Below are positions 1 through 64,000 of a stretch of 64,000 nucleotides of DNA, one piece after another. This DNA comes from Terebella lapidaria (Eukaryota; Annelida; Polychaeta; Terebellida; Terebellidae). The translations under genes were made by a program, and so were the position numbers. The stretch lies in the NCBI GenBank assembly GCA_949152475.1, contig OX424563.1, positions 14,853,001-14,917,000 of the forward strand. Direction: 5' to 3'. The notes beneath the pieces were generated by a model. The model saw only the letters and a list, made by a program, of their open reading frames with translations, searched no databases and was not told the DNA's origin. Numbering within the stretch: the first letter of the stretch is position 1; every line of letters begins with the position of its first letter.

Positions 1-86
1 CTACATCCAGGTACAATTCCATGTCGTCCAGTGTACTACTCTGGCGTCTGGCCGGGGGTAAAACCGGGGCTGTTCTCTGTGGCATC
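1..86 (-). CDS. Exon M of the adaptor, cut by window edge
   Basis: After a CTTAG acceptor at 88-87, 28 codons read in the frame expected from exon L: first MPQRTAPVLPPARR, then QSSTLDDMELYLDV. This gives another PxxP segment and another acidic tyrosine motif (YLDV). The exon continues past position 1, so its donor and the expected C-terminal domain are not visible. Confidence 0.6.
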
Positions 87-3000
87 TAAGGTTCATCATC
101 CATATATTATCAGTATGGGTCATGTGAATATTTTATAACGTAGGAAGGCACACACACAGTCGGATAGGATTCCTCGCACATATCCTGCAAAAGGTAAACA
201 GGCAGCAGTCCACAGAGTACGGCATCTGTAGATCTAGGAGAGAATATATTCAGCACGAGTAATCCCACACAAACAAATAAAACGTACAAGATATGAAGAA
301 GGACCGCAAATAAATCAACAGTGACCATCGAGTTCTTATCTTCAACATGTCCAGAAGACTCTCGACATTATGCATTATGTCATGTTTAATTTTCGTAAGT
401 AGTTTTCTGCATAGTCAACTCTATGTACGTATAATCACAGATAAATTTCTGTATAAAAATGAGCGTTACAAATTTAATCATTACATGTACTATGATAACT
501 ATGTTGATAATTTTCAAATACACAATGTACATTTTTTATTTTTTTTTTGTCATTTTTTTTTTCATTATGACTTGAAAGGTACCGGTACATTGCACACTCT
601 GATGATTATTTTGTTAGACTAAGCATGTAATATTATATATTTACTTGCTGCATGTTGAATATCAAAGTTAATGTCATATTTGATCATCTGAATAGTTTCA
701 GTATTAGTACTTGTATCAGAAAATTTCATACTTTATATTAGCAGCATATTGTTTTCTCATTTTTATGTTGATTATTGTTGACCATTGTAATTATGATCAC
801 GACGAAGCCTTGATGAAACTGCTAGGATCACGTTTGCTAAAAGCATAGCGTCCAAATTATGATCTAATTTCTATCAATTTATCTATTTCTATTGTAACAT
901 AAAAAGCATGAGGTAAGTCCAGCAGTAGACTGATGCAAACGAAACGAAGCACACAAGTTATCTGAGTGTTAGTGCTTGCAGTAATTGCTTCTCTCAGACA
1001 AGACATATTAGGTATATGGAACACTCCTTGAGATATGGTTCATCAAAATTCACATAATGTAGTTATTTTTTTTGGCAAAACATGTAAAATATCGCTGTTG
1101 GAACTCAAAGGAAGCAAAAAATCAGTTTCACGGCACATGTGCACAAGGATCTCCGAAAATAACTAAAAGTCTGATCTAAACCTACAGAAGGAAAGCAGGA
1201 TTAACAAGCTTAATAACTCTGCAGCAGTCTAGCATTCAGGTTAGAGATTGTATCGCTATGACAACCTGTCTGTGGGATGGAGTGGTGTCATCCTCGGGGC
1301 ACAAATAAGCCTCCTCAGGCTCCTCGTGGCGGGGCGGGGGTGCAGCAGCCCGGCCTCCCTGAGACCATCGATATAGTGAATATCAGTCAAACATATTGGA
1401 TCAGGGATGGCGGGGGGGACGGGTGGGGGAGCACTTAAAGCTCAAAAATTACCCCAAGCTGAGAAATAATTTTAAATTCTTTGCTAATGACCATGCAATT
1501 TTATTTTACTCTTTTTCTGCTGGAGAAAAATATTATCATCTGTGTCACGTGATCAAATATTTCTAAGAACAACGAACACCCAGCCCTGTAAAAACGAGAC
1601 ATTATGCTGGGCACGTTGCAGGCACCTGTCTGGAAGGTGTGGGAGGCGGTAGGTCCTCCTCCGGGCACAGATAGTCCTCCTGGGGGTCGGGCGCGGGGGG
1701 TGGGGGCAGGACGCGGCCCTGACAACACAAACAAATCACCTAACATGACCTGTCAAGCATGTCTCATCGGAAATGATGAAATCAGTTACCAGAGAACTCT
1801 AAATTTGGTTAAGTAACATATATTTATGTACTGGTACTATATACCAACTGTCACCAAAGAAGACCATAATATAGGAGCAGGATAAAGCTGAACCCGACCA
1901 GGAACATGTACACAGGTATTTGATAAGACAAAGAGAAATGCATTGCACCTGAACCTCATCATGCATATTCATGACACCGGAAATAAAATCTGAACATGCT
2001 AAAGTAAATGCAAATATCATGTTCACCCATAACTGAAACTGCCAAATTCACAGTCCAAAGTTACCCAACTTGTTATGGTAGAGTAGACTTCCTAAGGCAA
2101 AATGTGCCAAACTTAGATTGCACCGATATAGGGTGAACGGAGGCAAACTGTGTCAAACTTACACTAGGCCACAGTGGTAAGGTAGATCGGGGCAAAATGT
2201 GCCAGACTTAGCCTGGGCTGTGTTTGTAGGGTATACTGGAGAAAACTGTGCCAGACTTACCCTGAGCTGTGTTTGTAGGGTATACTGGAGCAAACTGTGC
2301 CAGACTTACCCTGGGATGTGTTCGTAGGATATACTGGAGAAAACTGTCCCAAACTTGCCCTGGGCTGTGTTTGTAGGGTATACTGGAGCAAACTGTGCCA
2401 GACTTAGCCTGGGTTGTGTTGTAGGGTATACTGGAGCAAACTGTGCCAGACTTACCCTGGGCTGTGTTTGTAGGGTATACTGGAGCAAACTGTGCCAGAC
2501 TTTAGCCTGGGATGTGTTTGTAGGGTATACTGGAGCAAACTGTGCCAGACTTTAGCCTGGGCTGTGTTTGTAGGGTATACTGGAGCAAACTGTGCCAGAC
2601 TTACCCTGGGCTGTGTGTGTAGGGTATACTGGAGCAAACTGTGCCAGACTAGCCTGGGCTGTGTGTGTAGGGTATACTGGAGCGAACTGTGCCAGACTTA
2701 GCCTGGGCTGTGTTTGTAAGGTATACTGGAGCAAACTGTGCCAGACTTTAGCCTGGGCTGTGTTTGTAGGGTACCTTATTTATTCAATTAGTTCGAACAG
2801 CTAAAAATAATTAAATTTTGAAATGTTCGAATTATTAGATTCACGATAAAATCGTCCGTCAAAACGGAAAAAAAATTAGCCCAAGGGCTAAGATAGGTTA
2901 CCGGACAACTTTAGTTGAAACAGGACAGGTGAGATATGACGTTCAGATTAACCAATCATCTTCGTGAACTTCAACGTCATCATTAAGTGTGCAGCATATA

Positions 3001-6000
3001 ACATTGTATTCATGTATGTTCAAAATACAAATACAAGGTCTATCTACAAGTCTTTTGTCTATAGACGTAATTTACACATTTGACACTGAGATATAGAACT
3101 CAATGTCATCTGACATCAAGTTCAAGGTCACCAAAAAAAGCCACATATACATGAGGCCAATTTACACACTCAAGGGGCCTTTTAAGCAATTCAAAGCACT
3201 CCATCTTTATACACAATGTCAGGGACCCCAATTTGCATGTTTTATAACAAAAATCTCAAAACTGATCAGATAAATTTGAAGGAAAACAACCATAAATTAA
3301 ACTTATTTAGGCCTATTCAGCCTAAATTTCGAGCCTTTTGAGCAATTCAAGGCACTGTATACACTATGTACATATAATACACAATGTCAAAAACCCCAAT
3401 TACTATGTTTTGAAATAAAAATCTCAAAAGTGATCAGACAGTTTTCGATTAAAGACAAACAAGGTACAAATTTGGGCATTTTTCGACTCAAAAATGGCTG
3501 TTTTGACCTTCAAGGTCATCCAAGGTCAAATTCAAGGTCACAACACAAGTCGCCATATATGACTTCCCATTTGAAAGTGCTAATTTCTAAGCTCTATCTT
3601 CAAGCGTTATACGAGTACAGTCCTGACAGCACCCATTATGAAGGTAAAAAGTGCCGAAAAGTCCAAAATTTTTTTCAAAGGGTGAAAAATTTTTTTGCCT
3701 AGAAATGGCCCAAAATGGATAGTAACGCGATTTGGGGCAAAAAAAAATCTTTTCGCTGACCCGTCAAAAATTCAAAATGGCCGCCACACGCAGACCGGCG
3801 ATTCAAGGGCAACAAAACATATATACATCATAAAGGTATATAGGGGGAATCTTCCGAAACAAAAATCTCAAAACTTATCAGACAGTTTTCGAGAAAAGAC
3901 AGAAAAGCTACAAATTTGGGCATTTTTCGACCCAAAAATGGCTGTTTTGACCTTTCAAGGTCATCCAAGGTCAAATTCAAGGTCACCACACAAGTCGCCA
4001 TATATGACTTCCCATTTGAAAGTGCCAATATCTAAGCTCTATCTTTAAGCATTCTATGAGTACAGTCCCAGCAGCTCCCATTATGAAGGAAAAAAGTGGC
4101 GAAAATTTGTTAAGTCCAAAATTTTGTTCAAAGGGTGAAAAAATTTTTTTTGCCTAGAAATGGCCCAAAATGGATAGTAACGCGATTTGGGGCAAACAAA
4201 TTTTTTTCGCCGACCCGTCAAAAATTCAAAATGGCCGCCACACGGAGACCGGCGATTCAAGGGCAACAAAACTTATACACATCATAAAGGTACATAAGGG
4301 GAATCTTTTGAAACAAAAATCTCAAATCTTATCAGACAGTTTTTGAGAAAATGGCTGCCAAAGTCCAAAATTGCCCATTTTTCGTCAAAAATGGCCGCCA
4401 TTTTGAGAAAAATGCGAAAATCAAAAAACTAAGAAAAAACCCCTTCTTGAAATATTTTTAGGCATTTTTGTGCAAAATTTCAGAAAAATCCGCCTGTAAA
4501 CTTTAAAGATACAGCTGTGGACGGACGACGGACGGACGACGGACGCAACGTGACGGCAATAGGTTATCGGACCATAGGTCCGGTAACCTAAAAACGCAAA
4601 CCCAGATTTATCATAGAGTCTATGCGGGTTGACAGATACCGTTCATCACGATGGTTGGAACTAGGGCTTGTACTGTACGATTGATAGGTTAACCGCAGAC
4701 AACTAGCATTTTTAGAAAACTCGAATAACTGGCTGCTAAATCGCCCGGTAATTGTTGTTTATAATCCCACATTGATACTAAATTCTAGTCATATTGCATG
4801 TGCAATCAAGTCACTCGAATCGGAAAAACTTCGCAAACCGCCTGGCACTCTGAGGTCCGCGCTTTCAATATTTCTGCTCACATCATAGAGGTACATTATG
4901 AGCCCGGCTCATATTGGTAATTGCAAACACTGCCACCTGACGAATATATCGCTGATTACTCATTTCGTAGTGGTGCCGCCTGGTGAGTGGTCAGTTTTGG
5001 CATCTGACAAGTTGGTTTTCGTCGTTGTTTCAATCGAAATTTTGATCGCAAATTTGCCTGTTCGAACTAAACGAGTCAGTTCGAAAATTATTGTCTTCAA
5101 TAATTTTTGGTGTTCGAATTATTAGAGTGTTCGAACTAATTGAATAAATACGGTATACTGGAGCAAACTGTGCCAGACTTTAGCCTGGGCTGTGTTTGTA
5201 TGGTATACTGGAGCAAACTGTGCCAGACTTTAGCCTGGGCTGTGTATGTAGGGTATACTTGAGCAAACTGTGCCAGACTTGCCCTGGGCTGTGTTTGCAG
5301 AGAATACTGGAGCAAACTGTGCCAGACTTACCCTGGGCTGTGGTGGTTGTGGTGGGAATTCATCAGCCTCTGTGTAAACCTCGCCTTCGTCATCATCCTG
5401 AAAATACATCTCACTGCTGTAGTCTATATTGTTCATCGACTGATCCACACATGATTTATACAACAACCATATCTTATGATATATGAAGCATTCTGATTTG
5501 AATTTTTCTATGATTTACACACCATAATTTGCAGATGTATTCATAGATACTGGTGCCCAGTAGCATGAGTAGATGTACAATTTTTCACATTATTTCATAA
5601 GGACATCATCAGAAATTTATCACTATCTTATCTCTGTTGACATTAGTCATCTTGACAGATCCTTGAACATAAACACCTTGATCAATGTTGATACTGAAAG
5701 TAATAATCAAGCACAACTTTTTTTCTTTTTTTAAGTCACTTCAGACCTATTGATTGGAGCCTAATTATCACTGGTATAGTTATCCCCCTCAGATAAAAAC
5801 CCCCTCAATAACGACTGCTCCTCATTAAATACATTTTTGTGTAGCGTCATGACATGTAAAGTTTAACATGTACATGTAAGGAGCCCCTCTGATAAAACAT
5901 CCAATCAGATAAGGCCAATATTTGCAGCAGGGTACATGTAAATATTATCTCAGGTGGACAACTGTACATCTATGTTCTTACGTCAAAATATTTGTGTAAA

Positions 6001-9000
6001 TTTACTTCTTCCCTATTACTTGGTAAAATGGTAATTAGTCCAATTCACAATGAACACTATACTTCCACTACAGATCATACATACAGATGCCATCATTTTG
6101 TCATACTGTCATGAATTTTTCAAAATCATTCACCGGTTTTGTATTATGACAGTGTTGATGTAGAATAACATTTGTGTGCTCATATTCACAAGAAATTTTT
6201 TTGCTTGTACATAAGTGCAATTAAAGGAAGGTGCTCTGGAATTGTATCTATCAAACACACAGGATTCAAGTGAAAACGGGTGGAAAGACACACAGATTTT
6301 ATATACATGTACATCCTAAAGGGCTATGTATTTACAGTAGATAATGTGTGATACATGGGGGAAAAAAACACATACATGTATAAACAATTAACGCGAGTAA
6401 AGGTCAGTATTTCTACGGATATTTACTGGCCGTGCATCAGGTTCTTCATAATCCTCATCATCCTGATCCTAGATTACAACAGAGACCATTTCTATTCTTT
6501 CAATATGATCAGAGATGAGGTGAAATACCATATATTGTATATTGTTCAAATAATTTTATTTCATTTTTCATTCAAATAAATGTTTGGTTGACTGAAATTT
6601 CTCAACAATAATACCACACAAACAGTAATGTTAAAACTTCCGCTGGTTTTATTGCAAGGTATGAATTAATCGCTGAATTCAGTATAATCTACATACATAT
6701 TTACAATGTATGATGCGTGTCAAGACATTGTAACAATTCAACAGAAAACCAAATAGCCTCTTGTCATAAATCCCATGCAAAATTTCCTACAATTACGTAA
6801 CCTGAACTGATGCAATCGTGTCAATATTTGAGAATTTGCTGGGTCATATTTACGAAGCTACACACCTCGGTCTGGAAGTTCTGCTGTCGGGCTGGGGTAT
6901 GCGGGGCGTTCATGTGCGATATTCTTGATGTTTCCACCGGCTCCATGTACTCTTCCGTGGGACTATCGTCATCGTAGCTCTGCATATACGTACAGAAACA
7001 TGTCATGTAGTATACAGTAACTCTACCACTGATCACTACACCTACAACTTAATCCAGTGGTATATGAGCCTGAGCAAACATCTCTATACCAGCTCAAAGT
7101 CCAAGCACAAGTCAATTGAAAATCTATCAACTGGATCCATACATTCACAGAACTTTGCCCATTTACGAGATTATCTTTCCTTTGGTTATAATACATGTGT
7201 ATTTATATTACATGTAGTTCAATTTTCATTTTTGAGAGAGAAAAATTAAAAACTTACAGTACCAATTTCGCGAAACCTCACCAAAATGCTAGCACGCTGA
7301 ACCTGGCATTAGCATGTGCTAGCCCAACTTCGCCTGGCATCATGCAATTTGATGATAGCATCGTGTGTGTGAACATCACCCGATGCTAGCATTGCTCCTT
7401 GACACTGTGGCACACTAAACGCATTTCGCATTTTTTGTGAAGGCCTTTACATGCTTGTATATGCTCTGTATTATGTACATCGTATGGGCCAATGCAGTGT
7501 TTAAGTTCAGTTCATATTATAGTCTGTATTTGCGTCCAAGATAAAGGATGCGAGAATCTGTGTGAGACAATGCTCGCCTGTTCAACTAAGATGGCCGTCT
7601 GATGCGATGGCTCGATTGCGCCCACTGGTCGCACCATGCGAGTTGATGCTAGCATCAAGTCGCACATAATCACACGAGCTAGTAATTAGCATGTAGCATT
7701 CGCATGACTAGCGAGGTCTTGCGAAATCAGTACTGTAATCACAATATCTCATTCAGGTATATGATTTACAAAATTTGACATGACTTACAAATGGTAAGAT
7801 TACAGTTGTCATGGTTACTAAGACTGACCTGGTTCCTGGGTGGGGCTGGCACAGCTACCGGTTTTGCCGCGGGTCCTCTCCTGCCCCCGGGGGGCAGTGG
7901 TACACTACGTGACGGAGGCGGCTGTCAACCAAAACAACAAGTGTCCGCAATACTTAACAAACAGGCCAAATCATGATACAATAGCATGATAAAATGTACT
8001 TGTTTAAGTTGTTTATTCCTGAGATTTGGACTCAATACATTGTACATGTGCTGATACAGTTAATATTGACGTGGACATTCAAATTGTAAATCATTTGTTA
8101 TCATATGAACATTTTGGGAATTTTTTGGCCAACCGCATTTTGATTCGCAAATATATTTAATATTGAGCCATCCCGGAATGTCAGTAGCCAATGAGCATGG
8201 CTTAATTGGCTGTTGATTCGGAAATTGACTTTGCAATGTATGTGGTATAAAACAGAAGAACAAATAATATTGTATAATTAACATAACAAGACCAGTAGCC
8301 AATTCCGAGTTAACATGTACGTAGTCATTCTGTACTGTAACTGTTTGTAGTCAATTCATGATTACTAAGCAATAAAGATATAATAGATATATAAATATAT
8401 AATAAAAATACAAGTGAGTTCATGCCAGTACATTGCCAATTGTTGAACTGCTTAGTGAGAATGCTATTGGAAAATACCTCTGTAATCATGGTAATGCGTT
8501 ACCAGTAAAATGCATGTTAAAGAAAACGCGAAATTAAACGGCCGCGAATATGTCCAAATCCTGAAAACGCGAAATTAAACGGCCGCGAAATTAAAGGGGT
8601 TTGCAGTAACCAATTATACCAAAACCGGCCATGCATACATGTGTTAGATATATATCGTGACACAGCTACGGAAGAACATGGTGCATGAAGTGGACATACA
8701 GCTGAAGTTGGAACACATTCCTGATTGCATCAGCAGAGGCTACATGTACATTCATAATTCAGACTTTCAAGTAACCAGGACGGCGACAATTATGCGTCAG
8801 TAAAGCCACATGACCCAAAGTTTCCCCGGCTTCTTTCCGAAACTGAAACCGATACCTTGACTTCTTCTTCCTCGAGGGCCTCATACTCCTCGCTATCTGA
8901 GTCGGGAACGGGGGGCGGGGGTCTCACACCCCTAGGTGGTAACCGTGGCGATGCAATGGGCTGGGTAACAGGCTACCATCAGACAAGCAAGAGAAAGCGG

Positions 9001-12000
9001 AATAGTTAGTAAAGGTGTTGTTTTTACACGGAAGGGTGAAAAGTGAAGCATTTTTGTTTTACATTGTTGTTAATATCAAGCAATATCCATTTCACTTTGA
9101 AAAGTTATGGTTAATACAGTGATAATTCGCAAGACATTTGTACATGTATATACACATCAGGAAAAATAGTGTTAATGAATTCAAATAATGAAATCTCGAA
9201 AAGAATTATTACAACAGCAGAAGGGCATGTGAATGAGTACCCTAAATTTTTTGTCACTGATTTTGAACAGATTTTGAAAGCAAATTTTGCATTTTGCAAA
9301 AAATTTGCCGAAGATATTTTGTACCAACTGCACTCAGATAGAGACAGTACACGATTATATGGGTGTGACAGTGGTAGATTTTCAGTTCATGTACGGTAGG
9401 TACAAGATAATTGTCTACAACAATTGAAGCGCATTACAGTATAAAGCTGGGACATCTTGCCCATGTATGCAGCATTACCAGCTTACTATGTCATCAGAAT
9501 CCACAGCGTGTGTGACATTTCCGATAAATAGAAACTAGTGAATGGATGTATGCATAAAGCTCCAGGCACACCAATATGTACATGTATATTGTTCAGAATA
9601 AACAAGTGTTCATTTACAATATATCTGCGTATTTCATGCATTTGGGCATACATGTATCTAAATTCTGGGGTAGAGCATTTGCAAGATACCAGTACAATGC
9701 ATACCATATTGGTCCTAATGTTAACATATGCCCTTTATAGAAAAGCGCCCCTCTCTTTAGCAGAAAAATATTCTGTAATTGTCCATATTTTTCATTGCAG
9801 GGTCCTATATTGTTTTAAACTTAACTCTAGGTTATTTTTCATCAAATAAACTTATAAGAAGTATTATATGATTGATTTCCTTTGAATATCTCTAAAATTT
9901 TACCTATTATTTATGCGCACTAATGTTAAAAGTCTAGCATTAGAGCGTCCATATTCAAGTACGGTAGGACCAATACAGTTTGTTGATGTTTTTTTTTCCA
10001 ACAGAGATAATGCCATGATGTCAAATCCTCCAACGAGGTTTCATAACATATAATGTAACCATGGTTACGTAAGTTGGAAGTTCGGTAAATAATTTCAGAC
10101 TCATGCAAAGGAACTGACCTCTTCTACATCGAGTGCTTCATATGCCTCACAGGGCTCAGGCTCAGGGGTAGGTGGCAGACCGCGGGCCGGTAACCGTGGC
10201 GACCGGTCCGGCTTCAGGGTCTTAGCAGCAAAGCAGGTTATTATACAGCGAGGTGCATCAAAGCAAAAATATAGCTCGTGAGTAAATTGTTGCTTCGAGT
10301 ACATGAAGCAACTAGACGCTTCCGGTCGCCTACGACCGCTTGGGTGTATCCCCCGTAGCCCTATCATCCCTGTTGCCCCAAATATATCGCTGATGTACAT
10401 TGTGAGTGTGAAACCTTTCAAGCTTATTGAAGGTCGAATTCAAGATCACGAAATTACAGCCAGATAAAAGTTTTCACCTAAAGCTATATTTCAACTCAGA
10501 ATTTTTGACAAACTTGGTTCCAAGTTGCGAGATGACTAAATTGGAGCCAGATCGAACTTTTCACTATAAGTTATATTTCAACTCATACTATGTGCCAAAC
10601 TTGGTTCCAAGTTGAAATTCAAAGTAAAAGTTGACCAAAACTACATTTCAAGATGACGAAAGTGGAGCCAGATCAACTTTTAACCATAGTTTAAATTTTA
10701 ATTCATAATATGTGCCAAACTTGGTTTCAAGTTAAAATTCGAAGTAAAAATTTACTTTACTGGTAAAAATAATGTTAACTTATCCGGTTACACCCATGAA
10801 ATCTCTACTGGACAAAAATTTTAAATTGTTGAGCTCAATAATAAATGTTTCTTGTCTTAACTATTTTTCTTGAGGTCAATAATAGACTTAACTAGTAAAA
10901 ATGATGTTAACTTATTCGGCTACAGCCATGAAATCTCTACTGCACAGAAGCTTTACCTTGTTGAGCCCAATAATAAATGTTTCTTGTCTTAACTATTTTT
11001 ATTGTGGTCAATAATAGACTTAACTAGTAAAAATAATGTTAACTTATTCGGTTACACCTGTGAAATCTCTACTGGACAAAACCTTTACCTTGTTGAGCTC
11101 AATAATAAATGTTTCTCGTCTTAACTATTTTTATTGTGGTCAATAATAGACTTAACTAGTAAAACCAATGTTAACTTATTCAGTAATATTGTTCTTTTTT
11201 CACCAAAAACATCAGTTCTGTATTCTGAACAAGAATCCAATGCAATTTGCTTTCATAGTACAGGTTATTGGAGTGATCACACATGTCAAAGTAGGTATTT
11301 TAATTGTTGTAATAAGTTAACCTCTCAAACTTATTAATATTTATTCGATCATTCTGAAAAACAATAGGTTTCGTGTGATGGTCTTTCTCATTGAGCCTGT
11401 GCGATTTCATCATCATTCATTGAAAACTCCCACCCGTAGAGCGTTCACAACCCATGTGTGTTAAACAGGCTAATTTGAGCACAAAATGTTACGCCAATCG
11501 GCTATTTTGGTTGCTATGGCAACCAAAATCGATAGGTGTCCAGATCTCACCATAAGACATGTCCATATGAATTATTATCAAAATCGGTTCATATTTGCAA
11601 GCTGCAGCGCGTTCACAAGAAAGTGTCTGCGGACGCGGACGCGGACGCGGACGCGGCGGCGGCGGCGCGACGATCGTAAATCCATAGTATCCGCCGAACT
11701 TTGTTCGGGGGATACAATTAATCAGCGAATTATACAATGATCAACGGTTAATATATACTAAATGTACCCTGGTGTCATTGTAATAATTTGATTCAACGGA
11801 ATGTACCACTGTATACTAAGTTGTTTCTGAATATTTGACCAAATTATTGAACATTTACTGTGCCATTAGCAATATGTTTAAGATTGCAGGTCATGGAGTC
11901 ACAAATCACAATTGTAATTCACACAAAGCGAAACAGGAATATATTGTACACTGTACAAGCAAATTATATACAAAGCACAATCAGACAATCTTAATAGACA

Positions 12001-15000
12001 ACGCATTAGTTAAATTTTCTCCTTCACCAATTAATGTAGATAAAGAAGCCTTCCTTCATGGTTATGTACGGGGCAGAGTGCACCTTAATCTTGTCAATGG
12101 CAAATCCCTGAGACTGTCTGTTGAGGATACCTCACAGTCACAGTTCTGACAGATTTTCCTAAGGCATGGGTTTTCCTACTTTCACTCCCCCAAGATAGAG
12201 TCTGAACAAGGACAGGTTTTCCCAGTTTGACTCACCGCGGGGACACTTTGGGTTGGGGCGGCTGGTGGAGGGCGTCGGGACGGCGGGAGGTTTGGAGGTC
12301 CATTGTCACCAGGCAGAGGCGCAGGCTGGGCAAATATAGGTGTACATGTAAATATATATTATAAATATACTCATTATATGTTGCATTGAAAATATCATGC
12401 ATACTTCCATGGATGTGTAAGTGGAGAAATACAAGAATGCTATTGGTGTAATTTTCCGAAAATAATATCTGTAGCACTCAAGTTTCAACAGATGACAGTG
12501 CAGATTTACCAAAAAAATATGAATTTTCACCATTTTCACCTGTTTACAATTCAAATGCTGCATAATGTTAAAATTTTGGAAGAAATATATATCACACATT
12601 CCAATACTACCATTACGAAGAATCACTGGCAAATACATGTGACTTAACAGAGAGAAAATGGAGTAAAGGAGTAGGTTTAAGGCTGTACATGTATGTTAAC
12701 CACATTTATAGACATGATGAAATTTAAAATATCAGATACCGGTATTATCAAAGAGAAACCTTGAAATTTGAAAAACACGCAGGTTATATGTACACATGCT
12801 TGTACTTCATCTATTTTATTCAATTAACAAACAAAGTGACCAATAGGAGAATAGGAAATCTCGTTGGAATAATGAAGATTTTTTCAATGTAGAGGAATTG
12901 TAAAGGTCACATATTGTGTCATGTTATATATTTTTATACTTCTATGTTACAATCGTGTTAACTAAAATTACCTCTCTGCCTCGAGACTGAAACAACCAAG
13001 TCACTCGAATCATCGATAATACTCAACAAAATAATACACGATATACCCCTACAGGTCTGGTTATAGCTCATTGGCAAACACTCATGGCACAAGTAAACAT
13101 GAATCACAGAGGACCGGTAAAATCATAGGCTGGTCGATGGATGAAATACTATTAGGAACCATACTACCATTTCCTTCCAGAAATTCTTAGGACACTGGTT
13201 GATATCGACAGATGTAGCAACGGACTTTCAGCTATTGAGCTTAAGGATAAGTATTATTTTTTAAATGACAAGATCTCAAGAAAACACATACCCTGGAATC
13301 AGGCGGGGGTAGAGGAACTTCTCTGCGGCCCGGCATTGCTGTATCTGGAACACAAAGGGAAACATCAAGTGTTGTCAGAAGCTCGGCAATATTGTAGTAA
13401 TAGTCATCACCATTACAAGTATGATAACCCACTGTCTTGTGGTAAACTTGGCTAAACGTAATGAAGGTCATTAGCTTAATATTGGAGTGAAATTCTAACT
13501 CTAAAATCCTAATCTGTCTGCTGACTGATACATGCTTGATAATCTCATCATTTTGTCAGTACTATATTGGCCTGGTTGCTATTACATGTACACAGTTATA
13601 ATCTTCAATAGTTTTCGTCCCTCATACATCACATGCACGTTTACAGGTACACAGTTTGGAGTTTATGAATAATCATATTTATCTGGCCTGAACGGCAAAA
13701 GCAGAAACCGAAATCTATTGCATGATATTATATTGGGATTTTTACATTTTCAATAGTTTCTGCATGTGACACTGTGGGAAGTTATGCCTCTAGGAATGAA
13801 GCAGCTTAAAGTTAATATGGTATTGTTCTGATAGTGTAAGCTAGGCATTTATTTTACTGTGTACCGGTAAGCAGATTGAATGCAAAAAGTAACAAGAAAT
13901 ATCATTACCTTCCAACACATTTATAAGTGCAATGATATGCAGCCTCACGCATAGAACAATACATCATTTTTCCAAATACATGTGGGTAACTTCTCATTCG
14001 GAAAATAAGGAAGGAAACGAACTTCCTACATGTTATATATATCTATTATATATATATACAAGAACAATACCACTTCCCGCATAATATTATCCAATATTAA
14101 GCCATAGAACACGGTATTCTCCACATACTTCATACTACATAACATACACAAAGGTATCTGTACATAAGCACTGATCATAAATCATGTCTTTCCTCACAGG
14201 CCAGTTTACATCGATAGACTGACATTCCTACGTTTTATTCACTGTGTTATTCACTGAGTTGAAAATGCAAGGGGGTGTCCCATTACAGGTGGTCTCCATT
14301 CAACAGTCGTTTAGTAATTAGCAGATGGTCTTTAACCACATAATTCAGGAAGTGTAGAGCTATGACGTGTCCTTAATGATAATCAATAATTATAATAGCT
14401 ATAATAGAGATTCCGCAGATATTAGACGTATTATTATATACCCAAGTGAAATTTCCCTCTATTTTCAATGTAAAGCGAACATTCTGATAAGTTCCCTTAT
14501 CGGATCATCTATGTGCTGCAACGGCGGCTCTAAATGCTATTAAAACGAAAACTTCAGTGACGTAAATGTGGCTGAGACCATCTTGTTTATGAACAGGCTT
14601 GTTGACACTGAAAACAAGGGCCAAAATATCCTCTGAATTCAGGGAAATAACCACTATTTTATGAAAATGAACAAGTAATCATGTGAGGACATATAATAAT
14701 GAGGTAAACTCGTGCGACAAGAACTCGTGCCTCAAATCCGCTACACACATCAATAACCTTATATCATTGATTAGGAAAAATCAATAAACATGATGAGTAC
14801 TCACAAGATTTGTGAAGGATACATGTAAGTTGGTGATATTATCCGTACCCGTAGTGTTTCATGGATTATCCATCATTGATAGCCAACATGTACAATCATA
14901 TAATAGCTCCAGAGTGAGGTGCATGTAGCAAAAATGCACCTCACCAAAGTTTTCACTGTGATTTTGGTTATAAATCGTTAACATAAGACCCAGTATGCTC

Positions 15001-18000
15001 ACGTCATGGCTCTCCGAATAATCAAGTTGCACTTGTGTACCGTAAATCATGATTTAACCACTCATGCATGATTAGCACAGAATCATACCATATAATTATA
15101 AGCAAGTATACACACTAGACCTCAGATGTTCAACATGAACTCTATTCAACACATTGTCAGTTGTGATTTTACAGTCTAGTTCAATGAAAACTGTTCAATA
15201 TGCATACAAGCATTGATATCAACATTACATGTACATGTACTAAATCCTGATACACCATATACACGTATATATACATATACTCGCACCAGTACAACTTTAA
15301 AATATATTATACCATTGACGTCAACACCAGATCATATATTCCAAAAAAAAATGTAAATGTGAACTAATGTTTGCCCATGGTCACATATTGTACTGTATTA
15401 CAAGGTCCATACAATTATTGTCTCCATACAAATATCAAACGATGCTTACTCACACATGCAGAGCTAGTGCGGTTGGGGAGGTCAGATAGCTAGTTAGAAC
15501 ACGACACGATCCCATCAATATAGTCCACGATATATATGTGTAGCTCGGTAATTAGCACAGTCTATATGTCCTGTTCATGTCTTCAACTGGCCAACAGTAT
15601 GATTTTTTTTATTGTTATTGATCCTTAGTGTGTAACATAGGCATCATCCATTGCTGCATTCCCAATAATATTCAAAAGTCATGCATGAGAGTGCTGATAA
15701 ATTTGTATGTTGAAAACACTGTGGCTATGACTAGCAGTGTGGCTATGACTAGCATACCAACAGAGCCGGGCAATAAAGCAAGTCAGAAAAGAACACGTTA
15801 CGGTACATGCATACAATGTGCCACACAATGTCATGATATTATATCCGTCCAGTCAAGGCCATGGCATAGTAGTTTCACCAATGATCCAAGAAAATATTCA
15901 CTGGGGTTTTTGCACCATAGGAAGTTCGTGTACACAGTCATGATACGTGTAAAACTGACTCTAACTACATAAGTCTTGTACGTACAAACTTAGTACCCCC
16001 CTCCCCCCCCCCCCCCATTCTATCGATTGATCCTCTGTCACGTCAGCAGGACTCCACACACACACGACACAGGCACCTGAAGTTTGTACCAGGAAGTAGT
16101 TTCAAAATCATCCAAACCTAAACACTTGATAGCTCACATGGCATATATAGTTACGGTATTCTACCTATCATTATCTTGAAGGCAGATAACAAAGGACTTT
16201 TTCCCCCCTGCTAGGCACTTCACGTTTACTGATTACACCGTTATATCTACAAGTACATCAGAAGACGACAATGATAAGAAGTAATTGACTCCCGTGCAAG
16301 AACGTCAGGCCAGCGATTAATCACGGCGCATGAGTGAACAAATCAACTATCAAATACTTGAATGAGAGTAGTTACCAAATGACAGAAATCGGGTGTTGGA
16401 GAATCAACCAGGCGTGCTGTCCATTACATGTTATAAGGCCCATATTTTTTTGCACAATTGTTATGAATTCTGCAGGGACCTGCATTTACATGTAATTTAC
16501 TAACCTCATACCTCACACAAAGTAATATCGATCTCATAGACTCATACCACTCAAGATCCCGAAAGTTTTTCTATTGATAGGCTGACTGGTTACATATACG
16601 GTTAGTACTGTACACATATGTTGCCCATTGCACCCAAGGCCAAGTGCCACAGCGGCGGAATCACCCAGCACATGGACACATCCCGACACAATCCTTCTTC
16701 CGGGCCCGCCAACATTTCCACACGAGCCTGCCAGAGCCTGTTCACACATGGACAGTCTACACAAGCATGGACACAACCACAAGTTCCACTGACGTCGAAT
16801 ATTGAGTCCCCGAGGGCAAGTCTCACCGTCCCTCTCAGTACCTCACAGGAACTGACAAAAATCTGAGGCGTATTATTGAAATATGCCTCTCAAGAGGGAG
16901 GGAACATCAGAGCAGGGATTTACAGCGAAACTACTCTATGAAAAGAAAAGTTACCAAGGCATCACGCAATTTGAATGTGAAACTGCCAAGTATGGAGTTG
17001 AAATCGGGCCAAAACTCCTGTCTCATGTGAAGGCAAAATCACAGCATACAGTAATATTCATCAGATGATTAAATTGCCCAAATAGGCCCTAAATTCCACA
17101 AGTAATATCTCTTGAAGATATTTCCTACAACAGTCCCTTCTGTACAATTCTGTGTGATTGCCCAATTGTGTTGCACGAGGGTTTAGTTACCAGACCCCGT
17201 TAATAAGCCCACCCAATAATACCCCCTCGGCATATTTACGGAATAGCTTCCCGAAAATACGACCAGGGCGTATTTCACGTATATTTTAGTGCATTGTCAT
17301 AGACAATAATGACGTTACCACGTGAACATCACAAGCACGCATTTGTGCACGTGTATCAGATAATAATCAGGGGTTTTTTTTATAAATTAGATAAAATCTC
17401 ATGACATAATGCAGTCTTCGATGATTATGTTCCTACCAACAATCGCTTGTCTAAAACCTTATTCCGAAAATACGCCCATGGGCGTATTTTTCAAAGCGCT
17501 TTCATACTTATAAAAGGGACATTTCCCGTAAATACGCCCGGGGCTTATTAATTAACAGTGGCTCCCAATACTCAATTTCAACAGCGATACAGTTGCAGGC
17601 AAGCACGGTCGTGTATCGTGTATATAGCGCAACTGTGAAATACTACCACAGAACTGAAAGCTCCATTTCACCCTAAAAAAACCCTGTGCGCAGAGATTCA
17701 AAGAAGAAACCAACCAACACTTACCACTCATGAACACAGAAGCTGAGTTTAAATAAACATCATCCTCTAGTTCCAATTCCGCGATGGCTTGACTGGACAG
17801 CGCCACACTGTGACCACTGCCAGTACTACGCAGGCTGGTGGAGCTTGACCTATGGCTATGGTATCCTGAGTCCCGCAAGACTCCGCCCAGCGAGAAACTC
17901 CGGCATTGCTCTTCGCTCCATGAGTCCGAGGTCCCTTCCTGTGGCATGGACCAGCTCCTGCCGGCATTACGCAAGGATGGACCGCGTGTTACTTCACCGA

Positions 18001-21000
18001 TCTCCAGGTACTCGCTGTCACCAGATTCTTCTTGTTTCTTGGAGCTCTTTTGTCCCTTTTTCTTCGACGATGAATGACTTTTGCGTGATGAAGGCATGAT
18101 GTCAGCAAGTATGCTGAGGTTCGTGCTAAGAATTCTGGATTTTCAGTATGGAGTCCTTCCTTTTGCATCAATGGTCATAACTCAAAATTGACATTACGTG
18201 ATGCTCACGGGCACGAATCCATTGGGATATTTTTATCCTCTACACACACAGCTGGAACATGAATTATTTTCATGGGTGTTAGGGAACACTGTGTTTCATA
18301 AGCGTGCAAGAGTCTGAAGAAGACAATTTCTTCTGTGAATGTACGCTGCTCAACATAAGCCATGTAAATAAATACCTGAACAGACACGGTAACAAAACGT
18401 TCATAATACAATGTAAGACAGATTATCGCAGATAAGAGGCAAAGTTCATTGAAGTGGGTATTTTCACCCATAAAAATCGAAAAGCTGCAGGCACGAATCA
18501 GGTCACTTCAATGCCTGAGATGACACAGAAGTAAGGGTACTTGAGCTGCGGTTATCACTGCCGGATGAAGTTTGAGCGCTGAAGATCAAGATGCTATCAA
18601 TATTATCAGCTTTGTGTGTTTTCTTGAACTTCCGCATTGACCAGTTACACTTGGCAAACAATCAGGTCTATTTAAGTAGGCTGCACAAGTGGATGACGAA
18701 ATAATCTTTTTCTTCAGGCAGGCCATTTAAAGAGGCTGAACATTGCACATATCAATCTCGCACAGTGTACAATATTTTATGTGCATATGAATTACATATA
18801 GAATATTGTATAGTTGATGAATCACCTCTGCCGAAATCACCTTGACTTGGTTTGAGATTTTGAGACCACCTGCGCCAAATAAATTTACATGTAAGTCGGT
18901 TTCAGTTTTGATAACCAACCTGTCACAGATGACCATGCAACTGTTACATACCACAGTCTCTAACAGTATGCATGGAATGACCCAATTGTTTTAGTCAGAC
19001 TTTATATTGTATTACTGCAGGTCCTAAGATGAATTCAGATCAGTTCAATATACCTCATCCTTCCGCATGTTCAGGGGCGTATTCATGAATTTGGCCGACC
19101 CAGGTGTCTGGGGCCCAATCCAGAGGGCCAGATTGGAACCAGAGCATCTTTAATTAATGTTATTTGGTAGATTCTTGGCATCTGCTCACTATAAATTCCC
19201 ACAAACTCCCTCTAATTACCCTGTTCTCGAAAATATTTCAATCCTTGGTATCTTCAATCCCCGCCCCCTCCTCCCTGGATCCATCCATCAGCTTTACTGA
19301 TTTTTGGAGAAGCTATGCTGGTTGTTGTTACATTTTGGCATGGTATCCCGAGTGTCACGTGTGTCCGCTACATTGGACAGGTGTGCTGGGAGTCCAATTT
19401 TGGCCATGAAGGCTGAGAATTATCTACATTTGTACCTTTTGTTATTTTTCATATGCACATATGGCTGGGGATGCTTTGTGTTCTACTTATTTTAGCTAAG
19501 GATGCTGTGCGTTACACAGGTAGACAGTTAAAGGTATGTGTACTTACTGTGTCCAGGAATGCTTGGGACAGGTCTGGATTGTGCTGAGGGCTGTGTGGGC
19601 AACTCATCTGGTTCATTGTACTCAACTTCCTGTGGAACAATCGGAATACCGCTCAGTGAGGTATGTTAGGATAATGCAGCAATACTTTCATCCTCATCAT
19701 GCTATTATTGGGTCACATCAAAAACATCTCTTATGGGTTTCTAATCACATGGATTACAAACATGACCATGTCCCCAAATTAGCTAAGGATCCTAATGGGG
19801 TTTTTTGGATGGAACTTATAGAAGTCTGAAATTTGAATTTTGACACCCAGGTAAAGTATATCACGTGAATCATGTGAATACACCAACCTTCAATGAAGGA
19901 ATGGCAAAAATATACCTCAAACAGGTTTGAGGAATCTGACGATACACTCATTAACAAAGGTTTGTGTCCTCTTAGTTTCTCAGACCTGAAATATTTTACT
20001 TACCCCATCAGAATCAAAATCTCCAGCCCAAGCATCGAATTCATCATAGTCATCTTCCGGGTCTGAAAACAATCAGGTAATACGAATATTCAGTACATGC
20101 ACATGCATTCACGTCTCTAACATCTAAATAATAAAAATATTCATCATGATACAGTGGATCATGTGTTTTACGACCACCTGATGGGCCCCCAAAAAGTAGT
20201 CCCAACTGTCTAGGGCCGAGGAAATTGGTCTCTCATGCCAGGTGGTCTTTCATAACAGGTGGTCTAGGATCTACTGTATTATGACACAGGATATAGAATT
20301 TATGCTGGATGCAAAGAGCTTATTATACTGACTGTGGGCTGCTTCTGTTCCTCCCAAACCCACGGGTACTGGCGGTGGTGCTCTCTGGTGCACGCTGAAA
20401 CAGACAACCAACACACCCCGTCATTGGGAATGCATCAACAGTCAGGGTAACAACTGGTACATTATGATTGATATGGCACTTAGAGTATGTGTACATTATG
20501 ATTGAGAAAATTCCTCAATTAGCTGAACATTATAAATTACAGCATATCATCAGTATTAATATGTTGTTACTGAATATCAAAGCACATATAACTGATAATT
20601 TGTAAATATGTTTTGTTTTGTCACCTTGACATGTTTTTCACACACTAAATGTATAATAGCACTTAGGCCCATGTATTTAGAGGATTTATCCAAATTGTGC
20701 ACAATGTAACATCTCGCATACAAAATAAGAGTTCAAATAAATTTACTGCTGCAAAAAGCACCACTTTGCTACAGTTGTATATGATTCTCGTATCACGATG
20801 GCAAACAGTACACAAAGATCACCTGTTGAAGGACTCAGCCAGCCCTGCCAGAGAACCACGACTACCCTTCGACTCTCGACTCATGCTTATAGTCGAGAAT
20901 GGTTTAATCAGCTGTTTGCTTAGTTTTTTCAGGGCTTTTTTGCTCCAGGTTTTAGTTTTTTTGGGAGCCGCGACGGGCATGTGGTGCGGCCCGATCTCCC

Positions 21001-21139
21001 CAGAAACCTCGCTGGAACTGTCGCTGTTCCGTGTGATGCTGTGCTCGGCGCTCTGGTCTTCATCATAAGCGAGGATAACGAAGTCAGAAAAACTCCCGTT
21101 AGACGACAGGTCTGAGGGAAAAGTGTCACTTGTTGTCAT
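1..21139 (-). CDS. BLNK/SLP-76-like tyrosine- and proline-rich adaptor, multi-exon, 3' end off window
   Basis: Fifteen exons join in one open frame on the minus strand: 21139-20823, 20394-20333, 20062-20004, 19629-19548, 13344-13292, 12325-12236, 10220-10119, 8960-8856, 7921-7829, 6979-6866, 6468-6427, 5397-5332, 1718-1626, 1358-1266 and 86-1 (partial). That gives about 485 residues so far. Each junction has AG/GT and matching phase. The product has a basic, Ser-rich N-terminus, then a stretch with APPPVP, DDYDEFDAWAGDFDSD and EYNEPDE. This resembles the APPSVP...WSDDFDSDYENPDE region of vertebrate BLNK. Repeated PxxP segments and tyrosine motifs YEAL (twice), YMEP, YEEP, YTEA, YLCP (twice) and YLDV follow. 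BLNK and SLP-76 are cytosolic scaffolds that bind SH2 and SH3 proteins after tyrosine phosphorylation and end in an SH2 domain. That domain would lie beyond the left edge, so the family call is an inference; another multi-tyrosine scaffold remains possible. Confidence 0.72.
87..1265. other. Intron of the adaptor, no feature seen
   Basis: A+T-rich intron between exons M and L. Both strands have only short chance ORFs. No repeat, exon or RNA gene was recognised. Confidence 0.5.
1266..1718 (-). CDS. Exons K and L: duplicated YLCPE cassettes
   Basis: Exons 1718-1626 and 1358-1266 are both 93 nt (31 residues) and phase 0 at both ends. They encode matching layouts: a Pro-rich start (GRVLPPPPAP or GGRAAAPPPR), an acidic middle, then DYLCPEEDL or AYLCPEDDT, and a TPSRQ or PSHRQ end. 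Equal length, order and phase show a recent exon duplication. The donor of the second exon (GTTGTC) is weak, so it may be alternatively used. Confidence 0.72.
2774..5153. mobile_element. TA-flanked DNA transposon (Tc1/mariner-like, non-autonomous) in the minisatellite
   Basis: The ends are inverted repeats of about 26 bp: CCTTATTTATTCAATTAG at the left, and the same with one change (CCG) at the right, both continuing TTCGAACA. A TA duplication flanks it (2772-2773 and 5154-5155), and minisatellite units resume on both sides. No transposase ORF is present. A TA target fits the Tc1/mariner/pogo superfamily. A tandem-core element (2877-4592) occupies most of its interior. Confidence 0.75.
2877..4592. 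mobile_element. P1-type tandem-core element, degenerate copy
   Basis: It starts TTAGCCCAAGGGCTAA after an A-run and ends with the palindrome-like GGACCATAGGTCCGGTAACC then CTAAAAA. Before the end is a (GACG)n microsatellite. About two diverged core repeats with TCAAGGTCA words lie between. Subterminal palindromes, core repeats and an ACGG-type microsatellite are the layout described for pearl elements and Helentron-associated repeats. No coding capacity is seen. Confidence 0.65.
5332..7921 (-). CDS. Exons G-J of the adaptor
   Basis: Four phase-0 exons: 7921-7829 (31 residues, Pro/Arg/Ala-rich), 6979-6866 (38 residues, starting SYDDDSPTEEYMEPVE), 6468-6427 (14 residues, DQDDEDYEEPDARP) and 5397-5332 (22 residues, acidic with VYTEADEF and ending PPQPPQPR). 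YMEP and YEEP follow the Y-acidic-x-hydrophobic/Pro form of Src-family and related SH2 ligands. The 42-nt exon is the least certain: its donor GTAAAT is weaker, though its acceptor is good. The last exon's 3' end is also the start of the minisatellite downstream. Confidence 0.7.
5398..6426. other. Intron of the adaptor, no feature seen
   Basis: Intron between exons J and I. A+T-rich with common TACATGTA words. No repeat structure or exon was recognised. Confidence 0.45.
7257..7735. mobile_element. MITE with CAGTACCAATTTCGC ends, TA target
   Basis: The left end CAGTACCAATTTCGCGAAAC and the inverted right end (CAGTACTGATTTCGCAAGAC) match at most positions. TA flanks both sides (7255-7256 and 7736-7737). 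The interior is rich in GCTAGC-like words and has no coding capacity. It sits in the adaptor intron between exons G and H. Confidence 0.65.
8516..8605. repeat. Short direct repeat of AAACGCGAAATTAAACGGCC
   Basis: Two copies, 41 bp apart, of a GCGAAATTAAACGGCCGCGAA-type word lie at about 8524 and 8565. It resembles the ends of MITEs that carry CGCGAAATTAAA, but no partner end was identified. The rest of the intron 7922-8855 shows nothing else. Confidence 0.4.
8856..10220 (-). CDS. Exons E and F: paired SPRLP...YEAL cassettes
   Basis: Exons 10220-10119 (34 residues) and 8960-8856 (35 residues) are diverged copies of one cassette. Each carries SPRLP-x-RG, a Pro-rich middle (PPTPEPEP or RPPPPVPDS), then YEAL followed by an acidic tail (DVEE or EEEEVK). 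Both are exact multiples of three and in phase 0 at both ends. They look like a tandem exon duplication that repeats an SH3 ligand together with a phosphotyrosine site. Confidence 0.75.
9709..9973. mobile_element. MITE, TTGGTCCTA family, copy 1
   Basis: TTGGTCCTAATG at the left and an inverted TTGGTCCTA at the right, flanked by TA. Two more copies at 37004 and 37425 share ends and interior words such as TCCTATATTG. It is 265 bp long and non-coding. Confidence 0.6.
10316..11725. mobile_element. P3 tandem-core element, copy 1
   Basis: The left end reads CTAGACGCTTCCGGTCGCC, followed by a CGGTCG/CGACCG hairpin and GTATCCCCCG. Core repeats follow, first of about 118 bp and then about 130 bp (TTAACTTATTCGG, TTGAGCTCAATAATAAATG). 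A GTTGCTATGGCAACC palindrome, a (GGACGC)n microsatellite and a terminal hairpin, GTATCCGCCGAAC with GTTCGGGGGATAC, close it. The GTATCCCCCG word is inverted between the two ends. A longer copy lies at 25676-28040. It has no protein of its own. Confidence 0.7.
12236..13344 (-). CDS. Shared proline-rich exons C and D of the adaptor
   Basis: Exon 13344-13292 (18 residues including a split codon) reads TAMPGRREVPLPPPDSR, and exon 12325-12236 (30 residues) reads PAPLPGDNGPPNLPPSRR then PPPAAP. Donors are GTATGT and GTGAGT. Both exons end in phase 0. They encode little except PxxP ligands flanked by arginine, typical of SH3-binding linkers. The intron between them shows no clear repeat. Confidence 0.72.
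16601..16830. repeat. GC-rich dispersed repeat, copy 1
   Basis: The segment around ACCCAAGGCCAAGTGCCACAG matches 46950-47160 (ACCCAAGGCCAGGAGCCACAG), with TGTACxCATATGTT before it in both. The two copies are diverged and unlike the surrounding A+T-rich DNA. The family is unknown. In the second copy a GGTTCTATCC word on the reverse strand could be a tRNA-like B box, so a SINE origin is possible. Confidence 0.4.
17200..17555. mobile_element. MITE with TTAATAAGCCC ends and an inner perfect palindrome
   Basis: TTAATAAGCCC at the left is mirrored by GGGCTTATTAA at the right. The next inner words (CATATTTACGGAA and GCGTATTTACGGGAA) also match in inverted order. Inside, 17467-17490 is a perfect 24-bp palindrome centred on GCCCATGGGC. 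TTAA at both borders could be the target duplication of a piggyBac-like element, but the boundary is uncertain. Confidence 0.5.
17725..18097 (-). CDS. Alternative first exon (B1) of the BLNK-like adaptor
   Basis: An ATG-initiated open exon of 373 nt begins MPSSRKSHSSSKKKGQ and ends at a strong donor, AGTG|GTAAGT, in phase 1. Exon A4 ends in the same phase, so either can splice to the exon at 13344. The segment is basic and Ser-rich, then acidic, with tyrosines in SEYLEIGE, DSGYHSH and DDVYLNSAS. YLNS fits the YxN pattern read by Grb2-type SH2 domains. No acceptor with a pyrimidine tract is visible before the ATG, which favours a second promoter over an internal exon. The spliced product would be about 436 residues to the window edge. 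Confidence 0.62.
19548..20394 (-). CDS. Exons A2-A4 of the BLNK-like adaptor
   Basis: Three exons: 20394-20333, 20062-20004 and 19629-19548. They join in phases 2-1-0-1 and read through without a stop. A2 gives an SH3-ligand type segment (RAPPPVPVGLGG). A3 is acidic, with DDYDEFDAW and GDFDSDG. A4 opens with EVEYNEPDELP and ends in a Pro/Gln/Ser stretch. The W-x-x-DFDSD followed by Y-x-x-PDE arrangement is the best family evidence in the gene. Donors are GTCAGT, GTAAGT and GTAAGT, and the acceptors follow pyrimidine-rich tracts. Confidence 0.75.
20152..20276. mobile_element. 125-bp MITE, CAGTRGATC ends, TA target
   Basis: CAGTGGATC at the left and an inverted CAGTAGATCC at the right, with TA on each side. 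Inner ACCACCTG and CAGGTGGT words are also inverted, so it can fold on itself. It lies between exons A2 and A3 of the adaptor. Confidence 0.5.
20823..21139 (-). CDS. First coding exon (A1) of the BLNK-like adaptor
   Basis: This exon encodes 105 residues from ATG at 21139 and ends in phase 2 at CAG|GTGATC. It starts MTTSDTFPSD, is rich in Ser, Asp and Glu, has one early tyrosine in AYDEDQS, and carries a basic patch with KKTKTWSKKALKKLSKQL. No folded domain is recognisable. A similar basic LKK stretch precedes the first proline-rich segment of vertebrate BLNK. The ATG was chosen because no acceptor is visible just upstream and the next exon continues in frame. Confidence 0.7.
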
Positions 21140-22184
21140 GGTGGATGCTGACAGGAATTTCTCCTAGTCACTGATAGATATTATTCCAAAATACCTTCCG
21201 CAGCACTGCCCAGGTATATATTTGTTGTCATCAAGAAGAAATCCATTATCGATGATATCCTACTCTGGCCTATAACTCCAATTACTAATAAGGCAAACAC
21301 AAATGTATCCAATTGAGCAAGTTGTGAGGCCATGGATGCAACTTTGTACAATTAATTTCTTACTTTATTAAAAGTGGGGTATATCCAATGTGTGCCCCAA
21401 CTGTCACACCATTATGATATTTCCACATTACCATTACCGTACAATATTAGAAATGATTCTCCATTAATAGTGCATATTAGATCTATGCTAATGTGTATCC
21501 ATAGTGTGAACTATGAATTGAAAAAATATTACATCCTCTCACTATACACTTATCATAATTTAACTTTCCACAGGCAACAATAATTATTCAATTCATGTGA
21601 TAAAATTTGCCTTTTTGTCATTCATTATGTCGCAGGAGTTTGATAAACAATTGTTGAAATTTTTCACGCATTCATTAAGCGAGAGAGAGAATGATAAATT
21701 TTTGAAAATTATGACACAATTCATACAGCTTGGAGCAGTGACTGTAATTGCTCTAGTCAACGCGCGAAGCACTCATGATGGAATGTATAAAACATCGATA
21801 GAGTAGTGAAAGTTTTTACAGTGCTCATGCTCATGTGCAGAGTGGAGCAGTGCATGACATGTGTAATATCATACTTCGTGTATATTAATCATCTGTTATG
21901 TCAATACGAGTTATCCTTGGAAGAGATGACAACTAATGATTTCCGTGCAGATGTTTCAAAATCACATGTGAAGAACACAGTTGATGTTATACAATGTACA
22001 TAAACCTCCTTGTACATGTCATGTATGATGACAAAGTGATAGCACGTTGTTGTGTATGTTATTCGACTTATTCCTTATGAATTTCCAGTCCATGTGACCA
22101 TCCATGGTTTGGAGATGATGTTACAAACACTGCTGAAACTCGTCTTTCATAATTTTACTAAAACTCCTTATTCCATATGGAAAT

Positions 22185-22921
22185 ATGCAAAATATTGCTC
22201 GTCCATCTGAAGTAGCTCCCGAAACAATGCCGAATATCGCCACATATTTTGTGATCGTCAGTCTTTTTAGTCAATTTTCTCCGACTGGTCAAGTCATTTC
22301 CAAGGCTATGAAATTCAAAACGTCTGACAAGTTTCAGATGAAAAACCAAACCACGAAGAGAGATGAAAGTACCTCCTCCCACAGTCGAAACATCACTGGC
22401 TACCGAAGGAGCATTGTCCTACGCCACCTCGCTGGAGAGATCGAGCAGGTATGTAATTGTCTGTTACTCACTGCACAGGAACGTCAGATAACGTGTAACT
22501 CCGGCTGCCCTTGGGCTCCATAAAAACACTAGCGTTCCAAACACCAGAGACTTTTGAACCCGGTGTCAGGCCGTGTTTGGAATTTAGTCCATTTCTTACT
22601 ATGACCTGTACAGTCATCTACCCTTATTTAGCGATATTTTTTAAAGCTGAAAGGTATTACTGCCTTCACAAGAATTGGTTGTATGACAGAAGGCATGGTA
22701 AGTTTTAGTCAGGCAGGAAATACAAATTCGTGAATTAGTTATGTGAGGTCACTAAATGACCATGTATAATTGACCATAAATTACCACATAGGTAATTGTC
22801 TGTTTCATAACTGTACACCTGCGATAAACTTCTACATGTATATTATGTGGATGTGTTGTCTTACATGTGATTGATTATGTCTGTAGGAAAGCATTTACAT
22901 CATTATGAATGATGCCAAAGA
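22185..22921 (+). CDS. Possible two-exon fragment of an unrecognised gene
   Basis: A plus-strand open stretch from ATG at 22185 ends at a good donor, GAGCAG|GTATGT (22448), with a C-terminal part reading RRSIVLRHLAGEIEQ. A 42-nt stretch at about 22880-22921 follows a TGTCTGTAG acceptor, continues in phase 0 as ESIYIIMNDAKDQT and ends at GTAACA. The product is not recognised and no further exon was found before the repeat block at 23.7 kb. It would start about 1 kb from the first exon of the adaptor in the opposite direction. The call rests on splice sites only and may be chance. Confidence 0.22.
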
Positions 22922-23112
22922 TCAGACGGTAACAAACACAAATTTAGAACACCTATATTTACATGGAGGTACAGTTGCCAGTATGTCTCTATTACTTGCG
23001 CATCATCACGAATGTCCAAACTGCCCCAGGGTCAGTCGTGTATGAAAAATTACCTATTGATGGTGAAGTGACTCCTCCGTGTCGCACCCTGCCATAACTG
23101 GACCTCCCATCC

Positions 23113-23144
<32 letters not shown>

Positions 23145-23721
23145 AGAACACCAAGACATCCCCCCCCCCTCGTGTCCATAGTAACAACAGTTACTGGGCA
23201 GAAAACAAACTGTGTCGATGGACAGCTGACAACAGTCGACAAATATTTATAGAAGGATTTATTTACAATATTATACTGTGTGCCTATGAGTAGTAAAATT
23301 TACAAAACCACTCAATTTCAATTGTTCAATTTTCAATTTATTTCAGCACAATGACGATAGTAACCATGAAAATTGCATGTCACTGTAACATATTTACAAA
23401 GGCATCACCTAAATTCTGAACTACAGGCATGTAAAACTCTGAAAAGTAACTGTATATCCGGAATCATTCCTGCATGAGAAAAATTATGTAATGATTTTAT
23501 TACCAGTTTATTTATATATTCCAGTATATATTACATAATCATCCATGTACATCATGAGATTGCATTTCAAAATGTCAGCATGATAAGTTAGGCTCTGATT
23601 ATTCATGATACTTGAAACCATGGATCCATATATGGATCTAAAGACCAGTGACTGCAGGGAAGTATAATTCTAGAGAAAGCTTACACATGTAGAACGTCAT
23701 TTTCCCACCAGCCCTTACATT

Positions 23722-25675
23722 TAACTAGACGTCAAGGCCTAAAGATGCCTTGGAGGCATTTCGGTGTGATGATTAATTTATAATATATACTAGATATCGA
23801 CGAAAATGAAAAATGTCGACTCCGCAAAAAAATTTACCGTTAAAATAATACCCCTTAGACATGTTTGTCTAGGGCGGCGAGTCCGAAAAAAAGTCTGTTT
23901 CGCTCTACGACTCAGTGTTTCCGAGATATCGACAAAAACGAAAAATGCCAACTCGGCAAAAAATTTTTTAGTCAAGGTCAAAGTTCATCCATAATACATA
24001 TAAGATAAATGTTGTCTTGAGCGACAAGTCCGAAAATAACGTCCGTTTCGCTCTACGACACACCGTTCCCGAGATATCGACGAAAACGAGAAATGCCGAT
24101 TCGGCAAAAACATTTTGGGTCAAGGTCAAAGTTCATCCATAATACCCCTTAGACATGTTTATCTAGGGCGACGAGTCCGAAAATAATGTCCGTTTCGCTC
24201 TACGACACACCGTTTCCGAGATATCGACGAAAACGAAAAATGCCGACTCGGCAAAAAAATTTCGTGTCAAGGTGAAAGTTCATCCATAATACCCTTAACA
24301 CATGTTTGTCTAGGGCGACGAGTCCGAAAATAACGTCCGTTTCGCTCTACGACACACCGTTCCCGAGATATCAACGAAAACGAAAAATGCCGACTCGGCA
24401 AAAAAATTTGGGGTGAAGGTCAAAGTTCATCCAGGCGACGAGTCCGAAAATAACGTCCGTTTCGCTCTACGACACACCGTTTCCGAGATATCGACGAAAA
24501 CGAAAAATGCCGACTCGGCAAAAAAATTTCGTGTCAAGGTGAAAGTTCATCCATAATACCCTTCACACATGTTTGTCTAGGGCGACGAGTCCGAAAATAA
24601 CGTCCGTTTCGCTCTACGAAGCACCGTTTCCGAGATATCGACGAAAACGAAAAATGCCGACTCAGCAAAAAAATTTTGGGTCAAGGTCAAAGTTCATCAG
24701 TAATACCCCTTAGACATGTTTGTCTAGGACGACGAGTCCGAAAATAACGTCCGTTTCACTCTACGACGCACCGTTTCCGAGATATCGATGAAAACGAAAA
24801 ATGCCGACTCGGCAAAAAAATTTCGGGTCAAGGTCAAAGTTCATCCATAATACCCCTTAGACATGTTTGTCTAGGGCGACGAGTCCGAAAATAACGTCCG
24901 TTTCATCCATAATACCCCTTAGACATGTTTGTCTAGGGCGACGAGTCCGAAAATAACGTCCGTTTCGCTCTACGACACACCGTTTCCGAGATATCGACGA
25001 AAACGAAAAATGCCGACTCGGCAAAAAAATTTCGTGTCAAGGTGAAAGTTCATCCATAATACCCTTAAGACATGTTTGTCTAGGGCGACGAGTCTGAAAA
25101 TAACGTCCGTTTCGCTCTACGACGCACCGTTTCCGAGATATCGACGAAAACGAAAAATGCTGACTCGGCAAAAAAATTTCGGGTCAAGGTCAAAGTTCAT
25201 CCGTAATACCCCTTAGACATCTTTGTCTAGGGCGACGAGTCCGAAAATAACGTCCGTTTCGCTCTACGACACACCGTTCCCGAGATATCGACGAAAACGA
25301 AAAATGCCGACTCGGCAAAAAAATTTGGGGTCAAGGTCAAAGTTCATCCATAATACCCCTTAGACATGTTTGTCTAGGGCGACGAGTCCGAAAACAACGT
25401 CCGTTTCGCTCTACGACGCACCGTTTCCGAGATATGCAGGATGCCTCAAGGATGACTCAGCAAAAAATTATTTCGACCTCTAGGTCAAAGGTCGTTTGAC
25501 GTATCGATCCCAAAATCAATAGGGTTCTTCCCTGTTGATATATAAACCTCCGTGCAAAATTCTGCAACTATTGCCTGAATATTTTTCGAGTTATCGTCCG
25601 GAAACCAAGTTTCAAGATCAGCCTCGATTTCATCCTCAAGGACCTCACGGACCTCGGAGCCGGATCAAAAAAAAC
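23722..25675. mobile_element. P2 tandem-core element with about a dozen ~145-bp units
   Basis: It begins CTAGACGTCAAGGCC, then GCCTTGGAGGCATTTCGG. About twelve direct repeats of roughly 145 bp follow to 25435. Each has GACATGTTTGTCTAGGGCG, CCGTTTCGCTCTACGACGC, CGAGATATCGACGAAAACG and GTCAAGGTCAAAGTTCATCC. Some units are shortened (near 24430 and 24895), as unequal exchange would leave. The right arm (25436-25672) reads TAGGTCAAAGGTCG and CGGACCTCGGAGCCGG. It has no ORF of its own; open stretches follow the repeat period. Confidence 0.75.
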
Positions 25676-28040
25676 TAGACGCTTCCGGTCGCCTACGACC
25701 GCTTGGGTGTATCCCCCGTAGCCCTATCATCTCGGTTGCCCCAAATATATCACTGTCAAGTGTGAAAAACTAGAGCAAGGGCTAAAAAAGATTACCAGAG
25801 AAATGTTAAATCTCAAGTCACAACTGTTTTCTTTTCCCCACCAAAACTGCTGCACTGATTTTCCGAGGTTATTGAAGGTCGAATTCAAAATCACCACTGA
25901 AATCTCTTTATATGAATTTCCATTCGACATGTTTGATAAAATAACGAAAATACAGATAGATCAATCTTTTCACCTATTTATATTTCAACTCAGAATATTT
26001 TACAAACTTGGTTCCAAGTTGAAATTCAAAGTAAAATTTGACCAAAAATGCATTTCAAGATGACGAAATTGGAGCTAGATTGAACTTCTCACCATAAGTT
26101 ATATTTCGAGTCATAATACATGTATGTGCCAAACATGGTTTCAAGTTGAAATTCAAAGTAAAATTGGAGCCAGATCAAACTTTTCGTCATGAGTTATAAA
26201 TTTAACTCATAATACCTGCCCAACTTGATTTCCAGTTGAAATTCAAACTAAAAGTTGACCAAAACTGCATTTCAAGATGACGAAATTGGACCCAGATCAA
26301 ACTTTTTGCCTTGAGTTATATTTCAACTCATAATATGTGCCAAACTTGGTATTAAGCTGAAATTCAATGTAAAAGTTGACCAAAACTGCATTTCAAGATG
26401 ACGAAATTGGAGCCAGATAGAACTTTTCGTCATAAGTTATATTTCAACTTATAATATGTGCCAAACATGCATTCAAGTTGAAATTCAAAGTAAAAGTTGA
26501 CCAAAACTGCATTTCAAGATGACGAAATTGGAGCCAGATCGAATTTTTCACCATATAAAGTTATATTTTAACTCATAATTTGTGCCAAACATGGTCTCAA
26601 GTTGAAATTCAAAGTAAAAGTTGATCAATGTTTTCATAAAAAGCTATTGTGATCAATAATAGACTTAACTAGCAAAAAAATAATGTTAACTTATTTGGTC
26701 ACAAACATAAAATCTCTACTGGACAAAGCCTTCACCTTGTTGAGCCCAATAATAAATATTTCTTGTCTTAACTATTTTCATTGTGGTCAATAATAGACTT
26801 AACATGTAAAAATAAAGTTAACTTATTCGGTTACACCCAGAAATTTCTACCGGACAAAACCTTAACCTTGTTGAGCTCAATAATAATTGTTTCTCATCTT
26901 AACTATTTTTATTGAGGTCAATAATAGACTTAACTAGCAAAAAAAATGTTAACTTATTTGGTTACAGACATAAAATGTCTACTGGACAGAATCTTTACCT
27001 TGTTGAGCCCAATAATAAATATTTCTTGTCTTAACTATTTTTATTGTGGTCAATAATAGACTAAACTAGTAAAAATAATGTTAACTTATTCAGTACACCC
27101 ATGAAATCTGTACTGGACATACTTTCACCTTGTTGAGCTTAATAATAAATATTTCTTGTCTTAACTATTTTTATTGTGGTCAATAATAGACTTAACTATT
27201 AAAAATAATGTTAACTTATTCAGTTACACCCATGAAATTTGTACTGGACAAAACCTTTACCTTGTTGAGCTTAATAATAAACGTTTCTCGTCTTAACTAT
27301 TTTTATTGTGGACAATAATAGACTTAACTAATAAAACTAATGTTAACTTATTCAGTAATATTGTCCTGTTTTCACTGAAAACTTCAGTTCTCCATTCTGA
27401 ACAAGAAACCAGTGTCATTACCTTCCATTGTACAGGCTATTGGAATGATCGTACATGTCAAAATGGATATTTCAAAATTCTGTAATAAGTTAGGCTGTTA
27501 ACATATTAATATTTACATGATCATTCTAAAAAACGATTGGTTTCGTGTGACAGCCCTTCCCAACAACACTTCCAAATATTATCGAGATTCGTCAAAAATT
27601 GCCATCTGTAGAGCGTTCACAAGCCATGTGTCTCAAACAGGCTGTTTTCAATGCAAAATGTGTCCCCAAACGACCAATTCAGTTGCCATGGCAACCAAAA
27701 TCGATTGGTGTCGGGATCTTACCATAATATATGTGCCTGCAAAAAATAATGGTGATCGGGTGAGAATTGCGGCCTGTAGCGCGTTCACAAGCCATGTGTC
27801 TCAAACAGGCTGTTTTCAATGCAAAATGTGTCCCCAAACGGCCAATTCAGTTGCCACGGCAACCAAAATCGATTGGTGTCGGGATCTTACCATTATATAT
27901 GTGCCTGCAAAAAATAATGGTGATCGGGTGAGAATTGCGACCTGTAGCGCGTTCACAAGAAAATCTCTGCGGACGCGGACGCGGACGACGAAGCCAAATC
28001 CATAGTATCCGCCGAACTTTGTTCGGGGGATACAATAATA
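25676..28040. mobile_element. P3 tandem-core element, copy 2, set between P2 arms
   Basis: It has the same ends as the copy at 10316: CTAGACGCTTCCGGTCGCC at the left and the GTATCCGCCGAAC/GTTCGGGGGATAC hairpin at the right. Inside are about six ~118-bp units, six ~130-bp units and two ~183-bp units that each carry an RFX-like palindrome (GTTGCCATGGCAAC, and GTTGCCACGGCAAC in the second). A short GGACGC microsatellite precedes the end. P2 sequence lies on both sides. Confidence 0.7.
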
Positions 28041-28460
28041 CACCCTAGAGACGAGTCCGAAAATAACGTCCGTTTCGCTCTACGATGCACGGTTTCTGAG
28101 ATATGCAGGAAGCCTCAAGGATGAATCAGCAAAAAATTATTTCGACTTCTAGGTCAAAGGTCGTTTGACGGATCGATCCCAAAATCAATAGGGTTCTTCC
28201 CTGGTGGCATATGAACCTCCATGCAGAGTTCTGCAACTATTGCGTAAATATTTTTCCAGTTATCGTCCGGAAACCAAGTCTCAAAATTAGCCTTGATTTC
28301 ATCCTCACGGACCTCACGGACCTCGGATCCGGCTCAAAAAGAATAGGGTTCTTCCACATATCATTTCTGACTTGTGGTGAAAATTTGACGAGGATCCGTC
28401 AAGGCAATCTAAAGTTATCGTCCGGAAACCAAAAGTGGCGGAAGAAAAAAAAAAAGAAAA
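28041..28460. repeat. Second P2 right arm after the P3 element
   Basis: One partial P2 unit, then a second copy of the P2 right arm (28100-28336, matching 25436-25672 with few changes), ending in an A-rich tail near 28470. The duplicated arm suggests two P2 elements or a partial tandem, with P3 between them. Confidence 0.6.
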
Positions 28461-28644
28461 AAAAAAATAATAATGCCTTAATTATTGGATGACTGACCTG
28501 TTGAAATGACACTCTTATGTTCTATAGACAATTGTTTTGTATGTATATCACATATGAACTTATGATACGTAAACATTATGATCATAGTTCATGTAGATGT
28601 TGTCATAATGTCACAGTGAATAGCATTAAAATTATACCATACCA

Positions 28645-28719
28645 AAGAGCCTTTATAGGGTCCCAATAGAAGCTCTTTGACCTATGAAGACTCTTTGTTC
28701 TCATCCTATAAAGGCTCTA
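28645..28719. repeat. Short inverted repeat
   Basis: AGAGCCTTTATAGG and its exact reverse complement CCTATAAAGGCTCT lie about 45 bp apart. It could be a small hairpin or the remnant of a foldback element. Nothing else is recognised between 28470 and 29340. Confidence 0.4.
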
Positions 28720-29617
28720 TGCCACTAGTAAATTTTTGGACCTAATCATAATGCATTAATCATGAAGTTTCATAATTTATATGCTTAATGAATAGTGTAC
28801 CCATTAAAGTGACAGTACATCAAAAATGGACAAAATATACTCACGCTTTGTGCATTTTGGTGTCCTTGTTGATAATCCAAGCTCAGACAAGAGTTCCGTC
28901 TCTGTAAAGTTTGTGAAGTTGTGGCTCAATTCAAGATTCACAAATTTCGGCATAAATCCACACTACTAGAACTGTTGAAGGCCCAAGTCCTAACTTGCTT
29001 GTATCACTGATTCATTTCCTCGTTTTCATTGAGTTACATGTCTTCCCAGCGATCTGAAATACATAGCAACATCATCAGAATTGCACATATATCATTTGCA
29101 TATATCATTATTGATTTGAAGTAATTAATAATCATGACAATCGGACATGCTCATGATTTCCTGGTACAATTTGTCAAGTGAAATATCAGTGTTTGATGTT
29201 TGAGATATCCATATATATATATATAAGATTAGCATGATTAGGCCTTGTTGTTTTTTCTCTGTTTCCCGTTTTTTTTCGAAAAGTACCAGCCAGCCAGGAA
29301 AAAAAACAAACTCAGGAAAAAAACACAGACCTTCATTATCATAACTAGACGTCAAGGCCTGAAGATGCCTTGGGGCATTTCGACTGAAATTCATAGGTAA
29401 CATCTTTTTCGCTCTACAGCGCACCGTTTCCGAGATAAGGACAAAAATGAAAAATGCTGACTCAGTAGAAAAAATTTGGCCGAGGGACAAGTTCACCCAA
29501 CATACCCCTAAGACATGTTTGTCTAGTACCAGGAGTCCAAAAATAACATCCAGTTCGCTCTACGACGCACCGTTTCCGAGATAAGGCCGAAAATGAAAAA
29601 TTCCGAATAAAAAAAAG

Positions 29618-32600
29618 TTAGCCCAATGGGCTAGAAAGGTTACCGGAGAAATATACAGAGTTAAGCGAGAAAGTTGAAGGTGTTCAAACGTTCAAATTCA
29701 AGGTGACCACTGAAATCGCCATATCTCTAACCTTGAAAATGGGATCAAAGGTTAAATTCTAGATCACCAAACTATTCAGCATACATCATTTCCTATATGT
29801 TCACTATGGACCCCTAAGCTGTAAATTTGATAATAAGCGAGATATAAGCCATTTTGCAATCTGACTTTGAAAATAAAATGACTGACCTTGAAATTTAGGT
29901 CAAAGGTCAAATTCAATATCATTAAAATATTCAGAATATATCATTTCCTATATGTTCACAATTGATTCCTAAGCTGTAAAGTCGATAATGAGCGAGATAT
30001 TAGCCATTTTGTCCTCTTGACCTTGAAAATGAGGTCAAAAGTCAAATTCAAGGTCACTATAATATTCTGCATATATCATTTCCTATATGTTCACAATTGA
30101 TTTCTAAGCTGTAAAGGCGCTAATCAGCAAAATATTGGCCATTTTGTCCTGTGACCTTGGAAATGAGGTCAAAGGTCAAATTCAAGGTCACAAGAATATT
30201 CAGCATATATCATTTCCTAAATGTCCACAACTGATTCCTAAGCTGTAAAGTCGATAATAAGCGAGATATTAGCCATTTTGTCCTGTGACCTTGAAAATGA
30301 GGTCAAAAGTCAAATTCAAGGTCACGAGAATATTCAGCATATATCATTTCTTATATGTCCACAATTCATTCCTAGTCTCTAATTTCAATTTTAAGTGAGA
30401 TATTAGGCTTAATGTGTGCCATTATAAAGCATAGGAAAATTTAACATGGGAAAGTCACATTTGGGCCGAGTTTGGGCCCAAAATGGCCCACTTCAAGCGA
30501 TTCAAGCACAACGAAATTTATACATGTCACAGGGGTACATATGAGGAGTGTTTTTCATCAATAAGAAAAAAAAGTTACTGAACAGATTTTGAGAAAACGA
30601 CCGTCGAAGTAAAAAATTGGCCATTTTTCGACGAAAACGGCCGCTCTGACCTTGAAACCAAGGCCAGAGGTCAAATTCAAGGTCACGACAATATTCAGCA
30701 TATATCATTTCCTATATGTCCACAATTGATTCCTAGTCTCTAATCTCAATATTAAGTGAGATATTAGGCCTTAATGTGTCCCATTATAAAGCATAGGAGA
30801 ATTTAACATGGGAAAGTCCCATTTGGGCCGAGTTTGGGCCCAAAATGGCCCACTTCGAGCGATTCAAGCGCAACAAAATTTATACATGTCACAGGGGTAC
30901 ATATGAGGAGTGTTATGCATCAATAAGAAAAAATTAGCCCAATGGGCTAGTAAGGTTACCGGAGAAATATACAGAGTTAAGCCGAGAAAGTTGAAGGTCA
31001 AATTCAAGGTGACCACTGAAATCGCCATATCTCTAAACTTGAAAATGGGATCAAAGGTTAAATTCTAGATCACCAAACTATTCAGCATACATCAGTTCCT
31101 ATATGTTCACTATGGACCCCTAAGCTGTAAATTTGATAATAAGCGAGATATAAGCCATTTTGTAATCTGACTTTGAAAATAAAATGACTGACCTTGAAAT
31201 TTAGGTCAAAGGTCAAATTCAATATCATTAAAATATTCAGAATATATCATTTCCTATATGTTCACAATTGATTCCTAAGCTGTAAAGTCGATAATAAGCG
31301 AGATATTAGCCATTTTGTCCTGTTGACCTTGAAAAGGAGGTCAAAAGTCAAATTCAAGGTCACTAGAATATTCAGCATATATCTTTTCCTATATGTTCAC
31401 AATTGATTTCTAAGCTGTAAAGGCGCTAATAAGCAAGATATTGGCCATTTTGTCCTGTAACCTTGAAAATGAGGTCAAAGGTCAAATTCAAGGTCATGAG
31501 AATATTCAGCATATATCATTTCCTATATGTTCACAATTGATTCCTAAGCTCTAAAGTCGATAATAAGCGAGATATTAGCCATTTTGTCATGTGACCTTGA
31601 AAATGAGGTCAAAGGTCAAATTCAAGGTCATGAGAATTTTCAGCATATATCATTTCCTATATGTTCACAATTGATTCCTAAGCTGTAAAGTCGCTAATAA
31701 GCAAGATATTGGCCATTTTGTCCTGTGACCTTGAAAATGAGGTCAAAGGTCAAATTCAAGGTCACGAGAATTTTCAGCATATATATCATTTCCTATATGT
31801 TCACAATCGATTCCTAAGCTGTAAAGTCGCTAATAAGCAAGATATTGGCCATTTTGTCCTGTGACCTTGAAAATGAGGTCAAAGCTCAAATTCAAGGCCA
31901 CGAGAATATTCAGCATATATCATTTCCTATATGTTCACAATTGATTCCTAAGCTGTAAAGTCGATAATAAGCGAGATATTAGCAATTTTGTCCTGCGACC
32001 TTGGAAATGAGGTCAAAGGTCAAATTCAAGGTCACGAAAATATTCAGCATATATCATTTCCTATATGTTCACAATTGATTCCTAAACTGTAAAGTCGATA
32101 ATAAGCGAGATATTAGCCATTTTGTCATGTGACCTTGAAAATGAGGTCAAAGGTCAAATTCAAGGTCATGAGAATATTCAGCATATATCATTTCCTATAT
32201 GTTCACAATTGATTCCTAAGCTGTAAAGTCGATAATAAGCGAGATATTAGCAATTTTGTCCTGTGACTTTGAAAATGAGGTCAAAAGTCAAATTCAAGGT
32301 CACGAGAATATTCAGCATATATCATTTCCTATATGTCCACAATTGATTCCTAAGCTGTAAAATCGATAATAAGTGAGATATTAGCCATTTTGTCCTGTGA
32401 CCTTGAAAATGAGGTCAAAGGTCAAATTCAAGGTCATGACAATAATCTGCATACATCATTTCCTATATGTTCATAATTGATTGCTAAGCTGTAAAGTCGA
32501 TAACAAGCGAGATATTAGCCATTTTGTCCTGTGACCTTGAAAATGAGTTCGAAGGTCAAATTCAAGGTCATCAGAATATTCAGCATATATCATTTCCTAT

Positions 32601-35314
32601 ATGTCCACAATTGATTCCTAAGCTGTAGAGTCGATAATAAGCGAGATATAAGCCATTTTGTGCTCTGACCTTGAAAATGAGGTCAGAGATCAAATTCAAG
32701 GTCACGAGAATATTCAGCATATATTATTTCCTATATGTCCACAATTGATTCCTAAGCTGTAGAGTCGATAATAAGCGAGATATAAGCCATTTTGTGCTCT
32801 GACCTTGAAACTGAGGTCAGAGGTCAAATTCAAGGTCACGAGAATATTCAGCATATATCATTTCCTATATGTCCACAATTGATTCCTAGTCTCTAATCTC
32901 AATATCAAGTGAGATATTAGGCATAATGTGTCCCATTACAAAGCATAGGAGAATTTACCATGGGAAAGTCCCATTTGGGCCGAGTTTGGGCCAAAATGGC
33001 CCACCTCGAGCGATTCAAGCGCAACGAAATTTATAGACATCATAGAAGTACATATGAGGAGTGTTATGTATCAAAAAGAAAAAATTAGCCCAATGGGCTA
33101 GAAAGGTTACCGGAGAAATATACAGAGTTAAGCCGAGAAAGTTGAAGGTCAAATTCAAGGTGACCACTGAAATCGCCATATCTCTAACCGTGAAAATGGG
33201 ATCAAAGGTTAAATTCTAGATCACCAAACTATTCAGCATATATCATTTCCTATATGTTCACTATGGACCACTAAGCTGTAAATTTGATAATAAGCGAGAT
33301 ATAACCCATTTTGTAATCTGACTTTGAAAATAAAATGACTGACCTTGAAATTTAGGTCAAAGGTCAAATTCAATATCATTAAAATATTCAGAATATATCA
33401 TTTCCTATATGTTCACAATTGATTCCTAAGCTGTAAAGTCCATAATAAGCAAGATATTAGCCATTTGTCCTGTTGACCTTGAAAATGAAATCAAAAGTCA
33501 AATTCAAGCTCACTAGAATATTCAGCATATATCATTTCCTATATGTTCACAATTGATTCCTAAGCTGTAAAGTCGATAATAAGCAAGATATTAGCCATTT
33601 TGTCCTGTGGACCTTGAAAATGAGGTCAAAAGTCAAATTCAAGGTCACTAGAATATTCAGCATATATCATTTCCTATATGTTCACAATTGATTCCTAAGC
33701 TGTAAAGTCGATAATAAGTAAGATATTAGCCATTTTGTCATGTGACCTTGAAAATGAGGTCAAAGGTCAAATTCAGGGTCATGAGAATTTTCAGCATATA
33801 TCATTTCCTATATGTTCACAATTGATTCCTAAGCTGTAAAGTCGATAATAAGCAAGATATTAGCCATTTTGTCATGTGACCTTGAAAATGAAATCAAAGG
33901 TCAAATTCAGGGTCATGAGAATTTTCAGCATATATCATTTCCTATATGTTCACAATTGATTCCTAAGCTGTAAAGTCGCTAATAAGCAAGATATTGGCCA
34001 TTTTGTCCTGTGACCTTGAAAATGAGGTCAAAGGTCAAATTCAAGGTCACGAGAATATTCAGCATATATCATTTCCTATATGTTCACAATTGATTCCTAA
34101 GCTGTAAAGTCGATAATAAGCCAGATATAAGCCATTCTGTGCTCTGACCTTGAAACTGAGGTCAGAGGTCAAATTCAGGGTCACGAGAATATTCAGCATA
34201 TATTATTTCCTATATGTCCACAATTGATTCCTAAGCTGTAGAGTCGATAATAAGCGAGATATAAGCCATTTTGTGCTCTGACCTTGAAACTGAGGTCAGG
34301 GGTCAAATTCAAGGTCACGAGAATATTCAGCATATATCATTTCCTATATGTCCACAATTGATTCCTAGTCTCTAATCTCAATATCAAGTGAGATATTAGG
34401 CATAATGTGTCCCATTATAAAGCATAGGAGAATTTAACATGGGAAAGTCCCATTTGGGCCCAGTTTGGGCCAAAATGGCCCACTTTGAGCGATTCAAGCG
34501 CAACGAAATTTATAGACATCATAGGAGTACATACAAGGAGTCTTATGTATCAAAAAGAAAAAAAGTTACTAAACAGATTTTGAGAAAATGGCCGCCAAAG
34601 TCCAAAATCAGGCATTTTTCGTCGAAAACGGCTGCCATTTTGAAAAAAATGCGAAAATCAAAAAACTAAAAAATACCTCCTTCTTGAATTATTTTCAAGT
34701 ATTTTTGTGCAAAATTTCAGAAAAATTCGCCCATAAACAAAAAAGATAAAAATGTGGACGACGACGACGGACGACAACGGACGACGACGGACGACGGACG
34801 ACGGACGCAACGCCACGCCAATAGGTTATCGGACCATAGGTCCGGTAACCTAAAAAAGTTACTGAACAGATTTTGAGAAAATGGCCGCCAAAGTCCAAAA
34901 TCAGGCATTTTTCGTCGAAAACGGCCGCCATTTTGAAGAAAAAGCGAAAATCAAAAAACTAAAAAATACCTCCTTCTTGAATTATTTTTATGTATTTTTC
35001 TGCAAAATTTCAGAAAAATTCGCCCGTAAACAAAAAAGATAAAAATGTGGACGACGGACGACGGACGCAACGCCATGCCAATAGGTTATCGGACCATAGG
35101 TCCGGTAACCTAAAAAAGTTACTGAACAGATTTTGAGAAAATGGCCACCAAAGTCCAAAATCAGGCATTTTTCGTCGAAAACGGCCGCCATTTTGAAAAA
35201 AATGCGAAAATCAATAAAACTAAAAAATACCTCCCTCTCGAAATATTTTTAGGCATTTTTGTGCAAAATTTCAGAAAAATTCGATCGTAAACTTTAAAGA
35301 TAAAATTGTTGACG

Positions 35315-35373
<59 letters not shown>

Positions 35374-35448
35374 CGACGACGACGACGGACGACGACGTCG
35401 GACGCATCGCCATGCCAATAGGTTACGGACCATAGGTCCGGTAACCTA
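29618..35448. mobile_element. Three P1 tandem-core elements nested in each other
   Basis: Left ends TTAGCCCAATGGGCTAG occur at 29618, 30934 and 33085. Right ends GGTCCGGTAACCTAAAAA occur at 34852, 35112 and 35448. The second and third copies each start after the same A-rich word (AAGAAAAAA). After each right end the sequence resumes with AGTTACTGAACAG, the word that follows this A-run in an unbroken copy. Core units are about 130 bp (CCTATATGTTCACAATTG, CCTAAGCTGTAAAGTCGATA), with roughly thirty in all. Each right arm has a GACGAC-type microsatellite. Confidence 0.75.
35310..35400. repeat. (GAC)n microsatellite in a P1 right arm
   Basis: About 75 bp of almost pure GAC/CGA triplets, longer than the GACGGAC stretches in the two other right arms (34755-34805 and 35046-35068). 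It explains the long serine and arginine runs in open frames there. Confidence 0.85.
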
Positions 35449-37003
35449 AAAATTGGCCCAGGGCCAAGTTCACCCATCATACCCCTAAGACATGTTTGTC
35501 TAGTGTCACGAGTCCAAAAACAACGTCCGTTTCCGTCCAAGACGCACTGTTTCTGAGATATGGCCGGAAATGAAAAAAACGCTGACTCAGCAAAAAAATT
35601 TGGCCCAGGGCTAAGTTCACCAAACTTACCTCTAAGACATGCTTGTCTAGTGTCACGAGTCTGAAAATAACGTCCGTTTAGCTCTACGATGCACCGTTTC
35701 CGAGATATGGCTGAAAATGAAAAACGCTGACTCATCAAAAACAAATGGCCCAGGGCCAAATTCACCCAACACACCCCTAAAACATGTTTGTCTAGTGTCA
35801 TGAGTCTGAAAATAATGCCCATTTCGCTCAACGATGCACCATTTCCGAGATATGCAATGAGCCTCAAGGATGACTCACCAAAATTGTTTTCGGCCCCTGG
35901 GTCAAAGGTCATTTGACAGATTGACCCCATAATCTATAGGTTTCCTTATCGACACTATATCAACCTATGTGTTAATTTTCAAAAGTGTAGCACAAGTACT
36001 TTTCGAGTCATCAAAACAAAACAAAATTCTGACAAAACCACATTTCATGCCGAAATGCCCTAATAACATCTTTATTCACAGGGTACCACATCCCAAAAAT
36101 ATAAAATAAATGGTATTTGAACATTTGCTAACCTATCAAATACTTTATTGATAACACAAAAGAAAACAACAAAATGGAAACCATTCACTATCCTTCCCGA
36201 TTTTCAGTGTTTTGAGGGAAATAAACATTGTTTTTTACGGAAATGACCAAAACTCTGTGTTGTTCTCTCAAAATAATTGCTATTTTCACCCGCCTGCTGA
36301 CGGGAAACAAAGATAAAGAAAACAACATGGCCTTACATCGTTTAACATTGTAAACAGATCTGTCTGACAGTGGGAAAAAGTAACAATATTTCTCGCAGTT
36401 TCTCGCGCGATTGTGATAAGGTCAATGCCCTGCGCTGTCTTGAACATGCTGACAGATTTAGGAAGAATTTTACATGGGCACTTGTCCCTAGACAACAAGT
36501 TACTTCAGTGATCTGGTCTGATGACAATTGCTGTTACACATGCATGAATTGACATGCATATGAATTTTGATTGTGTCAACGTTCAAGTGTTAGGTTTCAT
36601 CCTTTAGCATGTGGTGTACATGTATATATGATATTAAAATGTTGATATTAACAAGGGTAATTAACACTGGGGATAATTCTCTATTTTGATTAGTATGAAC
36701 TCAATAATGTTAACTACTATATTTATCACGTGATGGGCTGCTTTGGCTTCGATTGATGTTAGAATATATTACATTTATTCAATAAGGGTCATCAATAAAA
36801 TCTTATCACGCATGACAAGCTTCGATGCCATTGCAGACCTATTAACTGATATGATATCAAGAACATCTCCATCAAGTAATTTAGGCTTCCCCTGCTCTAC
36901 ATCTGCATGGTATACATGTACTTGATTTGAGGAAATTATCGAATCTCCCATCCGGCATCCGGAATCATAATGCATAAATCAAGCATGCAACAACGATACA
37001 GTT

Positions 37004-37282
37004 TTGGTCCTAATAGTGGCATGCACCCTAATAGTAGAGCGCCCGCCTCCTTTCCCCCAAAATGTTCAATTTTTTTAACCTTCATATCTTTCTAATAAAC
37101 TCTTGGAGTGTTCCAAGACATGCATTTATGTTATTTGAATCATAATAAAGGGGATTGAATGCTATATGTGTAGGTACATTATTCAGTGATTTTCTTCAAT
37201 TTTACCTCAAGATTGACCCAATCTTCACAAGCGCTGATGCAGGAGGTCTCGCTTTGGCTCGCTGTGCTACTATCAGGACCAA
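37004..37282. mobile_element. MITE, TTGGTCCTA family, copy 2
   Basis: TTGGTCCTAATAGTGGC at the left; the inverted right end reads TTGGTCCTGATAGTAGC. A TA follows the right end. It is 279 bp long, without an ORF, and only 142 bp from the next copy. Confidence 0.6.
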
Positions 37283-37424
37283 TATGATATACCTAAACTT
37301 CAAGAAACGTTGCTTGAATCAGCCCATGTTGTAACCATTTGAATACAATGTAAGAGGAGTTTTTCGGTACATCTGCATAAGTATGCAGGATACTTGCAGG
37401 TACACCTAAAATCTCTCTACCATA

Positions 37425-37723
37425 TTTGTCCTAATAGAAAAGCACCCCCAACAACCCCCCGTACCCCCCTCCCCCCTCTTTTGCAGAAAAAATGCAGTTT
37501 TATGTTGAAATGTTCTACAACTCTCCTTATTTCCTTATAGCAAGGTTTTATATTGTCATAAACATCATATAGTATGGATTATTTTTACCGAACTAACATA
37601 CAGTGAACACTGTATAGGTGTTACATCAATAATTTTGAAAACATGCCTCTCAATTTTTACCCTTTTCACATGTATATGCGATAGCATTGAATGTCTTACA
37701 TTGGAGCCCTCTATTAGGACCAA
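37425..37723. mobile_element. MITE, TTGGTCCTA family, copy 3
   Basis: The left end is TTTGTCCTAATAGAAAAGC, and the inverted right end is TTGGTCCTAATAGAGGGC. TA flanks both sides. It shares TTTTATATTGT and GGATTATTTTTA-like words with copy 1. Confidence 0.6.
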
Positions 37724-40000
37724 TACAATATTTCACAGTCCATATTTGCTCTCCATGCTGTTCCACACACAAGTACTTACTTTCACTTTTATAAGCTGAA
37801 ACGTAACCAAGTACGCTGGTGAAAAACTATACAAATATATACATGATATATACCTGTTGGTTTTGTGGTGCAAGTGTCCTTCCAAAACCGACATTATAAA
37901 ATACAATAATGAATATGTATGGCTTTGTAACGTCTCTTGACATCATTGAATACATGAACATGTAGCCGCAAGCATAGTGAGAGTTCACTAGAGCATCATA
38001 AATTCTCTAGTATAAACAGTCTAGATAATACACATCTGAAGGCTCAACCCATGAATATGCATTACATCCTCTCGAAGCAGTACAGAAATATTGGCAAATA
38101 CAAGTACTCAGTACTAGACAAAAGACAAACAACCATTAACGCATGAATTATGTATAATGACGATAGTTATTTGATTGACAAGAACATCTTACCTCTTCAC
38201 TTGCTGAATGTATAGTGAATCACAGTAAATGATTATCATCTGAGTGAAATACTCCATATAATATTTTCACATGAACACATTCATTGAATCCAAAACTTCA
38301 TCCAAACTGCAAGTAATAAGCACGAATCATAGATCAAAATTTCTTCGCAACAATGGGTACAATGTAATAGACACACTACACACTTTGGTAATCACCAGGA
38401 CAGAAGCCTGTTCCAATTTAGCTGTAACCCAGCACTGGGTACAATACATGTACCCCGGTATGCCTTTTTCACCAAAGCCGACCGTCAAAAAACTCACACA
38501 ATGTCTACTGCCTGGAAAAAACTAAATATTCATGTATACAAATTGAATGTAAGTACATTTCTGCACATTTGAATGGTCAATAACTCTCCTCGTGGCCTAA
38601 TAACACCCTCAACAAATTCAAATCGCTCTGGAAAATTTACTTCCTTGTTGCAGCCATACACATGTGTACCGTATCCAATTAGACGTAGGCGTCCGTGAAT
38701 GTGATGTAATGTATCAAATAAACAGTGACGATAAATTTTGGACTGTGTGAACAAACATACATGGCCAAACATAGTTTACCAGGACCATTTTAAGGGGTGG
38801 GGGGGGGAGGATGGGGGGGGGGGGGGGCAAAATAACATACACTGCTGTATGCATGTATCTACCAAACATGTATTCCACTTTCAACACACTTGAACTATGT
38901 AAAGATGAGCTCATTTATTTTCAGCTTGATATGTTAGAGCATGATCATATTAGGCCCAAAGCTCAATGTGCAAAATAACTTTCAATTTGACCTCTCACGG
39001 TCATTTTAGATCTTATTGCATGACCATTCTAAAGGTAAGTATTTTATGCTGGGAAAGTATGGCATATGAAAAAATTCTCCGGTGTATTGAGAATGAGAAA
39101 ATCTTCAATTGTAGGATGTTTTATTGTTACGAACACCATTCACCTATATTACCATGGTATATTTTCGTCCAATTAAGTCACAAGAAAGCTGGCAGTCCAC
39201 AGATAACCTTCAGCACCCCTGGCATCATCCTTGTCCTGGACAGCCCTGGAATTCCCAACTACAGGTCCAACTAACAGACGGCCTCTAACCCTTCACTTTG
39301 TCTGGATTCAGATCCAGGAATGTAATCAGAAACACCAGGCATTCACTCCAATTTTGAGCCTTGATGAGCATGATGAGTCGAGCTCCTTGGAATACAGCCT
39401 GGTATGAGAGCTCTACCATCTGGGCATTCATATCATTTCAATGATGGATACAAAAAAACTTTATATTTACATAATACATGTTGATTATTTTCTGAAAACT
39501 TTTAGTGCATCAAAATAGTACTTCGTGGCCATTGAATGGGTGGGGTCGAACAGTTCACTGTATATACTAGTATATCACTATTCGGTAATCTCAAATGGGT
39601 TTTTGTAACCATAGAAGTATTTATTGTGTACATATGATATCAGATGAAATCAAGAATTCTGATACCAGGAAGAACTTTATAAGAGACTCTTGAACCAGGG
39701 TGGCCCTGTTACATGTATCTATGATAAAACTTGTTCACTGCTCATCATGTTGCATATCCTGCTGTTTTCCTTATGGCTTTTAGCATGTTCAGTGAAACAG
39801 ATTATTGAATTGGGACCTAAATTCAAAATTGGGACCTAAATCAGGAAAACCCACAAAAGTGCACACACTTATTTCCAGTGGGGTCCTGTTTTGTGTTGTG
39901 TATGTACTGCATTGCCAGAATTTCTATATCTGGAGCAGATCAGCGTACATCTATCAGCTTCCCCATCACCATTTTGCCAAGAAATTATTGTAGCATTAGC

Positions 40001-40290
40001 ATTATGAAGTGTTGTGGCTACACCAGTAGTGACACCACGGTTATGGTGCACAGATGCTGGCGGATTTTATAAGACATTCAGTGACACTCCAGCAATGGGG
40101 TATACTGTACCCCTTTACCAAGGGGTCGCTGAATATTGATATTGTATCTTTCGAATAACTGAGTCTTTCTCAGCATCGGTCCTGGAGTATGCCTGTTGAT
40201 TCACATCACATGTATAAATCGGGTTCCTGCTTTCCGACCGCAGACAAGTATAGCACCTGACATGTATGGGTGATCAACTTGACCAGTTGA
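40001..40290 (-). repeat. Partial copy of the SINE-like repeat
   Basis: The stretch 40001-40140 matches 40362-40500 (ACCACGGTTATGGTGCACAG against ACCACAGTTATGGTACACAG, then GTGACACTCCA). The head part with tRNA-like boxes is not clear in this copy. Confidence 0.45.
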
Positions 40291-40361
40291 GAGGTTGATG
40301 TGGCTGGATAATGGGGTTAGAGCTGACCTCGGAGACTCAGGTCTCTCCGAAAGAGGGAATC

Positions 40362-40664
40362 ACTCTATGAAGTATTGGGGCCACATGAGTTGTAGCACCA
40401 CAGTTATGGTACACAGATGCTGATGGACTTTAAATAAGACATTAGGTGACACTCCACTAATGTGTTATACCTCTTTACCATGGGGTTGCCAAACTTTACC
40501 CAATGCAGCAATGTAATCTCCACCCAGCACCAAGTTTAATGTCCACTCCGGGCCGGAGGACAACATATCAGGTGCTAAATTCGCCAGTGAGCAAGACCTG
40601 GAATCGAACCTGGGACCACTTGTTTGTGAAGTAAACATTCTACCAATGAGTAGCTAACACCCTA
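40362..40664 (-). mobile_element. tRNA-like SINE
   Basis: On the minus strand the head near 40664 reads TTAGCTACTCATTGGTAGAA, resembling an A box. A perfect B box, GGTTCGATTCC, follows about 40 nt later. The rest (about 230 bp) is a non-tRNA body shared with the neighbouring copy. The spacing fits a pol III promoter of a tRNA-derived SINE; the tail is not clearly A-rich and the parent tRNA was not assigned. Confidence 0.55.
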
Positions 40665-41822
40665 CATTTTAATCTGGCTTGCATACATGCAAGGATACTT
40701 ATGTCACATTTATCTATAACTCTATAGACGATCCACAAATGTACATTCGGGCAACATCATTCAATATTGTCACAAGGATAATGAACAACATACATGTACA
40801 TGTCCTGATGGCAGTATTTAATAGTCTGATGGTGAAATAATTAAAAATCAAGGCCAAATACGTATAGGATATGCACAAAGACGAGGGTCTCTCACCAATG
40901 GTGACCGAGTGCCCGAAGGGCATGAGGCCACTATTAGCGAGAGACCTGTGTCCGCATGCATTATCTGACTTAGTGCAGGGGTTCTCATTTGCAGAAATAG
41001 TAACCTAGCGGTAACTCTGTTCAATAGTAACCTGTCAACAACAGTGGAAACTGCCCCAACCATGCACTAGAATGAGTTATTTCCGTATCAAATATGACTT
41101 TTAGAATCACTAGATCTAATCCCTTGTGTCCAAGTTGTCACCAAAGTATCAGGTCCATTTGGGTACATACATATCATGAAGTATTCCCATTTGTGTGCTC
41201 TATATGAACTACACTTCACACTCAGGTGGATGGCTCGACCCACTCTCCACCCCAGTGTGTGAAGTGACTTTACCTATTATAATACCACCAGATCACTCAA
41301 TGCGAAACTTTCCCCATACTAAATAAGAGTTGGAACAAGAGTTATACGAATATAGTCAAATACCTACCACATGGTAAGTTCCAGCATGTTGATAAACACT
41401 GCTTAGCAGATGATGTAGAACAATAATATCCTGTTCTATCCAACATGACAGTCCCCGTTACTTTAAAGGAGATACAGCAATTTGACGATACTCTGGGCAT
41501 ACGTATGTCCACACGGATATAGGCCAGCTGGTTTAGTCAGATAACAACAATACAGCAGAACCGAGCCTGGTAATAGGTAGGCCTATGTTCCGGGAAACCC
41601 CCGGTGACTTATGCGATGACAAGTTGTACGACATTGTATATTCTCACGATGTACATGTACTGTAGGCCTATGTCTTCACCGCTATCCCTTCACATGATGC
41701 ACGAGAATCGTGAATCCGTCATGGGTCGTTGGCGCCAAAAGGATAGCACTGGGGCTGAACGGCAACGGGAGAACTATCTTGCACTTTTGTTAAAGTTTAA
41801 TTTGCGTTGTGTGATTTTCTTG

Positions 41823-42268
41823 CAGAGGCGGATCCAAGAATTTGGGGGAGGGTGGGGGGAGGCCAAAGGAGCCGTTTGCGGCCGTGGGTCCGAGGCCTGC
41901 TCAAGGGCCCCGAACGGCAGGACCTTTTTATGCTCTTTTGTAAGTTCCAGCCTTCTCGTGGCTAGAAATTCCACACAAATACGCATTGATGCCCTGTTGT
42001 TAAAATATACAAAGAAAAACTTTTTAGAGCAAAGCACGCCCGTTTGGGTCGAGGGTCTGGGACCCGCTCAAGCGATCCAGAAGCCAGAGCCTTGATTTGT
42101 TCTGTGTAGATCCATGGCCTCCCCTGAGTATAAATACCACTAAAAATACATAAGAGAAAAAAAAAATTTCTGACACCACACAAGCTCACTATGATCACTC
42201 TCTTCTCAAACATATTTCGACACACATTTTTTTTTTTGGGGGGGGGGGGGACGAGGGGTCCGCCTGTG
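41823..42268. mobile_element. hAT-like element with CAGAGGCGGATCC ends
   Basis: CAGAGGCGGATCC at the left and an inverted CACAGGCGGACCC at the right. The CAGxGGCGGAtcc start is common in hAT-type elements. No matching 8-bp duplication was found, so the boundary or class is uncertain. The element holds a 163-residue open frame without a recognisable domain. Confidence 0.45.
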
Positions 42269-42999
42269 TACTAGTTGACCTGTTTCCCACCAATCCTATG
42301 ACTTAGGAAAGTGCATGGTCGGTTTTACTAGTATTTGACCATGGGTCAACATTCACAGTAATGCATATACCTCTCCTTTCTATTCAATTGCCAGAGATAG
42401 ATATACATCACAACTTACAAGTTATAATTTTTTATATATTTTTGGGGGGTGGGTGGTAACAAGTCTGTCACTTAGTGTATTTGCATGGGCCATATACCTA
42501 CGTTAGTGATAGTGTGTCCAGGCCATGCCAGAGAGTGGGTGAATGATGAGACATCAGCAGTGTGCCATGCAAATATTGTTTCGGGAGGATATGGGTACTT
42601 GGTGTGAGGGAAAACATGCTGGAATATAACTCAGATTCTCATGTCACATTAACTGAGAAATTTGGACATTTACCAGTCTATGTAAATACCAGCCTATGTA
42701 TTCGTGAAAGTAGAAATTGGTAAAGAAAGGAATGTTTGGTTGGGAAATATCACCCAACGGGACAGTATGCAGCAGAGCTGACCTGGGTCAGGTGCTGTTT
42801 ATAAACTCAACTCAAAGACTGCACTTTGCGTTGTCTATTGAATATGGTGGTTGAGAAGTGAGGAGTGCTGCTGAGTACAGTTGTGGTGTCGGTGGCTTCT
42901 TGTGATATGACACATCCCTCTGTGTCGGTAACGCCATCCCTGATAGCTCAATAGTGACCTACTGCCTGGGCTATTACTGTATTGCTGCCGTGTTTTCAG

Positions 43000-44470
43000 A
43001 TATCATGTATGCCTTAGAACGAAATGAGTCAAGCTGAATGTTCGAAGTTTAAACAAACATATTTTGCGTGCTACTCTGTAACCTCATATGAAGACTTGTG
43101 AAAAAAAAGGAAATTATGAGGATAACTGTGGTTGAAGCAAGAAAAATCAAAGTTTACAAGAATATTCAATGTAGATCACTGTAACGTGATCAACATCACA
43201 GAGAATGAGCCCGATCATGAGAAAACAAAGGAGCCATTACTCTTGATGGTACAACGATGTGTCATAGCATATTATCATACTGGGTACATTATATTAACTA
43301 GAGTTTCTTATTGCCGTAGGTGACGCTCAGGGAGAAAATTGTGGTGAGTGAAGGTTCTAGCTGGTATTCCACAGGTCGCCGATCATAGATGGCTTGTACT
43401 CTCGAGTGTAAGATCTCCTTGATCATCTTGCGCGCAATGATCGATGCCATTTGGAGGGACAATGTTTGGCTTATGGTCCAGCTGTGATCTCCAGGTTTCT
43501 TTGTCCTTGGAATGGGTAGTATGGCTGCCTGGGTTCGTTTGGTTCCCCGTCAGGTACAGTTGGTCACATTTAGATGGGGATAACTTCACTTTTCCTTCCA
43601 CTAGTACATGCATAGATTGGTTCTTGAGATGGAACAGTACAGGACCACACTCCCGTGGTCGACAGTTTGTAGAAAAACGCAAGCCTTTGCTCAAGCGCTG
43701 TATGGAACACTGTTTTTTTTCGCCGTTTGATGGTGAGTCTCCATTTTGTTTGCCTGGTATAGATATGCCAATGGGAGATACTTTAATGGTTCATTAGAAT
43801 CATTAGTGTATAATCTATAGGGACAAGTGATAGCAGCTCAAGTGGACTAGATGCAGCTGCTATCAAAGTAACCATTTAGCCCTCATGGGCCTGATATGAA
43901 GTTTCCATCTTATGATCCTCCACTGGAGTGGTACCGCTTTTGGCCCTGTGTATCAGAGTTTGGACTCTGGACTACCGATCTTTTGTGCTCAAAGGGTCGA
44001 TGTGATGGTGGATGTAATGCCATTTATTACACAAGTCGAAGAATGGATTTTTTTCACCACTCAGGCAGGCTATGGACCTGTTATGAGGTTCGTTTTACTC
44101 GTATGAAATCGCCTGCACAAATAGGCCTATGGGGACTAAACGTCTGTAACACTTGAATGAATCTCAAGGCCAAGCCAAAACACTTGTTGATACTGCATAT
44201 AATTTGTATTTGGATTACCTAGATCCCTAACAGTTAAGGTCTCTTGTGACGTGACATGAACAAAATGGCACAAAATCATAAGCCTATAAGTTCTTATTAT
44301 ATAACACAAGCAAGAAACACAACAAGGTGTATCTCGTGTCTTGAAATTTGACACCAGAATAGCCATGTCGCCAGTAGCTCTTTAACTGCATCAACATCCG
44401 AGCCGCATTATTCACGGTATCACTACTTGCGCAGCCCCAACATGTTATATAATGCTACAATAGAAAACAC
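43000..44470. other. Intergenic stretch with open frames but no recognised gene
   Basis: Several frames of 80-117 codons on both strands overlap at 43380-44160, but none matches a family I know and none has supporting splice sites. It could be an old repeat. Confidence 0.35.
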
Positions 44471-44479
44471 AAAGAAATG

Positions 44480-45640
44480 TCCAAGTCATTATTTGACCAA
44501 CATACGCCTAGGACATTTTTGTCTTAGGTGACCAGTCCGAAGATAAATCTGTTTCTATGCAGGGATGGAGTCAAATACAAATACTCAAACCTAAATGAAA
44601 ATACAAAACACACTCCCAGAGCCCACCAAATACAAATGCAAATACATTTCTTCAAATACAAATGCAAAAATTTATTCATTCGTCGTTTTTTAGTCGTATT
44701 TTTGACGCATTCAGTTGTCTTTAATGTCTCTGTCCTAAACCTCCCCTTCAGATCACTATCAATGATCATCTAATATGCATGTTGCCTAAACTAGAAAATA
44801 TAAGATATGCCATAGAAAAATTACCTTTCCGTGTATTTGACTTTATTTGATATCAAATACATCAAATACAGACCCCAAATACAAATTCAAATACAAATAC
44901 ACCAGTATTGAAATTGTCAAATACAAATACGTGTTTTAGTGTAATTCAAATACAAGTACAAATACAAATACGTACTCGACCCCATTCCTGTTTCTATGAT
45001 ACACTGATACTGAGTTATCGATGAATATAAAAATGCTGACTCAGCAAGATAAAATTCAGGTCGAGGTCAAAGTTCACCTACATAACCCTAATACAAGTTT
45101 TTTAGGGCAGAGGAAATAATGTCAACTCCTCCCTGCAATGCACTCTTTCCGGGATATAGACAAAAAACAACAACAACACGAAATCAACAAAAAGAAGGTG
45201 AATGTTCAAGCAATATACATGATTGTCTATGGCGACGAGTCTGGAAGCAACATTTTGTTTTACGATGCACTAGCTGTTTCCGAAATATGGATGAAAATCA
45301 AGAATGTCAACCCAGCGCATCAGCTTGCGATCGAGGGCAAAGACAACTCAACATATCCCTAAGTCACGGTTGAGTCACAAAATCCGTAACGTCCACTTTT
45401 CTCAACTTGACCCTAAATGCCCTCGAAGATGACATTGTGAAAGAGCTTCCCAGCCTCATGGCATATACCATTCTGGATTGACCCAACATCAATAGGTTCC
45501 TTTCCAGCTGGAAGATAATTCACCATGAAGAGTTGTTACTGCCCAGATACATTTCGAGTTATCATTCAAACATAAATCCTGAATTCAATCTCTCGGACCA
45601 GCAGGACCGTTCCAGAATCGTCTCAAAAACAATTATTTCT
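44480..45640. mobile_element. Diverged P2 copy, interrupted by an hAT MITE
   Basis: P2-unit words occur in order: GACATTTTTGTCTTAGG, CCAGTCCGAAGATAA, then after the MITE ATGCTGACTCAGCAAG, GGTCGAGGTCAAAGTTCACC, and a right-arm-like AATCTCTCGGACCAGCAGG. It is more decayed than the 24-kb copy. Confidence 0.5.
44560..44990. mobile_element. hAT MITE with perfect 8-bp target duplication
   Basis: Ends CAGGGATGGAGTCAAATAC and inverted CAGGAATGGGGTCGAGTAC are flanked by TTTCTATG on both sides (44552-44559, 44991-44998). The interior near both ends is made of AAATACAAATAC-type short repeats, and the middle is unique. The 8-bp duplication and CAGGG termini place it in the hAT superfamily. Confidence 0.85.
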
Positions 45641-46949
45641 GTTGAAACGCATCAATATTGATCTTAGTCGTCCAAGCTGCATTGATGCTTGATTGAGTAG
45701 GCTAATTTCTGTAGACTCTTTAAAACTGCCATTCTACTCTTCATGCATGATGCGTCAACCCCCAGTGAAAGACCCTGATCTTGATTGCGTTCGATTTATC
45801 CTGTCGTGTACTGACAGGCCTTCAAATCAAACACTTCGCAATCGCACGAGTTAATTTCGGGCATAACCCATTGATGATTACAATGAAATTTTCTCATCAA
45901 CTCATTCTTACATTATTTTTCTGAATAATTTATTCTCACGCACGTTTTATTTTATTGATAACCACTGATCTTAGACATCAAATATATACATGATCATGTC
46001 ACCAAATGACTACACATCTCTTGACACATTGAACCTAATGAATACAAGGAAATTATTTGGGCCTACCAATAGGACATATGTATCTGGTAAAAATTTCATG
46101 ATGGAGTCCCATCGATTCGCATTGAGTCCCATCGATTCGCAACACTGCTGGTATTGCTGGAGCTAACGACTGGTATATTAAATAAATTTAAGTGAAGCTG
46201 ATGTTTGAAATCGAACGCTGTAAAATCTAAAAAGAAACAACCTACGACAAGATCCCCGATTGCTGTAACATTCTGGGACAAACCTATTCTGGGATAGTCG
46301 AGAAGTGTCCAGGGGAGCACAAAAGGCTCGTTTCCCCTCCACCTCCACCCCCACCCCGCCCTCCAATGCGAATTATGTTATCCCCCCAACCCTGCAATAT
46401 CCCATTCCTCAGTGTTATGGCCAAGAGAAATTTAAGAGATACCGTGAATTGATCATACATTTGCTAGAAAGTAGAAAATTTACCAAAATAACACTGAATT
46501 ACACGTCAGAAGTGCTCTATGAATTCTTCATGGTAATCAAGGACATGTATCTATAGGTAAAGTAGAGATATTATAGTATTCCAATCGTTGACGGCTATAC
46601 AGTTCACAGCCGCAATTGAATATCCCTATCTAGTCAATGATTACAGCAGCCTAAATAGAAGCCAGGTGTCCTGACACAACCCGAACTGGCAGGTCGCATG
46701 AGAAATATCAGCTGTACATACTACTATACAAGTATCAATTGAGGTGCTATTTGCGGTGATGATTGAGGTGATTTTCTACAGAAATGGACTGTTTCTTGAT
46801 CATCCCAATCAAGATCTTCTTTACCTTGATATTTGTAACGTTTGATACCAGAACTCTAGCTAGGGTGTAAACACCATGCAGTGCGGCATGGTCCTTGCCA
46901 TGTCTGACCCAGGAGTTAGTATGTGAGACAGGCCGACAACAAAGAAGTG

Positions 46950-47160
46950 TAGTATTGTACGCATATGTTTTCCATACCCAAGGCCAGGAGCCACAGAGGG
47001 TCCTCCCAGCATATGACCATATGGGCATATCGCCTCGCTGACGATCCACATTGGGATAGAACCCCGACTAGCCCAACGGACTGCCAGACCCTGTTCTGAC
47101 TGCCTCAGGGAAGACTTCATTGCATGCATGAACACGTCCCGGCAACAAAGATTTGGCACG
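46950..47160. repeat. GC-rich dispersed repeat, copy 2
   Basis: The partner of the repeat at 16601-16830. Here the reverse strand holds GGGGTTCTATCCC, which may be a degenerate tRNA-like B box. The open frames over it (up to 101 codons) are not conserved between the copies. Confidence 0.4.
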
Positions 47161-47599
47161 GCCACAGGCCTGTCTGGGCCGCTATTTATGAGTTAACGAG
47201 ACAATTCAGCCCTCTCATGAGATCCGTCATATCCGTGATTCTGGGACCAGCTGGTGAGCCGGCCTTTACGAGCACGATAGATACGTCGTAATCTTTTTAA
47301 ACTATATAACGGAATTCAGACCGAAATGTCTGTCATGGCATGAGGGCATATTCCCCACAATACTTTTCCACATATTCGATCTATCTAGGCGTCACGAAGA
47401 ACAGAAATATATTATCATTCTCTATGCAGCAATAGGCTTACCTCACTGTGTTCACGTTAACTTCAGCCAAGACGTTCTAAGTAAACCATCATAGGACTTT
47501 GTCTGGCTATTAGTTGTAATGTCACAATATGATTTCAGGCCTACTATTACTGGGTTCGCCCCTGCTCAGCTACTGTTACGGTTACTGGGTCCCAGTGGT

Positions 47600-47645
47600 A
47601 TACGGAAGTTGTTGACCGGAAGTCGGCCTCAGACAAAAATGGCGC
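47600..47645 (+). promoter_or_regulatory. Likely UBE2I promoter: two ETS-type sites and a YY1-type word
   Basis: CGGAAGT at 47603 and ACCGGAAGT at 47615 are ETS-family core sites. CAAAAATGGCG at 47634 resembles the YY1 element often found just after transcription starts of housekeeping genes. They lie about 130-170 bp before the UBE2I ATG, with no TATA box. The assignment is from motif and position only. Confidence 0.45.
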
Positions 47646-47776
47646 TGACTCCGCAAAGCAACAAAATCGCAGTCTGATGAACGAGTGAAATAGTGTCGAT
47701 GTTTAGACATTTTCAATGAGACCTACGTGAATATCGTCGAATAAACTTGTGTTCCAATCGTACAAATAATTGAACA

Positions 47777-48259
47777 ATGTCTGGAATAGCCTTCGGACGT
47801 CTTGGGGAAGAAAGGAAGGCATGGAGAAAAGACCACCCATTTGGATTTGTTGCGAGACCCACAAAGAACACCGATGGCACTCTGAACTTGATGAACTGGG
47901 AGTGTGCCATTCCCGGAAAGAAGGGCACTGGTTGGGAAGGTGGTCTGTACAAGCTGCGAATGCTTTTCAAGGATGACTACCCATCTTCACCACCAAAGTG
48001 TAAATTTGAGCCGCCATTGTTTCATCCCAATGTGTACCCGTCTGGGACAGTTTGCTTGTCGTTACTCGACGAAGAGAAGGACTGGAGACCAGCAGTCACA
48101 ATTAAACAGATCTTACTCGGAATACAGGAACTGTTGAACGAGCCAAATGTAAAAGATCCAGCCCAAGCTGAGGCGTACACAATTTACTGCCAGAACCGAG
48201 GCGAGTACGAGAGGCGTGTGCGGGAACAGGCCTTGAGATTCCGGGATCCCAGCATCTAA
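47777..48259 (+). CDS. UBE2I: SUMO-conjugating enzyme UBC9, complete single exon
   Basis: UBC9 takes activated SUMO from the SAE1/UBA2 E1 onto a catalytic cysteine and passes it to substrate lysines, mostly in the nucleus. The 160-residue product (human 158) reads as UBC9 throughout. It has the N-terminal helix with [12 protein letters not shown], the CAIPGKKG loop, the HPN motif at residues 83-85, the catalytic Cys93 in [10 protein letters not shown], then EEKDWRPA, and [15 protein letters not shown]. Lys14, Lys101 and Asp127 are kept. The start matches the family's MSGIA. There is no intron, whereas vertebrate UBE2I has several. No poly-A tail or target duplication is seen, and a promoter-like cluster lies upstream, so it looks functional; it may be the only copy or an old retrogene. 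EXOSC1 lies convergent downstream. Confidence 0.96.
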
Positions 48260-48459
48260 CTGTCATTCTTCATCTTGTGTATACATACAGAAATACAGAC
48301 AAATTCATATATATATTGAACCTGTACTTGTGAAATACCCTGCTTTTCATAATTAAGTGTGTACTTTTAGAGAAGTAAACTTGGATAAAAACAGATGTTT
48401 TTGTTTTGTTTGTGTTCTCACCTTGGATTTGTACAAACTGACTATGTACATACTACTGT

Positions 48460-48891
48460 CTGTAAAACGACTACAGGTGCCAGACCTATTACAGTGGTGT
48501 CCTATTACAGTGGATTGAATTTCAGTCATTTTTCTCACACACAACTGCCGTAAATAGACAAAAACAATGAATAATTTATAAGAGGAACATGAAATCTTGA
48601 TATTATTGAAGTCAATTCATTTCCAGAATTAAAATTTCTGTAAGAAAAATGACTGTGAAATGCAATTCACTGTAATAGGACACCACTGTAATAGGCCTCA
48701 CACCTGTAATATTGGCGGACGATTCATTTGGTGGTAGGGGAAAAACCGCTAAAATAAATCGTCCGCCAAATTAACTAGATATATGTTGAAATATATATGT
48801 GGTTCTGAAACCACCAAATTAAATCTCCGCCAAATAACGTGGGGCTCACAACCGCCAAGTTTAATAGCCGCCAAAATTAGTCGTTTTACAG
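48460..48891. mobile_element. MITE with CTGTAAAACGAC ends, carrying a nested hairpin MITE
   Basis: The left end CTGTAAAACGACTA and the inverted right end CTGTAAAACGACTAATTTTG match. Inner TTGGCGG words are also mirrored once the nested element at 48474-48706 is set aside. It lies 200 bp after the UBE2I stop codon, so it may be part of the 3' UTR. A second copy is at 49187-49376. Confidence 0.6.
48474..48706. mobile_element. Hairpin MITE with ~50-bp arms, TA target
   Basis: The left arm begins CAGGTGCCAGACCTATTACA and contains GTGGTGTCCTATTACAGTG. The right arm is its reverse complement with a few changes and ends CACCTG. TA flanks both sides (48472-48473, 48707-48708). It is inserted just inside the left end of the outer MITE. 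Confidence 0.65.
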
Positions 48892-49186
48892 TACATTTGG
48901 CCATAACAAATCATAAGGTTAGTAAATGGAATCTCTACCCCCAAAAAATTACTTTCTGAAATTACAGTTTAATAGAAAAAAATTGCAATACGTATTTTCT
49001 GCCAACAAAAACAAAATCCATCAAGTTATTTTCTGCCCCAATGCAAAAGCGCATTGCACTTTAACTGAGTGGTTCTCAAAAACAACATTTCAAGTATCAA
49101 CACATAACCTGACTGCAATGAGCAATAAGTCCACCATCGATTGTGATGAGTACAGGTGAGTTGATAGGGAGGTTTAGCAACATGTA

Positions 49187-49376
49187 CTGTAAAGAGACCG
49201 GCGGTACGGAGGAAAAACTGCCAAATTACTGTAAATCGTCCGCCAAATTAACCAGATATATGTCATGAAATATAAGTGTGGTTTTGAAACTGCCAAATTA
49301 AATCTCCGCTAAATAACGTGGGCTGAGGGATCCCAACCACCAAATGTAATAGCTGCCAAAATTTGTCTTTTTACAG
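49187..49376. mobile_element. MITE with CTGTAAA ends, second copy
   Basis: CTGTAAAGAGACCGGCGG at the left and an inverted CTGTAAAAAGACAAATTTTG at the right. The interior shares ATCGTCCGCCAAATTAAC and TAAATCTCCGC words with 48740-48890. Confidence 0.55.
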
Positions 49377-49584
49377 TATATAATTGGCCTATACGTGAAT
49401 GTGTACAAAATGTCTCGTAGTTTTCTTTGGTTATGGATTTGAAACAACAGATTCACGCAAGGAAACATTTTCTGCCACCCAGACCTAGACGTACATGTTT
49501 TTATGTGCAGCTAAACCTAAATGCATTGATAAATTTCTGAAAGACCATATACCCTGATTTTTGAACTCCTTTACACCATTCATG

Positions 49585-50040
49585 TCGATATTTTTGCGAT
49601 GCTAAACGATATCGTGTTAGAACTTCACTTCACCTGGGAGTCGTACCAAGTTTCAGACTTCTATCGCTAAAAAATTAAAAAGTTCACAATCTACCTTATT
49701 TTTATAAATTTCTCCTCAGAACAGGAACCCAGGAATCTGCATTTTCCCATATGTGGTGATGTTTTAATCCACCAGAAATGGAAATATTGCTATAATTTTA
49801 GACCAGAAGACACATTTGGGTGTTTTTTTACACAAACATGTCGACCTCAAAAGATTACACTGCTACAAAAGCAAGCAAATGCACAAAATATTGCACGGAC
49901 CCAGAATTCTATGATCGTTCAGAAATTTATACATGTATTTAGGTAGATTCGCAACTAGGTTTCAGAGCTAAAAGTATGAAACTTTGTAGGAAATTGCCGT
50001 TCGAGTCCCAGGTGAAGTATGTCGAGTTATAATACGATGC
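49585..50040. repeat. Degenerate foldback repeat
   Basis: CTTCACCTGGGAGTCGTACC, then TTTCAGACTTCTATCGC and CACAATCTACCTT at the left, are answered in inverted order at about 49940-50022. It shares TTTCAGACTTCTAT and CAATCTACC with the larger foldback at 62769-63326, so the two are probably one family. Confidence 0.45.
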
Positions 50041-50471
50041 CATTCTGCCTTGCATAAATAGTTTATTAAAAATGGTACACATTCAGTCTTACTGTTGAAT
50101 ATTTCAGTATGGTATATTACAAAATGGCAATACAAATGCTGTAAATGTTGGATAATTCATTTATTTTCTGAGATACAAAACTTCCAATGTTGAATGATTA
50201 CCATAATACACAATGTACATGAACATTTTTGCTACAATCTCCTGCAAAGGAGTAGGCACACTTTACTACACATACTTGTACCATAATTTAACGATAACAA
50301 TGCACTGCACATTGTAAGTAAACAGAGTTTTTCAAATAAATTGTTTGAACAAACTAAATTTATAGTATGTCTGTAGGTACAAAAATAAATGTACAATATG
50401 CTCTTCCACTCAATTGAACACAAACAGAACAATAAAGTAGTCTGGGAATGAGCCTTTAACGTTTGTGTGCG

Positions 50472-53400
50472 CTATGTGTTGTCCATGATCAAGTGTTGCT
50501 TCTGAACTCGAGCCACTTTTCGATATTCTTTGGCATATGTTTTTGGACACTGCATCTCACACCAGCTGATGGGGACCAGAACACCTCCTGCAAGACATAT
50601 ATATTACTGTGATGTTTCATTAAGCAGGACACAAAAACTAGTTTAACCACATGCACAATTGCACATTTATCGTTGAACTTGCCTTCTTCGCTGGTTGCCA
50701 TGACAACACCCAGCTCATTTTCAACAAATATATTACTGTGATGTTTCATCAAGCAACACACAAATACTAGTTTAACCCTATGCCAGCTGAGTCACCCGTG
50801 AGAATCTGAATTAATTTGAGAATTCTTAGGTATCAGTAGGTTTGGCGTTTTATATAAAACTAATTATTTAATGTTGAATGCAGATGATTGTTGTATGGAA
50901 ATCAGAATGTCCTCCTCTTTCTGGTGATATATCACAATTGGAAGTGTAACAAATATTGACGGAGATACGAACATTTCAATGAGTTATACATGGGCCTTAA
51001 AAACGCAAAGATATTAGATAATGCAACTCCAGCCGGCAAAGGGTTAACCACATGGACAATTGCACATCTATTATTGAACTTGCCTTCTTCACTGGTTGCT
51101 ATGACAACACCCAGCTCATTTTCAGCTGTTGTCAAGAGGTAGTGATGCGAGTCGCCCAAGGTCAGCTGGTTGTAGTGAAGGTCAAAATTTGCCGTAAAAC
51201 TTCTATTGCATTAATCAATACTAATACTGTACTATGTTTGGAAATTTTATCACACTGCTCATTTTTGCCTTCTGATATAAGGTATTTCAGTAAACTTCAA
51301 ATGTATATGACGTATGGACAAATGTTTTTGTCCGTGGTTCATGGCAAATACAATAGGAAAATCGGAATGATGATTGTGCATGTTGAAGTCATCCAGCCAA
51401 ACACGACATTGTCTGTTCTACTGTATTGAGTGGAATCAGCTGAATTCCTAGAGGTCATACAAGGTCAAACTTAAGGTCACAACCATCCTGAAATCATATT
51501 TTCTGTTCAAAACTGATATATATTGTCAATAGCAATATGCTTATTGAATTTGTTTGATGTATGGTTCAAGCTCAGCAATCCTTATTTGACCATAAGGTAA
51601 CAATTGCCAAGGTTAAATTCAAGGTCACCATTTTGGAGGAAATATGACTTACTATAAGCACTTGATACGAATATTGACCATGTGTCCGCCTTCGAGCCCT
51701 ACCCAATTTTCTTAATGAATTCATCTCAAAAATCAGCATGTGATCTGAAGGCCAAGAGAAGTTAACTTCAAGGTCAATTTCTCATAAGTGTTTCTAACAA
51801 AATACATTGTACATGTACTAACCATGCTAAGATTGGATCTATCTACAACTAGTAATACTTCACACTCATTTCAAGTTTCTGTAGTAAAATAAAATTGAAG
51901 GAAAGAACCCCATAAGATGCTCATACAAAGTAACTGAACGATCCATGCACAATTTTGACTGGGAGCATAGCTTTGCATTATTGCCAATACCGGTATATAG
52001 TATACAATCGCTGATGAACATCAAATCATATATGGTTTTCAAGGATACCACTTTTGCGAGTACAATATCTGATGGCCGAAATGATCTGTACATCTCCACC
52101 TGATTAGAAAAAAGAAATACGATTACTGAATCTGATATATGGATATTGCCATAACGTAGAATTATTATTTGTAAATATGAAGCTGGTGGCCAGCGATATA
52201 CACACCCATGTACACCCATGTACCCATGTACACCCATGCATGAGTCTACTACTCAAAACTGGACCTCATCTTTCAATATTTTGATTTATTACATGTACAT
52301 GCATTTACTAAAAAGGTAAGAATACTTTGTCCTTTTCTGTAGCTTTCACATCCTCTTTCCTGCAAATACAAGAAAGTGCTGCACAAAATAGCTTTATGTA
52401 TTTATAATGGAATACCAGAAGGAACACTCCTGTCTTGCTCAATTTTTTTTTGCCAACACAGTACAGCTGTTTATTAAAACTTGATTATTTTTAATGCCAT
52501 GTGGGTCTTTGGATAACGATTTAGTTCATATGCCAATACATGTACATAACAATATGAAACAGTGTATTTAAAGGCTTTTATCTTAATAGCCTCACCGAAT
52601 TATTCCATGGAAAGGTTCTTGTAATGTTGATCCGTCCACATTCAGAATGACACACTTACAAAACCGAGGGTTCACACTAGTTATCTGTAAAATTCAAAGA
52701 AATGTCAGGTCTAGTCATAATTTGATGCCGTATGATTTCTTTATTTGAACCATGTACAATTCAAAGAAACAATTGAGGACATTGAGTTTGGAGACTTGAA
52801 TTAAATGGAATTCTGACTACCAGTATAATGGTGTTGCGATAAAGATTCAAGTTGGTTAATGTATATGTAAACGTGCATGTATCACTTGTCGATCATGTTA
52901 CCAATATTCTGAGTTATCACGAATACTTTGACCACAAACTACCGCTGACCATACTCACCCTCGCAGTGACTAGGGAACCAATTGTCGGGACAATACTCTG
53001 TGCTGTTTTCAATCCCACAGTCACAAGATTCTGTAACAACAATGGAAACATCACACATAAGATCATTGGTACATACTCCTCAGAATAAATATTGTACATT
53101 AGCTGGAGCAAGCATGGGATGAAGATTTATGAGTATAAAGAGTAGGGTTTAATCCCGGGAATGGAATTATATCGCCCCCTCCCTCAAGAAAAAACTACAT
53201 ATTTTAAAAAAACAACGGTATCTTTCATTCCTGTACATTTCCTACAACACTCTGTGGTATAGCAGGACAATGTATTGCCAAAATAAGGTAAAAATAAAGA
53301 ATAAAAAGTACTTACTGACCTTACTGTATGCTTCCATTTGTCATGAAAGTCTAGTGCATGAAAACAAGACATAATGTAACAGTGGGACCACCCAGCGATT

Positions 53401-55362
53401 TGTCCCTTCACAATATTTGTGAAAGACGGGGGAGGGTTGTGAACTTGTGAGCCCTCTCCTGTTACATCATACCTCCAACGTGAATTAGGAGTCTGAATTT
53501 CTGATTTCACCCATGTTTACATTTGCATGCTTTATAAATTGCTGTAAGCATGGTTGCATGGTGATTTAAAAGGAAAACTCGTTGACAGATAGTGTCTGGA
53601 GTGATAAATAACGAACCAATTCACGAGTGCTATTGTTTTGAAGCTACGAGTTTATTCCAGGTTCCATTCCCGGGTACCCGGTTCTGAGCATTCTGAGGAA
53701 AACCGGGAATATATTAAACCCTAATAAAGAGACATGTTTGACATCAGCCAGGGTTGGGTTCAACTACAAAGTTCAATTACATTACAATTACGATTGCTGG
53801 AACATCGTCAATTGCAATTTCAATTGCGATTATTTCCACTCCACATTTACAATTCTAATTACAATCACGGTGTCTCCAATTTTCCAGTTACAATTAAAAT
53901 TACAATTAAATGCTTTCCAATTAGGAATAATTACCAATTACAAGCGCCCCCAGTCCTTTTACAAAATTAATAAAGATACAAGTATGGCTTCATAACGGTT
54001 TATTACAACGAGTAGTGCAATTTAATGTCTGGATCAGGTACCCTTTTATAGCCATTGTCTTGAACAAGCACTGGTCTTGTTTTGTCTTGTCGTTGGTTTG
54101 GTGAGAGCAGTGAATTCATCTGACACAGAGATGGTGTTCTTCAGTTAGTCTTGTTGTTTCAATGAGATTAACAATGTACCGAGTAAATGGAAAAACTTCT
54201 TATTTTTGGTAAATCAATGTAACTTAAGCCATGACCTTACCAGCCCTATATCATACTGCATTTTAGAAGACCAATTTCATTCACCAAGAAAGCACTGCTC
54301 CCTGTTATCTGTTATTATATGGTCACGTATACATTTTTCAAAGGTCGTATGGATATATTTTTGAAATTGATGAAATTAGAAAAATTCAATTACAATATTC
54401 AATCAAAATTTCATTTACAAATACCGACATCTTAAAATTTTCAATTACAATTATAATTTCAACTACGAATATCTTAAACTTTCAATTACAATTATAATTA
54501 CAGCTCTCAAAAATTTTCAACTACAAATACAATTACAATTACGACCAAATGTAATTAAATACACACAATTACTCGATTACAATTATAATTGAACCCAACC
54601 CTGACATCAGCTGTTCCAACCTTTCCATCAGTGCCTTGTTGGGACTCCATGTACCCGGCCAGACTCGCGTATATGTAACCACTCCTTGTATACGTTCCTG
54701 CGCCAGGTTCATTTTCCTCGTCGTGCCGGCAAATACGCTGGCCTGCATGTACAATAAAGACCTATACTCGTAAATAGGCTGTGTATTGCAAAGCTTTTAA
54801 CTGAATATGTACAATATCATACAGTACACATTATAGGTCTAGGTGGTGCCGCACTCAAGCTCCTTTTTTGTTGAGGTCGATATAGGACTCAATGGGATTA
54901 TTTTTGGTTGTTGGATAATATATTATCTAATATAATGAGTCAAAAGTAATTATTAATAATAATAATACCGGGTAATGATAACAATATCGATCGGGGTATG
55001 TCCGACTTTGGTCGTACTTATCCCATGGGGTAAGTGCGACTCGCATTTACTACTAGGACACCCAGGCCCATAAGGATGAATCCAGATACATTTGTGGTGT
55101 TACTAAGATGGCATTACATACCCCATTTATGGGGTATGTCTCCCCATCGATATTGTAATAATAATATAAGTTGCTAATAATAAAAATAATATAAGTTATA
55201 ATATAACTTTGTCCCAGATACTGTATATCTTTATTCTTTAATGTTATTTATTCAATCTCTTTTAATCAGGCTCTGCATAGTGTGTTCCTGAAAACAGGCC
55301 AAATAATACAGTACCAATCACTGTCAGTACCTACCTGGAACGCAAATAGTCGAGGACGACAT
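50472..55362 (-). CDS. EXOSC1: Exosome complex component CSL4, complete, eight exons
   Basis: Coding exons on the minus strand: 55362-55335, 54742-54621, 53030-52959, 52684-52596, 52359-52326, 52099-52049, 51165-51084 and 50587-50472. All phases agree, giving 197 residues (human 195). The product matches CSL4 throughout: start MSSSTICVPGQRIC, N-terminal GAGTYTRSGYIYASLAG, S1 domain from about residue 65 with IGSLVTAR, RKEDVKATEKDK and FRPSDIVLAKV, then YLLTTAENELGVVIATSEEG and a C-terminal VPISWCEMQCPKTYAKEYRK. CSL4 is one of three S1/KH cap proteins on the RNA exosome ring and helps feed RNA into it. The last intron uses a GC donor (GAAG|GCAAGT). Intron 2 holds two hAT-type elements. The gene is tail to tail with UBE2I. 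Confidence 0.93.
50640..50735 (-). pseudogene. Partial duplicate of EXOSC1 exon 7 inside the last intron
   Basis: The reverse strand reads ENELGVVMATSEEG followed by the same GGCAAGTTCAA donor context as exon 7, and matches 51048-51123 almost base for base. The first 13 codons of exon 7 are missing. No acceptor in usable phase precedes it, so it is probably not spliced in. A GTTAAACTAGT...CATCACAGTAATATAT block occurs on both sides of it, as if copied with it. Confidence 0.8.
51440..51790. repeat. Decayed AGGTCA-type repeat in EXOSC1 intron 6
   Basis: GAGGTCATACAAGGTCAAAC, GGTTAAATTCAAGGTCACC and TAACTTCAAGGTCAA recur at about 150-bp spacing. This resembles P1 core units, but no element ends are visible. 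Confidence 0.45.
53143..53723. mobile_element. hAT-type element with TAGGGTTTAAT ends, 8-bp duplication
   Basis: TAGGGTTTAATCCCGGGAAT at the left and an inverted TAGGGTTTAATATATTCCCG at the right are flanked by ATAAAGAG on both sides (53135-53142, 53724-53731). It is 581 bp long, has no transposase and lies in EXOSC1 intron 2. Confidence 0.8.
53749..54603. mobile_element. hAT MITE with CAGGGTTGGGTTCAA ends, 8-bp duplication
   Basis: CAGGGTTGGGTTCAACTAC and an inverted CAGGGTTGGGTTCAATTAT are flanked by ACATCAGC (53741-53748, 54604-54611). Both ends run into AATTACAATTAC-type repeats around a unique middle. It is 855 bp long, with no transposase. Its right border is 17 bp from the donor of EXOSC1 exon 2, and its left border is 25 bp from the previous hAT element. 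Confidence 0.85.
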
Positions 55363-57149
55363 AGGGCCTCACGCTGCTTACCCAAACTCGTAAACGCTGG
55401 TAAGGTAGGACCCCGAGAATAGGCCTATACAGCCCTGCCTGCATATAAAAACACGAGAAAATGTGGTTATTACCTTATTATCGCCCATTGATGTTCACGA
55501 AATCCTATAGATTTACGACTGTCTACAAATACAGGGCTCATTAGAAGGTCGGTAAACAAAATATTTAAAGTTGTTCATCGCTTGTTTTGGGTTTCTATAC
55601 AAACTGGCACAATGATTCTATGTTTTAATATAAAAGGATGCTTTGAGCCCGTACGTGATCAGGGAGAAAGGACCGAATCCGCTTTCGAAAACGGAATAGT
55701 TAATGATCGATAAATTAGATCACGCAAAACACGTGAGCCTTAAACACGCATGACCTACGGAAGGCCATAGATGGCATTTACTGGTTATTCTTAAATATCT
55801 GTTTATGTCTACTGAGTGCCTTCATGCATCGATGCTCATAAATTCAACGTGAAATTCCATGTGTTCCAGGTTAGAGACCGCACTGCTCCCCAAAAGCACA
55901 GTCGCTTGTTACCGGGGAGGGGGGGGGGGGTATTATCATCTGAAAAAATATTATTTTTTAGATGATATTAGGTAACAAACAACTATACTCAAGAGAGGAG
56001 CTCCAACCTACTTAGGACAGCTCAATACACCTCACAATACTAGCTCCAACCTAACCGCCCACTAGCCGACGTTGCTCCCACTTGAACTTGTCTATAAAGG
56101 GGTTAACAGTTCTCTAGGCTAGCCGCCCACATTGGCTAGCATTGTCTGTTAGCCTATGTAGCCTGTACTTCGTCAACCATGGAGCGGCCTTCAAGTGTTT
56201 GAGTTCTTTCTACTCGGAGAAACTAAAACCCAGGTGTCCCACTCTCTCGAGCGCCAATGGCACCTTCGGCGCTCGAGAGAGTGGGACACCTGGGTTCAAT
56301 CCTTATATAGTATTTGAGATTTTCATGCCAGTTTTCTACATATTATCGGTTTTCAAAAATGTAGATACACCCAAATAGGCTACGTCCTCTAGTTTGAAAT
56401 TACAACAATACATCCATTCCTTGTGTATGTAGGCTAGTCAGAGTAGTCTACACATGACCAATCTCCGAATGATTTATTCAGATTCCGTAGATCTCATTTT
56501 TGAGCTGAAAAATGGCAAGTGTTTGCTGACCGATGGAAACATTCAACTTCACGGTCACATGAATATCGAAAACACGTTATTGATTTTGGAGACAATCTGT
56601 TGAACAACCTCTGACACAGTGTTTTGCTGAATGAGCCATAGATTTCTGGATTTTCGTGACAAAATAATAATATTGTTATGTTGGAAACGGTGCATTACAT
56701 AACAGGATGCAGACATTATATATCAGTTAACTTCGGCGAAACTCAACCAAAATGTCCGTTGAGGCAAAGTGTTGTGAATAGCGAAATCTTCAGTAGGCTA
56801 TTTTCGGCCCTGTTAACGCAAAGAAATGTCTTGATCAAAGGTATGTCCATAGACCGAAATGCCTCAAAGTCATCTTATTATTATTGTCAATAATAGGCCA
56901 ATTTTTTTTTTTTGCAAACTGTAGGTCAGACTACCCATTCAAAAAATATGCCACGCAATGACATAATTTAGGCCTACAAAACTTTGGGCCTACTTTCAAA
57001 GTCAGAAGTTTCATGATTTGGCACTTTTTTTTTGGTTTGAAACATATTCTGAAGCTGTAGGCCTACTGTAGATTCTTTTTATGTCGCCGAGGTCACCGGT
57101 CGGTGTTGGTATGCCTAACCATTATATAATTGCTGGGTTGGATTGAACC
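55363..57149. other. Region upstream of EXOSC1
   Basis: It should hold the EXOSC1 5' UTR and promoter, but no clear core motif was seen. It contains a G-run at 55916-55930, a perfect 29-bp hairpin at 56227-56296 and otherwise plain A+T-rich DNA. Confidence 0.4.
56227..56296. repeat. Perfect 29-bp hairpin with a 12-nt loop
   Basis: The arm AACCCAGGTGTCCCACTCTC (continuing TCGAGCGCC) at 56227-56255 is exactly complementary to 56268-56296. The right arm runs into GGGTTCAATCC, which resembles a tRNA-type B box, so the hairpin may be an inverted pair of SINE fragments. An RNA from either strand would fold very stably. Confidence 0.85.
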
Positions 57150-57535
57150 TAAAGCCCCAGTCCCACCTACCCAGACGGCGACCCCGGACTAGCCACGGAC
57201 TGATCCGGGTCTTATCCGTGACAATCCGGGGCAGTCCGTGAGTGGTCCGGGACGGTCCGTGAGTGGTCCGGGACAGTCCGTGGCTAGTCCGGCGGACAGT
57301 CCGGGGAGCTCCCCGGCACTTTTAAAATGTTTAAAACTGCCGGGGCCGTCCAGGGCCGGTCCGGAAGGTAAGGTAAATCCGTGCTGATCCGGGCGAGTCC
57401 GGGTCTTGTCCGGGGGTGTACCGTGGTGGTCCGTGGCTCGTCCGTGACTGCACCGGGGTGTATAGTCAGTCCGTGCTACTCCTGGACAGTCCGGGGTGTT
57501 CCGAGATAGTCCGGGAGTTATCCTTATCTTGTCCT

Positions 57536-57642
57536 TGTTTCATGATTATAGCTGATGAATATACCTGATGGTATTAAGCGAGCTCCATACATAATAAAGG
57601 TCTTCTTGCATTATCGCTCAAGCTTGGGTTGAACTTGAAACA
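57536..57642 (+). repeat. 5' LTR of the Ty3/gypsy element
   Basis: A 107-bp direct repeat with TG...CA ends, preceded by the GTCCT duplication (57531-57535). It contains ATAATAAAGG, a possible polyadenylation signal. Confidence 0.9.
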
Positions 57643-58057
57643 TGGTGGCAGCGGTAAAAACGCCAAAAATCGCCTCCCAAACGCCCATCCAACTCCATAA
57701 AAGCAACAAAAGCAAAAGTAAGACTGCGAGCTACAAGCGGGTATATGTTATGTCGAATATTCAGTGACATTTTTACCCCCAAAAAAAAAAAAAAAATACA
57801 TGTAACGACTCAAGTGGCGATGGTCTCATCAAAACGCGGCTCGAGATGAACGGTCAATATCGAATCTAGGCACAAACTTTTTATTGATCAAACGTGAATC
57901 AAGGACACAAACTCTGTTTATTTTGTCCAAATATGAACATATTTTGCAACTAAACACATCTACAGTAACACGATAAGCTGAACTGTGTTGTGTACAAGCC
58001 ACCGTTGCTCTGTGCTGAATTCTATGGAACGGTATAAGTGACTTTATAACCACAACC

Positions 58058-61000
58058 ATGGCGTCTTCAAACATTGAAATGCCAAAACTAGACTGGAGCC
58101 AAGTAGACCAAGTCAGAGCTTTCAATGAGTGGAAAGACGTTATGGAAAGCTACCTGTTCATATGCAAGGTAGATGCAGAAAATCAATGGCACTATATCAA
58201 GCTATCAACCGGGTCACAAGGCAAAGACCTGTGGGACTCCTGGCAACTGACTGCTGATGAGAGAAAAGACCCAGCTGTCATTTTTGAGAAATTCAAGAGA
58301 CATTTAGTCGGTACTCAGAACAAATGGGTCATGCGCCTGGAACTGGCATCCATTGTCCAAGGCGATTCTGAGACTGTAGACGACTTCATATGCCGCCTGA
58401 GATCCAAGGCCCGGTCGTGCAGTTTCCCCCAAGACACTGTCGATGATCAAGTCACGTTCCAGCTCATCAAAGGCATCAGATGGTCCGAAGCAAGGCGCAA
58501 GCTCATCTCCAAAGGCAACAATCTCACCCTCAAGGATGCTGTCACAATGGCCCAAGAATTTCAAGCGACATTATCAAGCATGTCCTCCTTTGAAAAAAGC
58601 ACAGAAAAAACATCTGTAGCTGCTGTTAGTCCTGGCCGTCCGTCTTACCGCCGCCAGAATCGTGGCAAGAAAGGTCCATGTGCATATTGTGGTACAGACC
58701 ACCCACCAAGAAAGTGTCCAGCTTATGGGAAAAAGTGTGGGAAATGCGGTCGATTCAATCACTTGGACACCGTCTGTCAAGATGGCAAATTCAAATCTCC
58801 GAGATCACCATCAAGATCAAACTCACGAGGGCGACACAACAGATCTCACACACCCCAGAAGTCAAAACAGCAGGTCCACACGATTGAGTTCGATGACACG
58901 CCACTCAACTGTGGTTCAGTCAAATTTGAAACAAGCATAGCATCAATCCGCCACAGTGAAGGTCGGCAAGCAATCATGGCAAAGCTCGACATAAAGCCTC
59001 CTGACATCAAGCGACAGGTCACCCTCACTGTCAAGGCAGACACAGGATCAAGTGGCAACATTTTGCCAACACGATGCCTCCGTCAGATGTACCCTGACCA
59101 AGACTTTGCCAACTCACAGCTAAAGCCCACGGAAGCAGTCCTCACTGCAGTCAACGATACCAACATCAATACACATGGTACAATCGTGATCCCAACAAGC
59201 TTTGAGGGCTCCAAAGACATGAACTTACTGTTCTACGTGTGTGATACCATGGGTCCAGCAATACTATCATGCGATGCCTGTGAGAGGCTGGGCATCATTG
59301 CTGTTAACAGAAACATATCTAGCATAAAGCAGGCCAAGGAAGAAGCACATGCACTGCCAGTCATTCCAGGTATCAAAGCACTGGATCAGATGTATCCAAA
59401 ATGTCTTGGACCCCTTGGTGAAATGAAAGGAAAATTTCACATTGAGCTGAAAAAAGACATCGAGCCTGTTATCGTCCCTCCTCGGAAATATCCAATTCAG
59501 CTCAGAGAAGAAATCATAGCCAAGATCCATGAAATGGAGAAGCTCAAAGTTGTTATGAAGTGTCCGGAGGATGAGACGTCAGAATGGATCCATGCGTTAG
59601 CCTTTGCCAGAAAAACCTCGGGCGAACTCCGGGTGTGCCTAGACCCGAAACATCTGAATGCCGCCTTGAAGCGAACGTATCACAAGATTCCAACAATTGA
59701 TGAAATCAGCCACAAACTATCACGATCTACAGTATATTCAAAACTTGACGCCAAACACGGATATTGGTCAATAAAGCTTGATGAAGAAAGCAGCAAACTT
59801 TGCACCTTCCAATCCCCAGCTGGAAAATACAGATTCCTACGACTACCGTTCGGATTGTCAGTATCACAGGACATTTTCCAATGTCGCATGGACAAGATCC
59901 TGACCAAAGTCGGAGAAGGTGCCATCGGAATCGCTGATGATATTGTGGTATATGGTCGTGATGCCAAGGACCATGACGAGAACCTCCACAAATTGATGAA
60001 AGTTGCTGAGGAAGAAGGCCTTGTTTTCAGGTCCGAAAAGTGTGCAATACGTCAAGAAAGCGTTGAGTTCTACGGCCTAATTTGGTCAAAAGCAGGAATG
60101 CAGCCAGATCCAAAGAAATGTGACGAGATTGATGACAAACCACCGCCGAGGAATGTTCAAGAACTCCAAAGTTTCCTGGGACTAGTGCAGTATCTAGGTC
60201 CGTTCATTCCACAGATGTCAGAGAAAACAAAACTCCTGCGCCAGCTACTCCAGAAAGACAGCGACTTCAACTGGTCAGCTGAGCATCAGCGTGATTTTGA
60301 AGCGATAAAGCACGCGATCAATGCCGACATGAAACTGCGGTACTTCGATCCAACGTTTGATGTCATGTTGGAGGTGGATGCATCCCAACAAGGCTTAGGA
60401 GCAGCGCTAATGCAGAACGGCAAGCCTGTGGCGTTTGCGTCCAAAAGCCTCACACCAACAGAAACTCGCTATGCAAACATCGAGCGGGAGATGTTAGCGG
60501 TAGTATTTGCACTTGAACATTTCCACTGTTTCGTCTATGGCAAACCTGTGACTGTCGTGAGCGACCACAAGCCCTTGGAAGCAATTTCACTAAAACGACT
60601 GTCACAAGCCCCGCCGAGACTACAACGAATGCTGTTACGCCTTCAGAATTATGACGTCAAGATCACGTACAAGCCAGGGAAGCAGCTAGTTTTCGCCGAC
60701 TACCTCTCCCGTACCAAGCCAACTCCCGGTCCTGAAGTAAAGCTTGAACATGCGATCCATGTCATACATATATCACAGCGTCAACTGGACAAAGTGAAGT
60801 CTGCCACAGCTGGTGATCCTAAGCTGTCAACCCTACGAGAACAAATCATTCGTGGCTGGCCAGCTTCAAGCAAAGTGCTACCGAAGTGCATTCGTATGTA
60901 TCAGTCCATGAAAGACTACCTTTCAGTTGAAGATGGCACAATCTTCTATGGTGAGCGCCTCGTTGTTCTGCAGACGTTACGTGACGAGTACCTGAAGAGA

Positions 61001-62119
61001 ATCCACGAAGGACATTTAGGTATCTCAAAATGTCAACTTTGAGCCAAGGAAAGTCTGTTCTGGCATGGTATGAGCAAGGACATCAGCCAGCACATCGGTG
61101 ATTGCCGTGAATGTCTCGTATATGCAAGAAGTCAGTCAACCGAGCCACTGTGTACTCGTGATGCACCGAGTGCTCCATGGCAAACCCTAGCGACTGATCT
61201 GTTCGAACTGGACAATGCACAATACCTGCTGGTAGTTGACAAATTCAGCAAGATGCCTTTTGTCAAGTGTCTCGGAAAAGACACCAAGTCCAGAACCGTC
61301 ATCCAGTATCTCGAGGAACTCTTCAGTGTCCATGGTTCCCCAATTATTCTTGAGTCGGACAATGGACCCCAATACTCATCACATGAGTTCAAGCAATTCA
61401 TGCAGGAATGGGATGTCCAGCACGTGACTAGTAGTCCTCACTACCCAAAGTCCAATGGCTTTGTTGAGAGGATGGTTGGAGTGATCAAACCCATCATTCG
61501 CAAAGCAATGATGTCACACTCAAGTGTACACATGGCACTCCTGACGTACCGATGCACTCCTCTTGACAACCATACCAAAAGCCCGGCTGAACTCCTGTTC
61601 AAACGCAGACTCGCCAACAGCCTGCCTCACAAGATAAGCACTGAACCTGATGACCTCACACATCATGAGCAACTGGTGGAAAGGTCTGCCAAAAGGAAGG
61701 AAAACCATGACAGTCACGCAGGTCCTGAGCTGACTGATCTCCTACCTGGGATGAAAGTCCTAGTGCAGGATGGTAAGAACTGGTTCCCTGCCACTGTCAA
61801 AAGCAAGTGTGCTGAGCCACGTTCTTACATCGTCACGACACCAAATGGACACGACATCCGGAGAAACCGCAAGTTTCTGAAAGAACTGTCTCCAACTGCA
61901 GCTGACAAGTTCGTGTTCCACACACCAGAAATGGTTCCAGATATTGGAAGTGACCATGATCCTGCTCCCCAAGTCAACAATCCTCCTCCAAAGTCGGTCC
62001 GGTTTGATGAGGGAAAAAACACTGTCCACATGATCCCTACTTCTGCTCCACTGGAAGTCCAACGGGTCAGACCGATCCGTACCAGAAGGTCACCTCAGAG
62101 ACTCATTGAGGAATTTTAA
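58058..62119 (+). CDS. gag-pol region of the Ty3/gypsy element (fossil, about one break)
   Basis: Domains in order: a gag part, two CCHC zinc knuckles, an aspartic protease site (ADTGSSGN), reverse transcriptase with the IADDIVVYG active-site box, RNase H (LEVDASQQGLGAAL), an integrase zinc-binding region, the integrase core with its acidic residues, and a C-terminal tail. The protease-RT-RNaseH-integrase order is that of Ty3/gypsy. Gag and pol appear to share a frame. As a whole it looks nearly intact, with about one break. Confidence 0.9.
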
Positions 62120-62272
62120 AATGTGCATGTGATATTGAACATTTCTATGATTGACTAAATGATTTGTTTTATGCTCTTGAACATTTTCCATGATGGATGA
62201 ATTCATTTGTTTTTTGCGATGTGCTAAAATACATATGTCTTTATTTTTTTTTATTTTTTATAAAAAGAGGGA

Positions 62273-62379
62273 TGTTTCATGTTTATAGCTGATGAATATA
62301 CCTGATGGTATTAAGCGAGCTCCATACATAATAAAGGTCTTCTTGCATTATCGCTCAAGCTTGGGTTGAACTTGAAACA
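62273..62379 (+). repeat. 3' LTR of the Ty3/gypsy element
   Basis: A 107-bp copy of the 5' LTR, followed by the GTCCT duplication (62380-62384). The host GTCCG-rich element resumes directly after it. Confidence 0.9.
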
Positions 62380-62768
62380 GTCCTGGTACTCCGGAAGTAC
62401 ACCGGGAGTCTACCGTGTCTGATCCGTTGTACTCCGGGGTGATCCGTGGCCCGTCCGGGATCATAGGGTCCGAAAAGGTATAAAAGGGACTTAAAATCAG
62501 AACCTCTATATCAGTTCTTCAGGGGACTGTCCGTGGCTTTTGTTCGTGGCTCGTCCGTGTGTATTCCGGGTATATGGGACCATAAAAACAACTTACAATT
62601 TTTGGCACATTTAATTACTTTTATCCGGGGTGATCCGGGATGTTTCGTCCGTGACTAGTCCGGGACACAGTCCGGGTAGGTGGGACTGGGGCTTAAATGT
62701 CCCACTTTGACTCATCAACTGATGGCACTGTTTTGCGTTGATCACCTCATCCACGCCTCGCCTAAAGT

Positions 62769-63326
62769 CAAGTTCAACACAAAACCTCATATGATTTTTG
62801 GCCATAACTTCGTTTTGGATTGTTGGATCAATTTGAAATTTTGTTTGTTTCCATTTGGCATAAAACCATATTTTTTCACCAAATTTCAGACTTCTATCTT
62901 GAAAACAGAAAAAGTTGGCAATCTACCCCAATGTTAAATTTCACATCAAACAGGAAATTTGCAAGTCTGAACATAATTTGGCATGTTGTACGAGGTTAGC
63001 ATTGCACAGTACTTTGTAAGAATGATATTTTATCAAAAAACACCTGTACGATTCTTCAAACTCCAAAATTTTCCTCATATAACGTTTCTTAGCGGAATGA
63101 AGAGCATGAAATCCCCATAATTGCTCGATTTTCTGTGGTCCGATTTATGTCCAACATTTAACATTGGGGTAGATTGCCAACTTTTTTAGTTTTCGAGATA
63201 GAAGTCTGAAATTTGGTGAAAAAATATGGTTTTGTGCCAAATGGAAATATATAAAATTTCAATTTGATCCGACCATCCTAAACGAAGTTATGGCCGAAAA
63301 TCATATGAGGTTTTGTGTTGAACTTG
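62769..63326. repeat. Large foldback repeat with ~171-bp arms
   Basis: The arm 62769-62939 (CAAGTTCAACACAAAACCTC, then TTGGCCATAACTTCGTTTTG, ending CTACCCCAATGTTAAAT) is repeated inverted at 63156-63326 with a few changes. About 216 bp of unrelated sequence separates the arms. There is no ORF of note. It may be a foldback transposon; no target duplication could be fixed. Confidence 0.8.
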
Positions 63327-64000
63327 AGTATACATGTAAAGGCTCAGTCTGGATGACATGACTCGTGTCGAGAAAACACTGCCATGCATTTTCTCGCGCG
63401 CTGATACAGATTTGAAGGATTTTCAAATAACATTTTACAACATGTGGAATAAACAAAACGCGTTCGGTATGCATTCTCCCGGACTTCTCATTGATGACAA
63501 CCAATGACAAAAAAACATGGAGTGCGATCATGATTTTTCTCAGCACTTGTCACGCAGGACTCGCCTGAAGGCTCGGCCTACATGATCGTACCAAAAATAA
63601 TATAGAGGCTGGCATCTTTATTATTTTTGATGCCACTCGAAAGGATTAGGCCACTCATATTATAATCTTGAGTGGAGTTCGTTCCAAAAGAGATATCGTA
63701 CGTCATGACAGTGACACCAATGAGCTTCCGTACTGATCAGACGCTGTGAGCTTGAATCCGTTACGACGCGAGAGATTGAAAAGAAAACCATGGAACGACA
63801 AACGTTGTGTTTCTTCTTGATCTCGTCAGTCACATAGAGTAGGGTAAACCATACAGTTTTCGGACACTTTTAAGGTGAAATCTCAATAATGACTGTAGTG
63901 AAATATGCTAGATGATTTATTTTACATGCACCGGTATATGCACGTAAATGTGGTAAAAGTTATAAAGTTATGGAGTTCCTGAAGGGACATTACGACTTAC
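63327..64000. other. Right edge, no feature seen
   Basis: Unique-looking A+T-rich DNA with short chance ORFs only. No exon, repeat or RNA gene was recognised. Confidence 0.45.

Follow-up and report, generated by a model that had tools for sequence, protein, structure and literature searches.

Does the genome of an annelid, a group in which we know of no vertebrate-type lymphocytes, encode an adaptor of the kind through which human B and T cells relay their antigen-receptor signals, that is, BLNK or SLP-76? The question is raised by a locus of Terebella lapidaria that lies at the left end of a 64,000-nucleotide stretch of DNA (C9:14853001-14917000; hereafter the window) in a genome of 761.6 Mb and 438 contigs. 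A first-pass annotation of the window had claimed fifteen phase-compatible exons, and these are present on the minus strand between positions 21139 and 1, with AG/GT at their inner borders. After 60 kb of leftward sequence had been added (negative positions below), we found that the gene continues beyond the left window edge with 13 further exons, the last three of which encode an SH2 domain with a stop at -15497. The resulting hand-built model spans about 36.6 kb of the minus strand and comprises 28 exons with AG/GT inner borders and 2967 coding bases including the stop, which give 988 aa in a single reading frame. The modelled protein consists of acidic tyrosine motifs, a proline-rich linker and a C-terminal SH2 domain. 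We consider it likely that the locus encodes an annelid adaptor belonging to the SLP-76/BLNK/CLNK family that would serve as a multivalent, Syk-phosphorylated scaffold; within the family it is most likely closest to BLNK, as judged from sequence comparison.

All exons of the model lie on the minus strand. Exon 1 (20823..21139) starts with the ATG at 21139 and encodes a serine-rich and acidic part followed by a lysine-rich stretch. The start motifs quoted in the earlier annotation were readily located: RAPPPVP in exon 2 (20333..20394), WAGDFDSD, which fits the BLNK-like pattern W..DFDSD, in exon 3 (20004..20062; PEDDYDEFDAWAGDFDSDG), and YNEPDE in exon 4 (19548..19629), where it forms part of the YxxP-containing EVEYNEPDE. 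Exons 5 (13292..13344), 6 (12236..12325) and 9 (7829..7921) are proline-rich. Exons 7 (10119..10220) and 8 (8856..8972) resemble each other and combine PxxP with AYEALDVEE and EEYEALEEEE, respectively. Further tyrosines occur in exon 10 (6866..6979; YDDD and YMEP), exon 11 (6427..6468; DEDYEEP) and exon 12 (5332..5397; GEVYTEADE), and in a second pair of similar exons, 13 (1626..1718; EDYLCPEED) and 14 (1266..1358; EAYLCPEDD). Exon 15 (1..85) continues to -31 across the left window edge. It is followed, outside the window, by ten linker exons (16-18 and 20-26; -516 to -14338) with five linker tyrosines, and by three SH2 exons with the stop (-14556 to -15497, i.e. C9:14838444 down to 14837503). 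Intron 12 contains a 49-base tandem repeat that runs from the exon 12 donor (window 5152-5342 and 2192-2773) and whose two parts lie roughly 2.4 kb apart. Many of its units carry CCCAGG, and CCCAGGGTAAGT is found at four places, including the donor of exon 12; intron 12 therefore possesses spare donor-like sites.

Strict splice thresholds returned only three exon candidates and were then loosened. With the borders used here, the SH2 exons as well as exons 2, 14, 18 and 23 were outside the automatic list and were included after visual inspection or on the basis of the SH2 match, while exon 11 with its borders was absent from the loosened automatic list and present in another listing. The donor of exon 5 was shifted by one base, and the borders of exons 16 and 17 were set to keep the frame. 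Because the frame guided the choice of splice sites, the agreement in frame is not independent evidence for the model. Exons 8, 13, 14, 16, 17 and 21 have weak borders, in exons 8, 13 and 14 at the donor. A candidate exon 19 (-4470) was discarded, as it lacks a GT donor and would disrupt the frame with 20 bases. Between -5566 and -11019, exons may be missing from the model.

Weak splice sites and borders chosen to keep the frame are also what one would expect if the gene had decayed or if open segments had come together by chance. A scan for clusters of acidic-tyrosine or proline-rich open segments between splice-like sites, its criteria chosen in knowledge of the gene, returned 20 clusters along the 36.9 kb of the gene strand, compared to 2, 1, 4, 1 and 2 clusters on five control strands of 35-36.9 kb. 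Together with the intact 123-aa SH2 domain that extends across three exons, this leaves a decayed gene or chance assembly hardly credible, and a reading by chance or composition only was rejected on the scan and on the match of the SH2 domain.

The model also raises the question of where the gene begins. A possible alternative first exon, 1B (17725..18097), carries its own ATG, shares its end phase with exon 4 and can be spliced to exon 5 with the frame kept, which would give a 939-aa form without the BLNK-like start. The locus might thus harbor two neighbouring genes, one for a short acidic protein (exons 1-4) and one for an SH2 adaptor starting from exon 1B (18097), and the gap of 6.2 kb between exons 4 and 5 would fit such an arrangement, as does the fact that exon 1B ends in the phase that exon 5 needs. 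However, the phase of exon 4 fits exon 5 equally, the BLNK-like start in exons 2-4 belongs with a BLNK-type SH2 domain, and an alternative promoter accounts for both starts. We hence regard two genes as unlikely and keep the model of one SH2 adaptor gene that includes exons 1-4.

Human sequences other than PDB entries were typed by hand, not copied from a database entry, and a leftward search with such hand-typed SH2 domains detected a strong exon from -14923 on the strand of the gene. CLNK/MIST gave the strongest of the three matches (E 1.75e-10), followed by BLNK (E 6e-10) and SLP-76 as the weakest (E 3.6e-8). The flanking exons are weak when taken alone (E 0.088 for the first and 0.073 for the third), and the three exons together encode 123 residues in one frame up to the stop, with a Pfam SH2 match at 2.5e-13. 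The SH2 domain that had been predicted for the next exons leftward is thus there, and it is complete. In a PDB search covering the best 60 of 176 distinct matching sequences, the spliced domain matched the SH2 domain of BLNK best (2eo6; 65.9 bits, E 3.6e-17), 29.5 bits ahead of the second match, SHP2 (36.4 bits, E 4.8e-8); the SLP-76 SH2 domain was not among the matches listed. The modelled domain has FLVRDS as its phosphotyrosine-binding motif, and, among the five alignments listed, its VWNLKIR shares an asparagine with VYNIPVR of BLNK, at a position that is occupied by histidine in ABL and the N-terminal SH2 domain of SHP2.

Vice versa, the hand-typed human SH2 domains of BLNK and CLNK were used as queries against the whole genome, and only the best candidates were scored. 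Both queries returned this locus as the single match at E <= 0.001 (six candidates scored for BLNK, eight for CLNK). The SH2 domain of the locus itself retrieved the exons that encode it and, with a weaker score, a single place on C13 (35.7 bits). From these searches the relation looks reciprocal and the adaptor gene apparently single-copy, and the three-exon SH2 domain found as predicted, along with the BLNK and CLNK queries that return to the locus, supports its interpretation as a BLNK relative. A Pfam search of the genome gave at least 49 SH2 matches, and the split-exon SH2 domain described here was not among the matches listed, so that 49 is a lower bound and any absence of a SAM domain carries little weight. 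Correspondingly, SAM_1 and SAM_2 gave no match near the locus in a search that an exon-split domain can escape, as this SH2 domain did, and a hand-typed SAM domain reached a best E of 7 against 591 local fragments, a comparison in which a domain split by exons can likewise be missed. Elsewhere in the genome, three strong SH2 matches lie within 1.8 kb at C8:14268735-14270496 (L001-L003) and possibly belong to one multi-SH2 gene.

The N-terminus points in the same direction as the SH2 domain. The start typical of the BLNK subfamily (APPxVP ... W..DFDSD ... Y..PDE) is present, and residues 61-165 aligned to the hand-typed BLNK sequence with a score of 78, which was reached by none of 2000 whole shuffles and by 5 of 2000 local shuffles, in line with the BLNK-like start claimed at first. 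The score against hand-typed SLP-76 was 45 (reached by 64 of 2000 whole and 1159 of 2000 local shuffles), no better than local shuffles, and an SLP-76-type N-terminus was rejected. Proline-rich, acidic, tyrosine-bearing linkers can arise repeatedly, and the few local shuffles that did reach the BLNK score may be taken to mean that a different SH2 adaptor family came to resemble BLNK by composition only; moreover, the comparison of the SH2 domain covered solved structures, which leaves out families without one. The lead of the BLNK SH2 domain in the PDB and the return of both hand-typed queries to this locus speak against such a convergence, and we judge it very improbable compared to membership in the BLNK family.

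The linker itself has the acidic YxxP motifs ahead of the SH2 domain and the proline-rich stretch of SH3 ligands that mark the family. Outside the SH2 domain the model contains 17 tyrosines, 12 of them inside the window. Nine of the 17 carry a +3 proline (P = 0.0018, with proline making up 19% of the residues), and for 14 of them the residue at -2 is Asp or Glu. Proline motifs amount to 38 PxxP and three PxxxPR. The RxxK motif bound by the SH3 domains of Gads and Grb2 was not found in a proline context in the model, the only instance being RESK at residue 88 in a non-proline context; we regard RxxK as belonging to the SLP-76/Gads pair of vertebrates, and it is not known to define the family. 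Hand-typed human BLNK has 456 aa, seven tyrosines outside its SH2 domain and five YxxP, whereas the annelid model has 988 aa, 17 such tyrosines and nine YxxP; for hand-typed SLP-76 the figures are eight tyrosines outside the SH2 domain, three of them in the SAM region, and three YxxP. An earlier study counts four tyrosine phosphorylation motifs in SLP-76 (PMC5431462), and acid-flanked sites, as typically found in LAT and SLP-76, are described in another as preferred by ZAP-70 (PMC5889215).

How did the docking region become so large? The first-pass annotation had it stretched by exon duplication, and this applies to part of it. At the protein level, 6 of 300 pairs of linker exons beat all of 400 shuffles, with the adjacent pairs E7-E8 (z 8.8) and E13-E14 (z 8.3) at the top. 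At the DNA level, E13-E14 scored 46 against a maximum of 34 in 500 shuffles, and the score of 31 for E7-E8 equalled the best of 500 shuffles (31). The dN/dS ratio is lowest of the six frames in the coding frame for both pairs (0.19 for E7/E8, other frames down to 0.30; 0.18 for E13/E14, other frames 0.31 and 0.35), a pattern that, in exons this short, is evidence for selection on the protein but no proof of it. As so few pairs beat their shuffles and the DNA of E7/E8 only equals the best of them, duplication leaves most sites unexplained: it is supported at the protein level for the two adjacent pairs, and the enlarged tyrosine region most likely stems in part from exon duplication.

With BLNK/SLP-65 of jawed vertebrates, the annelid protein shares the three motifs of the start, YxxP sites, a proline-rich linker and the C-terminal SH2 domain that is its best PDB match. 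An acidic tyrosine region, a proline-rich region and a C-terminal SH2 domain are also common to SLP-76/LCP2, amphioxus bbslp76 and a sea star BLNK-like protein; these have an N-terminal SAM domain, in amphioxus along with a WW domain, whereas none was found in the annelid by a search that is weak for split exons. Published accounts describe a lamprey homologue of BLNK (PMC4850452), SAM, WW, proline-rich and SH2 regions in amphioxus slp76, compared with sequences from urchin and squirt (PMC5431462), and a sea star BLNK-like transcript encoding SAM and SH2 (PMC11593052). A 'lymphocyte cytosolic protein 2' is named in passing by proteomic studies of oyster (PMC4531390) and abalone (PMC5713207). 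Among the open-licence papers listed we found no description of an annelid BLNK/SLP-76-type gene, and we make no claim that it is undescribed. Since relatives from deuterostome invertebrates are in print (PMC5431462, PMC11593052), the finding is less surprising than it would otherwise be; the gene represents a known family in a form rich in tyrosines.

Are partners for such an adaptor encoded in the same genome? At 48.13 Mb of C3, pieces matching the hand-typed human Syk N-SH2, C-SH2 and kinase domains occur in that order, with 31-50% identity to Syk and an E of 2.4e-46 for the kinase. Shark-type kinases carry ankyrin repeats, for which the two SH2 regions, about 0.3 kb apart, lie too close, and we therefore read the gene as Syk-type; with the Syk SH2 pair as genome query, places on C8 and C13 obtained better E-values than the gene on C3. 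A Tec-type gene at 31.32 Mb of C2 shows a BTK motif (E 1.1e-4) as well as SH2 and kinase pieces, and Vav is mentioned for annelids in a published study (PMC6562523).

Family and genomic context suggest how the protein may work as a Syk-driven scaffold. A Syk-type kinase would phosphorylate the acid-flanked tyrosines of the linker, and the YxxP sites, once phosphorylated, would attract proteins with SH2 domains (Vav, Nck, PLC-gamma or Tec types). SH3 partners could be held by the proline motifs, and through its SH2 domain the scaffold would be anchored to a membrane partner that is itself phosphorylated. The expected output, in coelomocytes or similar cells, would be calcium and actin responses, and with its additional sites the scaffold may be more multivalent than its human counterparts.

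The occurrence of a BLNK-type adaptor together with Syk-type and Tec-type kinases in one protostome genome speaks for a relay of B- and T-cell receptors that is older than lymphocytes and older than the split between protostomes and deuterostomes. We tentatively go one step further, to a picture we hold somewhat less probable than its opposite. Annelid immune cells might run the whole module of Syk, BLNK-type scaffold and Tec; its docking sites would have been roughly doubled, by duplication and otherwise, so that the hub may gather complexes more strongly than SLP-76 or BLNK, and vertebrates would have taken their antigen-receptor relay from an ancient bilaterian phagocyte pathway. In any case, the many YxxP sites provide a natural experiment on how scaffold valency relates to signalling.

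The host was also characterized by its mitochondrial genome, C438 (15,973 bases), recognized by a COX1 match. Under the invertebrate code, its long frames share a single strand, and their order is nad4L, nad4, nad1, nad3, nad2, cox1, cox2, cox3, nad6, cob, atp6 and nad5, where nad2, nad6 and nad4L are the names we presume from recognition. Nine of the ten frames sent to Pfam matched consistently with their names; nad6 was without a match, and nad4L was left out. With tRNAs and rRNAs left aside, the clusters cox1-cox2, cox3-nad6-cob-atp6, nad5-nad4L-nad4, nad1 and nad3-nad2 are given as conserved among annelids in PMC2667193, and all of them are present in C438; fewer are retained in the sipunculan and the echiuran of that study. 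ARAGORN, run with the bacterial code, reported no mitochondrial tRNA. This annelid gene order, along with established knowledge of the group, agrees with the earlier description of the host as an animal without lymphocytes. A long TA-type simple repeat lies between atp6 and nad5 on the mitochondrial contig (L023, about 3200-3600).

On three small contigs of the assembly, C301, C68 and C417, there are E2-like frames that stay uninterrupted when TAA and TAG are read as Gln, as in the ciliate code, together with a second COX1 whose 717-aa frame includes a long insertion. These frames make a ciliate passenger in the sample likely. Within the window, positions 47777-48259 (+) encode in one uninterrupted frame a ubiquitin-conjugating enzyme, which we take to be Ubc9-like. 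As the genome contains no other close copy (the next has 43% identity), a retrocopy may have replaced the intron-bearing gene. Further to the right, the window contains retroelement frames at 58058-61042 (+) and 61070-62119 (+), with reverse transcriptase and RNase H followed by integrase.
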